Of a stretch of 64,000 nucleotides of DNA, positions 1 to 64,000 are shown piece after piece. Each line of letters opens with the position of its first letter. Positions within the stretch are counted from its first letter, which is position 1. The DNA comes from Lactiplantibacillus paraplantarum (GTDB taxonomy: Bacteria > Bacillota > Bacilli > Lactobacillales > Lactobacillaceae). The notes beneath the pieces are model-generated. The model was not told the origin of the DNA, did not search any database, and saw only the letters and a program-made list of their open reading frames with translations. Location of the stretch: the NCBI RefSeq assembly GCF_003641145.1, contig NZ_CP032744.1:2728001-2792000 (forward strand), written 5' to 3'. Made by a program: the position numbers and the translations under genes.

Positions 1-990
1 AGTATTCCAACCGCTAACATCCAAACTCGTTAGTGCAGCACATCTATAAAATAAATACCGCGCGGAAACTAAGCTATCTGTTTTCCAGGCACTTACATCC
101 ACAGTCGCAAGATTCGAACAAGAAATAAACATCGAATTCATGCTGGTCACCTGGCTGACATTCCAACTTTTCGTTCCTACTTTAGTTAAAGCGGTGCAGC
201 TGGCAAACATCCGACTCATATCAGTGACATTTCCCGTCTGCCACTCATCGGTATCACCAATCGATGTCAAGGCTGTACAGCCATCAAACATCCCACTCAT
301 ATTAGTGACGGTTGAAAAATCAGTTTGACCAAAATCAACTGATGTCAACTTAGCATCCATGTAGAACATCTGTTGGGTACTGGTAACCCCATCCATTGAT
401 AGATTACTGAGGCCCGTAATCGTCGTCAAGTTTGTTAAGTTCGAAAACAAATAGGCATAATTTGGCGCTGTTGTAATCGTAATTACGCCCGTTATTTTGA
501 TACTCGTAATTGCTGTCGCATAATTCGCCCACGGTGACGCGCTTGCTAGTAAATATTGAAAGCTACCGCCACTTAGCGTTAATACGCCATCACTATCGAT
601 GGTCCACGATACCGTTCCCATCGTTCCCGAAGCCGGTAGCTCACCCGTCGTACTCGTTGTATCGTTTGCTGCCGTACTACTGGTTGAGCTAGAACTACTC
701 GAGCCATTGTCAGTCGTACTGCTACTAGAACTGCTTGATACGCTGCTAGTCGTATTGCCACTAGAACTGCTGTCATCAGTCGTGCTCGTCGTATCAGCGC
801 TCACCGCCATCACGTTCGTAGCTGCAACCTTGCTCACAGCAGTGTCGTCAGTCGACGAGGACGAAGCGCTCGTTGGCGTTGTTGTAGCAGCCTGGGTTGC
901 CAATGCAGGCACGATCATACTTAGTGGCGCACTTCCGCCTAAAATAAAACCAACGCTTAAAATCATTAACTTCGAAATTCGCCAACGCAC
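1..990 (-). CDS. BspA-like (DUF285) cell-surface protein, N-terminal part, runs off left edge
   Basis: Secreted surface protein read leftwards from a GTG at 990 that is preceded by an AGGAGG site. The frame stays open for 330 codons to the window edge. An N-terminal signal sequence (about residues 1-35, ending near ALA-TQA) is followed by a Ser/Thr-rich linker (about 36-115). After that come BspA/DUF285 repeats of about 23 residues with the recurring cores NVTDMSRMF, TNMSGMF and LTSLDVSGW. Such repeats are known from bacterial surface proteins, including the CscC class of lactobacillal csc clusters, which carry a C-terminal WxL domain. That end lies outside this window, so WxL is an inference. 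The small LPQTDE gene immediately upstream fits a csc arrangement. Likely role is attachment to, or use of, plant or host polymers. Confidence 0.85.
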   Translation of the reverse strand, partial: MRWRISKLMILSVGFILGGSAPLSMIVPALATQAATTTPTSASSSSTDDTAVSKVAATNVMAVSADTTSTTDDSSSSGNTTSSVSSSSSSSTTDNGSSSSSSTSSTAANDTTSTTGELPASGTMGTVSWTIDSDGVLTLSGGSFQYLLASASPWANYATAITSIKITGVITITTAPNYAYLFSNLTNLTTITGLSNLSMDGVTSTQQMFYMDAKLTSVDFGQTDFSTVTNMSGMFDGCTALTSIGDTDEWQTGNVTDMSRMFASCTALTKVGTKSWNVSQVTSMNSMFISCSNLATVDVSAWKTDSLVSARYLFYRCAALTSLDVSGWNT

Positions 991-1028
991 ACGATCACCT
1001 CCTATTTGGACATTGGTTGTCAGCCCAC

Positions 1029-1451
1029 TTATTCATGTAATACTGAATGCTGATAGCGTTCACATTTATTGCCATAGTATGCCGCCATTAATAATAAAAT
1101 TAATAGTAATAGTCCCATAATAACTAACAGCCACCGGCAGGCCTGCTCATCTGTTTGTGGTAAGTAGCCTCGCCAAGATGAACCTTGATTAGTTTGACGA
1201 TCATTTTTCCGATAAGCCCGGCTAGTTCTGGTTGAAATTTTCTTACTATCCGATTGTTTAGTTGCTTTTGTTATGGTGTCATGATGCTTAATCGTTGTTT
1301 GCGTATTTGTTGTTGAAGATGAGGTCGTCGTTTGTTGAAACGTCACTTGCGCTGTACTAGTATCATTGGCCCTAGCAATCATTGTTGGGGTAACAATGAC
1401 ACAAATGGCACCTATCATACCAACTAACCATGCTACCCATCGTCTCTTAAT
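1029..1451 (-). CDS. Small LPXTG-type wall-anchored protein (CscD-like)
   Basis: Small secreted protein with an N-terminal signal segment (MKRRWVAWLVGMIGAI and onward), a Thr/Ser-rich stretch, a C-terminal LPQTDE sortase motif, a hydrophobic helix and a short polar tail. Size and layout match CscD proteins, the small wall-anchored members of lactobacillal cell-surface complexes. It lies 38 bases upstream of the BspA-like gene in the same direction, so the two probably form one operon. Start choice: the only good ribosome site is GGAGG at 1460-1464. A TTG at 1466 overlaps that site and cannot use it. The correctly spaced in-frame codon is ATT at 1449-1451, which also gives a normal signal peptide. 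An ATT start is unusual and remains an inference. Confidence 0.7.
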   Translation of the reverse strand: MKRRWVAWLVGMIGAICVIVTPTMIARANDTSTAQVTFQQTTTSSSTTNTQTTIKHHDTITKATKQSDSKKISTRTSRAYRKNDRQTNQGSSWRGYLPQTDEQACRWLLVIMGLLLLILLLMAAYYGNKCERYQHSVLHE

Positions 1452-1832
1452 AACAATCGCCTCCAAGTAAGGTTTGATTGCTTAATCATTAACCTTTTAT
1501 GCACAGTTTGGCAAAACACTAACCTGGTATTTTAGCCATTAAGGTTTGCATACAAAAATAGATAACAGCCACTACCATTTCCCCTATTCACTATGTAATT
1601 ATAGCATTATTATTTTATAATGGTTAATGTTTTTTTAATATTTATTTCAAAAAAATTCACTAGCATAATCAATGCTCAGCACGTCCAAATTGGACATTAG
1701 GTTTAGCAGACTGCTGGCCGTTTATTTTCGCCAACTAATTGCTCAATATTACTATGACCAGTCAAGCAATTAAATTGCCACTTATATCTCAGTTTTAAAA
1801 CTGCTATATCACTACAGCCTATAATGCAAGAA

Positions 1833-1859
1833 AGTTGCCATCACTAAGAAATGGCAACT
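1833..1859 (-). terminator. Rho-independent terminator of the alpha/beta hydrolase gene
   Basis: Perfect 9-bp arms (AGTTGCCAT / ATGGCAACT) enclose a 9-base loop and are followed on the minus strand by a T-rich tail. It lies 41 bases past the hydrolase stop codon. The rest of the 1467-1899 gap is AT-rich and should hold the promoter of the small LPQTDE gene. No other gene is seen there. Confidence 0.7.
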
Positions 1860-1899
1860 GATTTAAGACAAATATTTAATTTGAAGATCACAGCCAACG

Positions 1900-2748
1900 C
1901 TAGTCTTTTTGCCCCCACTTATCCAAGATCAACTGGCCAATTTCCTGCCAATGAGTCTCAAGAACAAAGTGGCCACCATTTAATAAATGAACATCCACAT
2001 TAGGATCATCCTTAGCAAAGGCTTGCGCCCCTTGATAGACGAAGCTCAGATCATTCTTACCCCACGCCGCAATAATTTCCGGCTGATAAGTACGCACATA
2101 CTTTTGAAATACAGGATAGTTTTTCACATTATTTTGATAATCAAAGATTAAATCAGACTGGCGCTCCGCATAATCTGGTAAGCTCGTGTAAAAGATGTCC
2201 AGGCTGTAGCCATCTGGTGAAACCGAATTCGGTTGCTCGCCACCCTTATATTGTCCAATAATCGTTGCCGGTTTGAAAGCGGCCTGATAACTTTTCCGTA
2301 AGGCCGGCGTTGGGTGTTGCCAATAAGCTTCCCGGTCCGCCCACTTAGCACCTAAGCCTTCTTGATAAATATTGCCATTCTGACTCACGATTCCCAAAAT
2401 TCGTTCGGGGTACTTCACGGCAATGCCAAAACCAATTGGTGCCCCGTAGTCAAAGACATACATATAAAACTTGTCGATATTCATAACGGTTAAGAAAACT
2501 TCAACATAGTTAGTCAAATTCTCAAATGTATAATCAAACGTGTCATGCGCCGGTGCAGCCGATTGACCAAAACCAATAAAATCAGGTGCAATCACGTGAA
2601 AGTCCTTAGCCAGCATTGGCATCAAATTGCGAAAAAGATGGCTGGCCGTTGGAAAACCATGTAACAACAAGAATACCGGTTTATCTGGTGATCCTGCTTC
2701 TCGATAAAACATTTCTAGTCCCTGAACCTTAACCGTTGCAAATTTCAT
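1900..2748 (-). CDS. Alpha/beta hydrolase (haloalkane dehalogenase/epoxide hydrolase-like)
   Basis: Cytosolic alpha/beta-hydrolase of about 282 residues. The oxyanion-loop motif LLLHGFPT lies near residue 30. The nucleophile elbow reads VFDYGAP, so the nucleophile is Asp rather than Ser, as in haloalkane dehalogenases and epoxide hydrolases. The C-terminal NGGHFVLE supplies the catalytic His. The start at 2748 is chosen because GAGG sits 8 bases upstream; an in-frame ATG at 2784 has no ribosome site. The substrate cannot be read from the sequence. It is divergent from a LysR gene that is the obvious candidate regulator. Confidence 0.85.
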   Translation of the reverse strand: MKFATVKVQGLEMFYREAGSPDKPVFLLLHGFPTASHLFRNLMPMLAKDFHVIAPDFIGFGQSAAPAHDTFDYTFENLTNYVEVFLTVMNIDKFYMYVFDYGAPIGFGIAVKYPERILGIVSQNGNIYQEGLGAKWADREAYWQHPTPALRKSYQAAFKPATIIGQYKGGEQPNSVSPDGYSLDIFYTSLPDYAERQSDLIFDYQNNVKNYPVFQKYVRTYQPEIIAAWGKNDLSFVYQGAQAFAKDDPNVDVHLLNGGHFVLETHWQEIGQLILDKWGQKD

Positions 2749-2866
2749 CTTAAGTACCTCGTCTCTTTTATTTAACAAATTCATTGTAAGACCAATTTGA
2801 CATATAATAAACTACGAGATGACGAAGTTGGCCATCTCAAATCAAGATAGCAAGGAGCTCCTTACC

Positions 2867-3721
2867 GTGAATACGGATACCCTTAAAATGTTCATCACCA
2901 TTGCGCAAGCGGGTAGCATTTCAGCTGCTGCTCAGCAACTAGGCTATGCCCAGTCTAATATTTCCACTAAGCTCCAACAACTGGAGCGTGATTTGAATAC
3001 TCGGCTATTTTACCGTAATAATCGGGGGATCGTCTTAACAGCCACCGGTCAGCAATTACTGCAACGAGCAAGCCAAATCGTGCAGCTAACCGACAGAACC
3101 ATCACTGACATTCAGCATCCCAATGATGTTCGGGGTAGACTACGATTAGGAACGCTTCAAGCCGCCGCTTCGACCTTTCTTCCCCCAATCTTGTCACACT
3201 ACCATCAACACTATCCTAAAGTAACCTTGACAATTCAAACAGGTACGACCTTGACTAATACACAAGCAGTCCTAAATTATCAAGTTGATGGTGCAATTAT
3301 CGGTGGCACCGTCAATGATGACGCCCTAATTTCGATACCATTAATGCAGGAACCACTTTGCCTCATCACTGCTACTTCATCAATGGCTGACATTCACCAC
3401 ACTCCCATCCTCGTCTTTCCAGTCGGGTGTGCTTACCGCAAAACACTGGAACGTTGGCTTGATTCCCAACAGATCACCCTTCATTATCCCGTGGAATTCG
3501 ACTACTTAAATGCAATCATCGCGAGTGTCAGCGCTGGTCTGGGCATGAGCATTTTACCCACGCGCGTCGTGCAACCGTATGTTGATGCGGGGGTGTTAAA
3601 TGCCGTGACCTTACCAGCGCCATTTGCAACGCTCCCCGTCACTTTTATTTATCGCCAGGATACCGTGATGAGTGCCCCATTTGACCACTTTATTACTGCA
3701 ATTAGGCACTACCATGACTAA
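2867..3721 (+). CDS. LysR-family transcriptional regulator
   Basis: Typical LysR protein of about 284 residues. The N-terminal winged HTH (FITIAQAGSISAAAQQLGYA, then SNISTKLQQLE) is followed by a substrate-binding domain (RLRLGTLQAAAS and onward). The start is placed at GTG 2867, which has AAGGAG 9 bases upstream and begins right before the HTH; an earlier in-frame ATG at 2819 has no ribosome site. The gene is divergent from the alpha/beta hydrolase across a 118-bp shared promoter region. By family habit it probably controls that gene and itself. The effector is unknown. Confidence 0.85.
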   Translation: MNTDTLKMFITIAQAGSISAAAQQLGYAQSNISTKLQQLERDLNTRLFYRNNRGIVLTATGQQLLQRASQIVQLTDRTITDIQHPNDVRGRLRLGTLQAAASTFLPPILSHYHQHYPKVTLTIQTGTTLTNTQAVLNYQVDGAIIGGTVNDDALISIPLMQEPLCLITATSSMADIHHTPILVFPVGCAYRKTLERWLDSQQITLHYPVEFDYLNAIIASVSAGLGMSILPTRVVQPYVDAGVLNAVTLPAPFATLPVTFIYRQDTVMSAPFDHFITAIRHYHD

Positions 3722-3851
3722 TAATGTGCGCCATTGTGCTAGTGTTTTTAGTCTAAATCATGCCGCATGGTACCAAAACAGTTTTAATTACAGCGTCGAA
3801 ACCACCGTTACTGGCGGCAACGACAACTTCAATTGATACTCAGTTGACAGC

Positions 3852-3896
3852 AAGGGGCCTAACGGTTATCCACAGTGGATAACCGTTAGGCCCCTT
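3852..3896. terminator. Bidirectional terminator between LysR and antiporter genes
   Basis: A near-perfect 45-bp palindrome centred on 3874, with 22-bp arms and A/T runs on both sides, lies between two convergent genes. It can end transcription from either side. The 3722-3851 stretch before it holds a short readable remnant but no supported gene. Confidence 0.8.
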
Positions 3897-3950
3897 TAAA
3901 GTATTGTGGATAACCCTACCTGTAATCGAGTTCAGCAACCATCCGGCCAA

Positions 3951-5555
3951 CTAATCTTTGACGCCATACTCCAACACCACCATTTCTGCCATCGTAATCT
4001 CGTGATAGAGTTGGTTAAAAAGATCCTCACTGATTGCATGGGTCTCATCATATTGTTGCTGCAAATAATCACGTTCGGTTTGAAAGACTTGCCGATAAAT
4101 TACCATTAGTTCACGCATTTGATTGGCCGTATATTCTGGATGCTGAACCATTCGGCGCCACTCCGCAATGAACTGTCGCATACTCGTATGTCCATTTTGC
4201 GACCGCAAGTCAAACGCTACCGCGTCCTTAAATTCTTGTGGTATCGTCATTTGTTGCACTCGGTTAACCCCAGCGTCAATCATCTGTTGACGAATACCAG
4301 CTATCCGTACCGTAGCAGTCGGGTCGGTCGGAATACTGGGTAGTAGCCAGCGAAAAATAATGGTTGGTACTAACAAACTTAAAATAATCAATAAACTTTC
4401 GGACATCAAAACCAAATTAAAGTCCGCTGTTTTGACTTGCGTTTCGGCGACCGTAAATGCCAAGGCAAAAGTGACAGCTCCATGAATTCCACCCAGCGCA
4501 AAAATCCAGGCTTCCCGTCTCGCCAAATGGTGTACTAGCCGAACATAGCCATAACGTGCAAATAAGTTAGCTAAGTACAGCGCTATCCCAATGACGATCC
4601 AAATTAACGAGCCGTCATAAGAAACTGAGCGATCTAATGCGGTCCGTAATAGCATGATGCCCAGCACGATAAAGACAATGCTATTCAAAATATCGCTCAT
4701 CAAGCCAACCAGCTGATGAATATCACTCGCCAGTTGTGGATTAGCTAACGAACTCCGCTCACCCTCAGCATTATGAACTAGTCCAGCGACAACGACCGCA
4801 ATAATTCCAGAAACGCCTAGTGCCTCAGCACCAAAGTAGAGGACAAACGGGGTCATGACATAAATTATTTTTAATGGCGTCCCATTATTATACGTGTTAT
4901 TAATAAAATTAAGTCGAGAACGCAGCATTTTCTGCCGAACATAGACAATCAATCCACTGATGGCACCCCCAAAAACGATTCCGCCACCCGCAGCATAGAC
5001 GAAATCCCACAATGTCTGTGAATAATTAATATACCCATTGACGTACCAGAGCGTTGCCATATTCAACAAGATAATCCCAGAAGCATCATTGAACAGCGAC
5101 TCCAACTTTAAGCTAGTCTGTTCACGACGTGGTAATATCCTTCCCATCGTGACCGATTCCGTAGCAGTGGCGTCGGTTGGCGTACTAATTGCTGCCAAAA
5201 TGAATGCGAGCGGCAGTCCCACGCCAGCTAATAACTGCGTTCCAATTCCAGCTGCCACTGCACACAAAACGACCATTCCAACGGTTAAACTAATGATTTC
5301 CCGCACATGGCGGCCAACAAGGTTAAGGCGTGTATTTTGGCCCTCAAAATAAAGTAATGGGGCTACAATCAGCCCAATAAAGACTTCCGAATTAAATTGT
5401 TCAACTAATCCATTCAAAAATGGCACGACCGCAATCAACGCACCAATTAGCATACTCACGTAATTAACCGAGAGTCGTGGTAACAACTGACGATTGGTCA
5501 CAATACTGACCAGCGCTGCGACTACCAACACCGCGGTCGAAATAAGTAACGCCAT
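3951..5555 (-). CDS. Na+/H+ antiporter, CPA1 (NhaP/NapA-like) family
   Basis: Integral membrane cation/proton exchanger of 534 residues. About 12 hydrophobic segments fill residues 1-410, and a soluble C-terminal tail of about 120 residues follows, a usual CPA1 layout. The ion-binding region shows STPTDATATESV and then LESLFNDASGI, the paired Asp motifs of this family. Expected function is Na+ export and pH homeostasis. The ATG is preceded by GGGGG at 7 bases spacing. It appears monocistronic, with its own promoter region to the right and the shared palindromic terminator to the left. Confidence 0.88.
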   Translation of the reverse strand: MALLISTAVLVVAALVSIVTNRQLLPRLSVNYVSMLIGALIAVVPFLNGLVEQFNSEVFIGLIVAPLLYFEGQNTRLNLVGRHVREIISLTVGMVVLCAVAAGIGTQLLAGVGLPLAFILAAISTPTDATATESVTMGRILPRREQTSLKLESLFNDASGIILLNMATLWYVNGYINYSQTLWDFVYAAGGGIVFGGAISGLIVYVRQKMLRSRLNFINNTYNNGTPLKIIYVMTPFVLYFGAEALGVSGIIAVVVAGLVHNAEGERSSLANPQLASDIHQLVGLMSDILNSIVFIVLGIMLLRTALDRSVSYDGSLIWIVIGIALYLANLFARYGYVRLVHHLARREAWIFALGGIHGAVTFALAFTVAETQVKTADFNLVLMSESLLIILSLLVPTIIFRWLLPSIPTDPTATVRIAGIRQQMIDAGVNRVQQMTIPQEFKDAVAFDLRSQNGHTSMRQFIAEWRRMVQHPEYTANQMRELMVIYRQVFQTERDYLQQQYDETHAISEDLFNQLYHEITMAEMVVLEYGVKD

Positions 5556-5798
5556 CTTGATTCCCCCTTTTTTAATTAAAATAACTAATATTGATTATTC
5601 TCAGTTTAATGCAGTTTGTAAAGCAAGCGCACTTTGCAATGCTCACGGTGATACAGATTCAGTGCAGCATCTGATTAACTTCAATTGTTAATCAACAAGT
5701 TTCATCAAGTGATTTTTTCATCATTAACACCATTATCATCTATCTCTCAGGTAGCAGCCACTCGTAGCAAGCGACGCTTTAAACTTCAGTATTAGACC

Positions 5799-5846
5799 AA
5801 ACTAGCGCGGCAAGAATGAAAGCTCACATTCTTGCCGCACTAGTTT
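5799..5846 (-). terminator. Hairpin terminator after nudC
   Basis: 20-bp arms (one mismatch) separated by 8 bases lie 52 bases beyond the NudC stop. The T-run on the minus strand is weak. The rest of the 5556-5898 gap is AT-rich and must contain the antiporter promoter. No gene is seen. Confidence 0.6.
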
Positions 5847-5898
5847 AATCAATCATTTAAAGCTTGATTCCAACTTTCGACATATTCCAAAACCAAAA

Positions 5899-6723
5899 CT
5901 ATTTTTCCTGATGATGCCGAAACGCTTCAATCATCGTCCATGTCAAGCTCGTATTCGTATCATTATGCGGAATCTGATCGCGCTGGAACCATTGCGCCTT
6001 AGCTAGTTCATCCGTTTCGAGCTCAATAGCCACGTTCTCGTTAAGATCCGCGAAGTACCCCGCCAATAATGAATGCGATGGTGCCCACGGTTGACTACCA
6101 AAATACCGAATATTATGAACCTCAAGCCCCACCTCCTCGAAGACTTCCCGCCGAACGGTATCTTCAAAGGTCTCACCAATTTCAGTATAGCCCGAGATCA
6201 ATGAGAAATGATTATAGCCAGACAAAAACTTGGTCATCAAGATTTTATCACCATTGGTCACCCCGACAATAATTGCCGGCATAATCGTTGGATAGATGGT
6301 CTGTCCACATGCCGCACAAACAAGTGAACGTTCAGTCGCCCCCGGATGGAGTGGCTGACCACAATGCCCACAAAATCGTTTCGTATCGTACCACCAAGCC
6401 AAATGGGCCGCCGTCGCACTACTGAATGCTAACCAGGCCGGTGTTAGATTACGAAAATCGCGAGTTGTGCCAACCGTATACTGATCCTTAGCCTCGGCCT
6501 CAACATCGACCCAGAAAAAGGCTGCTTGGTCTACTGCCAGCAAGTATTGATACTGGTCGGCAGTAAATGCCCAATCTGCGGTGACCGCTTCGTACTTAGG
6601 CAAGGTCCCATTGATAAGTAGGACCTGTTGTTGACGCCCAATAAGCACATAGTCGCCAGGACGCGGAGACCGTTGTTGATCATTTTGATTTTTTAAAACG
6701 TGTGGTTGAATATCTTGAAACAT
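5899..6723 (-). CDS. nudC: NAD+ diphosphatase / NADH pyrophosphatase (Nudix)
   Basis: Cytosolic Nudix hydrolase that cleaves NAD(H) to NMN(H) and AMP, and in the family also removes NAD caps from RNA. The 274 residues show all NudC marks in order: a variable N-terminal domain, a zinc ribbon (FCGHCG ... CAACG), the Nudix box (G-x5-E-x7-REVFEEVG), and the diagnostic SQPWAPSHSLL after the box. Length is normal for the family. It stands alone between its own promoter region (6724-6861) and a terminator. Confidence 0.93.
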   Translation of the reverse strand: MFQDIQPHVLKNQNDQQRSPRPGDYVLIGRQQQVLLINGTLPKYEAVTADWAFTADQYQYLLAVDQAAFFWVDVEAEAKDQYTVGTTRDFRNLTPAWLAFSSATAAHLAWWYDTKRFCGHCGQPLHPGATERSLVCAACGQTIYPTIMPAIIVGVTNGDKILMTKFLSGYNHFSLISGYTEIGETFEDTVRREVFEEVGLEVHNIRYFGSQPWAPSHSLLAGYFADLNENVAIELETDELAKAQWFQRDQIPHNDTNTSLTWTMIEAFRHHQEK

Positions 6724-6861
6724 GTTGGGCCCACTTTCCTGTATAAATTCGTTAAATTAAGAACAATGCTTTCATTATACCGGAAAGCCGCTACTAGGAT
6801 AATAATTTTATCTCAGCAATAACGCGGCGTACTTTATTAATTAGCACACTCCATAGCCTAC

Positions 6862-7872
6862 TTATACCGATTGATCTAATCCGAAATCAATCAAGGAATG
6901 GGCTGTATCAATCACAGTTTCTTCAGGCCGATGCTGTATCCAGCCCAAATCATGTTCAGCCGCTCTAGTAGTATGTCGCGATTGCCGATTAAGCATGGGG
7001 ACTAATGACCGCATACTTGGTACAAATCGGGCCACTACTTTAGTACCCCAGTTAGGCAACAGTCGAATCTTAATCTTTTTTTCAGGAAATTCATTTTGAT
7101 AACAACGGGCAACGTCAGCCATCGACATCGTTTGTGAGGCCGCTAAGTAACGCTGATCAATTGCCACATCACTTTCAAATGCTAGCCGGTGTAGATGAGC
7201 TAAATCGCGAACATCTGAAATTTCAAGTGGCACATGTGGAATCATTGGTAGGCCATGCAATAATTGGCCTAAGATGCGATCCGAACTAACTGCCCGTGAC
7301 GACAAAATTGGTCCAAAGATAGCTCCTGGCAAGATGGTGGTTAATGCCAACTGATTAGCCCGTGCATATTGCCATGCGGCCCGCTCAGACTCAACTTTTG
7401 AAATGCGATATGGGTCTAAATCTGGATTGTGAATATCTGTCCAGAAACTTTCATCTAATACCGCCGTGCTGCCATGTTCGGGTGTCGACGCGGCCTGCGA
7501 GCTTGTCATCACGATTCGTTTCACTCCAGCCTTTTTAGCGGCACGTAATACGGTTAACGCACCGTTTTTAGCAACGCTAACAAGTTCATCAACGGTTTGC
7601 GTGCCGTTGCCCATTGGTGAAGCCACGTGGATAACCCCTTGGGCACCACGCATGTTTTCGACCCAACCAGCAGACTGGGTCAAGTCCGCTTCAAAAAAGC
7701 TAAGATTAGCCAATTCTTGCGGTGTCACTACTTTTTCAAAAGTCTCAGTTAACTGACTAATTTTACTAGTCGACCGAATACTAGTAGCCACTTGATAACC
7801 GGCTTTCAAGAACTCAACAATTACCCAACCTGCAACAAATCCTGTACCGCCCGTAACAATTACTTTTTTCAT
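6862..7872 (-). CDS. Extended SDR: NAD(P)-dependent epimerase / dihydroflavonol-reductase-like
   Basis: Extended short-chain dehydrogenase of 336 residues. It has the N-terminal nucleotide-binding motif GGTGFVAG, the catalytic pair YRISK, and MTSSQA upstream of it for the Ser. The closest annotated relatives are usually called aldehyde or dihydroflavonol reductases. The true carbonyl substrate is unknown. It is divergent from a TetR gene, with a dyad operator between them, so induction through that repressor is likely. Confidence 0.85.
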   Translation of the reverse strand: MKKVIVTGGTGFVAGWVIVEFLKAGYQVATSIRSTSKISQLTETFEKVVTPQELANLSFFEADLTQSAGWVENMRGAQGVIHVASPMGNGTQTVDELVSVAKNGALTVLRAAKKAGVKRIVMTSSQAASTPEHGSTAVLDESFWTDIHNPDLDPYRISKVESERAAWQYARANQLALTTILPGAIFGPILSSRAVSSDRILGQLLHGLPMIPHVPLEISDVRDLAHLHRLAFESDVAIDQRYLAASQTMSMADVARCYQNEFPEKKIKIRLLPNWGTKVVARFVPSMRSLVPMLNRQSRHTTRAAEHDLGWIQHRPEETVIDTAHSLIDFGLDQSV

Positions 7873-7896
7873 TGCTATTAATCTCCTAATATTTTT

Positions 7897-7929
7897 ATTT
7901 AGACAAATAATACTTTAATCTGTCTAAAT
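7897..7929. promoter_or_regulatory. Candidate TetR operator between reductase and tetR
   Basis: Inverted repeat with 9-bp arms (ATTTAGACA / TGTCTAAAT) separated by 15 bases in the 98-bp divergent promoter. It lies just upstream of a TATAAT (about 7942-7947) serving the TetR gene, so binding could block both genes. Confidence 0.6.
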
Positions 7930-7970
7930 AATCAAATATTTGTTATAATTATTTTATGGAGGTATCGACA

Positions 7971-8609
7971 ATGGATCCTAAAAAAGAACTCATCATCAAA
8001 TTCAACCACATTATTTTAATTCAAGGCTTTACCCGTTTTTCAATGGTCGACCTAGCCAAAATGGCTAATATCAGTCGTGCCAAACTGTACATTTATTTTA
8101 AAAATAAAGACGAAATCGTTGCAGCCGTTGTGGAACGTCACTTACGTTTCACCCAAAAGTACCCCGTACCTAGCCAAGCACAAGCTGATAATTTGCTGCC
8201 AACAATGCTCAATGCCTGGCTACTGATGGGATCGACCACAACCTTATTCGAACAAGAATTACAACAAACCTATCCCCAACTAGCGCGTCGACTCAACCAA
8301 GCCATCACTAAGTACTTTGCCGACGTCCAGCAATACTATCAACAGGCTCAAACGGCTAACCTAATCATCGACACTGTCTCCACAGAATACTTAATGTTCC
8401 AAAACAAACTAAATATTCGGGGCATCTTGCAACAAGTTCAATTAGGTGAATTAACACTAGAACAAGGTGAACACTACCTCAAAGAAAGTAGTACCTTTCA
8501 ATTACAGGCCATGTTCGTTGCGCCAGTTCCACAACCTACACCAGAAGTGTTGGCACTTGAAAAAACGATTATTAATGAATATTACGATACTTATTCACTG
8601 ACCAACTAA
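7971..8609 (+). CDS. TetR-family transcriptional regulator
   Basis: 212-residue regulator. The N-terminal TetR helix-turn-helix (FSMVDLAKMANISRAKLYIY, then FKNKDEIV) is followed by an all-helical ligand domain without recognisable residues. The start is ATG 7971 because GGAGG lies 8 bases upstream; the upstream ATG at 7956 contains that ribosome site. It is divergent from the SDR gene and probably represses it and itself through the dyad at 7897-7929. Confidence 0.85.
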   Translation: MDPKKELIIKFNHIILIQGFTRFSMVDLAKMANISRAKLYIYFKNKDEIVAAVVERHLRFTQKYPVPSQAQADNLLPTMLNAWLLMGSTTTLFEQELQQTYPQLARRLNQAITKYFADVQQYYQQAQTANLIIDTVSTEYLMFQNKLNIRGILQQVQLGELTLEQGEHYLKESSTFQLQAMFVAPVPQPTPEVLALEKTIINEYYDTYSLTN

Positions 8610-8861
8610 CATTGATTAGCCTAATTATTATTGTTGCGCGCCTATAACTAATTGAAATGTCAGTGGCTAGTATTGTCTACGTTATACTTGTACTCAGCAT
8701 ACCGGCGCCATCGTGCATGCACCTTATGATTTTTTACAAGCTCTTTCACCTGCACAACTACAATTAACAAAATAATTTAATTTGCTGACAATCAGTTATC
8801 ATATCCATCATCAGTAATGATCCAGTGGCAGCCATAAACATACTAAGATTGGGACAAAACT

Positions 8862-8909
8862 AATTGTGCTCGGCTTTTTGAGAAAAGACCCAAGAAGCCG
8901 AGCACAATT
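8862..8909. terminator. Strong hairpin terminator downstream of tetR
   Basis: 15-bp perfect arms, AATTGTGCTCGGCTT and its complement, are followed by TTTTT. It serves convergent genes. The rest of 8610-9014 shows no gene. Confidence 0.75.
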
Positions 8910-9014
8910 TTTCTGTCAATATTGTCGAAACGTGCGCCAAAATTCATCTGTAGTTGGTCATCAAGTCCCAACCAAGCGCATTCCTGCCTGATAACGCACT
9001 ATTCATTAAACCGA

Positions 9015-9905
9015 TCAAGATGTCATCATTTGGATTAATTGCCGTAATAACAGTGATGACTTAGTTTCATTAAACAATGCCACAATATCATAGCCTTGCT
9101 GCACCCCATCCGCAATCGGTAAATAAGCAACCTGCGTATCACTTTCAGGGGACACTAATCCCGCCGGATAAAATGCGAAAGCTTGGTTAAGCGCGACCAA
9201 CAAGTGCATCTGTTCAGCACTAGCAACCCGTCGGATCTGGTTATAATTGTGAATAAACGGTGTACTTGCTAAAAAGCTCTCCAACAAGAACGTTGAACTT
9301 TCTGGACTATAGTATAGGATTGGCAATGTCGTTAACGCTGATGGTGGTAATTCTGCCAACTCACTCAATGGATTTAACCGACTCACCCCGATGACCATCT
9401 GATTATGATAAATTGGTACGGCTTTTAACTTAGTTGCAGCCGTAATCGCAGGGCGACCATAACTAATTGATAAAGCCAAATCCAACGCACCATCCGCCAC
9501 TTGTTGTGTCAAATGTTCATTACTACCTTGGCGAATGATGAGTTGCAATGCCGAATATTTCTTTTTTAATGCGTATAACGCATTCAATAATAGTTATTGC
9601 TCAAAGGCCGAGAAATACCCCACCCGTAAAACCTGATTCGTTGGGGTCGCAAATTGATGTAACTCGGTCAAGGCCGTCGTATAATTATTCACAATATCCT
9701 GAGCTGAAGCCCAAAACAACCGACCTTGCGGGGTCAACTGAATTTTGTTATGGCCACGTTCAAATAATGTCACTTGTAATTCATTTTCTAATTGTGTCAT
9801 TTATTTTGACACCGTGCGCTGTGAGCGATACTCATGGGCCGCAACCTGTTGAAAGCTTCCATACTGCACCACTTTTAAAAACGTCTGTAACCGATCAAGA
9901 TCCAT
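9015..9905 (-). pseudogene. LysR-family regulator broken by two in-frame stop codons
   Basis: A complete LysR frame begins at ATG 9905 with GGAG 8 bases upstream. It reads MDLDRLQTFLKVVQYGSF as a normal HTH start and runs in one frame to 9015. Two TAA codons interrupt it, at 9801-9803 (context TVSK*MTQLENEL) and 9594-9596 (context FEQ*LLLNALY). Both are consistent with CAA-to-TAA changes, since Gln fits both places. No frameshift is needed. Divergent orientation to the flavoprotein gene suggests it was that gene's regulator. Without suppression the product is a 34-residue HTH stub. Confidence 0.85.
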
Positions 9906-9927
9906 CTCTTCAACTCCATCCGCACGA

Positions 9928-9948
9928 TTGGTTCGCCTGCCGAACCAA
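9928..9948. promoter_or_regulatory. LysR-type dyad operator upstream of the flavoprotein gene
   Basis: Perfect inverted repeat TTGGTTCG-N5-CGAACCAA, 22 bases upstream of the broken LysR start and about 130 bases upstream of the flavoprotein start. It fits the LysR box pattern and is intact although the regulator is not. Confidence 0.55.
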
Positions 9949-10075
9949 ATTGTCTGTTTGCTAACCACCAAGCGCTCGTTATGATGAGGGTGTGATAGCG
10001 GTTACTTCATTATAATAATGGTGAATTCAACCGTCAAATGCTCAATAGATAACAAATTAGTCTGGAGGAATTGAT

Positions 10076-11539
10076 ATGACGCTAACAGAACATACTTCAT
10101 ATGATATTGTCGTTGTCGGTACGGGTGCGGCCGGAACTGCGGCAGCGCTCGAAGCCGCCCAACACGGTGCGACCGTTCTACTACTCGAAAAGGGCCGACA
10201 TACTGGCGGTAGTAGTAATTATACTGAAGGTTTATTTGCCGTTGATTCATACTTACAGCAAGCTCAAAATATCCACGTCTCAGCGACCGACGTCTTAAAA
10301 GAAGAGGTTGACTATTCCAAATATCGCGCTGATTCACGAATTTGGCGACAATATTTAGATGACAGCGCCAATACGGTCCAATGGCTCAAGGACCAGGGAG
10401 TAGAATACGAAGGCGTGCAAGCAATGGGTGCTGGTGAAGCCACTTGGCATATTTATAAAGGAATGGGCCAAGCCGTTTTACACGATGCCCTGCAACCTAA
10501 AGCACAATCGCTTGGCGTTGAGATGCTCACCTCAACCACGGTCACGGCACTTCATCAAGCCGATGACGGTACAATTACCGGTGTAACGATTCAAGACGCC
10601 GGCACTAAGGAGACACAAGCAATTGCAACCAGTGCCGTTATCTTAGCAACTGGTGGTTATTTAAACAATCCAGAAATGATGGCATCACTAACCCACTACG
10701 ACACTCGCCGACTAATTCCCGTCAGTTCTGGAAAAGGTACCGGTGATGGCTTACAACTAGCTTGGGACGCTGGTGCCCAAAAATATGGGACTGGCATGGC
10801 AATGTTATTTGGCGGCTACTTAAAAGATCCCGCTGAGCCTTCCTTCAAATACATGGCATCACAAATGGAAACTGCCGCAGGTCAACAACCGCTACTGTGG
10901 CTCAATGAACATGGTGAACGGTTTGTCGACGAAGCGGTCGTCTATAATTTTTCTTATGCCGGCAACGCCCTCTATACTCAAAACCAGGTTTTCAGTATTC
11001 TTGACCAAGGGGTAATTGATAGAATGGCGCAAGATGGTAATTTCATGGGCTTAGGTGTCTATGTACGTCGTGGCGAAAAAATGACGAAGCTTCAGTCTGA
11101 AATTGATGCAGCCGTCACGGCTAAGAAACCTTTCATTTTCAAAGCCGATACGATTGACGAATTAGCCGCCAAAATGCACCTTCCCGTTGACCAAGTCACA
11201 AAATCCGTTCAAACTTACAATCAATATTGTGATAATGGTCAAGATGCTGACTTTGGTAAGAATCCCGACTACCTCGTCAAAGTTGCGACCGGACCATATT
11301 ATGGCTTTGAGCTGAATGTCGGCGCCTTCTGTACCATGGGTGGCTTAAAAGTCACCACCGCTAATGAGGTGTTAGATACAACTGGTAACACCATTCAAGG
11401 CCTTTACGCAGCAGGTAATGATGCGGCCGGCTTAACTGGTGATACTTACGGCCCCAACATGCCTGGGACTTGCGTCGGCTACGCCTTTTATTCTGGTCGT
11501 AATTCTGGCCGACACGCGGCGAGCTACGCTAACCACTAG
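10076..11539 (+). CDS. FAD-dependent fumarate reductase-like flavoprotein
   Basis: 487-residue flavoprotein of the FAD_binding_2 (fumarate reductase/succinate dehydrogenase) family. The N-terminal dinucleotide motif is VVVGTGAAGTAAALEAAQHG, and the acidic strand end is LLEKG. The C-terminal family motif is NDAAGLTGDTYGPNMPGTC. There is no signal peptide and no heme motif, so it is a soluble single-subunit type that may use an unsaturated dicarboxylate as electron sink. GGAGG lies 7 bases before the ATG. It is divergent from a decayed LysR gene, so its control may now be constitutive or lost. Confidence 0.85.
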   Translation: MTLTEHTSYDIVVVGTGAAGTAAALEAAQHGATVLLLEKGRHTGGSSNYTEGLFAVDSYLQQAQNIHVSATDVLKEEVDYSKYRADSRIWRQYLDDSANTVQWLKDQGVEYEGVQAMGAGEATWHIYKGMGQAVLHDALQPKAQSLGVEMLTSTTVTALHQADDGTITGVTIQDAGTKETQAIATSAVILATGGYLNNPEMMASLTHYDTRRLIPVSSGKGTGDGLQLAWDAGAQKYGTGMAMLFGGYLKDPAEPSFKYMASQMETAAGQQPLLWLNEHGERFVDEAVVYNFSYAGNALYTQNQVFSILDQGVIDRMAQDGNFMGLGVYVRRGEKMTKLQSEIDAAVTAKKPFIFKADTIDELAAKMHLPVDQVTKSVQTYNQYCDNGQDADFGKNPDYLVKVATGPYYGFELNVGAFCTMGGLKVTTANEVLDTTGNTIQGLYAAGNDAAGLTGDTYGPNMPGTCVGYAFYSGRNSGRHAASYANH

Positions 11540-11553
11540 CTAAATATAATGAC

Positions 11554-11604
11554 AAAGCAAAACGACTTTTCTGATAGTACTGATCAGAAAAGTCGTTTTG
11601 CTTT
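11554..11604 (+). terminator. Terminator of the flavoprotein gene
   Basis: Perfect 22-bp arms (AAAGCAAAACGACTTTTCTG and on) around a 7-base loop, 15 bases after the stop codon. Confidence 0.85.
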
Positions 11605-11990
11605 ATTAACCTAACAGGCCCACCTCTTCACAGCCACTCAAACCAATTACAATCTAGTTTTCTCTTCACTGTTCAATCTTATTGCAACAAGGCGCATCAC
11701 AATCATCACTTTTTAGTCAAGTTTACCAACTAGCCAGCCTCACCCGCTATGTTTAAAAACCAATCATTTTAGTATGACGACTTAATGTTTCTTAACGACC
11801 ACCGATGCTGACGCAATCAAGGTCACCTGAAAGCGCCTACAGAAAGCTGCTTTCAGCGTCAATTTTCAAACGCCACCAGTCAAGTTGGGCCACACTAGCA
11901 AAAAAACTTCAGTTAAAGCCAACTAGACCAGTTCAAATAATGGTGCTACACTTTAACTAATTTAGTACGTTTATTACTGAATCAATCATA
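11605..11990. other. Intergenic region before the large adhesin
   Basis: No gene is seen. It holds a weak 8-bp inverted repeat (11827-11834 / 11849-11856) and, near its right end, AT-rich sequence suited to the adhesin promoter. Confidence 0.5.
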
Positions 11991-12007
11991 AAAGGAGTAT
12001 GATTATT

Positions 12008-15000
12008 TTGAATAAGCAGAAAATCATTACTAATAATCCGCCAAAGTGGCACTTAATCACTGGAATTGCCGCCACGATTCTGGCCGGCGTTATCTTAACC
12101 AATCAGCAAGCTTTCGCCGCATCCGAACCATCAACACTAACGATGCCAACCACTAATCAATTGACCACCACTAGTCCACTTTCTGGGCAGCAAGTTGTCT
12201 TAGCAACATCGGCCAATAGTCAGCCTACCACAAGTTTGGTTGCTAGCGATGCCCAAGCGACAAGTGCCAGTTCCGACAACCACACTAGTGTGGTTACGGC
12301 CGACCAATCAAATCGTCCTACTAGTACGGCTAGCTCAGCCAACAGCACCACTTCAGTCACTACAACAACTGCCAGCAATGCACCGTCTAACGCAACCACT
12401 GCAACTGTAGCTGCTGGCAGTAACGCTGGCACAGCCAGTGCTACGACTCACACTAGTGACGGTCCAACTAATATTAGCCCTGACTTGCCTACCACTATCG
12501 CAAGTACAGGTCAGAATAGCGATGGTTCAACGGCAAGTCCGTCAACAACGCTAGCCAGTCCTGCCAGCATATCAACTACTAGTTCAACGGTCCCGGCAGC
12601 CTCTAGTTCCACTGCCACGGCACCAATTAACGCCACAATATCAACCAGTGTGGCCCCCGCTAGCGGTGCAACGTCCGTCGCTGGTGCCAGTAATGCCGCA
12701 ATCTCAAGCAGTGCTGCGGCCGACCAACCAGCTAACACCACTAGTATAAGTACAGAACTGGTTAGTGCTGGTAGCGGAACAACGCACCCGGCAACTACCA
12801 ACACGGCACCCAGTTCGTCAGTACCAGTGACTAGTGCCGTCAATTCTGCCACTAGTTCAGCGATGTCAGCAACCACTAATTTTATCACTAGCGCGGTCAA
12901 CAGTATTGCCGCCAGCACCGTATCTGAAGTTGCCAGTGCCGCTAGTGCCGAGAGTGCTGCGACAAGTAGTACCAGTGCAACCGCACCAGCTAGCACCGGG
13001 ACACCAACTACTTTTCAGATTACTAGTGCCGTCAACAGTATCGCTGCCAGCACCTATTCCGAATATGCAGCAGCAGCTAGCGCTGAAGCGGCTTCGGCCG
13101 GCACCGTAGCCGAAACACCGGCAACTAGTGTTGGTACCATTATTCCAACAACAGCACCCAGCGAATCAATTGATACTTGGATGCCAAACAAACATCTGCA
13201 AACAGCTGTCTTACGCGAATTACAAGCTTTAAAACTCCCCGACCATCAGTTTAATTCCGTCAATGATATTACCAAAGATGATATGCAATTATTAACAAAA
13301 TTCTATGGCAACGATACTTACATCGATGGTCAAACTGCTTACTCGTTGGAAGGCTTACAATACGCCACTAACTTGACAACGATCTGGCTCAATAATGGTC
13401 TCAACGCACTTGGCGGTTACTATAACGGTGATGTTACTGATATTTCACCATTAGCAGGACTGACCAAACTAACCGTTTTAAATATTCAACATAACCGGGT
13501 CAGCGACCTATCGCCAATTGCACATCTAACTAATCTAGAAGAGCTAGATGTCGCGTACAACCATATCGCTGATTTATCAATCTTTAAAGACCTGCCAAAT
13601 CTCAAAACCACGACTTATGTTGGTCAAACTATTTTGGAACCACTGGTCTACGTCGATCAAAATACGGCCAGCGCCACCCTAAAAAATTATTTTTACTTGC
13701 CTAATGGTCAACAAGCCACATTTAAATCCCAAGCAGCCATTCTGAAGCCTATCCAACTTACCCCTGACGGTCAGTTTTACTATCGATTCTACTTCAATGG
13801 TGCGGGTAAAGCCGTCAATGGCGACTTGAGCAACGTGGTACCTGATGGGCAAGGTGGTTTGACTTTTAATCAATTAGTCCCTCAAATCCCCGGCTTTACG
13901 GGTGACGCAAATGGTCAGTTTTCAGTTGGCGGTATTAATGTCAATGTCATGCCAAACGAACGTAATTTCTACTTGGTCGCTCAAGGATTAGACGGGACCG
14001 CACCCGTGTTTCACGTCTTTCAGCCATATGTGCTAGCAGCTAAAGCAGCTCCAGTCACCGTCCAACATCTTGACCGCACCGGCGTTGCCTTACGCGAACC
14101 GGAGGAATTGACCGGCCTCGTTGGTGAAGATTATCAGAGCACGCCCGCTGATATTCCAAACTACACCCATGTTGATACTCAGGGTGCCCCACAAGGAACT
14201 TTCAGCGCAGAGCCTCAAACGGTTGCCTATGTTTACGAAAAGACAGCTGGAGCCCCCGTTACCGTTAGCTATCAAGATGAGCAAGGCCAGACATTGAAAC
14301 CAGACACGACCTGCAACGGGTTTACAGGTGATGCCTACACCACTGACCCCCTAACAATTGATGGTTATGATCTCGTTAAAACGCCAACCAACGCTACGGG
14401 GACTTTCACGAGCGAACCTCAGCACGTTATTTATGTTTATACTAAACAGATTCCACAACCGGTTACGGCTAGTTATCAAGATGAAACTGGACAGACGTTG
14501 AAGCCCGACATCACCCATACTGGTGAAATCGGGACAGCTTATCAGACTGAAGCTTTAGTGATTCCCGGTTACGACTTGGTAAAGACTACCGGTGATGCTA
14601 CGGGGACCTTTACTAAGGAACCTCAACATGTCGTCTACGTTTATACTAAACAAATCCCACAACCGGTTACGGCTAGTTATCAAGATGCAGCTGGACAGAC
14701 GTTGAAACCCGACATCACCCATACTGGTGAAATCGGGGCAACTTATCAGACTGAAGCTTTAGTGATTCCCGGTTACGACTTGGTAAAGACTACCGGTGAT
14801 GCTACGGGGACCTTTACTAAGGAACCTCAACATGTCGTCTATGTTTACGCTAAACAGTCAGTACTCCCAGTCACCGTTAGTTATCAAGATGCGGACGGTA
14901 AGCCAATCCACGCTGACGTTATTCTAGCTGGCGATTTTGGTCAAAACTATCAAACTGAGCAGCTGGCGATTCCCGGTTACGTTTTCAGTAAGGTCACGGG

Positions 15001-15499
15001 GCCAATCAGTGGGACTTTTGGCGCAACGGCACAACATGTGATTTACGCCTACACACCTGAACCCAGTGTTCCAGGGACTCCCGCGCCTAAACCGGAACCA
15101 GAACCACAGCCAGTACCGGAGCCAATACCACAACCCGGACTAACACCAGTACCAAAACCGCAGCCGAGCCCAGTGCCGGTACCGACTCCTGGTTCAACGT
15201 CAAATTCTAGTTCGGCACCACAAGCGAAAACGCCGTTACCACCAGATATCGCTGGTTTACCTGATACTAAGCCGGCTTCGGTTCCAGCAACAACAGCGTC
15301 TGAGCCAATCGTTCCAGCAACCGCATCAGCGCAACCGAATGCCAAAACACCCGCCCAGACAAACTCAACGACAGCTGGTCAACTACCACAAACCAACGAA
15401 CAGTCTGAACACGATGCAACGATCTGGGGCCTACTTGCCGCCTTATTCGCAGGACTAGGCTGGTTGGGACTAGCTGCTAAGTTTAAGAAACACGAATAA
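12008..15499 (+). CDS. LPXTG-anchored LRR/MucBP surface adhesin
   Basis: Wall-anchored protein of 1163 residues. In order: signal peptide (about 1-35, ending QAFA-A), a Ser/Thr/Ala-rich stalk (about 36-385) with two related blocks around ITSAVNSIAAST, an internalin-like leucine-rich segment (about 388-540; cores LTNLEELDVAYNHIADLS), a spacer, five MucBP repeats (about 680-1014; VTVSYQDEQGQTLKPD type), a proline-rich wall-spanning region (about 1015-1065), LPQTNE near 1124, a hydrophobic helix and a KKHE tail. MucBP repeats are known to bind mucin, so host or plant surface adhesion is likely. The start is TTG 12008, with AAAGGAG 10 bases upstream; an ATG at 11999 abuts that site. Strong Ser/Thr bias creates long antisense frames that are not genes. 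Confidence 0.9.
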   Translation: MNKQKIITNNPPKWHLITGIAATILAGVILTNQQAFAASEPSTLTMPTTNQLTTTSPLSGQQVVLATSANSQPTTSLVASDAQATSASSDNHTSVVTADQSNRPTSTASSANSTTSVTTTTASNAPSNATTATVAAGSNAGTASATTHTSDGPTNISPDLPTTIASTGQNSDGSTASPSTTLASPASISTTSSTVPAASSSTATAPINATISTSVAPASGATSVAGASNAAISSSAAADQPANTTSISTELVSAGSGTTHPATTNTAPSSSVPVTSAVNSATSSAMSATTNFITSAVNSIAASTVSEVASAASAESAATSSTSATAPASTGTPTTFQITSAVNSIAASTYSEYAAAASAEAASAGTVAETPATSVGTIIPTTAPSESIDTWMPNKHLQTAVLRELQALKLPDHQFNSVNDITKDDMQLLTKFYGNDTYIDGQTAYSLEGLQYATNLTTIWLNNGLNALGGYYNGDVTDISPLAGLTKLTVLNIQHNRVSDLSPIAHLTNLEELDVAYNHIADLSIFKDLPNLKTTTYVGQTILEPLVYVDQNTASATLKNYFYLPNGQQATFKSQAAILKPIQLTPDGQFYYRFYFNGAGKAVNGDLSNVVPDGQGGLTFNQLVPQIPGFTGDANGQFSVGGINVNVMPNERNFYLVAQGLDGTAPVFHVFQPYVLAAKAAPVTVQHLDRTGVALREPEELTGLVGEDYQSTPADIPNYTHVDTQGAPQGTFSAEPQTVAYVYEKTAGAPVTVSYQDEQGQTLKPDTTCNGFTGDAYTTDPLTIDGYDLVKTPTNATGTFTSEPQHVIYVYTKQIPQPVTASYQDETGQTLKPDITHTGEIGTAYQTEALVIPGYDLVKTTGDATGTFTKEPQHVVYVYTKQIPQPVTASYQDAAGQTLKPDITHTGEIGATYQTEALVIPGYDLVKTTGDATGTFTKEPQHVVYVYAKQSVLPVTVSYQDADGKPIHADVILAGDFGQNYQTEQLAIPGYVFSKVTGPISGTFGATAQHVIYAYTPEPSVPGTPAPKPEPEPQPVPEPIPQPGLTPVPKPQPSPVPVPTPGSTSNSSSAPQAKTPLPPDIAGLPDTKPASVPATTASEPIVPATASAQPNAKTPAQTNSTTAGQLPQTNEQSEHDATIWGLLAALFAGLGWLGLAAKFKKHE
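14453..14860 (+). repeat. Near-identical 204-bp tandem repeat in adhesin gene (MucBP copies 3 and 4)
   Basis: Two adjacent units, 14453-14656 and 14657-14860, differ at only a few bases and each encode 68 residues. The flanking MucBP units (from about 14048 and 14860) are clearly diverged. This indicates recent duplication and likely copy-number variation. Confidence 0.85.
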
Positions 15500-15524
15500 A
15501 CGATATTATTACTGACAAATTACT

Positions 15525-15553
15525 AAACGACCACTTCAATGGAGTGGCCGTTT
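15525..15553 (+). terminator. Terminator of the adhesin gene
   Basis: 11-bp arms (AAACGACCACT / AGTGGCCGTTT, one mismatch) followed by TTTTGTTT, 25 bases after the stop. Confidence 0.75.
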
Positions 15554-15715
15554 TGTTTATGCTTATTACAATTACTGGAAAGTACCAACCCGACGAAAGA
15601 ATAGTATCCGCTACTTCGCTTTTCTGAATTACAGCTAGCAAGTTTACAATGTATAACGTTTCAGATTAATCAGTATCTAAGCTATAATAAAAGTATTGAA
15701 AGGAGATCAATTACT

Positions 15716-16183
15716 ATGAAATATACGAAAACCAAAGAAGTATTAAATCAACTTGTTGCTGATTTGAGTCAAATGTCGATGATTATCCACCAAACGCATT
15801 GGTACATGCGCGGGCCTAACTTTTTAAAGTTACATCCATTAATGGACGAATTTATGGCAGAAATCGACAGTCAACTTGACGTTATTTCTGAGCGCCTGAT
15901 TGCGCTCGACGGTAGCCCCTACTCGACTTTAAAAGAAATGACTGAAAACACTAAGATTCAAGATTGGCCCGGCGAATGGGACAAGACAACGCCGGAACGC
16001 CTCGCACATTTAGTTGATGGCTATCGTTACTTGGAAAATCTTTATCAACATGGCATTGAAGTGTCTGATGTTGAGAAAGATTTTAGTACCCAAGATATTT
16101 TCATTGGTCTCAAAACTGCGATTGAAAAGAAGATTTGGATGATTCAGGCCGAGCTTGGGGCAGCACCGGAGATTGATAAATAA
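15716..16183 (+). CDS. dps: Dps-family ferritin-like DNA-protection protein
   Basis: 155-residue four-helix ferritin-like protein. The first-helix motif HQTHWYMRGPNFLKLHPLMD and the following EIDSQLDVISERLIALDG carry the His/Asp/Glu ligands of the Dps intersubunit ferroxidase centre. Dps 12-mers oxidise Fe2+ with H2O2, store iron and shield DNA under oxidative stress or starvation. Length is normal. AAAGGAG precedes the ATG at suitable spacing. It is a single-gene unit ending in a strong terminator. Confidence 0.9.
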   Translation: MKYTKTKEVLNQLVADLSQMSMIIHQTHWYMRGPNFLKLHPLMDEFMAEIDSQLDVISERLIALDGSPYSTLKEMTENTKIQDWPGEWDKTTPERLAHLVDGYRYLENLYQHGIEVSDVEKDFSTQDIFIGLKTAIEKKIWMIQAELGAAPEIDK

Positions 16184-16228
16184 TACCACCGTAAATTCAA
16201 AGAGCTTTCTAAGTTTTGACGAAGCAAT

Positions 16229-16280
16229 GTAAAACACCAAGAGTACACCGTAACTATACGGTATACTCTTGGTGTTTTAC
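16229..16280. terminator. Bidirectional terminator after dps
   Basis: 24-bp arms with one or two mismatches (GTAAAACACCAAGAGTACAC and its complement) around a 4-base loop, between convergent genes. Confidence 0.85.
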
Positions 16281-16310
16281 TACTAAGCTAATCTTTAATT
16301 TCAGAAAGTA

Positions 16311-16529
16311 TCAATTGATTAGTCCAAATCCAGCAACAATTCCAGCAACAATAAAAATCAGCCCAAATACAAAACCACTCCACAAAGCCAGCGCTGAAAA
16401 GGGAGACGTTTCAGAATTTCCATGTAGTTTTAATTGTCGAAAATATCGGCGTACAGCAATAATTTGAAGCCCACCTAAACCAGTAAATAGCAAGCCAAAC
16501 ACAATTCGTAAAACAATACCCGTCCTCAA
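16311..16529 (-). CDS. Small two-helix membrane protein, unknown function
   Basis: 72 residues with two strong hydrophobic segments (about 4-25 and 46-70) separated by a basic loop (RRYFRQLKLHGN). The TTG start at 16529 has GGGGG 8 bases upstream. I do not recognise a family. It is convergent with dps. Confidence 0.6.
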   Translation of the reverse strand: MRTGIVLRIVFGLLFTGLGGLQIIAVRRYFRQLKLHGNSETSPFSALALWSGFVFGLIFIVAGIVAGFGLIN

Positions 16530-16866
16530 CGTTATTGCCCCCTTACATTAGCTAGATAACTCCCACTATCACAATTTAAATCAGTAGGTGCTCTAAATCG
16601 AAACTTCAAACAAAGCACAACTAAAATAGTACTTATTAGATTATTATAATAACAACTTATTTAGTTCATAAAATAATAGCACTTCAAAATAAACTACTTT
16701 ACTTTAAATATTAAACCTGGCACATTGAAATTATTACTAACGAACTTCTTCAAAAACAATCATCACATCTAGTTATAAAAAACTGTCAGCACTTATTTTG
16801 GCGCAACTTGCTGCCATTCTTACGGACGATAGTCACAACAATCCTAATATTTTAAGATAGTTGCTG
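16530..16866. other. AT-rich intergenic region
   Basis: No gene or convincing hairpin seen. It must hold the promoter of the small membrane gene at 16311-16529 and the end of the gene at 16867. Confidence 0.4.
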
Positions 16867-17661
16867 TTAATTAGCTTCCGAATAAATTAATGCTAATGAA
16901 TCACCCGCAGTTTGGTTAGTCGCAAACGCGGCATACGCTGGTGCCATTTGGAATACTTTACCACCATCATTTGACAATGCTATTGAAAATCGATTAACTA
17001 CCGTATTAGTCATATCTTCGATTGATTCCCCAGTCTGCCAATTTTTTGTAATTTTACGTTCATGGGGCGCAAATAAAACACTCAAATAAACTAATTTAAT
17101 ATGTTCACCCTTGCCGTCATAAGCATTATAATGATAATTTCCATGCATGTTGATGACTAGGCTCTTATCAGGATGGACCATAACTTTGTCAAAATAAAAA
17201 ATTTGTTGCTTTTGTGGCCCAGTAGTTAGTAACTTCCCAGACGAAAAATCAAGTGAGTAGGTTTGTGTTTCGCTTCCATATTCACCTGAATAAATTGAAT
17301 ATCTTTGATAATTATTAACTACCACCGTTTTTTGTGTATCTTCAGTTGATCTGTGCTCACTAGTAACCGTTTGATTAGTGGAGCTCGTATTTGAATCTTG
17401 TCTACTAGTATTTTCCACTGCAGTCGATTGGGAAGACTGGCTCGATCTATCCAATAATGACGTTGCTCGTTTTCCATACCCAATCACTCCGAACAACATG
17501 AGAGCTAAGATGATAATCAAAGTAAACAGAATATGACGTTGTCGTTGTGTCCGAGCCTCAAGGTAATCAGCTCGCCAGTTAGGATCATTTCGACGCTGAC
17601 GATAAAAAGAATAAGTATGTGTTGTACGTGTACGCTGACTAATATATTTTTTCTGTCCCAT
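16867..17661 (-). CDS. Single-pass membrane-anchored protein, unknown function
   Basis: 264 residues. A basic cytosolic N-terminus (about 1-43) is followed by one hydrophobic helix (about 44-63), a Ser/Thr/Gln linker (about 65-110) and an extracellular globular domain of about 150 residues. The domain pattern (YSLDFSSGKLLTTG ... NMHGNYHYNAYDGKG) resembles uncharacterised lactobacillal lipoprotein-like domains, but I cannot name a family. It stands alone with its own upstream region. Confidence 0.65.
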   Translation of the reverse strand: MGQKKYISQRTRTTHTYSFYRQRRNDPNWRADYLEARTQRQRHILFTLIIILALMLFGVIGYGKRATSLLDRSSQSSQSTAVENTSRQDSNTSSTNQTVTSEHRSTEDTQKTVVVNNYQRYSIYSGEYGSETQTYSLDFSSGKLLTTGPQKQQIFYFDKVMVHPDKSLVINMHGNYHYNAYDGKGEHIKLVYLSVLFAPHERKITKNWQTGESIEDMTNTVVNRFSIALSNDGGKVFQMAPAYAAFATNQTAGDSLALIYSEAN

Positions 17662-17797
17662 TATTTAGATTCTCCATTTAATACCCATTTACTTCTATAC
17701 TAACAATCCAGTTTGCAAATCACCACAGCATGTCGCCACAATCTAGTTACCGCTATTAATAGATGTTGATGATTACATTTTGCGCCATCAACACAAA

Positions 17798-17839
17798 AAC
17801 AAGTCATAAATTATCAACAAAAATAATTTATAACTTGTT
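17798..17839 (-). terminator. Terminator of the CMD-family gene
   Basis: 17-bp arms (AACAAGTCATAAATTAT, one mismatch) with a T-run on the minus strand, 65 bases past the stop at 17905. Confidence 0.7.
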
Positions 17840-17904
17840 ACTATAGCAGTCATTATTATAAATCGTTAAAAATTCCGATATCAGCTTTTGCAATAGCTAC
17901 GAAT

Positions 17905-18288
17905 TTACTTTTGACTATCTGCAAAAACTTCTTTAACCACCGTTAACGCGTTCAGCACCTTCGGAAAACCCACGTATGGAATACAATGAATACAAGCTTC
18001 CACAATTTCCTTTTGACTAAGTCCAACATTGAGACAACCATTGAGATGCACCCGTAATTGGTCAGCTGTATCGCCCTGCGTTAGTAAGCTAGTAATGGTA
18101 ATTAACTCCCGTTGTTGCAACGATAGTCCGGAACGCATATAAATATCATTAAACGCAAATTCCAGAATCATCTTGGCCACATCTGGTGCAATTGTATGCA
18201 GACTCGCCATTACACTGTCAGCCGCTTCAGCATCCACTCGTTGTAACATCGCTTTACCATCAATTAATCGTTGATTATGTTCCATCAT
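17905..18288 (-). CDS. Carboxymuconolactone decarboxylase-family protein
   Basis: About 127 residues of the CMD/AhpD fold (PF02627). The core reads MRSGLSLQQRELITITSLLT, then LNGCLNVGLSQKEIVEACIH and CIPYVGFPKVLNAL. In this family such small proteins are decarboxylases or peroxidase-type antioxidants. Cys residues in the CIHC segment leave a redox role possible. Start: ATG 18288 (or the adjacent 18285) with AAGGAG 6 to 9 bases upstream; the ATG at 18303 overlaps that site. It is divergent from a MerR gene and very probably controlled by it. Confidence 0.8.
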   Translation of the reverse strand: MMEHNQRLIDGKAMLQRVDAEAADSVMASLHTIAPDVAKMILEFAFNDIYMRSGLSLQQRELITITSLLTQGDTADQLRVHLNGCLNVGLSQKEIVEACIHCIPYVGFPKVLNALTVVKEVFADSQK

Positions 18289-18315
18289 GATCAGCTCCTT
18301 CATTTGATTAATCTT

Positions 18316-18346
18316 AGGTTACAACCTCGGGTACACCCGACATCAA
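18316..18346 (-). promoter_or_regulatory. MerR-type promoter with 19-bp spacer and dyad
   Basis: On the minus strand TTGATG (18341-18346) and TAACCT (18316-18321) are 19 bases apart. The spacer contains the palindrome TCGGGT-GT-ACCCGA (18327-18340). Over-long spacers holding a dyad are the mark of MerR-activated promoters. It would drive the CMD gene. Confidence 0.6.
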
Positions 18347-18370
18347 GCTTTATTTTAGGAGGCTTTTACA

Positions 18371-18757
18371 ATGATGCAAATTGGTGAATTTTCACGGAAA
18401 ACTGACTTAACAATCGACACGCTACGCTACTACGAAGAAGTCGGCCTGATACGCCCAACGCGAACTACTGGCAATCGTCGGCAATATTGTACTGCCGATA
18501 TAGACTGGGTTAATTTCTTAAAACGTCTAAAAAAGACTGGAATATCAATTCAGCACATGCAACGATATGCACAATTACGCTATGCCGGTAATCAAACGAT
18601 TCCCGAACGTTTAACTTTACTGCAGGAACAAGAAACACAATTAAATATTATCATGGCAGAAACACAAGGCAACTTGGATTTTCTGCATCGAAAGATGATA
18701 CTATATCGTGAAATACAAGCAAAATCGTCATCCACTCCTAATCCGCCCAAAAACTAG
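18371..18757 (+). CDS. MerR-family transcriptional regulator
   Basis: 128 residues. The N-terminal MerR winged helix (QIGEFSRKTDLTIDTLRYYE, then EVGLIRPTR) is followed by a dimerisation coiled coil. No C-terminal metal-binding cysteines are seen, so it is probably of the stress/electrophile (NmlR/AdhR-like) branch. GGAGG lies 8 bases before the ATG. It is divergent from the CMD gene, whose promoter carries the MerR-type spacer. Confidence 0.85.
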   Translation: MMQIGEFSRKTDLTIDTLRYYEEVGLIRPTRTTGNRRQYCTADIDWVNFLKRLKKTGISIQHMQRYAQLRYAGNQTIPERLTLLQEQETQLNIIMAETQGNLDFLHRKMILYREIQAKSSSTPNPPKN

Positions 18758-18770
18758 TTTTTATACAAAT

Positions 18771-18805
18771 ATACGCCATCATGATAATAGCTCATAATGG
18801 CGTAT
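18771..18805. terminator. Terminator between merR and licT
   Basis: 9-bp perfect arms ATACGCCAT / ATGGCGTAT between convergent genes. Confidence 0.6.
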
Positions 18806-18847
18806 ACTTTTCACTTGTAATTACCTGTCAAGTATATAATAGTGCAG

Positions 18848-19681
18848 TTATGGTAACACACGTTGAATCTGCATCGCCATCAACATCACTTCTTCATCCG
18901 GTAGGGGTGTCTGAAACTTCATATTCAAGTATGCAGCCACCTTTCCAGCAATTGCAAAAGCACGCGGATTTTGACTTCTGACTATGGCTACCATTGCCGG
19001 ATCTGTATCCTTCAACAACTCTCCTGCAATAGCCCGTTCAACTAAAAATTTCACATGTACCACACATCGCTGATAATTTAAATCATGTTCATTAACTACT
19101 CCACCGGCCTGATACTTGATAATATTAATGATCCGTCCAATCAATTGGCCAGCCTTTAATGCATCCTTCCGCTCATCGGTTCCATTTTCTGCATTAATGA
19201 TGTGTGCAGCAATATTTGCCGCCTCTTGCTCCGAAAATTCAGTTTTAAATGCCCGGTTAACTAATCTAACTGCTAACTGACCAATTTCAAATTCATGGGT
19301 ATAGTATGTTTTAATTTCCCAATAAACTCGGTTGGTAATGACGATCCCTTTCGCAGCACGTTCAAGGGCAAATTTCAAATGATCCAGCAAAGCAACATAT
19401 AACGTATCACTTAACTTGCTCCGCAACTGCTCGGTCGCCTCGCTAACGATTGTTTGCGTAATTTCAATCAATTGGGGCGATGATGATGCAATCGTTGCTA
19501 GTAATTGTTCTACGTTTGGGTCTGATGATGCTACGAAAACCTGATTAAAATCGCCTTTCATAATCACAGCACCCGGCCTCTTTCCATAACCAATCCCCTT
19601 ACCTAGCAAGATAAATTCCTGATTATGTTCATCGGTAACCAAGACAACGCTAGAGTTTAACACCTTCTTAATCCGTAGCAT
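18848..19681 (-). CDS. licT: BglG/LicT-family transcriptional antiterminator
   Basis: 277-residue RNA-binding antiterminator: CAT RNA-binding domain (about 1-60), PRD1 (about 65-170) and PRD2 (about 171-277). It binds the RAT hairpin and prevents termination when beta-glucosides are transported. PRD1 keeps both phosphorylatable His (LLDHLKFALE and NIAAHIINAEN). PRD2 keeps the first (CVVHVKFLVE) but has Gln where the last conserved His normally lies (LMAMQIQRV instead of LTIHIxRV). This may alter HPr-dependent activation. It is last in the PTS-glucosidase-licT operon, whose leader carries a RAT site. Confidence 0.9.
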   Translation of the reverse strand: MLRIKKVLNSSVVLVTDEHNQEFILLGKGIGYGKRPGAVIMKGDFNQVFVASSDPNVEQLLATIASSSPQLIEITQTIVSEATEQLRSKLSDTLYVALLDHLKFALERAAKGIVITNRVYWEIKTYYTHEFEIGQLAVRLVNRAFKTEFSEQEAANIAAHIINAENGTDERKDALKAGQLIGRIINIIKYQAGGVVNEHDLNYQRCVVHVKFLVERAIAGELLKDTDPAMVAIVRSQNPRAFAIAGKVAAYLNMKFQTPLPDEEVMLMAMQIQRVLP

Positions 19682-19699
19682 TTAATCACCACACCTTCA

Positions 19700-21154
<1,455 letters not shown>

Positions 21155-23002
21155 CTAAACTCCTAACTTTGCAATATTCATAACAGATCGACTATCAAAT
21201 GTCTCATTTTTTTCGTCCACAGCAACGGCATAACTGTCTTGGTTAGTCACAACCATCATCGTAATAGGGTTATATCCCGCTGCTTTAATCTTAGCTATAT
21301 CAAAAGTTTCAAGTAACTCACCAGCCTGGACATGTTGACCAACTTGCACGAGGGATTCAAAATACTTACCATTTAATTGAACAGTGTCCAAACCAATATG
21401 GAACAACAGCTCTGCGCCATTATCCGTACGCATACCTAATGCGTGTTTGGTCTCATAAACCATCTCAATGGTACCATCTGTGGGTGCAATTAACTTTCCA
21501 TCACTTGGTTCAACGGCAATTCCTTGACCAATTAATCCTTGTGAAAAGACATCATCAGGAACATCAGATAATGGTAACACCTTGCCAGCAACTGGTGACA
21601 TTAAGTCCTCAGCAACTACTGCTGTCGCTTTTTCGTCAGTATTGCTTGCAGAACTAGTTTCTTCGTTATTTTTCCAGATAATCAGACTAACGACAAACGA
21701 AACAACGAATGAAATTCCAAACCCAATCAAGGCATGAATTAAATTAGATGGATCACTTTTGTCTACAAACATTGGTAGGCTTGCCAATCCGGGACCAACA
21801 ATCGTAAAACCAGATAAACCAGCAATTCCAACGTAGGCACCTCCAATTACACCACCCGTAATAACACTGATTAGTGCCCGTTTATGTTGTAAGGTAACTC
21901 CGTATAACGCAGGTTCAGTAATACCAAATAGTGCTGAAATTCCCGCTGAAAGTGCAACTGCTCGTAATTTGGTATCCTTCGTGCGAAGTGCAATTGCAAA
22001 ACAAGTCCCACTTTCTGAAATATTGTGTGCCAATGACGCAGGCAAATATAACGACTCTTTACCCACTGTGCTAAACGTTGACACAACATATGGAATCATT
22101 GGCTTGTGCATTCCTGTTGCAACCATAAATGGTAGCACACCGGCTAGCAATGCTGTTGCTACCCAACCCAGGTGCGTATTTAAAAATAAAATAACACTAA
22201 CAAAACCTTCACCAACAACATAACCTAATGGTCCGAGAAACAGTAACGTAATTGGTGCCGTGATCAACATTGACATCATAGGTACAAAGAAGATTCGGAT
22301 TGGTTTAGGCGAATACTTTGTAAAGAAGCGTTCCATTAATGCATAAAACAAAACACATAAGATTGCGGGAAATACTTGTGAACTATAGGTAACATTAGTA
22401 ACATGTAATCCAAACAAAGTCGTTCCCTTGGTTAACATTGCTACTAGGTCTGGTAAAATTAACACACCGACCGTTGACACTGCCACCAGCGGATTCACTT
22501 TGAGTTTTTGAGCTGTTGTGATTGCCACTAAAATTGGCAATAAGTATAACGGTGCCCCACCAACTAAGTTTAGGACTTGGTAAGTTTGACTCTTATCACT
22601 AATCCAGCCAAACATGGCCAACAACATTAATACCGCTTTTAAAATACCACCGCCGGCAATTGCTGGTACTAACGGTTGAAAAACCCCAATAATAAAATCA
22701 AGAACAATTTTTCCCCATGATTGCTTAGGTCCCGTAGCAGCACCTTGTTGCGTATTATTGCCCAATAAAATCTGAACCGCATCAAACATCTCAACAACGT
22801 CATTACCAATAATCACCTGACATTGACCACCAGCAATTACAGCTCCCAGAACACCATCAATTGTTTTCAATTTTTCCAAATCTACCTTAGCAAAATCATT
22901 CAAGGTAAACCGTAACCTAGTCGAACAATGAATCAAAGAATTAATATTTGGGGCTCCACCGACATTTAAAATAATTGCTTGCGCACTATCATTAAAATCC
23001 AT
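21155..23002 (-). CDS. bglP: PTS beta-glucoside-specific EIIBCA permease
   Basis: 615-residue fused PTS permease. EIIB (about 1-90) carries phosphocysteine in LIHCSTRLRF (C26). EIIC spans the membrane (about 105-455). EIIA (about 470-615) carries the phospho-His in LLFHIGLDT (about 535). It imports and phosphorylates aryl- or alkyl-beta-glucosides. Start ATG 23002 has GGAG 8 bases upstream; the upstream in-frame start at 23023 lies in the leader terminator. First gene of an operon controlled by RAT antitermination and cre sites. Confidence 0.93.
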   Translation of the reverse strand: MDFNDSAQAIILNVGGAPNINSLIHCSTRLRFTLNDFAKVDLEKLKTIDGVLGAVIAGGQCQVIIGNDVVEMFDAVQILLGNNTQQGAATGPKQSWGKIVLDFIIGVFQPLVPAIAGGGILKAVLMLLAMFGWISDKSQTYQVLNLVGGAPLYLLPILVAITTAQKLKVNPLVAVSTVGVLILPDLVAMLTKGTTLFGLHVTNVTYSSQVFPAILCVLFYALMERFFTKYSPKPIRIFFVPMMSMLITAPITLLFLGPLGYVVGEGFVSVILFLNTHLGWVATALLAGVLPFMVATGMHKPMIPYVVSTFSTVGKESLYLPASLAHNISESGTCFAIALRTKDTKLRAVALSAGISALFGITEPALYGVTLQHKRALISVITGGVIGGAYVGIAGLSGFTIVGPGLASLPMFVDKSDPSNLIHALIGFGISFVVSFVVSLIIWKNNEETSSASNTDEKATAVVAEDLMSPVAGKVLPLSDVPDDVFSQGLIGQGIAVEPSDGKLIAPTDGTIEMVYETKHALGMRTDNGAELLFHIGLDTVQLNGKYFESLVQVGQHVQAGELLETFDIAKIKAAGYNPITMMVVTNQDSYAVAVDEKNETFDSRSVMNIAKLGV

Positions 23003-23021
23003 TTTAATCACTCCTAACGAC

Positions 23022-23098
23022 AAAAAACAGGACCTAAAAAGTTATTCGGACCAAGCCCGTTACTTTTTTAGATCCTGCCTGCATTACCAGTTACATGT
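23022..23098 (-). promoter_or_regulatory. RAT antiterminator element overlapping a leader terminator
   Basis: On the minus strand the LicT-type RAT core TGGTAATGCAGGCAGGATCT (within about 23069-23096) overlaps the 5' arm of a terminator hairpin. That hairpin's 3' arm (TTTTTAGGTCCTG) and T-run lie at 23022-23043, just before the bglP ribosome site. LicT binding to RAT would prevent the terminator from forming. Confidence 0.85.
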
Positions 23099-23124
23099 CT
23101 AATTTATTTATATTTACAAGTAAC

Positions 23125-23185
23125 AATGTAAGCCTTTACATAGCAAAAGTCAAATGTTTTTTCGAAAAATATTACAGCGCTTACA
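23125..23185 (-). promoter_or_regulatory. bglP promoter with two cre-like sites
   Basis: Minus-strand promoter TTGACT (23148-23153), 17-bp spacer, TACATT (23125-23130). A cre-like palindrome TGTAAGCCTTTACA (23127-23140) covers the -10 region. A second, closer match TGTAAGCGCTGTAA (minus strand, 23172-23185) lies upstream. CcpA repression by preferred sugars is expected. Confidence 0.75.
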
Positions 23186-23364
23186 ATATAGCCTTATTTT
23201 TTCAACATTCAGGTCATCCGAATAATTGACACAATTGAACCCTTCATTAATTTTTTATTTAATTGCTTGTTTTTCGTTTAGCATCGCATAAACTGCTGGC
23301 CACCGTTTTTCCATACCGTTATGATTAGCATCAGATTTCAACTAATCACTTGGAGGGATTATTA

Positions 23365-23733
23365 ATGAAAACAGCGGGTATCTGGGGACTGATTATCACA
23401 ATTATCGTGTTAATTCCAGTTGGCCTTGGTTTCAACTGGTACCACTCAAACTATGGAACCACAGCTTACTACACTCAAATCACAACTAAAGGTGAGCGTA
23501 AAACCGGAAAAGATGATTCCGGCAAGGCTTATGTCTACTACCACTACTCACAGCCTGGATACAGTGATAATGGTGCTAAGAAAGATCTTTCTTTTGATAG
23601 CGTTCTGCCACGCTCACTAAAGATGGGGGCCTATCTCAAAGTCGGCTATAATGACAAACGCCAACAAGTGATCAACTGGGAAAAAGTTAATCACAAAGAC
23701 GTCCCGAAAGCGGCCCTCAATAAAATCAATTAA
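23365..23733 (+). CDS. YxeA-family exported/membrane-anchored protein
   Basis: 122-residue YxeA (DUF1093) protein. The N-terminal hydrophobic segment (about 4-24) acts as signal or anchor. It is followed by YYTQITTKGERKTGKDDSG and KAYVYYHYSQPGYSDNGAKK, the usual beta-rich domain, which is OB-like. Start ATG 23365 with GGAGGG upstream; the TTG at 23350 overlaps that site. Function in the family is not settled. Stand-alone gene with its own terminator. Confidence 0.8.
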   Translation: MKTAGIWGLIITIIVLIPVGLGFNWYHSNYGTTAYYTQITTKGERKTGKDDSGKAYVYYHYSQPGYSDNGAKKDLSFDSVLPRSLKMGAYLKVGYNDKRQQVINWEKVNHKDVPKAALNKIN

Positions 23734-23738
23734 TTGTT

Positions 23739-23770
23739 AAGCCCCAGCAAACTTTAATTTGCTGGGGCTT
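23739..23770 (+). terminator. Terminator of the YxeA-like gene
   Basis: Perfect 13-bp arms AAGCCCCAGCAAA / TTTGCTGGGGCTT followed by TTAT, 5 bases after the stop. Confidence 0.85.
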
Positions 23771-24156
23771 TATCGTGTTCCGATTATAGTCCAATCACAG
23801 ATTGCACCGCTAACGGGTCACTTTAATACAGTCAATTTGTATAATACTAATTATCTAGAAATAAGCTATTGATGCCTTAAAATGACATCTGACACCTCAT
23901 CATTTAGCTACATCAAAGTTGAAAAACAGCTTATAAAGTCTTATTTCAGTTTGAATTTTTCAATAAAACAAGACAATAATTATTTATGTACATTAATGAA
24001 CAAAATGTGAATTTAATATTAATATTTTGTTAATATTCCCAACTAGTTATGTTATGCTTATTTTCGGCTGTCATAACAACTTACTCGGCCATATAATAAA
24101 ATTCTACTTATATTCATAATATTTCGCCTAGTATAAGTATTCCAGGAGGAACATCG
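23771..24156. other. AT-rich intergenic region
   Basis: No gene seen. The right half is strongly AT-rich, and AGGAGG at about 24143-24148 serves the following gene. Confidence 0.4.
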
Positions 24157-25428
24157 ATGTCCGAAACAAAGTATTGTATTAACTGCGGAAAAGAAATTCC
24201 CGTTGACGCGACTTTTTGCCCTTTTTGTGGTGCTACGCAAGGCAAAGCCACTTCCGCTAAAGCTCAGAGTACCAGTGCTCCGGAACAGAACAATGAACCC
24301 AATCAGCCGGAACATGTCAATATGTGGATCGCGCTCAAACTAGGCATGCGCCAGACCTTTACTTGGTCACAACGAATCACACGACCCCAGTATTGGTGGC
24401 TTTACTTAGATTTAGTGTTAATTACCCTAATTTTAACGATTGTATTTGGCTTTAAAGTATACAGTTACCCAGCATTTATTCTTGATCCATTCCACGTCAA
24501 TGCTTTACAAACCGTATTATTATTAGTTTACTCGGCACTCATGTCTTGGATCTCAGTGATGCAATTCACAGCTAGCGCCCGGCGTCTCCATGATTCTAAT
24601 CGCTCAGCGCACTATTTATGGTTCTCGCTGATCCCGCTTGTCGGACCAATTTTAATCATTGTGTTCCTTTGCCAACGCTCTAAAGCTGCTGGTGAACGCT
24701 TTGACCGTTCGACCAGCCAACCAAAACACTGGACGCACAAATGGTGGACTTGGTGCCTCCTAGTCTTATTTACATTGGCATACGCTGCACTTGTTAACGT
24801 GACAGCTCGTGAAAACGCCATTGATTCTGCTTTGACGACAACTTCCAAGTCAGCTACAACTAGCTCTGATGATAGTTATAGCGATAGTGACAGTGAAGAA
24901 GCCAGCGATAGTGATAGCGAAGACTCTGAATCTGACTCTGATTCAGATTCAGACAGTATTACCATTGGTGATGATGACATTGATATTGCCGACCAACAAG
25001 CTTATACGGCCTCATTTACTGACAGTAGCTGGGCCGGCTCCACTTTTAAAATCGATAAAGTTACGGTCTACAAAACAGATGGTACTTATACGAGCGGCAG
25101 TGGTAGCGACAAACAAGACTTTAACGGAATCGTAAAAGTTCACATGAGCATCCATGCTGGCCGCGACATTTCAGCGTACCCAACCCAAGCTAAACTCAGC
25201 ACTAACGATGGGCAACAAGTCGATGCTGATGCCGACAGTGATGATTTTGATGGTGATTTAAACAGCGGTACCGATTCTGATGGCAATCTGTATTTCATTT
25301 TGCCAAAGCTATCCAGTGTCAAAAACATTACCAGTGTCCGTCTAAAATGGGATGCTAGTTACGATACTGATGACTATGACGATGATAATGACTTTAAAAC
25401 ATTTGACGCTACGCTTAATTTGAACTAG
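24157..25428 (+). CDS. Zinc-ribbon / DUF805 membrane protein with Asp-Ser-rich tail domain
   Basis: 423 residues. An N-terminal zinc ribbon (YCINCG ... FCPFCG) is followed by a DUF805 (YhaH-type) membrane domain of about 4 helices (about 60-175, with FTWSQRITRPQYWW), one further helix (about 195-212), an Asp/Ser repeat stretch (about 225-265) and a C-terminal extracellular domain of about 155 residues. The parts are known separately in Firmicutes; the function of this combination is not. Zinc ribbons on such membrane proteins are often stress-sensor or envelope-related. Single gene with terminator at 25519. Confidence 0.75.
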   Translation: MSETKYCINCGKEIPVDATFCPFCGATQGKATSAKAQSTSAPEQNNEPNQPEHVNMWIALKLGMRQTFTWSQRITRPQYWWLYLDLVLITLILTIVFGFKVYSYPAFILDPFHVNALQTVLLLVYSALMSWISVMQFTASARRLHDSNRSAHYLWFSLIPLVGPILIIVFLCQRSKAAGERFDRSTSQPKHWTHKWWTWCLLVLFTLAYAALVNVTARENAIDSALTTTSKSATTSSDDSYSDSDSEEASDSDSEDSESDSDSDSDSITIGDDDIDIADQQAYTASFTDSSWAGSTFKIDKVTVYKTDGTYTSGSGSDKQDFNGIVKVHMSIHAGRDISAYPTQAKLSTNDGQQVDADADSDDFDGDLNSGTDSDGNLYFILPKLSSVKNITSVRLKWDASYDTDDYDDDNDFKTFDATLNLN

Positions 25429-25518
25429 CTTCGAATTAATATCATTTTTATAAGCTATTCCATCCGCAAAAATTAATCACAGGTCGTAACTAAAGCAACG
25501 TCAATAAGATTAACATCT

Positions 25519-25570
25519 AAATTCACCCCCTATCAGACTAGTAAAAATCTAGTTGATCGAGGGTGAATTT
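25519..25570. terminator. Terminator between convergent genes
   Basis: Arms AAATTCACCCCCTATC / GATCGAGGGTGAATTT (few mismatches) with A/T runs on both sides. Confidence 0.7.
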
Positions 25571-25628
25571 ATTATTTCTGAAATGTTTAGTACCACTGGA
25601 ATTACGCTCAATCAACAACTGACATCAA

Positions 25629-25943
25629 TTAACGTCTGAATTGCGCCGCTTTACGCTGTAAAAATCGTGTCACCGCGTCATTAAAGTCAATCCCATTTTC
25701 AGTAGCCAAAACACTCAACCACCACACGGATTCACCTATCTTTTCAGTTAACAATTGATGATTTGCATTATCTGGCCAACTACCGGTCTGGGCCATTACC
25801 TGACGACCTACTAACGACGCATCTGTCAGAAAGGCCAATGCATCCTGCTCAGTTGTCCAAGAATGCCCATCTTGCTTAATTTCTAACTGATGGTATTGCT
25901 CACGAATTTCTGCTGACCGCTGTGCTACTTCTTTAATTTCCAA
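25629..25943 (-). CDS. MazG-like nucleotide pyrophosphohydrolase-type protein
   Basis: 104-residue all-helical protein. The pattern EKIGESVWWLSVLATENGID resembles the second acidic helix of MazG-like pyrophosphohydrolases, and HSWTTEQDALAFLTDASLVG resembles the first. Some metal ligands look substituted, so activity is uncertain. TTG start with GAGGT upstream. It lies 10 bases after the DUF3781 gene, in the same transcription unit. Confidence 0.65.
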   Translation of the reverse strand: MEIKEVAQRSAEIREQYHQLEIKQDGHSWTTEQDALAFLTDASLVGRQVMAQTGSWPDNANHQLLTEKIGESVWWLSVLATENGIDFNDAVTRFLQRKAAQFRR

Positions 25944-25953
25944 ATCACTGACC

Positions 25954-26259
25954 TCAATTCATCTTTTCAGTACTTTTAAACTGGTTAGAACCATTGACTT
26001 CTCCGTACTTGCTAGCCGTAATTAAGCGATAATTGCCAGCATTCACCGTCAATTCCACCTTCGCTTCGCAACTTCGGATATAATAATTTTTCCCACATCT
26101 TTTGACTTCATCCGGCTGTACCAGGATACGATTGACTAGCTCTTTGATTTCAGCTTCACTCAAATTAATAGCTAATTTTTTATTAACACGTTGAAAAACC
26201 CGTGGTGTATAACAAATATATGCTCTAATTGAATCAAGTACTACGGATTTTTGGCTCAT
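25954..26259 (-). CDS. DUF3781 family protein
   Basis: 101 residues matching the DUF3781 pattern: RVFQRVNKKL, KRCGKNYYI, and a final TVNAGNYRLITA segment. Function unknown. Start ATG 26259 has GGAGG 7 bases upstream; an upstream in-frame start at 26304 lacks one. Co-transcribed with the MazG-like gene. Confidence 0.7.
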   Translation of the reverse strand: MSQKSVVLDSIRAYICYTPRVFQRVNKKLAINLSEAEIKELVNRILVQPDEVKRCGKNYYIRSCEAKVELTVNAGNYRLITASKYGEVNGSNQFKSTEKMN

Positions 26260-26368
26260 CTGCCGACCTCCAATATTTAAACATGTGCTCGCTTTTGAGA
26301 ACATATGTTCGTATAATTAAGGATAACACATTCGATGTCGAAAATATAGCCTTAATCTGTAGGTCACT

Positions 26369-26461
26369 ATGAAGACTGCACTATTTCTAATGCTGGATCA
26401 ATACGCGGATTGGGAAGGTTCTTACCTGGCTAGCCAAGTAAACCAAAATCCTGACTGGTAA
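26369..26461 (+). pseudogene. N-terminal fragment of a DJ-1/PfpI-family protein
   Basis: An ATG opens a 30-codon frame, MKTALFLMLDQYADWEGSYL then ASQVNQNPDW, that matches the first strand and helix of DJ-1/PfpI (class I glutamine amidotransferase-like) proteins and then stops. No continuation of the family is readable downstream before the hairpin at 26518. Confidence 0.65.
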
Positions 26462-26517
26462 GTTGTCACCCTTACATGTCATTTTACTAATCAACGCGTA
26501 CTCGTCATCGCTTAAAA

Positions 26518-26561
26518 AATAGCGGTATCGCTCGGTCCAACGACCTTACGACACCGCTATT
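26518..26561. terminator. Hairpin terminator
   Basis: 9-bp perfect arms AATAGCGGT / ACCGCTATT with A/T runs on each side. It serves the small membrane-gene operon from the right and perhaps the former DJ-1-like gene. Confidence 0.6.
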
Positions 26562-26597
26562 ATATTCTCCACCAGCTATTGTCAATGTTACGACCAT

Positions 26598-26792
26598 TCA
26601 TTCAACTTCTTCATATCGCCCTTTAGTGTGCCCCCAAGTGACGGATAGCAGAAATTCAATCGCTTCTCCCAGTTCAACAAAAGGCAATCCATAAACAAAT
26701 GGCAAGAAATACCAAAAAGCTTCATTAAAGCTAACCATGTTAAACGTTGTTAACAGTAACAGAGTAAAGCACCCTATTAAAAGTAGTAACAC
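26598..26792 (-). CDS. Small membrane protein, unknown function
   Basis: 64 residues with a strong N-terminal hydrophobic helix and a second, weaker one. The GTG start directly follows the TAG stop of the gene above in the same frame (TAG-GTG), with AAAGG 5 bases upstream. Translation is therefore either coupled or one ancestral frame has been split. It lies downstream of the ABC permease operon. No family recognised. Confidence 0.5.
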   Translation of the reverse strand: MLLLLIGCFTLLLLTTFNMVSFNEAFWYFLPFVYGLPFVELGEAIEFLLSVTWGHTKGRYEEVE

Positions 26793-26993
26793 CTATACCT
26801 TTCGCTTGGCCATCGTCTTAACTGCCAAGGATATTCCGAGTAAGCTTAATAAAACGCCACAAGCCATGTAACCAATCAATTGATTATCATCCAACTTAAA
26901 ACCAGTATGAACTCCCGTTGAAAAATAGAGTGCCGCTAAATAAGCTATTAAATTAATCCCTGCTATCAACTGAACTCGCCCATATATTTTCAT
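26793..26993 (-). CDS. Small two-helix membrane protein, unknown function
   Basis: 66 residues, two hydrophobic segments (about 8-25 and 40-58) and a basic C-terminus (KTMAKRKV). It ends flush with the following small membrane gene. Position behind an XRE/ABC unit would suit an accessory or immunity-type protein, but nothing in the sequence proves it. Confidence 0.5.
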   Translation of the reverse strand: MKIYGRVQLIAGINLIAYLAALYFSTGVHTGFKLDDNQLIGYMACGVLLSLLGISLAVKTMAKRKV

Positions 26994-27061
26994 ATCAATC
27001 CGCTCCCCCTAAAATATCAATACCTAAACCAAACTAAAATACCATTTTATCATTCATAATA

Positions 27062-28336
27062 TTAAACTACCGACCTATTCCTCACTCCGGCAAAAACTGC
27101 TTGCCATGCAATTAGCGTTAATAACAACCATGTCATCACAGAGACACCCACTGGTAACCAAATTACTGTCATCATGCTGACCTGTATCCCAACTTGTGTA
27201 TGCCAAGCAAGGATTGTTAGCACACTGTATAAGGCCATATTAGTAATCAACATCGTTATTAAGAGTGGCATTACTTGGAAACAACTTTCCCAGCTACGCT
27301 CGCGTAACAACATGTTAAAACTAAATCCCAATCGCGTTAGCTGTTTAATATCCCGCTGTTGTTGTCGCCCATTTAACATGGCTACAGAAATCACATTAGC
27401 AATAACCAATAGTCCCGGTGCTCCGACATAAATAATAAATGAGACAATAACATTTTTGATATCCTGGCCACCAGTTCCACCAAATCCATAAAGTAACATA
27501 ATGAGTCCATAGATTAATGACTGTAAGACTAATATCGGCACGTTAACACTAGCATTCCCCGTTGAGCGACAACTTGCCACTTTCAGAAGACCAGTTGGTG
27601 TCAACTTCATAATCTGTTTAGCACCCCAAGTCATTATTGGGCGCCCCATCTGAATTTGAACCAAAATCAGCCAGAATAGTAGTACTAGGAAAACATTACC
27701 ATTGTAATCTTCGACCTCATTCATTAGCGCCTGATAATTCGCTATAATCAAACCTACTAACGATATAGCGAATAAAAGGCTCGTCAGGATCCGTCGATGA
27801 TGGTCCCACAACAACCGTCGCGTATTAATAAAGCCAGATACTACCGCAAGTCCTGTTACGATCAAACTAGTACCTAGTCCCACCTCACCAGATATTCTGA
27901 AAGTCACGTTAGGTAGCCAAATATGCCCTATATAAACCTGAAGCAATCCATATAATGGTTTAATGCTCACCACCGCCAAACCGTAGCCAAGCCAACTACT
28001 AAAAAAGGCCGTTATCCCTACTTGTACTGCAATTAAAAGTGCCAATTGATGCTGATTAGCTCCCAAAACACCCCATAAACGGTACTCAACTGCTAATTCT
28101 TGCAAAATCATTCGAATGATTGTACCTAAAACAAACAGTAACGTTAGCCCACCAAAAACCATCGGCATAATGAAAAGTGGCAATGGATTAATCTGTACAT
28201 CAAACACCATCTGGTGCAACGCAGCAATTCCTGACAAGCAGAATCCAATCAGCCAGCTTGCAACAATAAAAATAAAGCTTCCCGTCAGCCACGACTTCCA
28301 AGAAACTTGAAACTGGCGAGCCCCCAATCTCAACAT
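27062..28336 (-). CDS. ABC transporter permease (FtsX-like)
   Basis: 424-residue membrane protein with about 8-10 helices. A large N-terminal helix pair is followed by helix clusters, as in FtsX/MacB-type permeases of peptide-efflux systems. GGGGG precedes the ATG. It lies 5 bases after the ATPase gene, so the two form one transporter. Substrate is unknown. Such XRE- or two-component-linked pairs often export antimicrobial peptides or lipids. Confidence 0.8.
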   Translation of the reverse strand: MLRLGARQFQVSWKSWLTGSFIFIVASWLIGFCLSGIAALHQMVFDVQINPLPLFIMPMVFGGLTLLFVLGTIIRMILQELAVEYRLWGVLGANQHQLALLIAVQVGITAFFSSWLGYGLAVVSIKPLYGLLQVYIGHIWLPNVTFRISGEVGLGTSLIVTGLAVVSGFINTRRLLWDHHRRILTSLLFAISLVGLIIANYQALMNEVEDYNGNVFLVLLFWLILVQIQMGRPIMTWGAKQIMKLTPTGLLKVASCRSTGNASVNVPILVLQSLIYGLIMLLYGFGGTGGQDIKNVIVSFIIYVGAPGLLVIANVISVAMLNGRQQQRDIKQLTRLGFSFNMLLRERSWESCFQVMPLLITMLITNMALYSVLTILAWHTQVGIQVSMMTVIWLPVGVSVMTWLLLTLIAWQAVFAGVRNRSVV

Positions 28337-28341
28337 AATTA

Positions 28342-29058
28342 TTACCCCCTCAAATGATCCATTTGCGTAAACAATTGCTCAACTGATGGTTGCTTCACTT
28401 CATTAACAATACAACCGTCACTCAAGATTAGTGCCCGATCCGTTTGGGCCGCCTGTTCAATATCATGAGTCACCATAATGACACAGACACCTTGCTGAGA
28501 TAGTGCCCTTAATTGGCCAAAAATCACCTGACGCGATAGCGAGTCCAATGCGCCAGTGGGTTCATCTGCAAAAATAATGCGGGCATGCATCATCAGTGCT
28601 CGAGCAACAGCAACCTTTTGTTGTTCTCCCCCCGACAATTGACTAGGGACCTGATTCAAATCAGCCTTAAAATTCAATTTTTGGAGTAATTCTGTAATTG
28701 CTACTTTACTAGCTCGCTGGTGATTCAAACGCAATGGTAAAACCACATTATCATAAACATTTAATGCTGGTAATAAATTATACGATTGAAAAATCGTACT
28801 AATCGAGGTACGCCGTAATTGGGCCAATTTACGTGCCGACAACTTCTGGATGCACTGCCCATCAATATAAACTTCACCAGTTGATGGTTTAACCAGCCCT
28901 GACAAACAATTCAACAATGTCGTTTTTCCTGAACCAGAGGGACCAATAATACTGAGGAACTCCCCAGCCTCAGCCGCAATTGTTGTTTCATGCAAAATCT
29001 CTACAGACTGATTGGCAAGTTGAATTTGCTTACTGATTTTCTTTGCGATAATCATCAT
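28342..29058 (-). CDS. ABC transporter ATP-binding protein (LolD/MacB type)
   Basis: About 238 residues. Walker A GPSGSGKT, ABC signature LSGGEQQKVAVARAL, Walker B IIFADEPTGALDS and the switch His in VTHD are all intact. The family powers FtsX-like permeases; here the partner is immediately downstream. Start at ATG 29058 (or the next ATG at 29055), with GGGGGG upstream. It overlaps the end of the XRE gene by 29 bases, showing tight operon coupling. Confidence 0.9.
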   Translation of the reverse strand: MMIIAKKISKQIQLANQSVEILHETTIAAEAGEFLSIIGPSGSGKTTLLNCLSGLVKPSTGEVYIDGQCIQKLSARKLAQLRRTSISTIFQSYNLLPALNVYDNVVLPLRLNHQRASKVAITELLQKLNFKADLNQVPSQLSGGEQQKVAVARALMMHARIIFADEPTGALDSLSRQVIFGQLRALSQQGVCVIMVTHDIEQAAQTDRALILSDGCIVNEVKQPSVEQLFTQMDHLRG

Positions 29059-29605
29059 TAGCCCCCCTTGGCACAACCTCATACACAATTGAATTCATAT
29101 TATACCGATAATAGGCCCTTAAAATACGGCCCATATAACATGTAATCTTCCAAACAATCGGAATAACAACTATCGTAATTCCTAACATGCCACAGCTAAT
29201 CAATAATCTGCTGACATTAAAACGATGAATACCAACAATAAACTGCCAAATAATTACGAATGGTGCGACCAGACCAGCTCCCAACATTCCCCACAATGTT
29301 AGTAGGACTGTTAATAACACAATTGCAATTAGCCAGAAAAATATAAAATTCACAAAAAGACTGCCCACAAAAGCAAAAAAGTTAAACCGGCGCATAATCA
29401 CTTGATCTTCCCCAAAGAAATAGGCTGTTGGTACGTCAAACAGTTCACTCAGATCCTGAACTGCTTTTACTGGTAACATATGCTTTCCGCTCTCCCACCT
29501 AGCAACGGTTTGCTGTGTGACAAATAATTTTTCTGCAACTTGGTTTTGAGTTAACTTCAATTCTAGTCGTTTGGTTTTAATTCGTTGCCCAATTGAATCT
29601 TCCAT
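29030..29605 (-). CDS. Membrane-anchored XRE-family regulator
   Basis: 191 residues. An N-terminal Cro/CI helix-turn-helix (LTQNQVAEKLFVTQQTVARW) is followed by about three hydrophobic helices (about 75-160). Such membrane-bound repressors are thought to sense envelope stress or exported peptides. It heads the operon XRE-ATPase-permease-two small membrane proteins and probably controls it. Confidence 0.82.
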   Translation of the reverse strand: MEDSIGQRIKTKRLELKLTQNQVAEKLFVTQQTVARWESGKHMLPVKAVQDLSELFDVPTAYFFGEDQVIMRRFNFFAFVGSLFVNFIFFWLIAIVLLTVLLTLWGMLGAGLVAPFVIIWQFIVGIHRFNVSRLLISCGMLGITIVVIPIVWKITCYMGRILRAYYRYNMNSIVYEVVPRGANDDYRKENQ

Positions 29606-29788
29606 TAGTTCTACCCCCTCTAACTACTTTTATTTACTCACTTTATGAGTTAAATGGCTAACAATTTATTTGATAGGTGTCTCAAAGTACTGATACAATG
29701 GTTCTTCTGAACAATAAAAAAACACCAATTCTAATTGAATCAGTGCTTACATTAAAGAATTTCATTGAAATAAATCGTAAGATATTAA

Positions 29789-29875
29789 TCATCTACTTAG
29801 CAGGCAAACTTCATCCAATATGGATTGAACGGTTATCTCGCTAGTCAACAAGTCAATTTTAACCAATTCTTGATA
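29789..29875 (-). pseudogene. Degenerate C-terminal fragment of a small unknown gene family
   Basis: A short frame reads QELVKIDLLTSEITVQSILD and stops. It aligns with the C-terminal part of the pseudogenes at 43765-44010 and 62750-62966 (LFKxxLLxGExxFQxMLDE). Only this piece remains. Confidence 0.5.
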
Positions 29876-30137
29876 GCTATTTTTTTGTCAACGGCATATT
29901 GGCAGTTTCTGTGCAATAAAAGTTATACACTGTGGATAATCAAATCTACTCCAGCTCCCTCATTTTCACGATTTATCCTCAGATAATGGTTGCTTTACTC
30001 ACAACCAAGGTGCTTTATTAACAGCTATTTTCATCAATTTTATCTAATTAACCGCAAACCTGATAACTTATCCACAGACTACGCACCATCGTATCAGGGG
30101 GTTAAAAATGATTGCAGCACGCTGAAAAAATAGGCAA
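29876..30137. other. Gene-poor AT-rich region
   Basis: No gene seen. Short imperfect copies of a CCAATTCTAATTGAATCA-like stretch occur at about 29722 and 30336, suggesting fragments of duplicated intergenic DNA. Confidence 0.35.
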
Positions 30138-30303
30138 CTATGCTTGTTTGTCACCATTTTCATGTTGCTGGTAGTCCACCGCAAAGTCCTCCAACGCTTG
30201 CAAAACGGGTAAAAATTTTTTCTCCCAGTGCCGTTAGTGAATATTCAACCTTTGGCGGTACCTGTGGATAAACTTTTCGATTCACTAGCCCATATTCCTG
30301 TCG
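30138..30303 (-). pseudogene. HxlR-family regulator remnant
   Basis: On the minus strand [20 protein letters not shown] then SLTALGEKI matches the wing and following helix of HxlR winged-helix regulators. A frameshift near the A/T-rich GAAAAAATTTTTA (about 30217) moves the frame to [20 protein letters not shown], which restores the HxlR C-terminus up to a TAG at 30138. The N-terminal half of the gene is missing. Confidence 0.7.
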
Positions 30304-30701
30304 TTGGCACCCCCAGTTACTGGTACTTCAAAACAATAAAGAATTCCAATTCTAGTCGAATCAGAGCCTATAGCAATGAGGCTTACTTGAAGTAACTAAC
30401 AAAATATTAGTTATTTACTAACTAGCTGATTCACATTTGGCATATACTAGCTCAATTGCCATCTATTGATTATTTAATTCTATTTCCACATACTTCTAGA
30501 GTACAAATTCAAAGTAGTTTATGTCCAATTATTAATGATTTGATTGTCTAAGAATACCAACGATTGTCTACAAGAAAATCTGTAATGAAAAACGCTTTTA
30601 GACGATTGAGGAAGGTATATGAAATACTAAACTTAATATTTCCGAGTCCAGCGAACACACCACTAACGGTTTGATCAATACATTTTTAACTAACCGTTAG
30701 T

Positions 30702-30750
30702 AAATAAACAGGACGAACAACCTAAACCCGGTTGCTCGTCCTGTTTATTT
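30702..30750 (-). terminator. Terminator of the NTF2-like gene
   Basis: 21-bp arms (AAATAAACAGGACGAACAAC and complement, one mismatch) with T-rich flanks, 68 bases past the stop at 30818. The stretch 30304-30701 shows no gene. Confidence 0.8.
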
Positions 30751-30817
30751 ATATTTAGAAGTTATTGTTGGCACAGACCCACCCGAAATTATCGCTTTTT
30801 CCAGTTAAGCCTTAACG

Positions 30818-31189
30818 CTAGTAAGTACTAGCAACTTGGTCAGTAATCATCCACTTACCGGCTTGCTTTTTATAATACATCCGCATTTGCAACGGCCAAG
30901 TATTAATGCCGCCACCCCAAATCTTGGCTTGGACCCGGTTTTGACCGATTAGGCTTGCTTTGTCACCGTTGATTTGAATGGCTTTGATAGCTTCTTCTTT
31001 GGAAGCAAGGTACTGCATCTCTTCATTCTGAATCTGATCGATCCATTCGAATTTAGGCTGCACGTAGCCAGTCATATGGGTCAGATGCATATCATCGGTC
31101 AAAATCTCATTTAGTTTATTGAGATCCTTATTGATCATTGCTTCATTTTCATCACGATATAATTGTACGATTGCTTCTTCATCTGTCAT
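30818..31189 (-). CDS. NTF2-like (SnoaL/DUF4440) protein
   Basis: 123-residue alpha+beta cone-fold protein. The core EAIVQLYRDENEAMINKDLN, LTDDMHLTHMTGY and the final WMITDQVASTY are typical of DUF4440/SnoaL proteins, some of which are isomerases or dehydratases. No definite active site can be assigned. ATG 31189 is preferred over a GTG at 31198 that overlaps the GGAG site. Its promoter carries the same operator arrangement as two other promoters of this cluster. Confidence 0.75.
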   Translation of the reverse strand: MTDEEAIVQLYRDENEAMINKDLNKLNEILTDDMHLTHMTGYVQPKFEWIDQIQNEEMQYLASKEEAIKAIQINGDKASLIGQNRVQAKIWGGGINTWPLQMRMYYKKQAGKWMITDQVASTY

Positions 31190-31224
31190 AACTTCCACGT
31201 CTCCTTGTTTTGATTACAAAGAAA

Positions 31225-31289
31225 ATGATAACGAAAGTTCCAGATTAAAGCTATTTCACTTTTGCCGACCTTCGATAAGCTCAACTTAT
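31225..31289 (-). promoter_or_regulatory. LysR-type operator and promoter of the NTF2-like gene (site 3)
   Basis: Dyad ATAAG-N5-CTTAT at 31275-31289, overlapping the LysR stop codon. A minus-strand promoter TAGCTT (31248-31253), 17-bp spacer, TATCAT (31225-31230) follows. The dyad centre is 57 bases upstream of the -10 edge, exactly as at 34811-34875 and 37471-37535. The poor -35 fits activation. Confidence 0.7.
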
Positions 31290-32173
31290 GCAAAATTCTG
31301 TTTCAACAACTCAGCAAACGTCTCAATATAATAGCCTGAATTATCAGCTTGCCAGTAAGCATAGTAGTTTTGAATCAAATTACGATGCCCCTTGAACAAT
31401 GGAATCATTTTAACAACATCTTGATCTAACTGGGTTCGCATCCGCTGATTGATGATCAAATACCCTTGATTAGAGGCAACCAACATCTGAGCCTCGTCAT
31501 AATTTTGGGCACGGACAAACTCACTTTTAACGCCCAAAACATCCCGATAATAAGATTCTTCCGCGGCTTGTTGGCTACCATCAATAATCAATATACAAGG
31601 CAGGTCAACTAACGCCGCAATATCGATTTTTTCAGTATCCACTGGTAGCGCATGATTGACAGCAACCATAAATTCACTCGCCGTTAAAAATTCATTTTGG
31701 TACTCATTCGACAATGCTCGTCGTTGATCAGATAAGTTTAAATCGATTTGGCCCGTCCTTAATAACTCATAGAGGTCTTCATGGGTCCCACTGCTAATTT
31801 TGATTTTAACTTTGGGAAACTCCCGCGTAAACTCAGACACCGTTTGCAAGAACTCAGTGGTTCCAAAGCTTCTTAGATAACCTACCCGTAGTTCAGCTTC
31901 ATCATTTTTTTCAATCTTAATTGTATTTTCAACGAGTTGCTCAACATCAGCTAAAATATCCTGACTGTGGGTATAAAAGTACTGCCCCGCTTCCGTCACT
32001 TCAAAGCTTCGCCCCTGACGCTTGATTAGCTTTAATCCCAGACGGCTTTCTAACTCCTTCATTTGTTGCGAAATCGCGGATTGTGAAATGTGACAATCCA
32101 CCGCAGCCTGGGTAAAACTATGGTTTTTGACGATTGCGATAAAATACTGCATTTGTTGAAACATTGACTTCAC
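31286..32173 (-). CDS. LysR-family regulator of the redox gene cluster
   Basis: 295 residues. The N-terminal winged HTH (FTQAAVDCHISQSAISQQMK then ELESRLGLKL) is followed by a substrate-binding domain (ELRVGYLRSFG and onward). GTG 32173 or ATG 32164 could be the start; both have AAAGG or AGGG upstream. It sits inside a same-strand cluster of oxidoreductases. Three promoters of that cluster share a T-N11-A dyad, making it the likely activator. The effector is unknown; reactive aldehydes or quinones are a guess from the enzyme set. Confidence 0.85.
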   Translation of the reverse strand: MKSMFQQMQYFIAIVKNHSFTQAAVDCHISQSAISQQMKELESRLGLKLIKRQGRSFEVTEAGQYFYTHSQDILADVEQLVENTIKIEKNDEAELRVGYLRSFGTTEFLQTVSEFTREFPKVKIKISSGTHEDLYELLRTGQIDLNLSDQRRALSNEYQNEFLTASEFMVAVNHALPVDTEKIDIAALVDLPCILIIDGSQQAAEESYYRDVLGVKSEFVRAQNYDEAQMLVASNQGYLIINQRMRTQLDQDVVKMIPLFKGHRNLIQNYYAYWQADNSGYYIETFAELLKQNFA

Positions 32174-32248
32174 CCTAACCTTTACGTTGCTTTTAACTTA
32201 TTATGCCACAGAAAAAGGCCACCAGCTGCGCCAATGACCTTAGTATTA

Positions 32249-32845
32249 CTATTTTGAATTTAGACCAACGCTATCGTGTGAATAATAATTGTCATCCGCA
32301 ATAGCATCCTTCACAAAGTCGGCAATTGAACTGATTGAAACATCGTGACCACCAAAGGGCTCGCCCTTCTTCGTAATCTCATAATCAACGGGTCCCCCAG
32401 TGAACCAGCCTGGGCGAATCACGGTGTAGTTCAAATTAGAACCTTCAATAATATCGGCAGCTTCACGGTAAGACCGTAACATTGAATTATGACTTAAATT
32501 GCCACTAGCACCAATCGAAGCAGGAATTTCATCATAGATACCCATGGAAGTGATGAACAATAGCCGCGTAACGTGGTTTCGATCCATCGCGGCAACAATG
32601 GTTTTAGCAAATCGACCTAAAGCACCACTCAAGGCAACAAAAACAACGTCTTGGCCTGCAATCGCCTTGTCTAGATCGCTATCCTTAGTCACATCGCCAG
32701 CGATCACCGTTTCACGCTCAGTAGCGCTTAACCGATTCGCACTTCTAGTAAACAGCGTTAACTGATCATCGGTTTCATTCAAGAGGGTTTGGCGAACGGC
32801 ACCGCCAATAGTTCCCGTGGCACCAATAATTAAAACTTTTTTCAT
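32249..32845 (-). CDS. NAD(P)H-binding atypical SDR
   Basis: 198 residues. The N-terminal Rossmann motif is LIIGATGTIG, followed by FVALSGALG and SMGIYDE. There is no canonical YxxxK, so it belongs with atypical SDRs (NmrA/YwnB-like) that act as flavin or quinone reductases or redox sensors. Start ATG 32845, AGGAG 8 bases upstream; the longer frame to 32941 runs into the neighbouring gene. It lies 10 bases after the alcohol dehydrogenase, in the same operon. Confidence 0.8.
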   Translation of the reverse strand: MKKVLIIGATGTIGGAVRQTLLNETDDQLTLFTRSANRLSATERETVIAGDVTKDSDLDKAIAGQDVVFVALSGALGRFAKTIVAAMDRNHVTRLLFITSMGIYDEIPASIGASGNLSHNSMLRSYREAADIIEGSNLNYTVIRPGWFTGGPVDYEITKKGEPFGGHDVSISSIADFVKDAIADDNYYSHDSVGLNSK

Positions 32846-32855
32846 GGTTTTTCTC

Positions 32856-33896
32856 CTATCTATCACTGACAACCACCAACGACTTAATTGCAGTCCGTTG
32901 ATCCATTGCTTCATAAGCTGCTTGAATATCTTCAAGCGCAAACTGTTTCGTAAAGACTTTCCCTGGCTGGATTTTGCCAGTCAAAACGGCATCTAACAAC
33001 ACCTGCTTGTCATCAGTCGTAACCGAAGCGATCCCACCTCGTAATCCAATATTCTTCCAAAAAAGATTATTAGTATTCATTTCGGCCTTTTGTGGCACGC
33101 CGACGCGGCCAACAACCGCACCAGGACGGCCAACCTTGATTGCCGTATCAACTGACTGTTCAGTCCCAACACATTCAAGGACAGCATCGGCACCCGTTTT
33201 GGTCAGGGCCATCACTTGAGCAACGGCTTCATCGCCCCGTTCAGCGATAATATCTGTGGCACCAAATTCTCTCGCTAGTTTTTGGCGATCTTCATGACGA
33301 CTCATTGCAATGATACGGTTAGCACCGAGTAGTTTTGCAGAGAGAACCCCGCTCAAACCAACGGCCCCATCGCCCATTACAACGACAGTATCACCTTGTT
33401 TGACTTCCGCACTAGTTGCAGCATGGAAGCCTGTTGCCATCACATCGGCTAAGGCTAGGAAGTTATTCAGCATCTCATCGGAATAATCTGCTGGTTGTCC
33501 AGGAATCTTAACCAGCGCCCAATTAGCATTGGTAAAGCGCAAGTATTCACCTTGATAACCACCATTACCACCGGCTTCTTGATTCAAGCAATCCCCATCA
33601 AAGCCCGCTAAACAAGCGGCACAGTGCCCACAACCGTGAGTAAACGGTGCAATCACAAAATCACCCGCTTGCACATCTTTAACGGCTGAGCCAACAGATT
33701 CGACGATCCCGATGGCCTCATGACCAACTGTTGAACCCGCTTGCCGTTGGGAAATACCACGGAACCACCATAGGTCTGACCCACATACACAGGCCCGAAG
33801 CACTCTGATAATCGCATCGGTTGGTTTTTGAATGGTTGGTTTTTCGTATTCTTTAACTTCGACTTTTCCTGGTTCAATAAACGTTGCTGCTTTCAT
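32856..33896 (-). CDS. Zinc-dependent alcohol dehydrogenase (MDR)
   Basis: 346-residue medium-chain dehydrogenase. The catalytic zinc site is CVCGSD plus VGHEAIG. The structural-zinc lobe CGHCAACLAGFDGDC is complete, and the NAD(P) motif is GDGAVG. It should oxidise alcohols or reduce aldehydes; the substrate cannot be told. It lies between two SDR-type genes of one leftward operon starting at 34768. Confidence 0.9.
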   Translation of the reverse strand: MKAATFIEPGKVEVKEYEKPTIQKPTDAIIRVLRACVCGSDLWWFRGISQRQAGSTVGHEAIGIVESVGSAVKDVQAGDFVIAPFTHGCGHCAACLAGFDGDCLNQEAGGNGGYQGEYLRFTNANWALVKIPGQPADYSDEMLNNFLALADVMATGFHAATSAEVKQGDTVVVMGDGAVGLSGVLSAKLLGANRIIAMSRHEDRQKLAREFGATDIIAERGDEAVAQVMALTKTGADAVLECVGTEQSVDTAIKVGRPGAVVGRVGVPQKAEMNTNNLFWKNIGLRGGIASVTTDDKQVLLDAVLTGKIQPGKVFTKQFALEDIQAAYEAMDQRTAIKSLVVVSDR

Positions 33897-33916
33897 AATA
33901 AAATCTCCTTAAAAAT

Positions 33917-34768
33917 TTATTTTTGGGCGCCACTGTTACGAACTTCTGCAACGTTGCCATACCAATATTGCGCGGTAATGCCGCCATCAGCCAAAAAGTC
34001 ACTCCCAGTAATGAAGGCACCGCGACGATCCATTAAGAGTTCCGCCAAATTGGCAATTTCATCGGGCGTCCCTGGACGTTTCGTGACCATTGACTCAAAC
34101 ATCTGTTTGTAACCCGCACCACGGGGACCGTTCAATTCGTCAACCGCTAATGGTGTCATGATGATGCCGGGGCTGATCGTATTGATCCGTGCACCACGGG
34201 CTTGCCATTTAACTGATTCGGCAGCGACTCGCAAAACGTTGGTCCGTTTAGCATATTGATAAGCAGCTAACGAATCCTTGATCACGTCTGGTTGTAAGAT
34301 TGGCAAAGCTAATAATTCTTCCGTCGGTGTCATGGCTAAGGCTTGATTATCTGCTTGTGATAAGGCCGGTAACCGGTGTCCCGATTGTGATGAGATTACG
34401 ATACCCGCACCACCGGGAGCCATCACTCGACCAAATTCTTCTAGTAAAACGGACGTGCCATAAAGATCCACTTTGAGGACCTGTTCTGGACTAGCCTGTG
34501 ACGGTGAAACCCCAGCTGCGTTAACCAATCCCATAATACTGCCTAAGGACTGCGCTTTAGCAACGACCGCCTTAATGGAATCTCGCGATGAAAGGTCCGC
34601 TTTAATCGTTGCAACGGTAAACCCGGCTTCCATCAAACGTTGTTTCATTTCAACTAATTTAGCTTCATTATAGTCTGCCAATAATAAATTTCTACCGGCA
34701 GCGACTCGTCTAACAATGGCTTCGCCGATTGAACCGGCACCAAAAAGCACGATTACTTCGTTATTCAT
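33917..34768 (-). CDS. Classical short-chain dehydrogenase/reductase
   Basis: 283 residues. GAGSIGE cofactor motif, NAAG, SSQSGH, catalytic YQYAK and the PG motif INTISPG are all present, and a long insert precedes the Tyr (TPTEELLALPILQPD). It is the first gene of the SDR-ADH-NAD(P)-binding operon, 20 bases before the ADH gene. The promoter carries a LysR-type operator and a TTGGTC/TAAAAT promoter. Confidence 0.85.
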   Translation of the reverse strand: MNNEVIVLFGAGSIGEAIVRRVAAGRNLLLADYNEAKLVEMKQRLMEAGFTVATIKADLSSRDSIKAVVAKAQSLGSIMGLVNAAGVSPSQASPEQVLKVDLYGTSVLLEEFGRVMAPGGAGIVISSQSGHRLPALSQADNQALAMTPTEELLALPILQPDVIKDSLAAYQYAKRTNVLRVAAESVKWQARGARINTISPGIIMTPLAVDELNGPRGAGYKQMFESMVTKRPGTPDEIANLAELLMDRRGAFITGSDFLADGGITAQYWYGNVAEVRNSGAQK

Positions 34769-34810
34769 TTATTTACCTCTTCACTTGTTCTGATTTAGCT
34801 TACAAGTGAT

Positions 34811-34875
34811 ATTTTACAAGCAACCGACCGTTAGACCAATTTCAAATCAAGCACGCATTGATAAGTTTTACTTAT
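34811..34875 (-). promoter_or_regulatory. LysR-type operator and promoter of the SDR-ADH operon (site 1)
   Basis: Dyad ATAAG-TTTTA-CTTAT at 34861-34875. On the minus strand TTGGTC (34834-34839), 17-bp spacer, TAAAAT (34811-34816). A direct repeat TTACAAG/TTACAAG lies around the -10. Same sequence logic and same spacing as the promoter at 37471-37535. Confidence 0.75.
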
Positions 34876-34939
34876 GAAAAACAATATCAGCACCCCTGCC
34901 ATCATGCTGACGACAAGCTTGCTGATATTAACGCTGTTT

Positions 34940-35626
34940 CTAATCTACTTTCACAAAGGTCAAATGCAAACCGCCATCGGCAAGTTGTTTAACTGCCTTG
35001 ATTTTGAACGTATCCTGTACCGTGGCACCCAACGTATCAAAGGCCGCCTTTTTCGTGTTATCGCCACTAACGTGTGGTGCAATAACTAAAGAAATCTCAT
35101 CCACAAAATGCGCTTTTAGAAAGGCTCCGTTGATCACAGCCCCACCACACACGGCCAAGGTGTCAATCTGATAATGTTGTTTTAGTTTCCGCAGCACATC
35201 TTCAAAATTAAAATCCGTCTCGCCACTAACAATGTATGGAATCTCTAACGATTGCAAATAGGCTAAGTACGCCTTTTGGACCTGTTTAGTCACAACTTCA
35301 ATCGTATGCATCCGATGATTATTGTAATCAAAATAATTCACATCCCAGCCATCTTTGCCTTTACGGTCAAAAGCGACGGCCCAAGTCTCTGACTTAATAT
35401 CAGGTAACCAATCTTGATAATCAATCCCGGTCGTATCGTACTGGCTTAAGTCTGGATGGCCAGTAGCCGCGTACATTTGTATCGTTTCACGACCATTGCC
35501 ATCAGCATTACTTAAGCGGAATAGTTCGTCTGAATAATATTGGCTCGAATTAGCACTGCCATACGAACCGTCAATTTTTCCATCAATTGAGACGTACATG
35601 TGAACAACAACTTTACTACGCTCCAT
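34940..35626 (-). CDS. RibD C-terminal (dihydrofolate reductase-like) domain protein
   Basis: 228 residues of the RibD_C/DHFR fold: VVVHMYVSIDGKIDG at the start, TLAVCGGAVINGAFLKAHFV for the nucleotide site, and VDEISLVIAPH. Proteins of this stand-alone class reduce pyrimidine-like or other carbonyl substrates with NADPH, but the substrate is usually unknown. GGAG lies 6 bases before the ATG. Monocistronic; its promoter is of a MerR type different from the LysR sites on either side. Confidence 0.82.
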   Translation of the reverse strand: MERSKVVVHMYVSIDGKIDGSYGSANSSQYYSDELFRLSNADGNGRETIQMYAATGHPDLSQYDTTGIDYQDWLPDIKSETWAVAFDRKGKDGWDVNYFDYNNHRMHTIEVVTKQVQKAYLAYLQSLEIPYIVSGETDFNFEDVLRKLKQHYQIDTLAVCGGAVINGAFLKAHFVDEISLVIAPHVSGDNTKKAAFDTLGATVQDTFKIKAVKQLADGGLHLTFVKVD

Positions 35627-35669
35627 CTTAACTCCGCCCTTTCTTTGGGGAACCTATATCAATAGTTTC

Positions 35670-35700
35670 ATGATATGACTTAAAGCGTGCTTTAAGTCAA
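35670..35700 (-). promoter_or_regulatory. MerR-type promoter of the RibD-like gene
   Basis: Minus-strand TTGACT (35695-35700) and TATCAT (35670-35675) are 19 bases apart. A perfect dyad GACTTAAAGC-GT-GCTTTAAGTC (35677-35698) fills the spacer. This is the classic MerR-activator layout. No MerR gene adjoins it, so the regulator is elsewhere. Confidence 0.65.
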
Positions 35701-35714
35701 GTGCTTTTAAAATG

Positions 35715-35760
35715 AATAACAGTCCAGCAATTCAGTTAAGTGAACTGCTGGACTGTTATT
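35715..35760 (-). terminator. Terminator of the CMD-SDR operon
   Basis: 20-bp arms (AATAACAGTCCAGCAATTCA, one mismatch), 35 bases past the stop at 35795. Confidence 0.8.
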
Positions 35761-35794
35761 ACCATCTGTCGACTACGGTGTATAAACAAAACTG

Positions 35795-36634
35795 CTATTT
35801 TCCAGCCGGAAAGTCGGTCGATGCTGCCAATTCCTTTTCAGACTTATATTCAGCCAACCGTTTTTCCAAAGTTGCAATCGTATTTTCCAACGCTTGCGAC
35901 CCTAAGACCATATGCAACGGTGTGTCAGGTTGATCGACGCTTTCAATAATACGGGTAGCCATTTTTTCTGGATCACCAGGTGCTAAGCCATTTGCTGGAT
36001 CAAGCATCTTCATAAAGGCATGGGCTGGATTTTCATCATAGACCTTCATCAAATTGGCAACGTGGGCACTGCCATACCGGAACTCAGTCCGAGCGCCACC
36101 GGGTTCAACAATCGTCATACCAATGTTAAATGGCGCAACCTCTTGGGCGACCGATTCACAGAAGCCTTCAATGCCAAACTTGGCGGCGTGATACATCGAA
36201 TTACCTGCATAGGCAACTTGACCACCGTAAGACGAAATCTGGATAATTTGACCACGTTGTTGCTCTCGCATGAATGGTAAGATCGAGCGAATCATTTGAA
36301 TTGACCCCGTCAAATCAGTTGCTAGAATTTTATCAATATCCGTATCATTTAATTCTTCAGCTGCGCCAAAGAGCCCGTAACCAGCGTTGTTAACTAAAAC
36401 GTCAATTTGGTGTTCGGTCGCAACACGATTAATTAATTCGTGGATTGCCGGCACATCCATGACATCTAAGGTTTCACAAATAAAAGTATTCGGATATTGA
36501 TCGATTAAATCTTGAACCTTAGTGGTATTTCTAACCGTCCCAATTACCGTATTACCAGCTTCCAATAATTGCGTGGTCATGGCCCGACCAAAACCACTGC
36601 TAACACCTGTAATTAACCATGTTTTTTTCGTCAT
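35795..36634 (-). CDS. Classical SDR oxidoreductase
   Basis: 279 residues. GVSSGFGRA cofactor motif, NNAGYG, ISSYGG, catalytic YHAAK and VEPGGARTEF are present: the DltE/YdfG-like group that usually reduces ketones or hydroxy acids. Start ATG 36634 with GAGG 10 bases upstream; the in-frame start at 36655 overlaps the previous stop. Second gene of an operon with the CMD-family protein. Confidence 0.85.
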   Translation of the reverse strand: MTKKTWLITGVSSGFGRAMTTQLLEAGNTVIGTVRNTTKVQDLIDQYPNTFICETLDVMDVPAIHELINRVATEHQIDVLVNNAGYGLFGAAEELNDTDIDKILATDLTGSIQMIRSILPFMREQQRGQIIQISSYGGQVAYAGNSMYHAAKFGIEGFCESVAQEVAPFNIGMTIVEPGGARTEFRYGSAHVANLMKVYDENPAHAFMKMLDPANGLAPGDPEKMATRIIESVDQPDTPLHMVLGSQALENTIATLEKRLAEYKSEKELAASTDFPAGK

Positions 36635-36654
36635 AACTATTTGTCCTCTTTTCA

Positions 36655-37413
36655 TTATTTGTTTTCTGGAATAATTTCATTTAATAAATTCAGCGCGGTT
36701 AACGTTCTTGGATAACCAATGAATGGTAACAACACTGTAATCGCAGACAACAATGTCTCTTTATCATTACCCACCGTGACGTTATTGCGTATGTGGCCCT
36801 TAACTTGCGGGTCCGCGCCGCCAAGTGAAATCAACATCGCAAAAGTAATCAATTCCCGCGTCTTGGCATCAAGACCGTTACGAGTATAGTAATCGCCGAA
36901 GCAATTATCAGCTAGGAACATTGCAAAATGCTTTTCGTTTTCGGGTAAATTTTTCTGCATTTTATCAACAGCATCACCAGCCATCTGTCGAACCGTATCC
37001 AAGCCCTTCTCATAACGGGTCGCTGGCGTAGTCGTTGATTGGCCTTCAATCGGTAATGAGATATTTCGTTCTGTAAAGACGGCATTGGTGGCATGCAAGA
37101 AATCAAATACCTTCCCCAAACCGACATATGCCGTGGCCTGATAGACGATTTCTTTGACTTCAACGGGTGTCACCCCAACATTCAAAGCGCCATTTAACAT
37201 GGCCTGATATTCGTTAACGGATTGCATCGCAATTAATGAGGCCAGCGTAATCTTCATTCTCAACTTGAGCTCCAAGTTTTGATGCTGTAGCACTTCATCA
37301 AAGTTAAAGTTATCAAAAATTTCAATGAATTCCGGATCAGTGACCTTCAAAGTCGACTTTAAATCTGGAAATAGTTCTTGATGATTTGCCTGTGCGTTTT
37401 TACTAATTGCCAT
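36655..37413 (-). CDS. Two-domain carboxymuconolactone decarboxylase-family protein
   Basis: 252 residues with two CMD repeats: MKITLASLIAMQSVNEYQAM followed by ALNVGVTPVEVKEIVYQATA, and later TRELITFAMLISLGG with NNVTVGNDKETLLSAITVLL. The CxxC pair of AhpD peroxidases is absent, so a decarboxylase-like or unknown role is more likely. First gene of an operon with the SDR at 35795, under the LysR-type promoter at 37471-37535. Confidence 0.82.
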   Translation of the reverse strand: MAISKNAQANHQELFPDLKSTLKVTDPEFIEIFDNFNFDEVLQHQNLELKLRMKITLASLIAMQSVNEYQAMLNGALNVGVTPVEVKEIVYQATAYVGLGKVFDFLHATNAVFTERNISLPIEGQSTTTPATRYEKGLDTVRQMAGDAVDKMQKNLPENEKHFAMFLADNCFGDYYTRNGLDAKTRELITFAMLISLGGADPQVKGHIRNNVTVGNDKETLLSAITVLLPFIGYPRTLTALNLLNEIIPENK

Positions 37414-37470
37414 AACTGAAGACCCTCTTTTGTTTATATTTGGTTCGTTGCTAATTAACTTACAAGTGCT

Positions 37471-37551
37471 ATCTTACAAGCAAAATGGGGAGGGACCAAT
37501 TCCAATAACGCCCCTCATTGATAAGTTTTGCTTATCGATGAGAGGCGTTAT
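37471..37551 (-). promoter_or_regulatory. LysR-type operator and promoter of the CMD-SDR operon (site 2)
   Basis: Dyad ATAAG-TTTTG-CTTAT at 37521-37535, nested in a longer inverted repeat (37505-37525 / 37531-37551). Minus-strand promoter TTGGTC (37494-37499), 17-bp spacer, TAAGAT (37471-37476). Flanking sequence CTTACAAGTG..AT.TTACAAGCAA is shared with site 1. Confidence 0.75.
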
Positions 37552-37663
37552 GACACCGGTTAGCGACTAGCTTCACGGCGACATCGCGACGTTAGTGTTT
37601 ATCGCAAGCTGTTTAATTACCTTTAGTTAAACTTAGTTATACTTGTTATAACAAGGCTTAGGA

Positions 37664-37882
37664 GTGCTTAACATCGAGACTACCATCCGTAAAATTACCA
37701 ACTCTGTCGAGGCGATTATTTCCTGCGAATTAACCGCTAAAGTCGATGTCAAATTTCAGATTATCAAGATTGACGCGATTATTGTCCTGCCCCCTGTTCG
37801 TATCACCTTATTCGCACATGCGGCTAATTGGAAGGAACTTCGTGATCGCGTCTCAACCGAATACCAGGATGGGACCAAGTAG
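37664..37882 (+). pseudogene. Decayed AbrB/MazE-like antitoxin gene
   Basis: 72-codon frame with GTG start and AAGG upstream. It opens with IETTIRKITNSVEAIISCEL, close to the METTIRKIGNS-GAIIPKEL opening of AbrB/MazE antitoxins, and ends with NWKELRDRVSTEYQDGTK, also typical. The usual VGDKI turn is replaced and the middle looks degraded (VLPPVRITLFAHA). No toxin gene follows. It may be a remnant or a diverged orphan. Confidence 0.5.
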
Positions 37883-38236
37883 ACGACTAATGTATTATCC
37901 AGCTCAAAGAGACGGGGCGACATTAATTTTAATCCTTCTGGTGGCCACGAAGTTGTTCTCTGATTAACGTTCAGTGAATCGCATACCTTAAACTACTGAC
38001 CGTTTAGTTATACTTATTTATGATGCCATCCGTACGCACTGCATTGACTTCAAACTAGTCTAGCCCTAGGACCATACTTTTTGAATACCTACCTTGACTT
38101 CTTGAGTGATAACGCTTTTAATTAGTGTATAGTTAAAAAATAATTAGAATTTAATTGGCATTCATTCTTGTGATATTAACCTAATACAACAATCTGATTG
38201 TCACTTAGATCTATTTCAAACAACGTGGTGAATATA

Positions 38237-39325
38237 ATGGTAAAACGATATGATGATAAAAAAATTGAACAACTGATTTACAATATTTATAAAGGTTACG
38301 GCTTTACCGAAGAAGAAAGTCAAGAAGTCGCCCACATGTTGATCTACACCGACTTAATTGGTATTGAGTCCCATGGGGTCCAGCGAATGATCATGTACGA
38401 TGACTTTATTCGTAATGGTAAGATTCGCGTACATAATCAGCCAGAAGTTGTTAAGGAAACCGATGTTAGTGCGGTCGTTGATGCCCATTTTGGTTTAGGC
38501 CAGTTAAACGGCATTTATAGCATGCGCTTAGCTATTGAAAAAGCGAAACAACATGGTATCGGTATGGTTACGACTCGTAACTCCGGTCATTATGGCATTG
38601 CGGGTTACTATGCCAACATGGCTGACGAAGAAGGTATGATTGGCCTGTCGTCGTGCAATTCACGTTCAGCGATGTTACCCACTCACGCGACCAAAGCATT
38701 AGTCGGCACCAACCCAATTGCCTTTGCCATGCCAGCCAACCCGAACACGTTTATCTTCGATGCGGCCACAACGACGGTGCCACAAGGTAAAATTGAGGTT
38801 TATCGTAAATTAGGTAAAGATATGCCCGCATTATGGGTCGCTAAGGATGGCGAAACGCCCGTTAATAGCCATAGCGATACGCAAGACTTAGACGCCCTGC
38901 GTGATTTAGATTCCAATGTTGGTTTAGCCCCATTAGGTGGCGTTACCGAAGACACTGGTAGCCACAAGGGCTTCGGTCTCGGCGTCATCGTCGAGGTGTT
39001 CACGGCAATCCTTTCAATGGGCAACACCTCTAACGAAATTACTCCGGACGACCTTTCCGTGGGCCCTTGTCAGAGCTTTGTCGCCATTGACCCTTCAATC
39101 TTTGGCGATAAGGATGCCATTATTGCTAAGTTTTCAGCTTACTTACAAGCTATTCGCGACCTACCATCCGTTCCTGGCAAACCAGTCATCGTTGCCGGCG
39201 ATAAGGAAGCGGCCGCGTACCAAGACCGGTCAGCTAACGGTATCGAGATTGATGACAAGACACTCGCAGAAGTTACCGGAATTGCCAAGCGTTTAGGGAT
39301 CGACTACGCGCAATATGTTGATTAA
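38237..39325 (+). CDS. Malate/L-lactate dehydrogenase (LDH2/MDH2, YlbC-like)
   Basis: 362-residue NAD(P)-dependent oxidoreductase of the LDH2/MDH2 family, which includes malate, ureidoglycolate and 2,3-diketogulonate dehydrogenases. Seen: IESHGVQRM near residue 55, NSGHYGIAGYYANMA, GTNPIAFAMP, and GSHKGFGLG with the family Lys/His pattern. Start ATG 38237 (VKRYDDKKIEQLI follows); the in-frame TTG at 38198 is not supported by a ribosome site. Stand-alone gene with strong terminator. Confidence 0.88.
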   Translation: MVKRYDDKKIEQLIYNIYKGYGFTEEESQEVAHMLIYTDLIGIESHGVQRMIMYDDFIRNGKIRVHNQPEVVKETDVSAVVDAHFGLGQLNGIYSMRLAIEKAKQHGIGMVTTRNSGHYGIAGYYANMADEEGMIGLSSCNSRSAMLPTHATKALVGTNPIAFAMPANPNTFIFDAATTTVPQGKIEVYRKLGKDMPALWVAKDGETPVNSHSDTQDLDALRDLDSNVGLAPLGGVTEDTGSHKGFGLGVIVEVFTAILSMGNTSNEITPDDLSVGPCQSFVAIDPSIFGDKDAIIAKFSAYLQAIRDLPSVPGKPVIVAGDKEAAAYQDRSANGIEIDDKTLAEVTGIAKRLGIDYAQYVD

Positions 39326-39349
39326 CTAGTTCGATTATTCATCTAATTT

Positions 39350-39408
39350 AAAAACCAGCAAATACCAATGTCCTGAATCATCAGCGGCGTTGGTATTTGC
39401 TGGTTTTT
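39350..39408 (+). terminator. Terminator of the LDH2-family gene
   Basis: 19-bp perfect arms (AAAAACCAGCAAATACCAA and complement) with a T8 tail. Confidence 0.85.
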
Positions 39409-40104
39409 TTTGCGTGGCTTATAACGCGAAAACTCACCAAGCAACCAGTTCGCATTGAACAAGCTCTAATTACCATTGGTTTTATCACTCCACCACCACA
39501 AAACATGCGGCGCTTTCTATGGTCACGCGTTGAAGGTGCAAGCAATGGTCGTTAATCCCATTGTGCCTATACGGTCACCGTTTTACTTCCCACAATCACA
39601 CCACTTGGCGCCCGCCAAAAGGCTGCAACCCTACCTTAATTTGGAAACTTTCCTGACCATGATTTTTCTACACCGTATCGGTCGCAAAAAATCTCACAGT
39701 TACCCAAATAAGTCAGTTTACACTCGCTATAATCATCAAGACGAACCCTACTTATAATTATTAATTTAATTTGACGTTTCCAACTCATTGTTATTCGAAT
39801 AATCAGGTGCTAGGATTCAACTCGTGGAAATAAGCTTGCGGCTGCCGTGATTTTTTCATTTGTCGCACAGAAATTGATCGCTGACTAACAGAATATCTCA
39901 AACATTAGTCATACAATTGTCAAATCCCACTTGCGTATCCTGACATAAGTAACCACTCTAGAGTTTGACATTAATACCACCTGGGAAGCCGCTGTAATCA
40001 AACGTGGGTTCTAGCAAGCTACGTGCCACTATCGATGCTGTTCTCAAATCCCGGTGCTGGCGTCTTTCGCGATGCAGTACTATTAAGTTAAGGAGTATGA
40101 ACAC
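39409..40104. other. Gene-free region before the L,D-transpeptidase
   Basis: About 700 bases with no supported gene. The one long frame (39476-39757) has no ribosome site and no recognisable composition. Old remnants are possible but none is readable. Confidence 0.4.
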
Positions 40105-40776
40105 GTGCAAACCAAAACAAAGTATATTCTCTATCTAACCTTATCCATTGCCGGAGTAGTACTCCTATTTGGGATTAGAAGTATGATCGTCAATGGCCCC
40201 GCTGTTGCAATGACTAGCGCTAAAGCTGCCAGTACTAGTCATATTAATTCAAATCGTTCCAAACTGACAAAGCTTGCTAAAACGCGTAAAAGTAGTACCA
40301 GCCATAAAACAGCCGTTGCAATGGCAACCCCGGTTGATTGGCATGGCCCTTCTGAGCCCAACCATCCTTATCCGAATGTTCAAAATTATCCCAACTTGAG
40401 GATTGATGTCTCCGTTGCAAAGCAGCGGGTCTACCTGAAAGCTGGCGATAAGCTCCTATACACAATGCTTGCCACTACCGGTAAACCCGGTGTGAATGCG
40501 ACCCCCAAAGGCGATTTCGTCATCCAACCTGAACGCGGCCTGCATTTTTACAATGCTAGCTTGAACGAAGGTGCTAATTACTGGGTCTCATTTAAGGATC
40601 ACGGCGTCTACCTCTTTCACTCGGTTCCAGTAGACGCATCCGATCACTATATTGCCAGCAAGGCAGCCTTACTCGGCAAAAAATCCGATTCACATGGCTG
40701 CGTCCGCTTATCCATTTCGGATGCTAAGTGGATGTACGAGCATATCCCAGTAAACACACCTGTTCATATCCAGTAA
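40105..40776 (+). CDS. L,D-transpeptidase (YkuD domain), membrane-anchored
   Basis: 223 residues. An N-terminal hydrophobic anchor (about 8-26) and a basic Ser/Thr/Lys linker (about 40-75) lead to a YkuD catalytic domain. The active-site motif SHGCVRLS (about 192-199) gives the catalytic Cys, and LFHSVP supplies the family His. It cross-links peptidoglycan stem peptides or modifies wall components outside the membrane. GTG start with AAGGAG 9 bases upstream. Confidence 0.9.
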   Translation: MQTKTKYILYLTLSIAGVVLLFGIRSMIVNGPAVAMTSAKAASTSHINSNRSKLTKLAKTRKSSTSHKTAVAMATPVDWHGPSEPNHPYPNVQNYPNLRIDVSVAKQRVYLKAGDKLLYTMLATTGKPGVNATPKGDFVIQPERGLHFYNASLNEGANYWVSFKDHGVYLFHSVPVDASDHYIASKAALLGKKSDSHGCVRLSISDAKWMYEHIPVNTPVHIQ

Positions 40777-40824
40777 TAATGCGAAACATGCCAAACGCGT
40801 AACGATTAGCTGAAAACATAATCC

Positions 40825-40858
40825 CCCCCTGAGTCTGGATTTACTTCAACTCAGGGGG
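40825..40858 (+). terminator. Terminator of the L,D-transpeptidase gene
   Basis: 10-bp perfect arms CCCCCTGAGT / ACTCAGGGGG, T-rich tail, 48 bases after the stop. Confidence 0.8.
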
Positions 40859-41099
40859 TTACTTTATATAATAGAAATTATGATACAAATCATCCAGAAG
40901 TGCTGATAAATAATAAGCATAGAAGAACATTAAAAATGGCGATTTAACTTCAAAGAAAATTTATTTTGCTGTTTGAAATCTTTAACAACTAACTGTCACT
41001 GTGAAGATTCGTTCGTTAACCATCTCTTTAAACATTAATGATTGGACTAATATTTCCATCAGCATTAGTGTATGGTAAAACATTTTGGAGGCAATAAAA

Positions 41100-41294
41100 A
41101 TGAAATTTAAATTCAAAAAAAATTTTTATCGTAGCTTTAGATTCTGGATTTCTTTACTTCTCTTTATTCCTGTCCTGATGCATTACAGTCATGGCTTTGA
41201 ATCCACTACCGATATATTTTGGGCCATCTTTATTCTTGGCATCTGCCTTTACGGCATGTTATCAGAACTATTTTTACAGAAAAAGAATGGCTGA
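41100..41294 (+). CDS. Small two-helix membrane protein
   Basis: 64 residues: very basic N-terminus (MKFKFKKNFYRSFRF), two hydrophobic helices and a KKNG tail. Start ATG 41100 has GGAGG 8 bases upstream; the TTG at 41085 lies in that site. It faces a decayed bacteriocin-export gene. Size and charge would suit a bacteriocin immunity protein, but this is only a guess from position. Confidence 0.55.
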   Translation: MKFKFKKNFYRSFRFWISLLLFIPVLMHYSHGFESTTDIFWAIFILGICLYGMLSELFLQKKNG

Positions 41295-41322
41295 CATTAG
41301 GTACAATCAGATGATCGAGTAA

Positions 41323-41375
41323 AAAAAATCAGCGCTAATCCAAAGATAAGAATCTCTGGCTGGCACTGATTTTTT
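41323..41375. terminator. Terminator between convergent units
   Basis: 13-bp arms AAAAAATCAGCGC / GCACTGATTTTTT (one mismatch) with A/T runs on both sides. Confidence 0.7.
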
Positions 41376-42160
41376 AATTATTATTCACACCACGAATTTT
41401 ATCATAGAAGTATTCAAAATACGTCTTACTACCAGTAATATAATAGACCGTCCCCTGAAGGTCATAACGCAAATTCTTGATTTCAGATTTATTTACTTTA
41501 ACAACCGAATCGACCTCATAGGCACTCTGATTTTTCAAGCTATCTGTTGCTACACTGATTTCACTTATCTTTCAGTCAACGTAAGCGGCTTTGGGGCTTA
41601 GTCATTAATCGATACCTTGTTTCTTGACCCACCTTTACATTAGTTACATCCGTTGACCACCACATAACTTTTTATCGCTTGGACTGACTGCTCAGCTTTG
41701 GATATATTTCAGCAATTTTTATTCTTTGAGGAATATATTCTTCTACCATTTTAGGCGGTACTAGTAAATGCAATACACTGTCCTTTTTAACTCGAAAATT
41801 ATTAACCTTATCATCATTGTCACTAGCATTTATTTTAAGTTTCAAAGTAGCAAGCATCTCTTTTGCTTCAGTTAACTGTTTTTTTGTCGAAGACAATGCG
41901 GATGCTCTTAAACTGGCCAACTGTGTCTGACCAACTACTCCTAAATCATCAATGCTCTTTGGTGTTATTAATTGCACCTTCTGACTGTAAGTTTATTATG
42001 GACGGTAGCAAAACGTGAAAATGATTTTAACACTGAGACTACCTTTTCTTCCGTCGAACCCCACCTGACCAAGATTCAATCAAAACATAAAAGAAATTCA
42101 TTTGGACTATCAACACATTCTGCAAAGAAGCCAGCAACCTGTATGTATATCAACTATGAT
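41374..42160 (-). pseudogene. Decayed HlyD-family bacteriocin secretion accessory gene
   Basis: Pieces in different frames read as one C-terminal region of a PlnH/LcnD-like accessory (membrane-fusion) protein. About 42030 on: STEEKVVSVLKSFSRF. 41972-41675: KKQLTEAKEMLATLKLKI coiled coil, KDSVLHLLVPPKMVEEYIP and KIAEIYPKLSSQ. After a TAA at 41672-41674, DVTNVKVGQETRYRLMTKP follows. After a frameshift and a TGA near 41579, KISEISVATDSLKNQSAYEV, then GTVYYITGSKTYFEYFYDKI, continues to the stop at 41374. At least two stops and two frameshifts break it. The N-terminal half and partner ABC exporter are not present nearby. Confidence 0.75.
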
Positions 42161-42336
42161 GGTAGATTTTCCTCTTGATAAGTTGATTCTTTAAACTCTA
42201 CAAGTGGGAATTAAAAAACTCTTTTATTCACATTATTTCTCCAGTTAAACTTACTTAATTTCTTACAGTGAAAAATCATTCGTCAATCTATCGATACCAT
42301 ACTACAGTCATCCCCAACTAATTAGTTTTTAAACAT

Positions 42337-43524
42337 TTAAAATTTTTGCATCGTATTTTTGCTTATTAAACGCACACTCATGATAGACAATGCAACTAGC
42401 CCCAAACTACCCGTACAAAAGAGGAAAAGGCCCTGGTAAGAAAAGATTTGAATCATCATCCCACCGATTAGTGGCCCCAAGGCTTTCCCTATTGAAATCC
42501 AAGCATTGAGTAGTCCTTGGTACCGGCCCTTAACATTCGCAGGCGTCAGTAAATTGACAATTGCCGGAATTGTTGGAAAAACGGTTATCTCACCCAAAGT
42601 TAATATGCCCATTCCCAAAACAAACATGAGATAAGTATGCGACAACATTAAGATTGCAAACGAAAAAATAAACATTAAAACCCCAAAGTACACCAGCCAA
42701 TAATCATTTGTAATACGACGAGTTAGCCAAGTTATTATTGGTTGAAAAACCATAATCAACACACCATTAATCGTCCATAATAAACTATACTTCATCATCG
42801 AAATTCCTTGGCCAGTCATATAAACAGAAAAATTACTCGACCATTGCGAATAAGTCACCCAAATGATTGCAATCGAAATGAATAACATCCAGATACTATA
42901 ACCATTGTTATTCGGTAATGATGCACGCGGCCCCACCACTTTATGCTTCTCACTTTGTAGTGGCATGGAAGTCAATATAAAGAAGCGCCGGACAATCAGC
43001 AAATAAATAAAGTACATTCCAATCGTAATCGCAAATAATATTGAGACTCGATTACCATTGAGCTGATAGAGCGGTCCAGCAACCATTGTTCCAAAAACAA
43101 CCCCTAAATTATTTGTGAAATAGAGCATATTAAATACGAATCGACTTTTTTGACCCACTAATTGAGTTCCGAAAGCATTTAAAATAGTAATAATCCAACC
43201 ATTAAAAAAGCCAAATGAAATTAATAATATTGGATAATATGGCCAACTATTATACTTCACTAGAATTCCCATAACACCAATAGCACCAATAAGCCCACCA
43301 ATCATCATTCGGCGAGGATCATGATGATCAAACCGAATTCCCGCAACATAGCTTCCAAGTACATTGAATCCGGAATACAACATCAAGATAATTCCAGAAA
43401 TCGTTAGTGATTGATGCAATTGATTATGCATGTAGATGGTTGTTAGCGGCCAGATAAAACTATTTCCAAAACTGCCAAAAAATTCGCCTAACAATAGCCA
43501 ACGAAGCTTAAGTGTTCTACTCAA
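42337..43524 (-). CDS. MFS transporter (putative drug or solute efflux)
   Basis: 395 residues with about 12 hydrophobic segments. The loop-2 motif appears as GIRFDHHDPRRMM. Later helices resemble multidrug-type MFS exporters (KGRYQGLLNAWISIGKALGP). TTG start with GAGGG 9 bases upstream. A hairpin with a T-run stands right before the ribosome site, so expression is probably regulated by attenuation. Substrate unknown. Confidence 0.82.
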   Translation of the reverse strand: MSRTLKLRWLLLGEFFGSFGNSFIWPLTTIYMHNQLHQSLTISGIILMLYSGFNVLGSYVAGIRFDHHDPRRMMIGGLIGAIGVMGILVKYNSWPYYPILLISFGFFNGWIITILNAFGTQLVGQKSRFVFNMLYFTNNLGVVFGTMVAGPLYQLNGNRVSILFAITIGMYFIYLLIVRRFFILTSMPLQSEKHKVVGPRASLPNNNGYSIWMLFISIAIIWVTYSQWSSNFSVYMTGQGISMMKYSLLWTINGVLIMVFQPIITWLTRRITNDYWLVYFGVLMFIFSFAILMLSHTYLMFVLGMGILTLGEITVFPTIPAIVNLLTPANVKGRYQGLLNAWISIGKALGPLIGGMMIQIFSYQGLFLFCTGSLGLVALSIMSVRLISKNTMQKF

Positions 43525-43544
43525 AACTTGATTCCCTCTTTCAA

Positions 43545-43660
43545 TAAAAAAAGGGCTGAGAAAAATTTCTCAACCCTTTGGTCTTCTAGCCAACATCAAT
43601 CGATGTCTGAGAAGCTTGGTTCCAATTTTATAATTTTACCCTATTACCTTAAAATTGCAA
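43545..43660 (-). promoter_or_regulatory. Promoter and candidate transcription attenuator of the MFS gene
   Basis: Minus-strand promoter TTGCAA (43655-43660), 16-bp spacer, TAAAAT (43633-43638). The roughly 100-base leader ends in a terminator hairpin AAAGGGTTGAGAAA / TTTCTCAGCCCTTT with a T7 run, 20 bases before the MFS start. An earlier TTCTCAG (about 43607-43613) could pair with TTGAGAA and free the terminator's far arm. A perfect palindrome GAAAAATATTTTTC (43671-43684) lies just upstream of the -35. Confidence 0.65.
43570..43596 (-). CDS. Possible leader peptide (8 residues)
   Basis: ATG at 43596 opens MLARRPKG followed by TGA, ending inside the 5' arm of the attenuator hairpin. Position suits ribosome-mediated attenuation, but no clear ribosome site precedes it, so the peptide itself is weakly supported. 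Confidence 0.25.
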   Translation of the reverse strand: MLARRPKG

Positions 43661-43764
43661 TCAATTTTCAGAAAAATATTTTTCCGAGTAATCAGTCATA
43701 CATATTCGACGTCATCTTACTTTATCCACTAGTAGCTTGTATTTAGTTAGTTGTCGTATCTTTA

Positions 43765-44010
43765 TTACTTTGAACTGACGACATGGTCCTCATCCAACAT
43801 ATACTGAAAGGCCACTTCACCAGTCAATAGGTTGGCTTTAAATAGCCCTTGATTCCCATTGTTCTCGTCACCCATGACAACGAAGTACGTAGCACCTTAA
43901 TCGACGACGTGTTGAAAACTAAGGTAGTTGCCCTTAAACCCTTGCTTCCGGAACAAGCCAATAATTCGAATCATTTCACGTTGTGTTACTTCTGTTGCTT
44001 TTTCACTCAT
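43765..44010 (-). pseudogene. Small unknown gene with internal stop (family copy 1)
   Basis: Frame of 82 codons beginning MSEKATEVTQREMIRIIGLF, continuing GFKGNYLSFQHVVD, then TAA at 43897-43899, then GATYFVVMGDENNGNQGLFK and ANLLTGEVAFQYMLDEDHVV to the stop. A second broken copy is at 62750-62966 and a fragment at 29789-29875. Function unknown; basic N-terminal helix then a beta-rich part. Confidence 0.75.
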
Positions 44011-44043
44011 ATTTAACTATAACTCCAATTCTCTTCTTTAATC

Positions 44044-44781
44044 TTATTTTGCCGTTTTATTTGTTGGCTTATTGCCAGCGACCACGTAACTATCAGTTAG
44101 CGGGGTCGCCCACCAACCGTTAAATCCTAAACTCATTGACTGGGTGATTTGCAAGCCAGCGTCTTGAAAAACCTGACCGTACTCGTTGATATTGCGACCC
44201 GTATCAATGATCATGATGTGTCCACCGGGTTTGAGCACCCGAATGGCTTCCTTGACAGCATTGATTCGGGCTTGTTCATTTTTGATATTATGGATGGCAA
44301 AGCTGGACGTCACCACGTCAAAACCTGCGTCAGGAAAGTCTAACTTGGTCATATCCCCCGTTACTAAATTAACTCGATTCGTTAATCCTAAATCATCCAC
44401 GTTCTTTTGTGTTATGGTTATTTTGTTATGTGATTGGTCCCGCGACAACCACAGATCTAATCCGGTTGCTTTGCCAGCTGGTCCCAATTGTTGGGCGATT
44501 TTGGTCAACAGTGCTCCCCGACCACAGCCTAAGTCTAAGACCTGACTGTCAGGTGTCAGGTTCAAGTGGCGAATCGCCTCATCAAACAGTCGGTACTTCC
44601 CCTGTGCCGTGGTGTGCAAAAATAACAACGCACCCAACAATAATATAATTCCCAGCGTCATTTCGATGCCAATCGGATAGTTCAACCGATTTACGTAGGC
44701 ATGTAACACTAGCCCCACACCAAAAGCGGTGTAGATCAATAGCGCAAACGGCGCATCGACCCCGTACCTTTTGATATTCAT
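44044..44781 (-). CDS. Class I SAM-dependent methyltransferase with N-terminal membrane helices
   Basis: 245 residues. Two hydrophobic helices (about 12-30 and 40-55) are followed by a Rossmann methyltransferase domain: motif I VLDLGCGRGALLTKIA, acidic GLDLW, motif II FDVVTSSFAIHNI, and post-motif VLKPGGHIMIID. The ubiE/arsM-like pattern suggests a small or lipid substrate at the membrane, but none can be assigned. Confidence 0.85.
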   Translation of the reverse strand: MNIKRYGVDAPFALLIYTAFGVGLVLHAYVNRLNYPIGIEMTLGIILLLGALLFLHTTAQGKYRLFDEAIRHLNLTPDSQVLDLGCGRGALLTKIAQQLGPAGKATGLDLWLSRDQSHNKITITQKNVDDLGLTNRVNLVTGDMTKLDFPDAGFDVVTSSFAIHNIKNEQARINAVKEAIRVLKPGGHIMIIDTGRNINEYGQVFQDAGLQITQSMSLGFNGWWATPLTDSYVVAGNKPTNKTAK

Positions 44782-45138
44782 TCAGCTTTATCCCCTTTTA
44801 AATCCTCAATTTCCAATCTCCACGTTTGACCGGGAGGATTGGGGGCTTAATTTTACCCGCGTAGCCCCTAATGCTTAATCACTGTTTCATCAAGTAGTGA
44901 CCAGTTAGCGACCACCACTCTTAATTCATTAATTTAACTGATTAACAATTGCTCGGTCAAGAATCCTCAAACCTTCAAGTGACCATTCACCATCATTGAT
45001 CATAATTGATTTTATCTAAATATATAAGACCGGTTACTTTCTGAAACAAAAAACTTAGTTTCCATGATGACAACCAGCATCCGTGTTGCCACCAAATACC
45101 AACTCAATCCCACGTTATCGGCCCTCAGCGCCCAAAAA
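44782..45138. other. Intergenic region between gpmA fragment and methyltransferase
   Basis: About 360 bases without a gene. A short inverted repeat (CCAATCTCC ... GGAGGATTGG, about 44812-44839) lies in the methyltransferase upstream region. Confidence 0.4.
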
Positions 45139-45165
45139 AGCACTCCCCTGAGACAGCGGAGTGCT
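45139..45165 (-). terminator. Terminator of the former gpmA gene
   Basis: 8-bp perfect arms AGCACTCC / GGAGTGCT followed on the minus strand by TTTTTTG, 28 bases past the gpmA stop. Confidence 0.75.
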
Positions 45166-45192
45166 CCAAAAAACTAGTAAATAACTATTAAA

Positions 45193-45405
45193 TTATTTGC
45201 CTAACTTTTCCTTACCAAGAACCTTTAACTTTTCATCAAAGTCATAGACAACTGGTTCACCAGTAGCCATTTCAAGGTCCATGATATCATCATCACTGAT
45301 TTGTTCGATGTACTTGCTTAAGGCACGTAATGAGTTACCGTGGGCAGCAATGATTACATTCTTGCCGTCTAATAACTTAGGTGCGATTTGGTCTTCCCAG
45401 AAAGG
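45193..45405 (-). pseudogene. gpmA: 3' fragment of phosphoglycerate mutase gene
   Basis: The last 70 codons of a dPGM-type phosphoglycerate mutase remain: PFWEDQIAPKLLDGKNVIIA, AAHGNSLRALSKYIEQISDD and on to KEKLGK, including the second catalytic His of AAHGNSLR. Upstream of PFWEDQ the frame reads MLTYQYLQAVSAS, which is unrelated. The RHG phosphohistidine and about 160 residues are missing. The break lies 145 bases from an IS30-type element, which probably took part in the deletion. An intact glycolytic copy must exist elsewhere. Confidence 0.85.
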
Positions 45406-45786
45406 CGAGGCGGACACCGCCTGCAAGTATTGGTACGTCAACACTTCTAAGTGTTTTCTGAAAACACCGTAGTGTCCACTTTACGTCAACTTCATCTGCC
45501 GAAATCTTATGTTAACGGCGTTTCTAGTTAATATTTAGATTTTTAAATATGGTAGATTGTAAAATTTAAGTTGAACATATTAGTGGACAGAAAAACCCAT
45601 AAAGGTCTTTAATGGTGTCACCACAACATTCCACTAGAAAGAAGGACCTTTATGGGCACCACTATTTTATCATTTGAAGACCGCGTTGTCATCGAAACAC
45701 TTCATCATGAAAAGCACTCACTTCAATATATTGCTGATTATTTAGGCTTTAGTAAAACCACTATCTTTAATGAGGTTCATCGCTTA

Positions 45787-46643
45787 GAACCTGTCTAGTA
45801 TCTGCTGAATCTGGTAGAATTGTGGAAAACCGACTGAGGAGTTTGTCATGCCAGATTATCCAAGCAATATTTCTCGAGCGCAATTTGCGTTAATACAACC
45901 TGATTTAGAAAACTTCCGCAAGCATACAAGACCGCGTCGTTATGATCTTTATGACGTATTCAATGCCATCCTTTACTCGCTTACTACAGGGTGTCAATGG
46001 CGTGAATTACCGCACGATTTCCCGGAATGGCACACTGTCTACCGCTATTACGATATGTGGCGAGATAAACCAGACCCGACAGCTGATTCGCTATTAGAAA
46101 GGCTTTTAAAAAAACTGTTGCATCCTATCGCTTTGCACAGGGCCGATCGGCCCGAACGTCGTTTGTGATTGTTGATGCTCAAAGTGTTAAAACCACTGAT
46201 TTAACGAAAAATAGTGGCTACGATGGCGGCAAAAAGATTTCAGGGATTAAGCGTCACATGGCGGTTGATATTAATGGTTTACCACAAGCCATTCTCGTGA
46301 CACGAGCTAATGTATCAGATCGTTCAGGTGCATTGGCTATGTTTAGTTTGGCTAGCCAAAATTTAGAGCTGGTTCAGCATGTCATGGTTGATGGTGGCTA
46401 CACTGGCAATGACTTTGCGGATCAGGTGAAGCTCATTTTGAATGCTAAAACGACGGTAGCTAAACGCAACGAGTTGCATACGTTCACGGTGTTACCGCAA
46501 CGATGGATCATTGAACGTTCATGGAGTTGGCTAGACAAATGTCGGCGACTTTGGAAAAACTGTGAACGTGCCCTTAACAGCAGTCTTCAAATGGTTGTAT
46601 TGGCCTTCCTGAAGATAGTTCTTAAAAGATACTAGACAGGTTC
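45787..46643 (+). mobile_element. IS5-family insertion sequence, 857 bp
   Basis: Ends are inverted repeats GAACCTGTCTAGTATCT / AGATACTAGACAGGTTC, flanked by 3-bp target repeats TTA (45784-45786 and 46644-46646). Two overlapping frames encode the transposase. It sits inside an IS30-family transposase gene in the same orientation. Confidence 0.88.
45848..46635 (+). CDS. IS5-family transposase, orfA/orfB joined by -1 frameshift
   Basis: orfA (45848-46168) begins [20 protein letters not shown] and has the DUF4096-like domain ([12 protein letters not shown]). orfB (46165-46635) has the DDE domain ([28 protein letters not shown]). An A7 run at 46108-46114 allows a -1 slip. After it the new frame reads [20 protein letters not shown], joining the two parts without a gap. 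Programmed frameshifting is usual in this IS group. GAGGAG-like sequence precedes the ATG. Confidence 0.85.
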
Positions 46644-47490
46644 TTAGCTGGTGAGTATCACGCAGTTAAGGCTCAAACTGACCATGAAGTTAAACTTAGT
46701 CATCGTGGTCGTAAAACCATCTTAACGACTAACCTAAAGCGATTGATTGAAGAAAAAATCAAGATTCAAAAATGGTCAATTGAACAAGTGGCTCATGTAG
46801 TTAGAATTGCCTACAAAACCATCTATAACTGGATTAATCAGGGACTACTGGATATTAATGTGACTGATTTACCTGACCATGGTATTCGTCGCAAACGAGC
46901 TAAAGAAAACCGTGGTAGTTTTAGTCATAGACGTTCCATCGAAGATCGTCCAGCTGAAATTTCTGATCGTAATACTTCAGGTCACTTCGAAGCTGATACA
47001 GTTTTATCTGGAAAACGTAAAGGTCAAGCAGTAGCTACGTTTGTCGAGCGTAAGAGTCGGCTTACCATCGTTAAACGGCTTAATGGACGAGATAGTACTT
47101 CAATGACCAAGGCTATTTTAGAATTGGCTAACCAGTTAGGAGATAATCTCAAGACCCTTACTGTTGACCATGGGAAAGAATTCGCCAACTACAATTTGAT
47201 TGAAGAACAGACCGGTGTTCAGCTGTACTTTGCGCACGCTTATTCGCCACATGAACGAGGCAGTAATGAAAATCGCAACCGAGTACTACGCCGCTTCATT
47301 CCCAAAGGTCAACCGATTGATGAGATTACCGATGATGAATTGATTCAAATTAACTGGTATTTGAATTCCCGACCACTCAAATGTTTAAATTGGCGAACAC
47401 CGATTGAGATCTTTTTGCGTAATCTGCGTTACTAAATTTGTTCAAGTTATTTCTTGCAATCTGCCTCTTATTTAAAAATTAATTTGAATT

Positions 47491-48528
47491 TGGCAAATTA
47501 CAAGTTTAATCCGAACAAGCCCGGAAACTTTCAATGGCAGTTTGTTGATGATGGATTTTTAATGGCCGTTGGTTAATAAGTTCAAGCGCTGCCAGGATTT
47601 CATCTGTCGTTACCTGGCCAAAGTTAGTCTTTTTCGGGAAGAACCAACGTAACCGTCGATTGAAATATTCATTGGAACCCCGTTCCCATGGTGAATATGG
47701 ATGGCAAAAATAAACTTTAATTTGATAGTCTTGTTCTATGGATTGATAATCGGCAAACTCTTTACCATGATCAACAGTTATAGATTTCACTTGGGAACCA
47801 AAGGTTCCCATAAACTTTTCAAAGGCGCTATTTAAGGCCTTGGCAGTTCGGTTAGGGGCTTTTATGGCCCATAGAAGTCGCGTCTTACGTTCTACAAAAG
47901 TGACCAGGCATGCTCGTGACGCTTTCCGGCCAGAAAGCACTGTATCTACTTCCCAATGACCAAAAGCTAACCGCTGATTAACAATTGTTGGTCGTTGTTC
48001 AATCGAAGTCCCACTTGTAAATGTGCCACGGTGTTCATTAACTCGACACTGTCGGATATTTCGATTAGGTAGATCAGCTAATTCGAAAGGTAACCAGCCA
48101 CGATTAAGCCAATTATAAATTGAAGCGGTACCCAAGTTAAAAGCAGTCGCGACCGCTTCTGGTGACCAGGTTAATCGCAAGTGATTGGTAATTAAAGTCA
48201 CTAATGATGATGTTAGAATCGAATGGCGACCGCAAGCCCGTCTTTTGCGGTCAGCATCTTGTTGGGCCAATTCAGGGTCATAAGGTTTAACCCGGTTCAA
48301 TTCATAGTGAATGGTAGATTTGGCAACGCCTAAAGCGTCAGCCATATCTTGGTAAGTATGATGACCTTCACTGACTAGTTGTGCTAGCGCGCCACGTTGA
48401 AAACGTGATAAAGTAGAGATACCCAAAGTAATCGCTCCTTATAGTTGGTTGGAATTAGCTACTACCATTGTAAGAGATTGCTTTGGGCTTTTTTTAATTT
48501 TTGTTCGGATTAATTATAGAATTTACCA
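47491..48528 (-). mobile_element. IS30-family element, about 1.04 kb
   Basis: Inverted repeats TGGCAAATTACAAGTTTAAT (left) and TGGTAAATTCTATAATTAAT (complement of right), both continuing CCGAACAA. It holds one intact transposase gene. The right end lies 1 base from the CDF-like transporter stop codon; the left end is 26 bases from the previous IS30. Confidence 0.82.
47506..48426 (-). CDS. IS30-family transposase
   Basis: 306 residues, complete. N-terminal HTH (TYQDMADALGVAKSTIHYEL) and a DDE domain with HWEVDTVLSGRKA, TVDHGKEF and WERGSNEYFNRRLRWFFPK. GGAGCG precedes the start region. Clearly different from the other two IS30-family transposases here. Confidence 0.9.
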   Translation of the reverse strand: MGISTLSRFQRGALAQLVSEGHHTYQDMADALGVAKSTIHYELNRVKPYDPELAQQDADRKRRACGRHSILTSSLVTLITNHLRLTWSPEAVATAFNLGTASIYNWLNRGWLPFELADLPNRNIRQCRVNEHRGTFTSGTSIEQRPTIVNQRLAFGHWEVDTVLSGRKASRACLVTFVERKTRLLWAIKAPNRTAKALNSAFEKFMGTFGSQVKSITVDHGKEFADYQSIEQDYQIKVYFCHPYSPWERGSNEYFNRRLRWFFPKKTNFGQVTTDEILAALELINQRPLKIHHQQTAIESFRACSD

Positions 48529-48529
48529 T

Positions 48530-49147
48530 TTAATATTTATTTAAACCATTTTTTAATGATTCCAGACCCTCACTTGCAATAAAATAAACTAGCACTAAAG
48601 CAGCAATTGAATCGACCCACCATAAACCAAAGAGAGCAGTTAGAATGGCGCCCAAAAGAACGGTTCCTGCCATGTAGGCGCAAGTAATATTGCACATACC
48701 ATCCTCAACTAGAGCATCGGAATTAATATTTTTACCTAAAGAACGTTTCTTAAAAGTGAAGAAAGGCATTAGTAGAACTGAAGCAATTGCGATTGAGATA
48801 CCTGAAATACTGGTATCAGCCGTTTGATGGGTGACCAAATTGAAAATTGATACGGTGATGACGTAAATTGATAGCAGTAATAATACACTACCGACGATCA
48901 AAGAAGATTTCTTTTCAGCATTTTCAATTTGTTTGACAGGAGCCTTATTGAATTCTTTTTTTAAACGCCAAATTAGAGTACTTCCAGAAATAATTTCTAA
49001 AAAGCTGTCCAAACCGAAAGCAATTAATAGAATTGATCTAGCTTTTATTCCTGAATAGAAACCAACAATAAATTCAAAGGTCATCCAAATTGTTGAAAGA
49101 TATTCTGTTTGGAGACTCTTTTTAACATAGTCTATTTTATTCTCCAT
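48530..49147 (-). CDS. CDF-like cation efflux membrane protein
   Basis: 205 residues with about six hydrophobic helices. Acidic intramembrane motifs [11 protein letters not shown] (helix 2) and [19 protein letters not shown] (helix 5) resemble the D/HxxxD zinc sites of cation diffusion facilitators, without the usual C-terminal metallochaperone-like domain. Probably exports Zn2+ or a similar cation. Start ATG 49147 has GAGG 8 bases upstream and overlaps the end of the ArsR gene by 11 bases. Stop codon immediately abuts an IS30 end. Confidence 0.8.
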
Positions 49148-49463
49148 GTTTTTTACCTCGCATAACGTGATCAGCATGTTCCAGAGTTTCATTGATAACA
49201 TCTAAAATATGAGGATCATCTAATTGATAATAGTTGGCTTTTCCTACTCGATGGGAGCTTACTAGTTGATAATTTTTGAGAAGTGCCAATTGGTGAGAGA
49301 TGACTGACTGTTCGACTCCTAATAGTTCGACAAGTTCACTGACATTCATTTCTTTTTGCTCTAAAACGTTGAGCATCTGAATTCGAGTTGGATTGCTGAG
49401 TAATTTCAGAATTTTTTGTGACTCATTTAAGAGATCAGGAGCAATGATTTTTATTTGTGACAT
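49137..49463 (-). CDS. ArsR/SmtB-family metal sensor (CzrA-like)
   Basis: 108 residues. Winged helix ([20 protein letters not shown]) with a C-terminal alpha-5 metal site DPH-x10-H-x2-H ([16 protein letters not shown]), the exact DxHx10Hx2H pattern of CzrA/SmtB zinc/cobalt sensors. Start ATG 49463 with AAAGGA upstream. Co-transcribed with the cation exporter. Should release the operator at 49473-49518 when metal is in excess. Confidence 0.9.
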
Positions 49464-49472
49464 ATTCTTTCC

Positions 49473-49518
49473 TTTACACATGTTATTTTTAACATATTCA
49501 AATCATAACATGTGTAAA
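49473..49518. promoter_or_regulatory. Candidate CzrA-type operator
   Basis: Perfect 14-bp inverted repeat TTTACACATGTTAT / ATAACATGTGTAAA with an 18-base AT-rich spacer, directly upstream of the ArsR gene. The outer arm ends exactly where the next IS30 begins, so upstream promoter sequence may have been replaced. Confidence 0.65.
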
Positions 49519-50562
49519 TGGTAGATTGCAAATTTAATCCGAATTTTTTGACAAATTGGTCAGCATGACCTGATAAGGTGTTTGCCAGTCAAGTATTTTA
49601 AGTGGTCTCTGATTAATTTCGAGTAAGGTGGTTTTCAAGCCTTGAGCACTAATGTGCTCAAAATAAGTCCCCTTAGGATAAAAATAGCGTAAGTTCCGAT
49701 TAAATCGTTCATTACTGCCGCGCTCAGCTGGCGTATAAGCATGGCAGTAATAGGTCTTAATACCGTATTGTGCTTCAAGTGATACTAGACCGCTAAACTC
49801 AGTGCCACGGTCCACCGTAAAACTATGCACCGGGCCATTAAAAGTTGCTAGAAACTTAGTTAGGGCTTCATTAACAGTTACTGCTGTCCGGTTTTTTAAT
49901 CGGTAGGCCCAAAGGAAACGTGATTTGCGATCGATTAAGGTTAATAAAACTGCCTTACTATGCCCACGAGGACCAACGACTGTATCTAGTTCAAAATCGC
50001 CGATGCGATTACGTTGATTAATCATCATGGGACGCTGTTCAATTGACCGTCCTAATGATTGATTATATTTAGAACGTTGGTCAAGGTTACGCCGTTGGCG
50101 CACGCCATGTTCAGGCAAATCATTTAAAGAAAACTCAATTTTCCCTTGATTTAACCAATTATAAATTGATTTAGTCGCTAGTTTAAATTCGTGAGCTATC
50201 ATTTCTGGTGACCAACTTAGCCGTAAATGGTTTAAAATTATTTGCCTTAATTTGTCATTCAATTTAGTCTTTCGGCCACATCGTGACCGCTTGTATTCGG
50301 CATCTGTTTGGGCCACTTCGGCCTGGTAAGGTTCACATCGAGCTAATTCATAAGAAATTGTGGCAGGTGATCGTTTTAGGCGATTGCTCATTTGGATATT
50401 GGACAGGCCTAGTTCACAAAAGGTTTCGATTTTAATTCGTTCAGAATAGGTTATACTAGACAAAAGATCAGCTCCTAAAAGATGTGTTTGTGGTAAACAC
50501 CATTTTAAGGGAAGCTGATTTTTTTTGTCCGAACAGCGTCGGATTAATTTTACAATCTACCA
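49519..50562 (-). mobile_element. IS30-family element, about 1.04 kb
   Basis: Inverted repeats TGGTAGATTGCAAATTTAAT (left) and TGGTAGATTGTAAAATTAAT (complement of right), both followed by CCGA. Contains one intact transposase. With the element at 47491-48528 it brackets the metal-efflux pair. Confidence 0.85.
49534..50463 (-). CDS. IS30-family transposase
   Basis: 309 residues, complete. HTH (LSNIQMSNRLKRSPATISYE), DDE domain (DFELDTVVGPRG, TVDRGTEF, AERGSNERFNRNLRYFYPKG). AGGAGC lies before the ATG. Same orientation as the neighbouring IS30 copy but only distantly similar. Confidence 0.9.
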   Translation of the reverse strand: MSSITYSERIKIETFCELGLSNIQMSNRLKRSPATISYELARCEPYQAEVAQTDAEYKRSRCGRKTKLNDKLRQIILNHLRLSWSPEMIAHEFKLATKSIYNWLNQGKIEFSLNDLPEHGVRQRRNLDQRSKYNQSLGRSIEQRPMMINQRNRIGDFELDTVVGPRGHSKAVLLTLIDRKSRFLWAYRLKNRTAVTVNEALTKFLATFNGPVHSFTVDRGTEFSGLVSLEAQYGIKTYYCHAYTPAERGSNERFNRNLRYFYPKGTYFEHISAQGLKTTLLEINQRPLKILDWQTPYQVMLTNLSKNSD

Positions 50563-50613
50563 TATACCATAAATTACATTTTACTATATTGTCAGCGTTT
50601 CGTCGGCAAAAAA

Positions 50614-50644
50614 AGATAGGTCAGCGACCATTGCTGGCCTATCT
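50614..50644 (-). terminator. Terminator of the integrase 1 operon
   Basis: 12-bp arms AGATAGGTCAGC / GCTGGCCTATCT (one mismatch) with TTTTTTT on the minus strand, 7 bases past the integrase stop. Confidence 0.8.
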
Positions 50645-50650
50645 TCTCAA

Positions 50651-51781
50651 TCACCCTTCAATCACCTTCAATACTTTTCCAGCTTCAACTTCCACCTGCT
50701 CTGGCAACAAGCCAATATAATACTTTTCAGTAATCATCACGCTTGCATGCCCTAGATACCTTGAAACGTACACCATTGAAATATTTTCATTCGCCACCAT
50801 CAAACTTGCTAGAGTGTGCCTAAACGTATGCGTACTAAACTTGGGTTCCATGCCTAGTCTGATTTGAATTTGATGATACGCAGCGTTGATGCTACTAGCC
50901 CTTGGTAGACGACCACGTTTATTCATGAGCATGAACTGATCCGGATTAGCAACACCCTCCCTAAACAAATAACGCCGCTGATAACTCATCCACTGTTCCA
51001 AGATGTGCACCACTTGCTTTGGTAAAGGAATAGTCCTCCTAGCATGTTTGGTCTTCGGTTCTTTTAAAATATTATGCTTACTGTCCCACGATTCATCTAC
51101 GGTGATGGTATTATGCAAACAATCGATGTCTTCATATTTTAGTGCCAAGCATTCCCCAACCCGTAAACCCGATTGTGAAATGATCAGCAAAGCCAACCGG
51201 TCAACATCATTAATTCTGTAATGATAGCTTAGCAGAAAGTTCCGGACCCTTTTAAAGTCATGAATCGACATAAATTTCTGATCATCACCTTTCGTGCGGC
51301 TAGGGTCCGCCACAATCCTTAAAGTGCCCGCTGCTGGATTATGGGTCAGCACACCGTCACTAACCGCATCACGCAAGCAGCTTCGTAGTTGCATGAGATC
51401 CTTCCGAATACTTTCATGGCTTAAGTTCAAACCATTTAAGTACTTCTGAATTCGATTACGAGTCAAATCCTCCAGCCGAACATCGCCTAAGCCTTGTGAA
51501 AAATGTTGATAACTGGTCCAGTAAGTGTGCATGGTATTGGCTGAAACAACTGGTTTCTTATACAATTGTACCCACTGCCAATAGTAATCAATAAAGAGCC
51601 AACGTGATTTTTCAAAGTCAGTTCCACGGTCAGCCATAATTTCCATTTGGTGAATCCAGATTCTGGCTTCAGTCATATCATTAAAGGTCTTAGTCTTTCT
51701 TTTACGCGTAGAACCAGATCCGACACTGACCTCTGCTTTATATTTGCGTCCTTTAAGTGGATTTCGATAAACCCTACTCAT
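50651..51781 (-). CDS. int: Tyrosine site-specific integrase 1
   Basis: 376 residues. An N-terminal AP2-like arm-binding part and a SAM-like core-binding domain (about 60-165) lead to a catalytic domain with all expected residues: Arg in SGLRVGE, Lys in TKHARRTIPL, HTFRH, GHAS and the nucleophile in ITEKYY. Phage/ICE type of the Tn916-like group. It overlaps the DUF1643 gene by 8 bases and is last in a long leftward gene block, so it is probably the integrase of an element extending to about 55.9 kb. No att site could be identified. Confidence 0.9.
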   Translation of the reverse strand: MSRVYRNPLKGRKYKAEVSVGSGSTRKRKTKTFNDMTEARIWIHQMEIMADRGTDFEKSRWLFIDYYWQWVQLYKKPVVSANTMHTYWTSYQHFSQGLGDVRLEDLTRNRIQKYLNGLNLSHESIRKDLMQLRSCLRDAVSDGVLTHNPAAGTLRIVADPSRTKGDDQKFMSIHDFKRVRNFLLSYHYRINDVDRLALLIISQSGLRVGECLALKYEDIDCLHNTITVDESWDSKHNILKEPKTKHARRTIPLPKQVVHILEQWMSYQRRYLFREGVANPDQFMLMNKRGRLPRASSINAAYHQIQIRLGMEPKFSTHTFRHTLASLMVANENISMVYVSRYLGHASVMITEKYYIGLLPEQVEVEAGKVLKVIEG

Positions 51782-52400
51782 TCTTAACCACCCTCATCTT
51801 TTCTTCATTAGCAACCACTTTCAATTCAGTATTTACAGGTGACTTCTCTGGCTTAGTTGTATTCTCATCAATAGTAGTCACCGGACCGAACTCCCACGGC
51901 GCATCTCTCAACGCCAATGGATGAACCTTCTTACCACCGTCATTCAGTAGCCAAAATAGTTTTCTCTGTTGCTTTTCGGCTTTACATTGATCGATATAAT
52001 CAGCGAGCCGGACTGTTGCTACTTCATACTTTGTGGATAACGACCCAGTAGCAAGGATCACTTTATCCACATGTTTAGTCGCAGCCATTAATTCTTCAAT
52101 CCCATCCGGTGCCGAAGCTTCGTCTAAACGCTTATTGCATGGCCACTTAACTTGCGCATTAAATAGGTTTGCAATCACAACACCACCAAAAGTTCCACAA
52201 TCCACAATCGCATTTCGAATCAAGATACCAGTCAAACTATCCTTCATTACAGAACCGGTCACTGGGTAATTAGCTAATACCATAACTAGTGGTTCATCCT
52301 TGTTCCAGACCCACTTCTTCCAGTAGGTGAACTCACCCTTGATCTTTTGTTCCACAGTAACGTTTATTTTCTCCATATGCTTACGGTTCACTTCGGCCAT
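51774..52400 (-). CDS. DUF1643-family protein
   Basis: 208 residues. The N-terminal two thirds match DUF1643: MVLANYPVTGSVMKDSLTGI, VVIANLFNAQVKWPCNKRLD and VILATGSLSTKYEVA. These proteins occur on phages and mobile elements; their role is not known. The C-terminal extension after WEFGP is low-complexity. The start ATG overlaps the stop of the 27-residue peptide gene (TAATG), GGAGGG 8 bases upstream. Confidence 0.75.
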   Translation of the reverse strand: MAEVNRKHMEKINVTVEQKIKGEFTYWKKWVWNKDEPLVMVLANYPVTGSVMKDSLTGILIRNAIVDCGTFGGVVIANLFNAQVKWPCNKRLDEASAPDGIEELMAATKHVDKVILATGSLSTKYEVATVRLADYIDQCKAEKQQRKLFWLLNDGGKKVHPLALRDAPWEFGPVTTIDENTTKPEKSPVNTELKVVANEEKMRVVKNE

Positions 52401-52483
52401 TATTTAATCCCTCCAACTTCATCTAATAACTTAGTGACTGCAACGACTGTTACTTCCAAAGCAACTTTTATCCACATGTTCAT
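52400..52483 (-). CDS. 27-residue hydrophobic peptide
   Basis: ATG 52483 with GGAGG 7 bases upstream encodes MNMWIKVALEVTVVAVTKLL and then DEVGGIK. Its TAA overlaps the DUF1643 ATG (TAATG), so translation is coupled. Amphipathic/hydrophobic helix with an acidic tail. It could be a membrane micropeptide or only a coupling leader. No family recognised. Confidence 0.55.
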   Translation of the reverse strand: MNMWIKVALEVTVVAVTKLLDEVGGIK

Positions 52484-52542
52484 TACTTTTCCTCCGATTT
52501 TTTTGCACAAAAAATACCAAACAGCTTGTAAACTGTTTGGTA

Positions 52543-52960
52543 TTACATTTGAATATTATTATTTAAGCTATTTCCAACTACCAGTTTCTCCTTCAAATTG
52601 CTCAGCTTAGTATTGAGACTCTTTGCACCATTAGTAACTTTTGTCACAGCAGTCACTGTTGTCACAGCTTTTTGAACCTCACCATCTTTAAGCTCAGATT
52701 GTGTATCTAAATAAGCCTGGGTCTGGTCACGATAAGCCTTAGCCTTGCTGTCCTTTGGCTTTTGCGTCAATGCATTATCAAAATAAGTTAGTGCCTTATC
52801 AAACCTATTTTCAGCAACTGCATTAAGCCCTTTGCTGATAAAGCTATTGTATCCTGAATTCTTATTATCAGCTGACTGTTGGTTACCACATGGCTGCCAG
52901 CCCAATCATCATTAATCCAAATAAACTGATAACTCCTACCCTTTTCAAGATTTTCTTCAT
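52543..52960 (-). pseudogene. TPR-type lipoprotein gene frameshifted at the lipobox
   Basis: ATG 52960 opens a lipoprotein signal MKKILKRVGVISLFGLMMIG LAA that should continue CGNQQSADNK. One extra base (52891; GCC-A-TGT) shifts the frame exactly between LAA and Cys and leads to TGG TAA. After the shift the mature protein is intact to 52543: a TPR-like helix pair (ENRFDKALTYFDNALTQKPK) and a helical C-terminus. Without the signal the product would not be exported or lipidated. Either a very recent mutation or a sequencing error. AAGGGG precedes the ATG. Confidence 0.75.
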
Positions 52961-52979
52961 ATTAAGCTTCCCCTTATAG

Positions 52980-53780
52980 TTAATCATCTGAAGTCAAAGT
53001 TAGATCGATTGTCTCACCATCACCTGCAGCCCAAATCCAGTAATCACCTTGCGTATCACCTGATCGTACATCAAAAGTATACTTGCCAGGAAAGAATCCA
53101 CTGCTTAGCTGTTGCTTAGACACACGTTGATTATCGGCATCCTTCAACTTAATTGTTACCGGACCACCACTACCGGTATAGTCTAAAACTCGGACAGGCG
53201 TCCGTCTAGTTGTTAAGTAATAACTGGTAAACATTCCCATTACTTTTTTGCTTTCAACACTGAAATCATACTTAACTTTAGTTCCAGCAACCCGTTGACC
53301 ATCAACGATAATCCGTCCCGTCTCACCTAACGAATCCCGAGAATGGTTATGAATATCTTTGACAACACTTTTGGCACCGATATCACTAAACTTCAGGTTT
53401 TGGTCATCCTTGGAGAATTGCTTCAAGAACAACTTTCCATCCTGGTTCTGTACGGCCTTCGTGATGTTACTTGCAAGTTGGTCGCGTGAGACAACTACTC
53501 GCTTTTTCATGAATAAAAATCCGGCCAACACAACCAAAACCAGTAATGCAGCTATGACAATCGTATTATTTCGCGATTTATCCTGTGAACGAGCAGGAAC
53601 ACGCGGCGTTGCTTGCTCTTCTGAATGGACCTTTTCTTCAGTATCAGTTTGGTGATTGACGACTTTCTCCACCTTATGATCAGTTTCACCCTCGTTGTCC
53701 GCATTTACCGCATGTCCACAACTAGGACAAAATTTAACCCCCGCTTTCAATTCGTATCCACAATTTGTACAATGTTTCAT
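52980..53780 (-). CDS. Zinc-ribbon single-pass membrane protein (TcaA-like layout)
   Basis: 266 residues. Zinc ribbon (HCTNCGYELKAGVKFCPSCG) is followed by an acidic linker, one transmembrane helix (about 75-93, VIAALLVLVVLAGFLFM) and an extracellular domain of about 170 residues. The order matches TcaA/YvbJ-type envelope proteins. The soluble part reads QLASNITKAVQNQDGKLFLK then QFSKDDQNLKFSD, a usual first extracellular domain of that group. ATG 53780 is preferred over the TTG at 53792 inside the ribosome site. It lies 15 bases after the third Mor-like gene. Confidence 0.75.
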   Translation of the reverse strand: MKHCTNCGYELKAGVKFCPSCGHAVNADNEGETDHKVEKVVNHQTDTEEKVHSEEQATPRVPARSQDKSRNNTIVIAALLVLVVLAGFLFMKKRVVVSRDQLASNITKAVQNQDGKLFLKQFSKDDQNLKFSDIGAKSVVKDIHNHSRDSLGETGRIIVDGQRVAGTKVKYDFSVESKKVMGMFTSYYLTTRRTPVRVLDYTGSGGPVTIKLKDADNQRVSKQQLSSGFFPGKYTFDVRSGDTQGDYWIWAAGDGETIDLTLTSDD

Positions 53781-53795
53781 TTTCTCCCACAACTC

Positions 53796-54059
53796 CTAAA
53801 CTTCTTTTGACCCCCGCCAGACCTTTTCAATCCACTGGTCAGAAAAATGATATTGTTGCGCCAACTGATGAATATTGTGACCATCACATTCTCGTTGAAC
53901 AAGCTCTTTAACCAACTTAACTCCATATAAACGTTTTGGCGCCCACATTTGGCCGCCCCGATATTGATGATAAATCAACAACATCTTTTCAGTACCAATC
54001 AATTTATCAAGCTCTTGATAAACAGGATTAAGTACTGACACATCAACATTTTCTTTCAA
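53796..54059 (-). CDS. Mor-family HTH protein, paralogue 3
   Basis: 87 residues. C-terminal Mor transcription-activator helix-turn-helix (CDGHNIHQLAQQYHFSDQWI) preceded by the conserved dimer part (LNPVYQELDKLIGTEKMLLI). Start TTG 54059 is inferred from GAGG 11 bases upstream and from alignment with its paralogue at 54573 (KENVDVSVL against NENVDVEAL); longer frames to 54092 exist. One of three related genes alternating with two related membrane genes. Confidence 0.75.
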   Translation of the reverse strand: MKENVDVSVLNPVYQELDKLIGTEKMLLIYHQYRGGQMWAPKRLYGVKLVKELVQRECDGHNIHQLAQQYHFSDQWIEKVWRGSKEV

Positions 54060-54138
54060 TGGCACACACACCTCAACATCTAATGATGACATCAGAAAAA
54101 GTGGTCACTGCTGAAATAGTAATCACCACTTATCCCAT

Positions 54139-54537
54139 CTATTCAAAATCGTGTTGTCCAGTATCACTCTCTACCTGGGCCTTGTTATCAATATGATAAC
54201 CATTAGCTAGCAATTGATTCTTGAACCAAGTATCAAACATGAAACCATACCAAATAGCGCCTGCGAGATTGATGACCCACGCCAACCCTCTGCCAAGAGT
54301 AAGTTCTGCAATAAAGTTGATTAAAATCAGTGCAACAAAAGGAACTGCTGCCTTTTTGAGAAAATCTTTGGTCTTATATTTTTGACTAAACAACGCATAA
54401 AAGAACGTGAAAATAAAACCTAGCCAATTAAATGACCCCTTTACTTGTTTAGTGACTGTTCGGCCATCCACTTCTTTCACCAATGTCATATTTTGCTTTA
54501 CCCGATTATTAAAATCAAACCAATCTGAAAAATCCAT
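54139..54537 (-). CDS. Small integral membrane protein, paralogue 2 (DUF2628-like)
   Basis: 132 residues. A cytosolic N-terminus (MDFSDWFDFNNRVKQ) is followed by FNWLGFIFTFFYALFSQKYK TKDF, then two hydrophobic helices and a C-terminal WFKNQLLANGYH. The same layout recurs in the gene at 54856-55233 (shared FFxTxFYAxFSxKYKTK and NTWxxNQLxxNGY). The FxxFWxxxYxL-type pattern recalls DUF2628. GGAGG 9 bases before the ATG. Function unknown. Confidence 0.7.
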   Translation of the reverse strand: MDFSDWFDFNNRVKQNMTLVKEVDGRTVTKQVKGSFNWLGFIFTFFYALFSQKYKTKDFLKKAAVPFVALILINFIAELTLGRGLAWVINLAGAIWYGFMFDTWFKNQLLANGYHIDNKAQVESDTGQHDFE

Positions 54538-54572
54538 GTTTACATTCCTCCAAAATATTTTTTCAAAATCAT

Positions 54573-54830
54573 CTACTGCTTTTCTTTTAAGACCTTCACC
54601 ACCCAGCGCTGAGAATAACCATACTTATTCGCTAATTCATAGGTGTTTTGACCGTTATACTGCTGCAACACATGGTCAGCGGCTAAATGTCGGTCATACA
54701 AGTGAATTGGAATCGTAACCTGCATACCTCGATATTGTTCAAAGACTTTTAACATACCCTCAACGCCAATTAGCTCGCTGATGCCACGATAAAACGAATG
54801 CAGTGCTTCCACGTCTACATTTTCATTCAT
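54573..54830 (-). CDS. Mor-family HTH protein, paralogue 2
   Basis: 85 residues, Mor-type: dimer part (LHSFYRGISELIGVEGMLKV) and HTH (QNTYELANKYGYSQRWVVKV). Start ATG 54830 with GGGAGG 6 bases upstream; an in-frame start at 54863 overlaps the preceding gene. It directly follows membrane paralogue 1 (25 bases), and membrane paralogue 2 follows it. Confidence 0.78.
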   Translation of the reverse strand: MNENVDVEALHSFYRGISELIGVEGMLKVFEQYRGMQVTIPIHLYDRHLAADHVLQQYNGQNTYELANKYGYSQRWVVKVLKEKQ

Positions 54831-54855
54831 GAATAACCTCCCTTGTTCTACCCAG

Positions 54856-55233
54856 TTACTCAAATTCTAATGGTGCATGCTTATGATCTTCTTGATATCC
54901 ATTCTTGATCAGTTGATTATAATACCAAGTATTGAACATTAGCCCAATATAAATGGCTTCAACCAAATTCCATAACCAATCTGAATTATCAAAAAGATAC
55001 GATAGCCCACAGTTGATCAAAATCAATATAAAAACGTTGACAAACACCTTGGTAACAAATCCTTTAGTCTTATACTTCTTACTGAACATTGCATAAAACA
55101 CTGTAAAGAAGAACGCCCACCAACAGAAACCACCAAGGACTGTTTTCTCAATCGCCTTGCCATTAACTTGTTTTGACATGATTTTGGTGCCAATAATACG
55201 TTTATTAACGGCAAATAAATCTGATAAATCCAC
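54856..55233 (-). CDS. Small integral membrane protein, paralogue 1 (DUF2628-like)
   Basis: 125 residues with two or three hydrophobic helices. Shared with the 54139 gene: VLGGFCWWAFFFTVFYAMFS then KKYKTKGF, and FNTWYYNQLIKNGYQED. GTG start at 55233, GGGGG 10 bases upstream. The gene pair order membrane-Mor is repeated twice, so a duplication of the pair is likely. Confidence 0.7.
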   Translation of the reverse strand: MDLSDLFAVNKRIIGTKIMSKQVNGKAIEKTVLGGFCWWAFFFTVFYAMFSKKYKTKGFVTKVFVNVFILILINCGLSYLFDNSDWLWNLVEAIYIGLMFNTWYYNQLIKNGYQEDHKHAPLEFE

Positions 55234-55390
55234 TCCAAACTCGCCCCCTATGACATTGCTACCAATTATAATTAATTCGTTAACATTGCCACAGTCACAC
55301 TTATCATGACAAAGTACATGTCATTCCTACTTATACTTAACACCAGAGATCTCGTTTGCACTGAACTTAATAGCAAATGTACACTTTTCC

Positions 55391-55651
55391 TCAATGTTCC
55401 ATATTTCGTAGTATGGCGCGGGTCCATCTCTCTGAATAACCATATAGTCGGGTTAATTCGGCCTGATTTGTACCATCATATCGTTTAACAATTTGCTGCT
55501 TTGCGGCCTCACGATTATATAAATGCAATGGTAAAATTACTTGTACACCTCGATAATACTCAAAAATTTTTACCATGTTCTTGCTGCCTACCAACTCATC
55601 CAATTGCCGATAGATTGGCTGAAGCGCTTCAATATCCATTGGTTCTACCAT
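55391..55651 (-). CDS. Mor-family HTH protein, paralogue 1
   Basis: 86 residues. Dimer part LQPIYRQLDELVGSKNMVKI and HTH (TNQAELTRLYGYSERWTRAI). Start ATG 55651 with GGGGG 7 bases upstream. First of the three Mor-like genes in transcription order. Mor proteins activate middle transcription in phage Mu; in Gram-positive elements such genes are found with unknown targets. Confidence 0.78.
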   Translation of the reverse strand: MVEPMDIEALQPIYRQLDELVGSKNMVKIFEYYRGVQVILPLHLYNREAAKQQIVKRYDGTNQAELTRLYGYSERWTRAILRNMEH

Positions 55652-55655
55652 TCCA

Positions 55656-55940
55656 CTACCCCCTATTACCGCTAGAAGAATCATTGAGACAAAATGTCCC
55701 AAGCCCATAAAGACTTTTTTGCTTCAAATCAACTACTGCATAGCCTGACCAATCTTCAAAAATAAACATGTGCACGATAACCCACTCAGGTAACGTTTCT
55801 GGCTCAATGCCTGGGTACTCAATTTCATCCTTGGATAGTCGGATACTCTCAATCCCGACTTGATCAGGTGTCACTGGTTCGCCAAGATTGTCGCTAAACA
55901 ACTCACAAATCCGACCCAGAATTTCATCAAAAGACACCAT
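55656..55940 (-). CDS. Hypothetical acidic protein, first gene of the Mor block
   Basis: 94 residues beginning MVSFDEILGRICELFSDNLG, mixed alpha/beta, acidic, no membrane helix and no motif that I recognise (later ETLPEWVIVHMFIFEDWSGY). Start ATG 55940 with GAAGGG 10 bases upstream. It lies 4 bases before Mor paralogue 1 and probably opens the operon running to integrase 1. Confidence 0.55.
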   Translation of the reverse strand: MVSFDEILGRICELFSDNLGEPVTPDQVGIESIRLSKDEIEYPGIEPETLPEWVIVHMFIFEDWSGYAVVDLKQKSLYGLGTFCLNDSSSGNRG

Positions 55941-56180
55941 TGCTTTGACACCCTTCCTTCCGCTTTTGTACATCATCACCAATTACTATCCGAATACAAA
56001 ACATTATCATCACCTCACGAATACATAAAAATAGAGATAGCGTTCGGCAACAATTGCCATTACACTATCTCCTCAAGATAATAATATATATTTATAAATC
56101 CGGTTAAATCGACTGCATAAATCTACAGAAACAGTATTTACACCCCCATGCCCCCCTAATCCCCCTAAAACAGCAAAAAA

Positions 56181-56203
56181 GGCACGCCCTCAATGGACGT
56201 GCC
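56181..56203 (-). terminator. Terminator of the polymerase-integrase 2 operon
   Basis: 9-bp arms GGCACGCCC / GGACGTGCC (one mismatch) with a T6 run on the minus strand, 7 bases past the integrase 2 stop. The stretch 55984-56180 also holds a weaker hairpin around GAGATAG/CTATCTC (about 56033-56073) and a C-rich patch (about 56140-56167). Confidence 0.8.
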
Positions 56204-56209
56204 TACTAT

Positions 56210-57313
56210 TTATAAAGCGATTGTATTTAAAGCAACCGCATCTTCTTTTTGATGTTTGCCAGGAAGCACCCGTAAATAATACCGCTGTGTTATAGCCGGG
56301 TTACTATGACCCAGCAACCGAGAAACATAAGTTACGTCAAGTTCAGGTTGTGCTATCAAAAGAGATGCAACCGTGTGGCGTAACGCATGCGGGCTGTGAA
56401 TAGCCTTTATACCTAGGTGTCTCTGTAATGTATGAAATGCCGAATTAATACTACTAGCCTTAGGCAGACGTTCCTCTTCGTTGGCAAAGACGAAATCGGA
56501 TTCACATTGCGCATCGTCGTGCCATGAAACGAGCAATCGCAAAACGTCATCGACTAGTGGGATGGTCCGAACAGCACTAACAGTTTTAGTTGTCTTAATC
56601 TTTCGTGCTGCCGAATCATAACTTCGTTGAATTTTAATTCGATGCTGGTCAAAATCGATGTCAAACCATTTTAGTCCAATTGCCTCGCCAACTCGAACAC
56701 CAGTGGCACTAATAACAGCTAAAATTAGGTAATTAGCATCCTTCAATCCATACGATCGGTTGAATAAATGACGTCGAACTTTCAAGAAGTCGTTAATTGA
56801 TAGGTATTTATCTCTGTCTGTCCGGGAATGCTTTTCGTTACCTGTAATCACAACTCCGTGCATCAAGTTTCGCTGGATCAATCCATCGTACTGAGCATTT
56901 GCTAAGCACGCTTTTACTTGGATAGCATGCTTACGACACGTTTCCTTCGAGTACAACTGTCCAAGTTGATTAAACACACTTTGTAACAAGGTCCTATTGA
57001 GCTGTACCAGTTTCACAGTTGAAATCAAGGCCTTCATATGCTGATATGTTAACTTATACGTAATCTTAGTGGCCGCTGAAACTATTGGTGCCTTAAAAAG
57101 CTTGTACCAAGTCTTAAAATAGTCAACAAAATAACAATTTCGAATCATACGCATATTACCACTACGGTTAGCTTGCTCTTGGTCTAGTAGCCAAGTCTGA
57201 GCTAAACGCCTGCTGGTAATAGTCTTAGTATGTCGGATTCTAGATGGTCCACTTCCAGATGTGTATTGAGCACGATACCGGCCATCTAAAAGTTTTTTTA
57301 TTGTTCCTGCCAT
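56210..57313 (-). CDS. int: Tyrosine site-specific integrase 2
   Basis: 367 residues. Arm-binding N-terminus, core-binding domain (about 60-160), catalytic domain with Arg in TGVRVGEAIGL, Lys in KTVSAVRTIPL region, HALRH, GHSN and ITQRYY. Same broad family as integrase 1 but only distantly similar. Its ATG overlaps the stop of the HTH gene (TAATG). It is last in an operon with a DNA polymerase and a helicase, so it should mobilise that unit. Confidence 0.9.
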   Translation of the reverse strand: MAGTIKKLLDGRYRAQYTSGSGPSRIRHTKTITSRRLAQTWLLDQEQANRSGNMRMIRNCYFVDYFKTWYKLFKAPIVSAATKITYKLTYQHMKALISTVKLVQLNRTLLQSVFNQLGQLYSKETCRKHAIQVKACLANAQYDGLIQRNLMHGVVITGNEKHSRTDRDKYLSINDFLKVRRHLFNRSYGLKDANYLILAVISATGVRVGEAIGLKWFDIDFDQHRIKIQRSYDSAARKIKTTKTVSAVRTIPLVDDVLRLLVSWHDDAQCESDFVFANEEERLPKASSINSAFHTLQRHLGIKAIHSPHALRHTVASLLIAQPELDVTYVSRLLGHSNPAITQRYYLRVLPGKHQKEDAVALNTIAL

Positions 57314-57630
57314 TACTCATCACTCCAATCGTCGCTTGGAATTTCTTTATACCAATGAACGGCCTTGTCCTTAAGGTAGGCAAATACGTCTCCTTGTCTA
57401 AGCCGTACTTGATGTGAGTTTCCTACTAATATCCGGGGAAACCCCGGGTCTAATAGCCATAGATCAATCGTTTCACGTGCAACCCCTAATAATTTTGCTG
57501 TCGCCGGAATCGACATTAATCTATTATATTTAGCAGAATCCATACCAAATACTCGGCAAAGCTCAAGGTATCGATCAATATAAGGCTGTAATTGGCTTAA
57601 TTCGTTTTGAACGTCTTCAGATATTGCCAT
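57313..57630 (-). CDS. Excisionase-like helix-turn-helix protein
   Basis: 105 residues. A MerR/excisionase-type HTH lies in the middle (SIPATAKLLGVARETIDLWL, then LLDPGFPRILVGNSHQVRLR), as in HTH_17-type proteins that direct excision or bind element ends. Acidic N-terminal helix and a WYKEIPSDDW tail. Overlaps helicase and integrase genes by one base on each side (TAATG), so expression is coupled. Confidence 0.75.
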   Translation of the reverse strand: MAISEDVQNELSQLQPYIDRYLELCRVFGMDSAKYNRLMSIPATAKLLGVARETIDLWLLDPGFPRILVGNSHQVRLRQGDVFAYLKDKAVHWYKEIPSDDWSDE

Positions 57631-59240
57631 TAGGCATCCTCCCGAACTTTATACCCACTTAAACCTTTAACGTGTCCATGAGTATTAACAATCGGGGCTG
57701 GTTGTCCCCACAACGACTGAAAGGACTCACTTAACTTTTTAGGAAAGACATGCGAGTTTGTCGTTCCCATATCCGAAATTTCCTCACGTTTCAGCCAATT
57801 ACCATACTGTTCGCGTAGATATTTAATGGTTAGCGTACTACCAGGTGCTTCTACCAAACAAGCCTTTACAAATCGTTCCACCGGTCGACTATATAGCATG
57901 TAGTGCTCCTTAGCCTCACGCATCGAATCTGAAATTGTGAAATTAAAATTATTCTCTCGCAGTTCACTAAGCCCATTCAAAGCCCAGTTAAGAACACCTG
58001 GAAGTTCATCAGTCAGCTTATTTTCTAAATCTACATCGATCTTATCTAGCGGGATCTGAACTTGAAATGGTAAAATGTTTAACCGTCGTGAAAATCCATC
58101 CGAAGTATCCGTAGTCACTGGCATATTATTAGTCATAAAGATAAATTTAATTTTCAAGATGGTCGTATATTGAGCCTGATTTTTAGCATTGATTGTCACC
58201 GCATCCCCGCTGCAAATTGCCTTAATCTCAGCTGTATCAAAACTGACCGCCTGCCCTTCACTGGAAAGGTTGGCACGCTTATTAACCAATGGGGCTAGAC
58301 CAAAATCAGTTGCCAATGATTCAATTTTACTGCTCGAGATATTTAGTTTACCAAGCAACTTTTTTACTAAATTCAGGTAAACTGACTTACCATTACGACC
58401 ATCACCCTTGATGACTAGAAACGCATTGGCTTTAAACGATGGTTCCAATAAATACCCAGTGTATTGCTGTAGGAAGGCTTGATCTTTGGGGTCTGGCAAG
58501 ACATCGTCTAAAAATTGATTAAACAATGGACACGTTGCAGTTGGATCAAATTGAACGTCTGAGTGCATTCGCGTTAACTTCTGAGGGCTAACTGCTCCGC
58601 CATCTTGCAAAGTAACCAAGTCAATCAACCGGGTGCCAAACGCAGCGTAATCTACGTCAAATTTATCGCCATCAATTGGTTTTAAGGCACGACTCAATAG
58701 TGCGACTAAGTGCGTGTCCAATCCCTGCGACCAGCTATCCGGCACAATCGCGTTAGTAATAACGGTAATAATTTTCCCCAACACTTGATTTTTCTGGGCT
58801 TCTTCATAGACACACTTTGTCCAATTATATATGAGCAACGTATTGTCATTAGCAGTCTGCTTTAAATTAAGTGCCCGATTTAAAAACTTGGAAAGTCCCT
58901 CACGATTGACTTTTTCTTTGCCTTCATCAAAAATCACATCAGTATTCTCCCGTAATAATTGAACACCAAAACTAGTAACAGTTTGACGCAATGTCATATT
59001 GGGCGCATCCTTAACAGTCGCATGTTCGGTTTTCTGATAATTCACCCAGCATTGCCGGATGAACCCACTTAAGAACCCAAATTGTTGCCAGTATGCTTCA
59101 ATGTTAATATTACTAACCGAAAAACGGGCAATTTTCAACTGATCCCCTAGCCGCTCTGAGCCTTTTAATTTTAATCTGGGGTTAATATAACTTGCCAAGT
59201 AAGACAAATTCTGGTTATCTAAGGATAACGTCTGTTTCAT
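57630..59240 (-). CDS. SF3-type (D5/P4-like) replication helicase
   Basis: 536 residues. Superfamily 3 AAA+ helicase domain: Walker A GDGRNGKS (about 277-284), motif B region NKRANLSSEG, motif C KIKFIFMTNNMP, arginine finger region DGFSRRLNILPF. The N-terminal half is helical (D5_N-like) and has no clear archaeo-eukaryotic primase motif. A C-terminal winged-helix part follows. It probably unwinds the element origin. Overlaps neighbours by TAATG junctions. Confidence 0.85.
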   Translation of the reverse strand: MKQTLSLDNQNLSYLASYINPRLKLKGSERLGDQLKIARFSVSNINIEAYWQQFGFLSGFIRQCWVNYQKTEHATVKDAPNMTLRQTVTSFGVQLLRENTDVIFDEGKEKVNREGLSKFLNRALNLKQTANDNTLLIYNWTKCVYEEAQKNQVLGKIITVITNAIVPDSWSQGLDTHLVALLSRALKPIDGDKFDVDYAAFGTRLIDLVTLQDGGAVSPQKLTRMHSDVQFDPTATCPLFNQFLDDVLPDPKDQAFLQQYTGYLLEPSFKANAFLVIKGDGRNGKSVYLNLVKKLLGKLNISSSKIESLATDFGLAPLVNKRANLSSEGQAVSFDTAEIKAICSGDAVTINAKNQAQYTTILKIKFIFMTNNMPVTTDTSDGFSRRLNILPFQVQIPLDKIDVDLENKLTDELPGVLNWALNGLSELRENNFNFTISDSMREAKEHYMLYSRPVERFVKACLVEAPGSTLTIKYLREQYGNWLKREEISDMGTTNSHVFPKKLSESFQSLWGQPAPIVNTHGHVKGLSGYKVREDA

Positions 59241-59734
59241 TAGTTATCACCGTCCTTATCGAATACACCCTTAAATAAGTCGTCGTCAGGTTCATCTGAC
59301 CTTTTCTTCACATCTTCTAGCAAGCTTCCCTGACCGGAACCTTGACTTAACTTATCAGTCTGTTTTACTTTTAGTAAGCGTTGCCGGTAAGTTTCTGAGT
59401 CCCACTTCCAGTCATGCGTGTGCCAAAACTTACGCTCATTAATTGCATCGTGGGTTAGCCTTACAGAACAAGGCATATTGGACCAAATTTCACTTTCAAG
59501 CTTTAAATCGTCTTGAACATTTTGGATAGACGCCACCAATTTTTCGAAACGATCATCTCCATCAACGAAGAAGCGATCTCTGATTTGGTGTCCGTCAATT
59601 ACAAATTCCGTATCCAGCCATTTCGGATGATCCGGATGATCCTGATCAAATTCAAAATTAATTTTGTTCAAAACAGCATTCGAATAAATGCCCTCTTTTA
59701 ATGTTTGAAACCGTGATAAATCAATAATTGTCAT
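59240..59734 (-). CDS. Unknown protein between polymerase and helicase
   Basis: 164 residues, acidic, beta-rich N-terminal two thirds (FEFDQDHPDHPKWLDTEFVI, RDRFFVDGDDRFEKLVASIQ) and a charged, low-complexity tail (KKRSDEPDDDLFKGVFDKDG). No family recognised. Position between replication genes and the acidic tail would suit an SSB-like or accessory replication factor; this is only inference. AGGAGG 8 bases before the ATG, 14-base overlap with the polymerase gene. Confidence 0.65.
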   Translation of the reverse strand: MTIIDLSRFQTLKEGIYSNAVLNKINFEFDQDHPDHPKWLDTEFVIDGHQIRDRFFVDGDDRFEKLVASIQNVQDDLKLESEIWSNMPCSVRLTHDAINERKFWHTHDWKWDSETYRQRLLKVKQTDKLSQGSGQGSLLEDVKKRSDEPDDDLFKGVFDKDGDN

Positions 59735-61007
59735 AATAATTTCCTCCTAATTGTTGTGTTGATAACATGTTTTTTAGTGGTAATGTTAAATCCAACTTAT
59801 TTGCCGCCATCATAATCGCTACAATGACACATCGGCGGGTTTCATCAACATCACCTTCGTTGCATAAGCATACAAGTTCATCGTGTATAACATTAACAAC
59901 ATTAACCTTATTGCTAAGCTCTACTAACGTTTGTTTCATTAATAGTGCTGTAGCTGATTGGACTGGCAAGTTTTGTTTGGTTGATGATGGCAGCCACTTC
60001 GTACCTATTCTTGGCTGAAATTTTGTAGGTTTAAGCCCATAGTATAGAACTCTTCCTTGCCGGAATCGCTGTAATAACGCAGTAACTTCAGGATAAAGTG
60101 ACTGTAAAATACTCATTGGTTGGCTCCGAACTAGAAGCCCACTCTTAGCCACAATTTTATCTAATCGGCTAACACCGGCTCCATATAGCATGGCATAAAT
60201 TAATGTCTTAGCCAGTTTACGCATGGCCGGACTAACATTGGACTGGTCGGTCTCAAACAGCTTCGAGGCAAAGTAGCTGTGCAGGTCAATCCCATTCTCA
60301 AATTGTTCAATTAGTAGTTTACAATTCGATGCCCCCGCAAGTAGTCTTAGTTCAATCTGATTAGTATCAAAGCTAACATACATTTTTGGAGAACTACGTC
60401 TGGATGGAGCAACGAAGTAATTTCTCATGGCCTTTGGTAACGCAGTCATCGCCATATCATGAGCAGTAAACCGCCCTGAATACGATGAGTAAGGATTCCA
60501 AGTTCCCGATAACTTTACTATTCCATTGTGATCCTGAAGACTAGCTAAACGATCTCGATACCGTTCTAACAAACTATCCTGATTACGTTTTTTTAGTAGT
60601 AACCTAATTACTGGATCATCATGCCGATGTTCCACTAACCAGCTCATACTAAGAGACGCAATGTCAATGCCTTTTAGCCTAGCATAGTTACGAATTTGAA
60701 CGTTGTTTTCGACTGAGTAAATACCAATCCCTAGGTATTCTTGCAACTCAGATAGAACCATTTGCCGCGTATCTATCCATGGCTTTAAACCATTCTGTAA
60801 CCAAGCGGCAAAATCTAAGTCTATAGACTTAAATTTTAGCGATCTAATTAATGGCGAAACTCGAAGTTGAACTTCCAATGCCATCCCCATCCCCATTGAA
60901 TTTAGGTAAGTAGTCCAATCGAATTTACGCTGCTTGGTCATTATCCAACTTTCAGGTAGAAAGGATAGACGCTTCAATTCATCACAAGACACAAAGTCTT
61001 CATTCAT
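59721..61007 (-). CDS. Minimal family A DNA polymerase
   Basis: 428 residues covering only the polymerase domain of Pol I; no 5' or 3' nuclease domain fits this length. Motif A VSFDTNQIELRLLAG keeps catalytic Asp and Glu. Motif B RKLAKTLIYAMLYG keeps Arg, Lys and Tyr-Gly, with Tyr at the sugar-discrimination position (as in T7). Motif C is VIHDELV. The palm and fingers are therefore intact. Start ATG 61007 has AAAGGG 9 bases upstream; the longer frame from 61058 has no ribosome site. First gene of the five-gene replication-integration operon. Confidence 0.85.
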   Translation of the reverse strand: MNEDFVSCDELKRLSFLPESWIMTKQRKFDWTTYLNSMGMGMALEVQLRVSPLIRSLKFKSIDLDFAAWLQNGLKPWIDTRQMVLSELQEYLGIGIYSVENNVQIRNYARLKGIDIASLSMSWLVEHRHDDPVIRLLLKKRNQDSLLERYRDRLASLQDHNGIVKLSGTWNPYSSYSGRFTAHDMAMTALPKAMRNYFVAPSRRSSPKMYVSFDTNQIELRLLAGASNCKLLIEQFENGIDLHSYFASKLFETDQSNVSPAMRKLAKTLIYAMLYGAGVSRLDKIVAKSGLLVRSQPMSILQSLYPEVTALLQRFRQGRVLYYGLKPTKFQPRIGTKWLPSSTKQNLPVQSATALLMKQTLVELSNKVNVVNVIHDELVCLCNEGDVDETRRCVIVAIMMAANKLDLTLPLKNMLSTQQLGGNYYDNY

Positions 61008-61091
61008 GTCAATCAGCCCTTTCTTAGGTAACCAATATTTATAAAGATTATGCTTCATGGTATAGACTACAGATAGCCCGACACAAGCTCT

Positions 61092-61150
61092 ATCTTATTC
61101 AATTGTAAAAGAACAATTGCAACCCCCAAAATCTGAATATAAATTCAGAT
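61092..61150 (-). promoter_or_regulatory. Promoter/operator region of the polymerase operon
   Basis: Two dyads lie 85-145 bases upstream of the polymerase start: CAATTGT-N6-ACAATTG (61100-61119) and ATCTGAAT-ATAA-ATTCAGAT (61131-61150). A TAAGAT (minus strand, 61092-61097) next to the first dyad could be a -10. This suits repressor control, but neither an origin nor the repressor is identified. The remaining 61151-61387 shows no gene. Confidence 0.45.
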
Positions 61151-61387
61151 CAACTCTTATGGCATTAGGTTGCACCAAATATTACAGTTAGTTATGTTGA
61201 ATTTAGCATAAGCCCCATTCACCATCCTTTCCATTTGGCCCACGGCACACTCAATACTTTTAATACGTCAACTTATTAATATTACAACCCCTGCTTGAAT
61301 TGCAAATGGCCTACTAACTTGCTGACGTTTTTTAATATAACTCACACTGGCGACTTTGCCATTCCCTAAAAAAAAGTAAAAAAAACG

Positions 61388-61413
61388 CGAATCACTCATA
61401 ACAGTGATTCGCC
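61388..61413 (-). terminator. Terminator of the 405-residue gene
   Basis: 10-bp perfect arms GCGAATCACT / AGTGATTCGC with T8 on the minus strand, 12 bases past the stop at 61425. Confidence 0.85.
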
Positions 61414-61424
61414 ACATGAAATTT

Positions 61425-62642
61425 TTATAACTTACTTGATTCATTACCAGAAGTATGACCATAAATGCCAAACATAATAGTACTTAAATCATCCTTATCG
61501 TAATCAAAGTCCTTCACTTTTTCTGTTTTTAGCACCATGTTCTCATACTTTTTCACTTTTTTTACTTCACTATCTAACGCATGTTTACGTTTTACCTCAG
61601 TGTCTTTAAGTACGCTATCTAACATTTCTGGCACCCCATCACTTTGCACTAGTTCATTTACTTCTAAGTAAATTTGATCTTGTACTCTCTTGTTAGCCTC
61701 AAAAAAGTAATCCATATCTTCTCTTAACTTTTCAAGAACCAAAATGGCCACTAAGGGATCAACTTCTATCAGTTTCTTAACTCGCTCAACTAATCTAACT
61801 TTAAAATCACATAATATACTACTTGCTAATTTTACTAGTGCAATATGATATGTGCTTTCAAACATTATTTGTGTTATCTCTGGTGACTTCATTTGCATCG
61901 GTAATAATCCAACTGTCTTACCATTAATTTTTTTTGATGTGTTTGTTAATTTATGAAGACACTTTATTAGTTCGTCTAACATGTTAGGATTTGTTATAAT
62001 CTCTTTTTTAGTCTTATTCAAATACTTTTGGTAATCAGTACCTTGAATAGCAAACATGATTGCCAGATATGTTTGTTTATAAACATTCAATTGTGCTTCT
62101 TTGTTCATAGTCTTTTCATTTTTACTGTCTTTTACACCACTTCTAGAGAGATCATACATTTTCTTTGTGGTTAACCCAACAAAAGATTCTATTTCAGAGT
62201 CAAATTTTTTTATAAAATTAAAAAATTCAGCCTTATTTTTCACTTCACGATCTTGCATTTGCATTTCATTATACGTACTTAATGTTGAATAATATATTTT
62301 TTCACTAGCCTTCTTAAGAACTCCATCTTTAGAAATGCGCTTTTCCTTAATATCTATTTCTAAATATTCAGCAAATTGTTGCAAAATTTCGTTTACTTCA
62401 ACATGTAATCTATTACCTATGCTTTTTTCTTTGATTTTTTTAACAAATGCTTGTTTTGTAACTACCGTCCAGCCTTTACTATTTTCCTGCATATCCATAA
62501 ATATAGCGAGTACTTTTCTCAGTCTATCTGCATCTGTAGCACCAGCTTTACTCTCATCTGCAAAAATATGCTGTAACAAACTAAGTTTCTCTTTGATGTA
62601 ATGCGCATTTTTTTCATCTATCATTAACAGGTTATCAAACAT
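61425..62642 (-). CDS. 405-residue helical protein of unknown function
   Basis: Almost entirely predicted helix, Lys/Glu/Asp-rich, no membrane segment, no recognised motif. It begins MFDNLLMIDEKNAHYIKEKL and contains a very charged C-terminal part (DTEVKRKHALDSEVKKVKKY). The gene is clearly more AT-rich than its neighbours, which suggests transfer. GGTGG lies 4 bases before the ATG. It is monocistronic with its own terminator, between a replication/integration unit and a HerA-like ATPase, a setting common for cargo or defence genes. Function is unknown. Confidence 0.7.
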   Translation of the reverse strand: MFDNLLMIDEKNAHYIKEKLSLLQHIFADESKAGATDADRLRKVLAIFMDMQENSKGWTVVTKQAFVKKIKEKSIGNRLHVEVNEILQQFAEYLEIDIKEKRISKDGVLKKASEKIYYSTLSTYNEMQMQDREVKNKAEFFNFIKKFDSEIESFVGLTTKKMYDLSRSGVKDSKNEKTMNKEAQLNVYKQTYLAIMFAIQGTDYQKYLNKTKKEIITNPNMLDELIKCLHKLTNTSKKINGKTVGLLPMQMKSPEITQIMFESTYHIALVKLASSILCDFKVRLVERVKKLIEVDPLVAILVLEKLREDMDYFFEANKRVQDQIYLEVNELVQSDGVPEMLDSVLKDTEVKRKHALDSEVKKVKKYENMVLKTEKVKDFDYDKDDLSTIMFGIYGHTSGNESSKL

Positions 62643-62749
62643 TTTCCCACCCTATCTGGTTTCTCAACAATGTAATTCTATCAAACTTTACCTAATAGAG
62701 AAGCCATCATCAGTATCCCTCGGCAAGTTATTGTGGCTTAACATGCTAT

Positions 62750-62966
62750 CTAATTATTTACGGTATGATTTTCATCCAACATTTATTGAAAGACAATCTC
62801 ACCACTTAATAGATCAATTTTAAACAGTCCTTGATTATAATTGTTCCCATCACCCACTACATATTGAAAATTAATATAATTACCCTTAAATCCATGTTTA
62901 CGGAACTGACTAATAATCCGTATCATCTCACGTTGTGTTATCTCATTAGTTTTTTTTACTCATCAT
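62750..62966 (-). pseudogene. Small unknown gene, frameshifted and truncated (family copy 2)
   Basis: After an ATG-ATG-AGT start and an A8 run the frame shifts to NEITQREMIRIISQFRKHGF, KGNYINFQYVVGDGNNYNQG, LFKIDLLSGEIVFQ, then TAA and MLDENHTVNN. Alignment with the copy at 43765-44010 is obvious. Broken by a homopolymer frameshift and a stop (Tyr to TAA), at positions different from copy 1. Confidence 0.75.
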
Positions 62967-63104
62967 GTCGCCTATTCCTTATACTCGTTTTATATTGATA
63001 CCCTTACTAATTAATATAAGCTTAACAACCACTGTCGCTTATTCATATTTCCACTTATGGGGGCTGGGGGGTTACGGGGAGATGTTTTCACTTCAGCTAG
63101 ATTT

Positions 63105-63410
63105 TTATTTCAACCTACTAAATTTTAAGCAACTCTTCCCAGACAGTGGCCATTTAGCGTCCAAATTGTCACTAATTGCCAACTTGATTTGGCCTTGTCT
63201 GATCGTCACGTTAAGTTCTGACCATTTCCATGCAACAGCTAATAAACTAATAGCGCTGACCAATAATATCAACCCGCTACAACTAGTTTGGAAATGCACG
63301 GTCAATAATAATTGTGCTAATAACGATAATAGCGTTGGGGAAACCCTTTTAGTGAACACTTTTTTAGGCCGGATTTCAAATTGCCAAAAAGTAGAAGAGG
63401 CAACTTTCAA
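63105..63410 (-). CDS. Hypothetical membrane protein (possibly a decayed EbsA-like gene)
   Basis: 101 codons with two hydrophobic stretches (about 24-37 and 45-62). The pattern resembles EbsA-type membrane proteins (FEIRPKKVFTKR ... ISLLAVAWKWSELNVTIRQG). The TTG start lacks a ribosome site and the frame opens close behind the ATPase gene, so it may be a truncated remnant. Confidence 0.4.
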   Translation of the reverse strand: MKVASSTFWQFEIRPKKVFTKRVSPTLLSLLAQLLLTVHFQTSCSGLILLVSAISLLAVAWKWSELNVTIRQGQIKLAISDNLDAKWPLSGKSCLKFSRLK

Positions 63411-63431
63411 GCTGTGCTAAATAATCATGGA

Positions 63432-64000
63432 CTAGCTTAAACGTGATGCTAAATCATCAATTTTCACAACGTTCACTTGTTTAGCTAAGTCGCCTTTTTC
63501 AACTAATCCTGGTCCGCTGACGACACACTGACCTTTCTTCAAAGTTGTCAATTCTTGTTCAAATTTATTCTGCTCAACTCGATCGGAGCTTAGGATTTTT
63601 GCAACTGCTTTAGTTTGACTCTCGGGAGGCAAGAAATGAACCTGCTCTGCAGCGTTATAAATTGCATCCACTTCGCCTTTAATACTACTCAAAGACTGTG
63701 TCGCAAATAATCCTGAGAACCCAAATTTCCGACCTTCTCGTAGGATCTTAACAGTTGGAGAATCCTTATCAAAGTTTAAATTCTGAACCTCGTCTAAAAA
63801 GATTGGATAAATTAACTTTTTGTCAGAATTAAGCTTGGCATAATTAATAAGATCCCATAATAGAAATTCAATCATTGCATTTTGTAATGAAGCTGGATAA
63901 CCGCTTAGTTGAATAATATTAGTTTTCCCTGTCGTTCCAAAATAATTTGACCAGTCAAAATTCTCTTTGTATGTGAACGGATCTCTCATCAGTAACGCTT
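63432..64000 (-). CDS. HerA/FtsK-type ATPase, C-terminal part (DptH-like), runs off right edge
   Basis: The last about 189 residues of a larger protein; the frame stays open to the window edge. Walker B-like IFLDEVQNL, then KILREGRKFGFSGLFATQSL, a helicase sensor stretch usual in HerA-type ATPases, and FLPPESQTKAVAKIL. The pattern resembles the C-terminus of DptH, the helicase of phosphorothioate-dependent restriction (DptFGH), but the N-terminus and partners are out of view. A conjugation ATPase is the alternative. Confidence 0.65.
   Translation of the reverse strand, partial: ALLMRDPFTYKENFDWSNYFGTTGKTNIIQLSGYPASLQNAMIEFLLWDLINYAKLNSDKKLIYPIFLDEVQNLNFDKDSPTVKILREGRKFGFSGLFATQSLSSIKGEVDAIYNAAEQVHFLPPESQTKAVAKILSSDRVEQNKFEQELTTLKKGQCVVSGPGLVEKGDLAKQVNVVKIDDLASRLS

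Follow-up and report, generated by a model that had tools for sequence, protein, structure and literature searches.

PolA-SSB primases form a described class (Rice 2023, PMC10061031), the prototype of which is CcPol-MP of SCCmec (Bebel 2020, PMC7581432). As described there, this SCC member synthesises primers de novo (PMC7581432), and CcPol-MP-Cch2 is presented as the set by which staphylococcal SCC, the spreaders of methicillin resistance, are thought to begin DNA copying (PMC7581432, PMC10061031). Among the 18 rows of Table 1 in Rice 2023, large serine recombinases account for 16, with one Y recombinase and one IS66 transposase (PMC10061031). Whether and why SCC-type elements replicate after excision is a question posed in the Discussion of that paper. 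Two SCC patterns are distinguished here: pattern 2 comprises CcPol-MP-Cch2, ccr, SAUGI, DUF960 and DUF1643, while pattern 1 carries Cch.

We analysed a stretch of 64,000 nt from Lactiplantibacillus paraplantarum (GCF_003641145.1, NZ_CP032744.1 positions 2,728,001-2,792,000, forward strand; hereafter the window), which contains a minus-strand operon of five genes (61007-56210) in the order Pol, 164-aa protein, D5/SF3 helicase, HTH protein and tyrosine integrase (Table 1). This operon quite probably serves the replication and recombination of an SCC-like genomic island integrated in gpmA, as a module of the PolA-SSB primase-helicase type. The genes for Pol and the 164-aa protein overlap by 14 nt, and the remaining three junctions all read TAATG. 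The Pol ORF (59721-61058) gives 445 aa from the ATG at 61058 and 428 aa from the ATG at 61007, the latter being the length of seven of the nine closest foreign Pol homologues (P0002-P0010). Terminator-like hairpins lie on both sides of the operon; the hairpin search counted 4 as compared to 3.8 in shuffles, thus no excess. Scans for tRNAs and Rfam families gave no match. An initial annotation, made from the letters and their ORFs, had described a minimal A-family polymerase with three catalytic motifs and no nuclease domain at the head of an operon with overlapping stop and start codons, in which an SF3 helicase and an integrase follow, and all of this agrees with our results.

Table 1 Features of the window and their positions (window scale).
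Feature	Position	Strand	Evidence
Displaced gpmA 3' end (nt 480-693), distal island end	45193-45406	-	98.6% identity to intact gpmA
Tyrosine integrase intA, 376 aa	50651-51781	-	Phage_integrase; catalytic motifs present
DUF1643 protein, 208 aa; family also in SCC core	51774-52400	-	Pfam PF07799, 32.4 bits
Zinc-ribbon protein, island-associated	52980-53792	-	Pfam zinc ribbon; homologues in L011 and L012
Three Mor-like genes alternating with small ORFs (span 53796-55708)	53796-54092, 54573-54863, 55391-55708	-	Third: Mor, PF08765
Candidate replication origin or integrase-arm region	55983-56209	-	Prediction only: repeats, AT-rich tract, hairpin
Terminator-like hairpin 3' of operon	56180-56204	-	Hairpin search
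Tyrosine integrase intB, 367 aa	56210-57313	-	Phage_integrase, 97.3 bits; catalytic motifs present
HTH protein, excisionase-like, 105 aa	57313-57630	-	Weak PHROG/Pfam matches
D5-type SF3 helicase, 536 aa, Walker A at residue 279	57630-59240	-	TIGR01613, DUF5906
Predicted OB-fold single-stranded-DNA-binding protein, 164 aa	59240-59734	-	AlphaFold2 model, fold searches
A-family DNA polymerase (Pol), CcPol-like, without nuclease domain, 428 aa	59721-61007	-	Pfam, alignment, tree
Terminator-like hairpin 5' of operon	61387-61412	-	Hairpin search
405-aa protein, inside island	61425-62642	-	No credible Pfam, PADLOC or NCBIfam match
DndH, C-terminal part; gene extends to 68726	63432-64000	-	PADLOC DndH, 1015 bits

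Pol matched the Pfam family DNA_pol_A with 118 bits, and the Pfam scan recognised neither a nuclease nor a proofreading domain. The helix that opens the Pol I large-fragment-like part begins after only about 40 residues (start judged by eye). Catalytic motifs A (DTNQIELR at 214), B (RKLAKTLIYAMLYG at 263) and C (HDE at 375) are all intact; in the alignment (n = 32), residues D214, R263, K267, Y275, G276, D376 and E377 are invariant and H375 is conserved in at least 90%. In a phylogeny of the kind suggested by the initial annotation, Pol fell into one clade with SCC-type CcPol and polymerases from Listeria, with an ultrafast bootstrap of 100; the three phage, two plasmid and one host PolA sampled lie outside this clade. 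Scans of the genome_contigs collection with the window Pol and with P0023 yielded no relative in either case.

The second gene of the operon had been listed as an unknown acidic protein. It has an acidic C-terminal tail, of low confidence in the AlphaFold2 model, and is now predicted to be an OB-fold SSB: fold searches returned single-stranded-DNA-binding proteins among the nearest structures, with moderate scores, and phage SSB and DUF669 proteins are similar to the model. A Pfam scan of 16 members of this middle-protein family gave no credible family, and the profile comparison with two SCC-type middle proteins gave no signal. The fold-search results also include other OB-fold proteins, e.g. 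toxin B subunits, which is a matter of the common OB fold and has no bearing on function. The helicase scored above the cut-offs of TIGR01613 (168.5 bits, residues 220-487) and Pfam DUF5906 (63.8 bits) and is 33-34% identical to helicases of two SCC-type loci; no primase domain was recognised in it by Pfam and NCBIfam. Both SCC-type comparison loci carry Pol, a small ORF and a helicase, and in one of them SAUGI, DUF960, DUF1643 and two serine recombinases were confirmed by Pfam. An excisionase-like protein had also been proposed. The HTH gene is present, and its assignment as excisionase draws on weak matches to PHROG HTH/excisionase families (E 5e-6 to 7e-5) and to HTH_17 (E 0.058); homologues occupy the same position in two related loci, L011 and L012. 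The last gene, intB, encodes a protein 36% identical to IntA, which in turn is 61-64% identical to IntA of L012 and L011.

The operon sits in an island of ~29 kb, which runs from 45407 to ~74429 on the window scale and thus past the window end. The initial annotation had proposed an integrative unit of 56210-61007; the integrative nature is borne out by a duplicated gpmA 3' end and two integrases, but the element is larger than that. Insertion occurred at gpmA nt ~481: the displaced gpmA end can be aligned to intact gpmA (74216-74908 on the window scale; L008 2216-2908) over 214 bp, the homology ends at nt 480, and the crossover region is the 45406 end of the displaced piece (gpmA nt ~481 onward). 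In nine of 11 intA loci, in six genera, the displaced gpmA 3' end begins at nt 480-484. A 15-bp exact gpmA match at 52420-52434 was considered as a third attachment site and rejected, as its flanks do not match gpmA. DUF1643 is present in all 11 intA loci, and the window protein is 27-30% identical to the DUF1643 proteins of two SCC-type loci. By sequence, Pol, the helicase and DUF1643 are akin to SCC-type genes. All three Mor-like genes match Mor-like genes of L011 and L012. Beyond the window, dndH is followed by dndG, dndF (PADLOC, 192 and 386 bits), an IS30-like element and gpmA. A conserved fourth gene 5' of Pol was rejected: BLASTP did not relate the 405-aa protein to the 334-aa gene of L012, or the latter to a 333-aa ORF of L048.

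Three tandem 9-bp units (56143-56169) lie within the region downstream of intB. A candidate origin is seen in the tandem CCMCC repeats that follow the integrase gene; the CCMCC pattern is missing downstream of the second integrase in four of nine loci (L090, L091, L092 and L094). A likely course of events would start with induction, upon which one or both tyrosine integrases and the HTH/Xis-like protein would recombine the DNA at gpmA nt ~481 and so release the island, as the duplicated gpmA end suggests. By analogy with Cch2, the D5/SF3 helicase would then recognise the repeats near the integrase gene and open the DNA. Pol, bound to the OB-fold SSB that holds the single-stranded template, would make DNA primers de novo, as modelled on CcPol-MP, and may also extend its own primers. 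Pol and SSB would thereby stand in for the primase domain present in related phage and plasmid proteins.

On these analogies, Pol is likelier to be a primase or primase-polymerase than a stand-alone replicative polymerase. The initial annotation had considered it a self-supplied replicative polymerase and unusual, a view that is not supported, as gene content and order match those of described PolA-SSB primases. A stand-alone Pol that copies the excised island from host-primase primers would agree with the three intact catalytic motifs, and CCPol without MP is described as an ordinary primer-extending polymerase (PMC7581432). Nevertheless, we regard this as improbable, given that a predicted OB-fold SSB and a helicase without recognised primase domain are co-encoded, like in the biochemically tested SCC module, that Pol lacks a proofreading domain, and that related islands do without it. 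The set might also serve without island amplification, in second-strand synthesis after single-stranded entry (competence or conjugation) or in defence, both of which were raised as possibilities by Rice 2023 (PMC10061031). We consider such a role unlikely. The island does carry DndFGH, and PADLOC gave a weak match of Pol to DRT-associated PolA (43 bits); the ORF scans recognised neither a relaxase nor a conjugation gene, and entry by other means is therefore possible. However, the PADLOC match would be expected for an A-family polymerase, and the Pol/SSB/helicase set shares its operon with the genes for excision/integration and adjoins the recombinases in L011 and L012 as well, where the cargo is different.

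A prophage remnant or phage satellite, either degraded or dependent on a helper and with the operon as its phage-type replication module, could account for the tyrosine integrase, the Mor-like genes, the matches to PHROGs by helicase, HTH protein and integrase, and the similarity of the middle-protein model to phage SSB and DUF669 proteins. Yet, IMG/VR scans gave relatives of Pol in 13 loci, with identities of no more than 21-31%, and no match for the middle protein, and all phage tblastn matches to Pol stayed below 60% identity, with 20-27% among the 30 matches listed. In line with the initial annotation, no phage capsid, terminase or portal genes were recognised in the subset of island ORFs scanned with Pfam and PHROGs. 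Instead of a known prophage replication module, SCC-type genomic islands hold the nearest modules. On the ORFs scanned and the sequence comparisons, a prophage remnant or phage satellite is highly improbable.

The PolA-SSB primase-helicase reading would extend PolA-SSB modules to lactobacilli. Like the described PolA-SSB primases, the operon combines an N-terminally truncated A-family Pol with intact catalytic residues and no nuclease domains, a small predicted OB-fold protein in the next ORF, a D5/COG3378-type helicase thereafter and a recombinase (intB) downstream, on a chromosomal island marked as mobile by its gpmA junctions. Unlike these loci, it has a Lactobacillaceae host, tyrosine integrases, gpmA as target instead of rlmH or ssrA, and a predicted SSB of 164 aa with an acidic tail. 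The gpmA island family itself allows comparison of integration site and gene core among six genera, whose members are mostly food-associated bacteria. The mecD islands of Macrococcus caseolyticus appear to use tyrosine recombinases. Compared by description, these are likewise genomic islands, in relatives of SCC hosts, with other target and cargo (PMC5341023). TV-Pol (2008, as cited in PMC10061031) is similarly a mobile-element A-family polymerase that adjoins a helicase and was proposed to prime; by that description, many TV-Pols have an N-terminal domain, which is not evident in Pol.

With SCC, the island shares the operon of Pol, small ORF and helicase, DUF1643, the insertion in the 3' part of a conserved gene and defence cargo. 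It differs in the HTH/xis-like gene within the operon, in the target gene (gpmA, not the rlmH end) and in its two integrases, both tyrosine recombinases; no large serine recombinase (Ccr) was recognised in the subset of island ORFs scanned, nor were SAUGI and DUF960. In gpmA islands, either SCC helicase type occurs, D5 or, in one (L096), a DUF927 helicase with a 'Cch helix turn helix' domain. DUF1643 and both SCC helicase types recur beside the other recombinase class, which suggests that DUF1643 works together with the replication set. Chances are about even that the gpmA islands of Lactobacillaceae are a tyrosine-recombinase counterpart of SCC, in which DUF1643 is conserved next to one of several exchangeable replication sets: Pol-SSB-D5 helicase, a small ORF with a D5 helicase, or a DUF927/Cch helicase. 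This pairing would then have been joined to two recombination chemistries that are unrelated to each other. If so, a wider class of replicating cassettes would have the replication set and DUF1643 as its true core and the recombinase as the part that can be exchanged. The harmless Lactiplantibacillus island follows the Pol/SSB/helicase plan of SCC and has a candidate origin, and it makes SCC-type replication testable outside MRSA.

The initial annotation had described a five-gene operon with overlapping stop and start codons, headed by a Pol I-type polymerase with three catalytic motifs and no nuclease domain, and this description was borne out. All five ORFs were found on the minus strand; the polymerase gene (Pol) and the one after it share 14 nt, and the remaining three junctions read TAATG. 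Pol is followed by a 164-aa protein (a predicted OB-fold SSB), a 536-aa helicase, a 105-aa HTH protein and a 367-aa tyrosine integrase (IntB). An ATG further upstream, at 61058, would extend Pol to 445 aa; we preferred the 428-aa start because seven of the nine closest foreign homologs (P0002-P0010) share that length. Both operon ends carry a terminator-like hairpin, though the scan total was 4 versus 3.8 in shuffles. In Pol, motif A is located at 214 (DTNQIELR), motif B at 263 (RKLAKTLIYAMLYG) and HDE at 375, and D214, R263, K267, Y275, G276, D376 and E377 were invariant across 32 aligned sequences. Pfam reported DNA_pol_A and no nuclease domain. The AlphaFold2 model (mean pLDDT 92.7) was closest to the solved structures of the apicoplast, Taq and Bst polymerases.

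Features of the island and its relatives (window scale, continued past the window end, unless a fetched locus, L###, is named)
Feature	Coordinates	Strand	Remark
Displaced gpmA 3' end	45193-45406		214 bp
Island	45407 to ~74429		~29 kb
IS genes	46165-46635, 46743-47435, 47506-48426, 49534-50463		between displaced gpmA end and operon
IS transposase ORFs	45407-50463; L008 365-1386		some IS30 type
Mor-like genes and small ORFs	53796-55708		three Mor-like genes
Tandem 9-bp units	56143-56169		downstream of intB
Pol	61007-59721	-	428 aa
405-aa protein	61425-62642		between terminator-like hairpin and dndH
dndF, dndG, dndH	63432-64000; L003 11432-19999; L008 1-164		island cargo; restriction half of Dnd system
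Extra repeat cluster	74033; L010 7286; L098 1233		near gpmA end
gpmA island of L096 (G080)	7056-16056
Decayed relative L099 (G038)	196-2488

The helicase matched TIGR01613 (primase C-terminal, P4 family) over residues 220-487 with 168.5 bits, above the cut-off, and DUF5906 in Pfam with 63.8 bits. Against longer phage primase families it aligned to the inner or C-terminal part (e.g. 451-744 of 772), and neither Pfam nor the NCBIfam scan recognised a primase domain in it. Primers must therefore be supplied by the host or by Pol-SSB. For the staphylococcal cassette element SCCmec, de novo primer synthesis by CCPol with its small partner MP has been described (Bebel et al. 2020, PMC7581432). The class name "PolA-SSB primases" stems from Rice 2023 (PMC10061031), where 17 examples were analysed and an OB-fold SSB was predicted in 16. 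A primase function is our best inference for Pol.

In a tree of 47 polymerases (IQ-TREE, 300 columns, LG+G4), Pol and its lactobacillar relatives fell into a clade of 24 with an ultrafast bootstrap of 100, within which branching was weak (printed values 39 and 63) and branches were long. This clade also holds Listeria booriae P0024, Staphylococcus haemolyticus P0023, P0021, P0022 and the polymerases of the SCC-type loci L051 and L052, while the three phage and two plasmid polymerases sampled, the host PolA and 17 further sequences lay outside. L051 encodes Pol, a 160-aa ORF, a DUF5906 helicase, two large serine recombinases, SAUGI, DUF960 and DUF1643; gene order is identical in L052 (the Pfam scan covered L051). 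This gene set corresponds to the SCC core (PMC7581432), which is also present in a Staphylococcus brunensis island (PMC10581047). Identity to L051/L052 over the aligned part was 32-34% for Pol, 33-34% for the helicase and 27-30% for the DUF1643 protein.

The window (G000:C1:2728001-2792000) belongs to a 3.37-Mb genome, which the names given to near-identical proteins indicate to be a Lactiplantibacillus. Past its end on the operon side follow dndH, dndG and dndF, then an IS30-like element and gpmA. As the 3' end of gpmA is duplicated, its final 214 bp recurring with 98.6% identity, the island boundaries could be placed. Genome G258 has one gpmA; its 3' end together with 78 bp of flanking sequence matches the displaced copy at 99.7% identity. 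This resemblance would support an unoccupied site; colinearity of G258 with the window is lost farther downstream, so that it does not represent an unambiguous empty site. The stretch from the displaced gpmA end to the operon also contains a cation-efflux-like ORF, the other tyrosine integrase gene intA, DUF1643, a zinc-ribbon protein and the Mor-like genes. The latter alternate with small ORFs, apparently as a tandem expansion, whereas L011 and L012 each have one Mor-like gene. The 405-aa protein had no credible family match in Pfam, PADLOC or NCBIfam. DndC (TIGR03183) had no match in the window's genome (0/1); DndFGH standing alone is discussed in PMC10853773.

Among 350 genomes of the family, four had Pol (E <= 1e-40); a profile built from 22 polymerases likewise gave four genomes among the 398 of the class, the window's own counted in both. 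intA (E <= 1e-90) was found in 10/350 genomes (own counted) and 6/40 genera, at 11 loci, all of which carry a DUF1643 protein (BLAST E <= 1e-4 against that of the window). A displaced gpmA 3' end with its match starting at nt 480-484 was present in nine (window, L012, L091, L093, L094, L095, L096, L097 and, for G169, L100); in the other two, the contig stops ~180 bp past intA (L092) or leaves 3.5 kb to its start (L011). L096 and G169 have more than one displaced fragment. Four more genomes of the genus have displaced gpmA ends, starting at nt 481 (L041, L042, L043) or 488 (L040), with no intact intA within the stretches examined; in L041 and L042, decayed relatives, intA fragments lie close to gpmA. 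The decayed L099 retains part of a helicase and an integrase split over two frames.

Seven of the 11 intA loci also have a recognisable Pol (window, L011, L012, L092, L093, L094, L097), which in L094 occupies two frames. None was detected in G169, L091, L095 and L096, also by tblastn with four different polymerases; three of these four retain a D5-type helicase preceded by a small ORF, the L091 helicase having just 298 aa. The L096 helicase combines DUF927 with a 'Cch helix turn helix' domain (PF18662). Thus, with D5-type and DUF927/Cch-type helicases both occurring among gpmA islands, both SCC helicase patterns are mirrored. L096 additionally has two DUF1643 ORFs and three gpmA 3' fragments, which suggests tandem or repeated insertions. 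A second integrase was found at seven loci (window, L011, L012, L091, L092, L093, L094), or eight if both G169 contigs belong together; L095, L096 and L097 have a single one.

Downstream of intB, three tandem 9-bp units (CCCCCATGC CCCCCTAAT CCCCCTAAA) are accompanied by an AT-rich tract and a hairpin. The two-unit pattern CCMCCNNNYCCMCC occurred 3 times in the island versus 0.06 expected (50 first-order Markov sequences, none with more than one occurrence), 4 times in L011 (0.0 expected) and once in L012 (0.02 expected), and the shuffles overstate this significance, as the pattern was derived from these same sequences. It or the looser CCMCCNNNNCCMCC directly follows the second integrase at five of nine loci (window, L011, L012, L093, L099) and is absent there in L090, L091, L092 and L094. 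These candidate-origin repeats could be helicase binding sites or integrase arm sites; the SCC helicase Cch2 binds repeats beside its own gene (Bebel et al. 2020, PMC7581432).

Rather than an exotic replicase of phage type, the operon is a variant of the SCC replication kit in which the recombinase belongs to a different class. In alignment A1, P0010 is a mosaic, matching P0002 in 124/124 aligned N-terminal residues and P0011 in 301/304 of the remainder, and for this reason the N-terminal part of Pol was possibly swapped between islands. This part is the proposed usual SSB contact (Rice 2023, PMC10061031); a chimeric assembly is a possible alternative origin of P0010.

Among the matches listed in mostly open-access literature, we found no further PolA-SSB paper besides Rice 2023 and no description of such islands at gpmA/phosphoglycerate-mutase attachment sites, or as SCC-like tyrosine-recombinase islands, in lactobacilli. 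In a term search, 'Lactobacill', 'gpmA' and 'DUF1643' were absent from the main text of Rice 2023 (PMC10061031), which leaves the purpose of replication open and whose Table 1 (18 rows) gives 16 large serine recombinases, one Y recombinase and one IS66 transposase. There is good support for identifying the operon as a PolA-SSB type module carried by a gpmA island. Whereas SCC has serine recombinases, the gpmA islands carry tyrosine recombinases.
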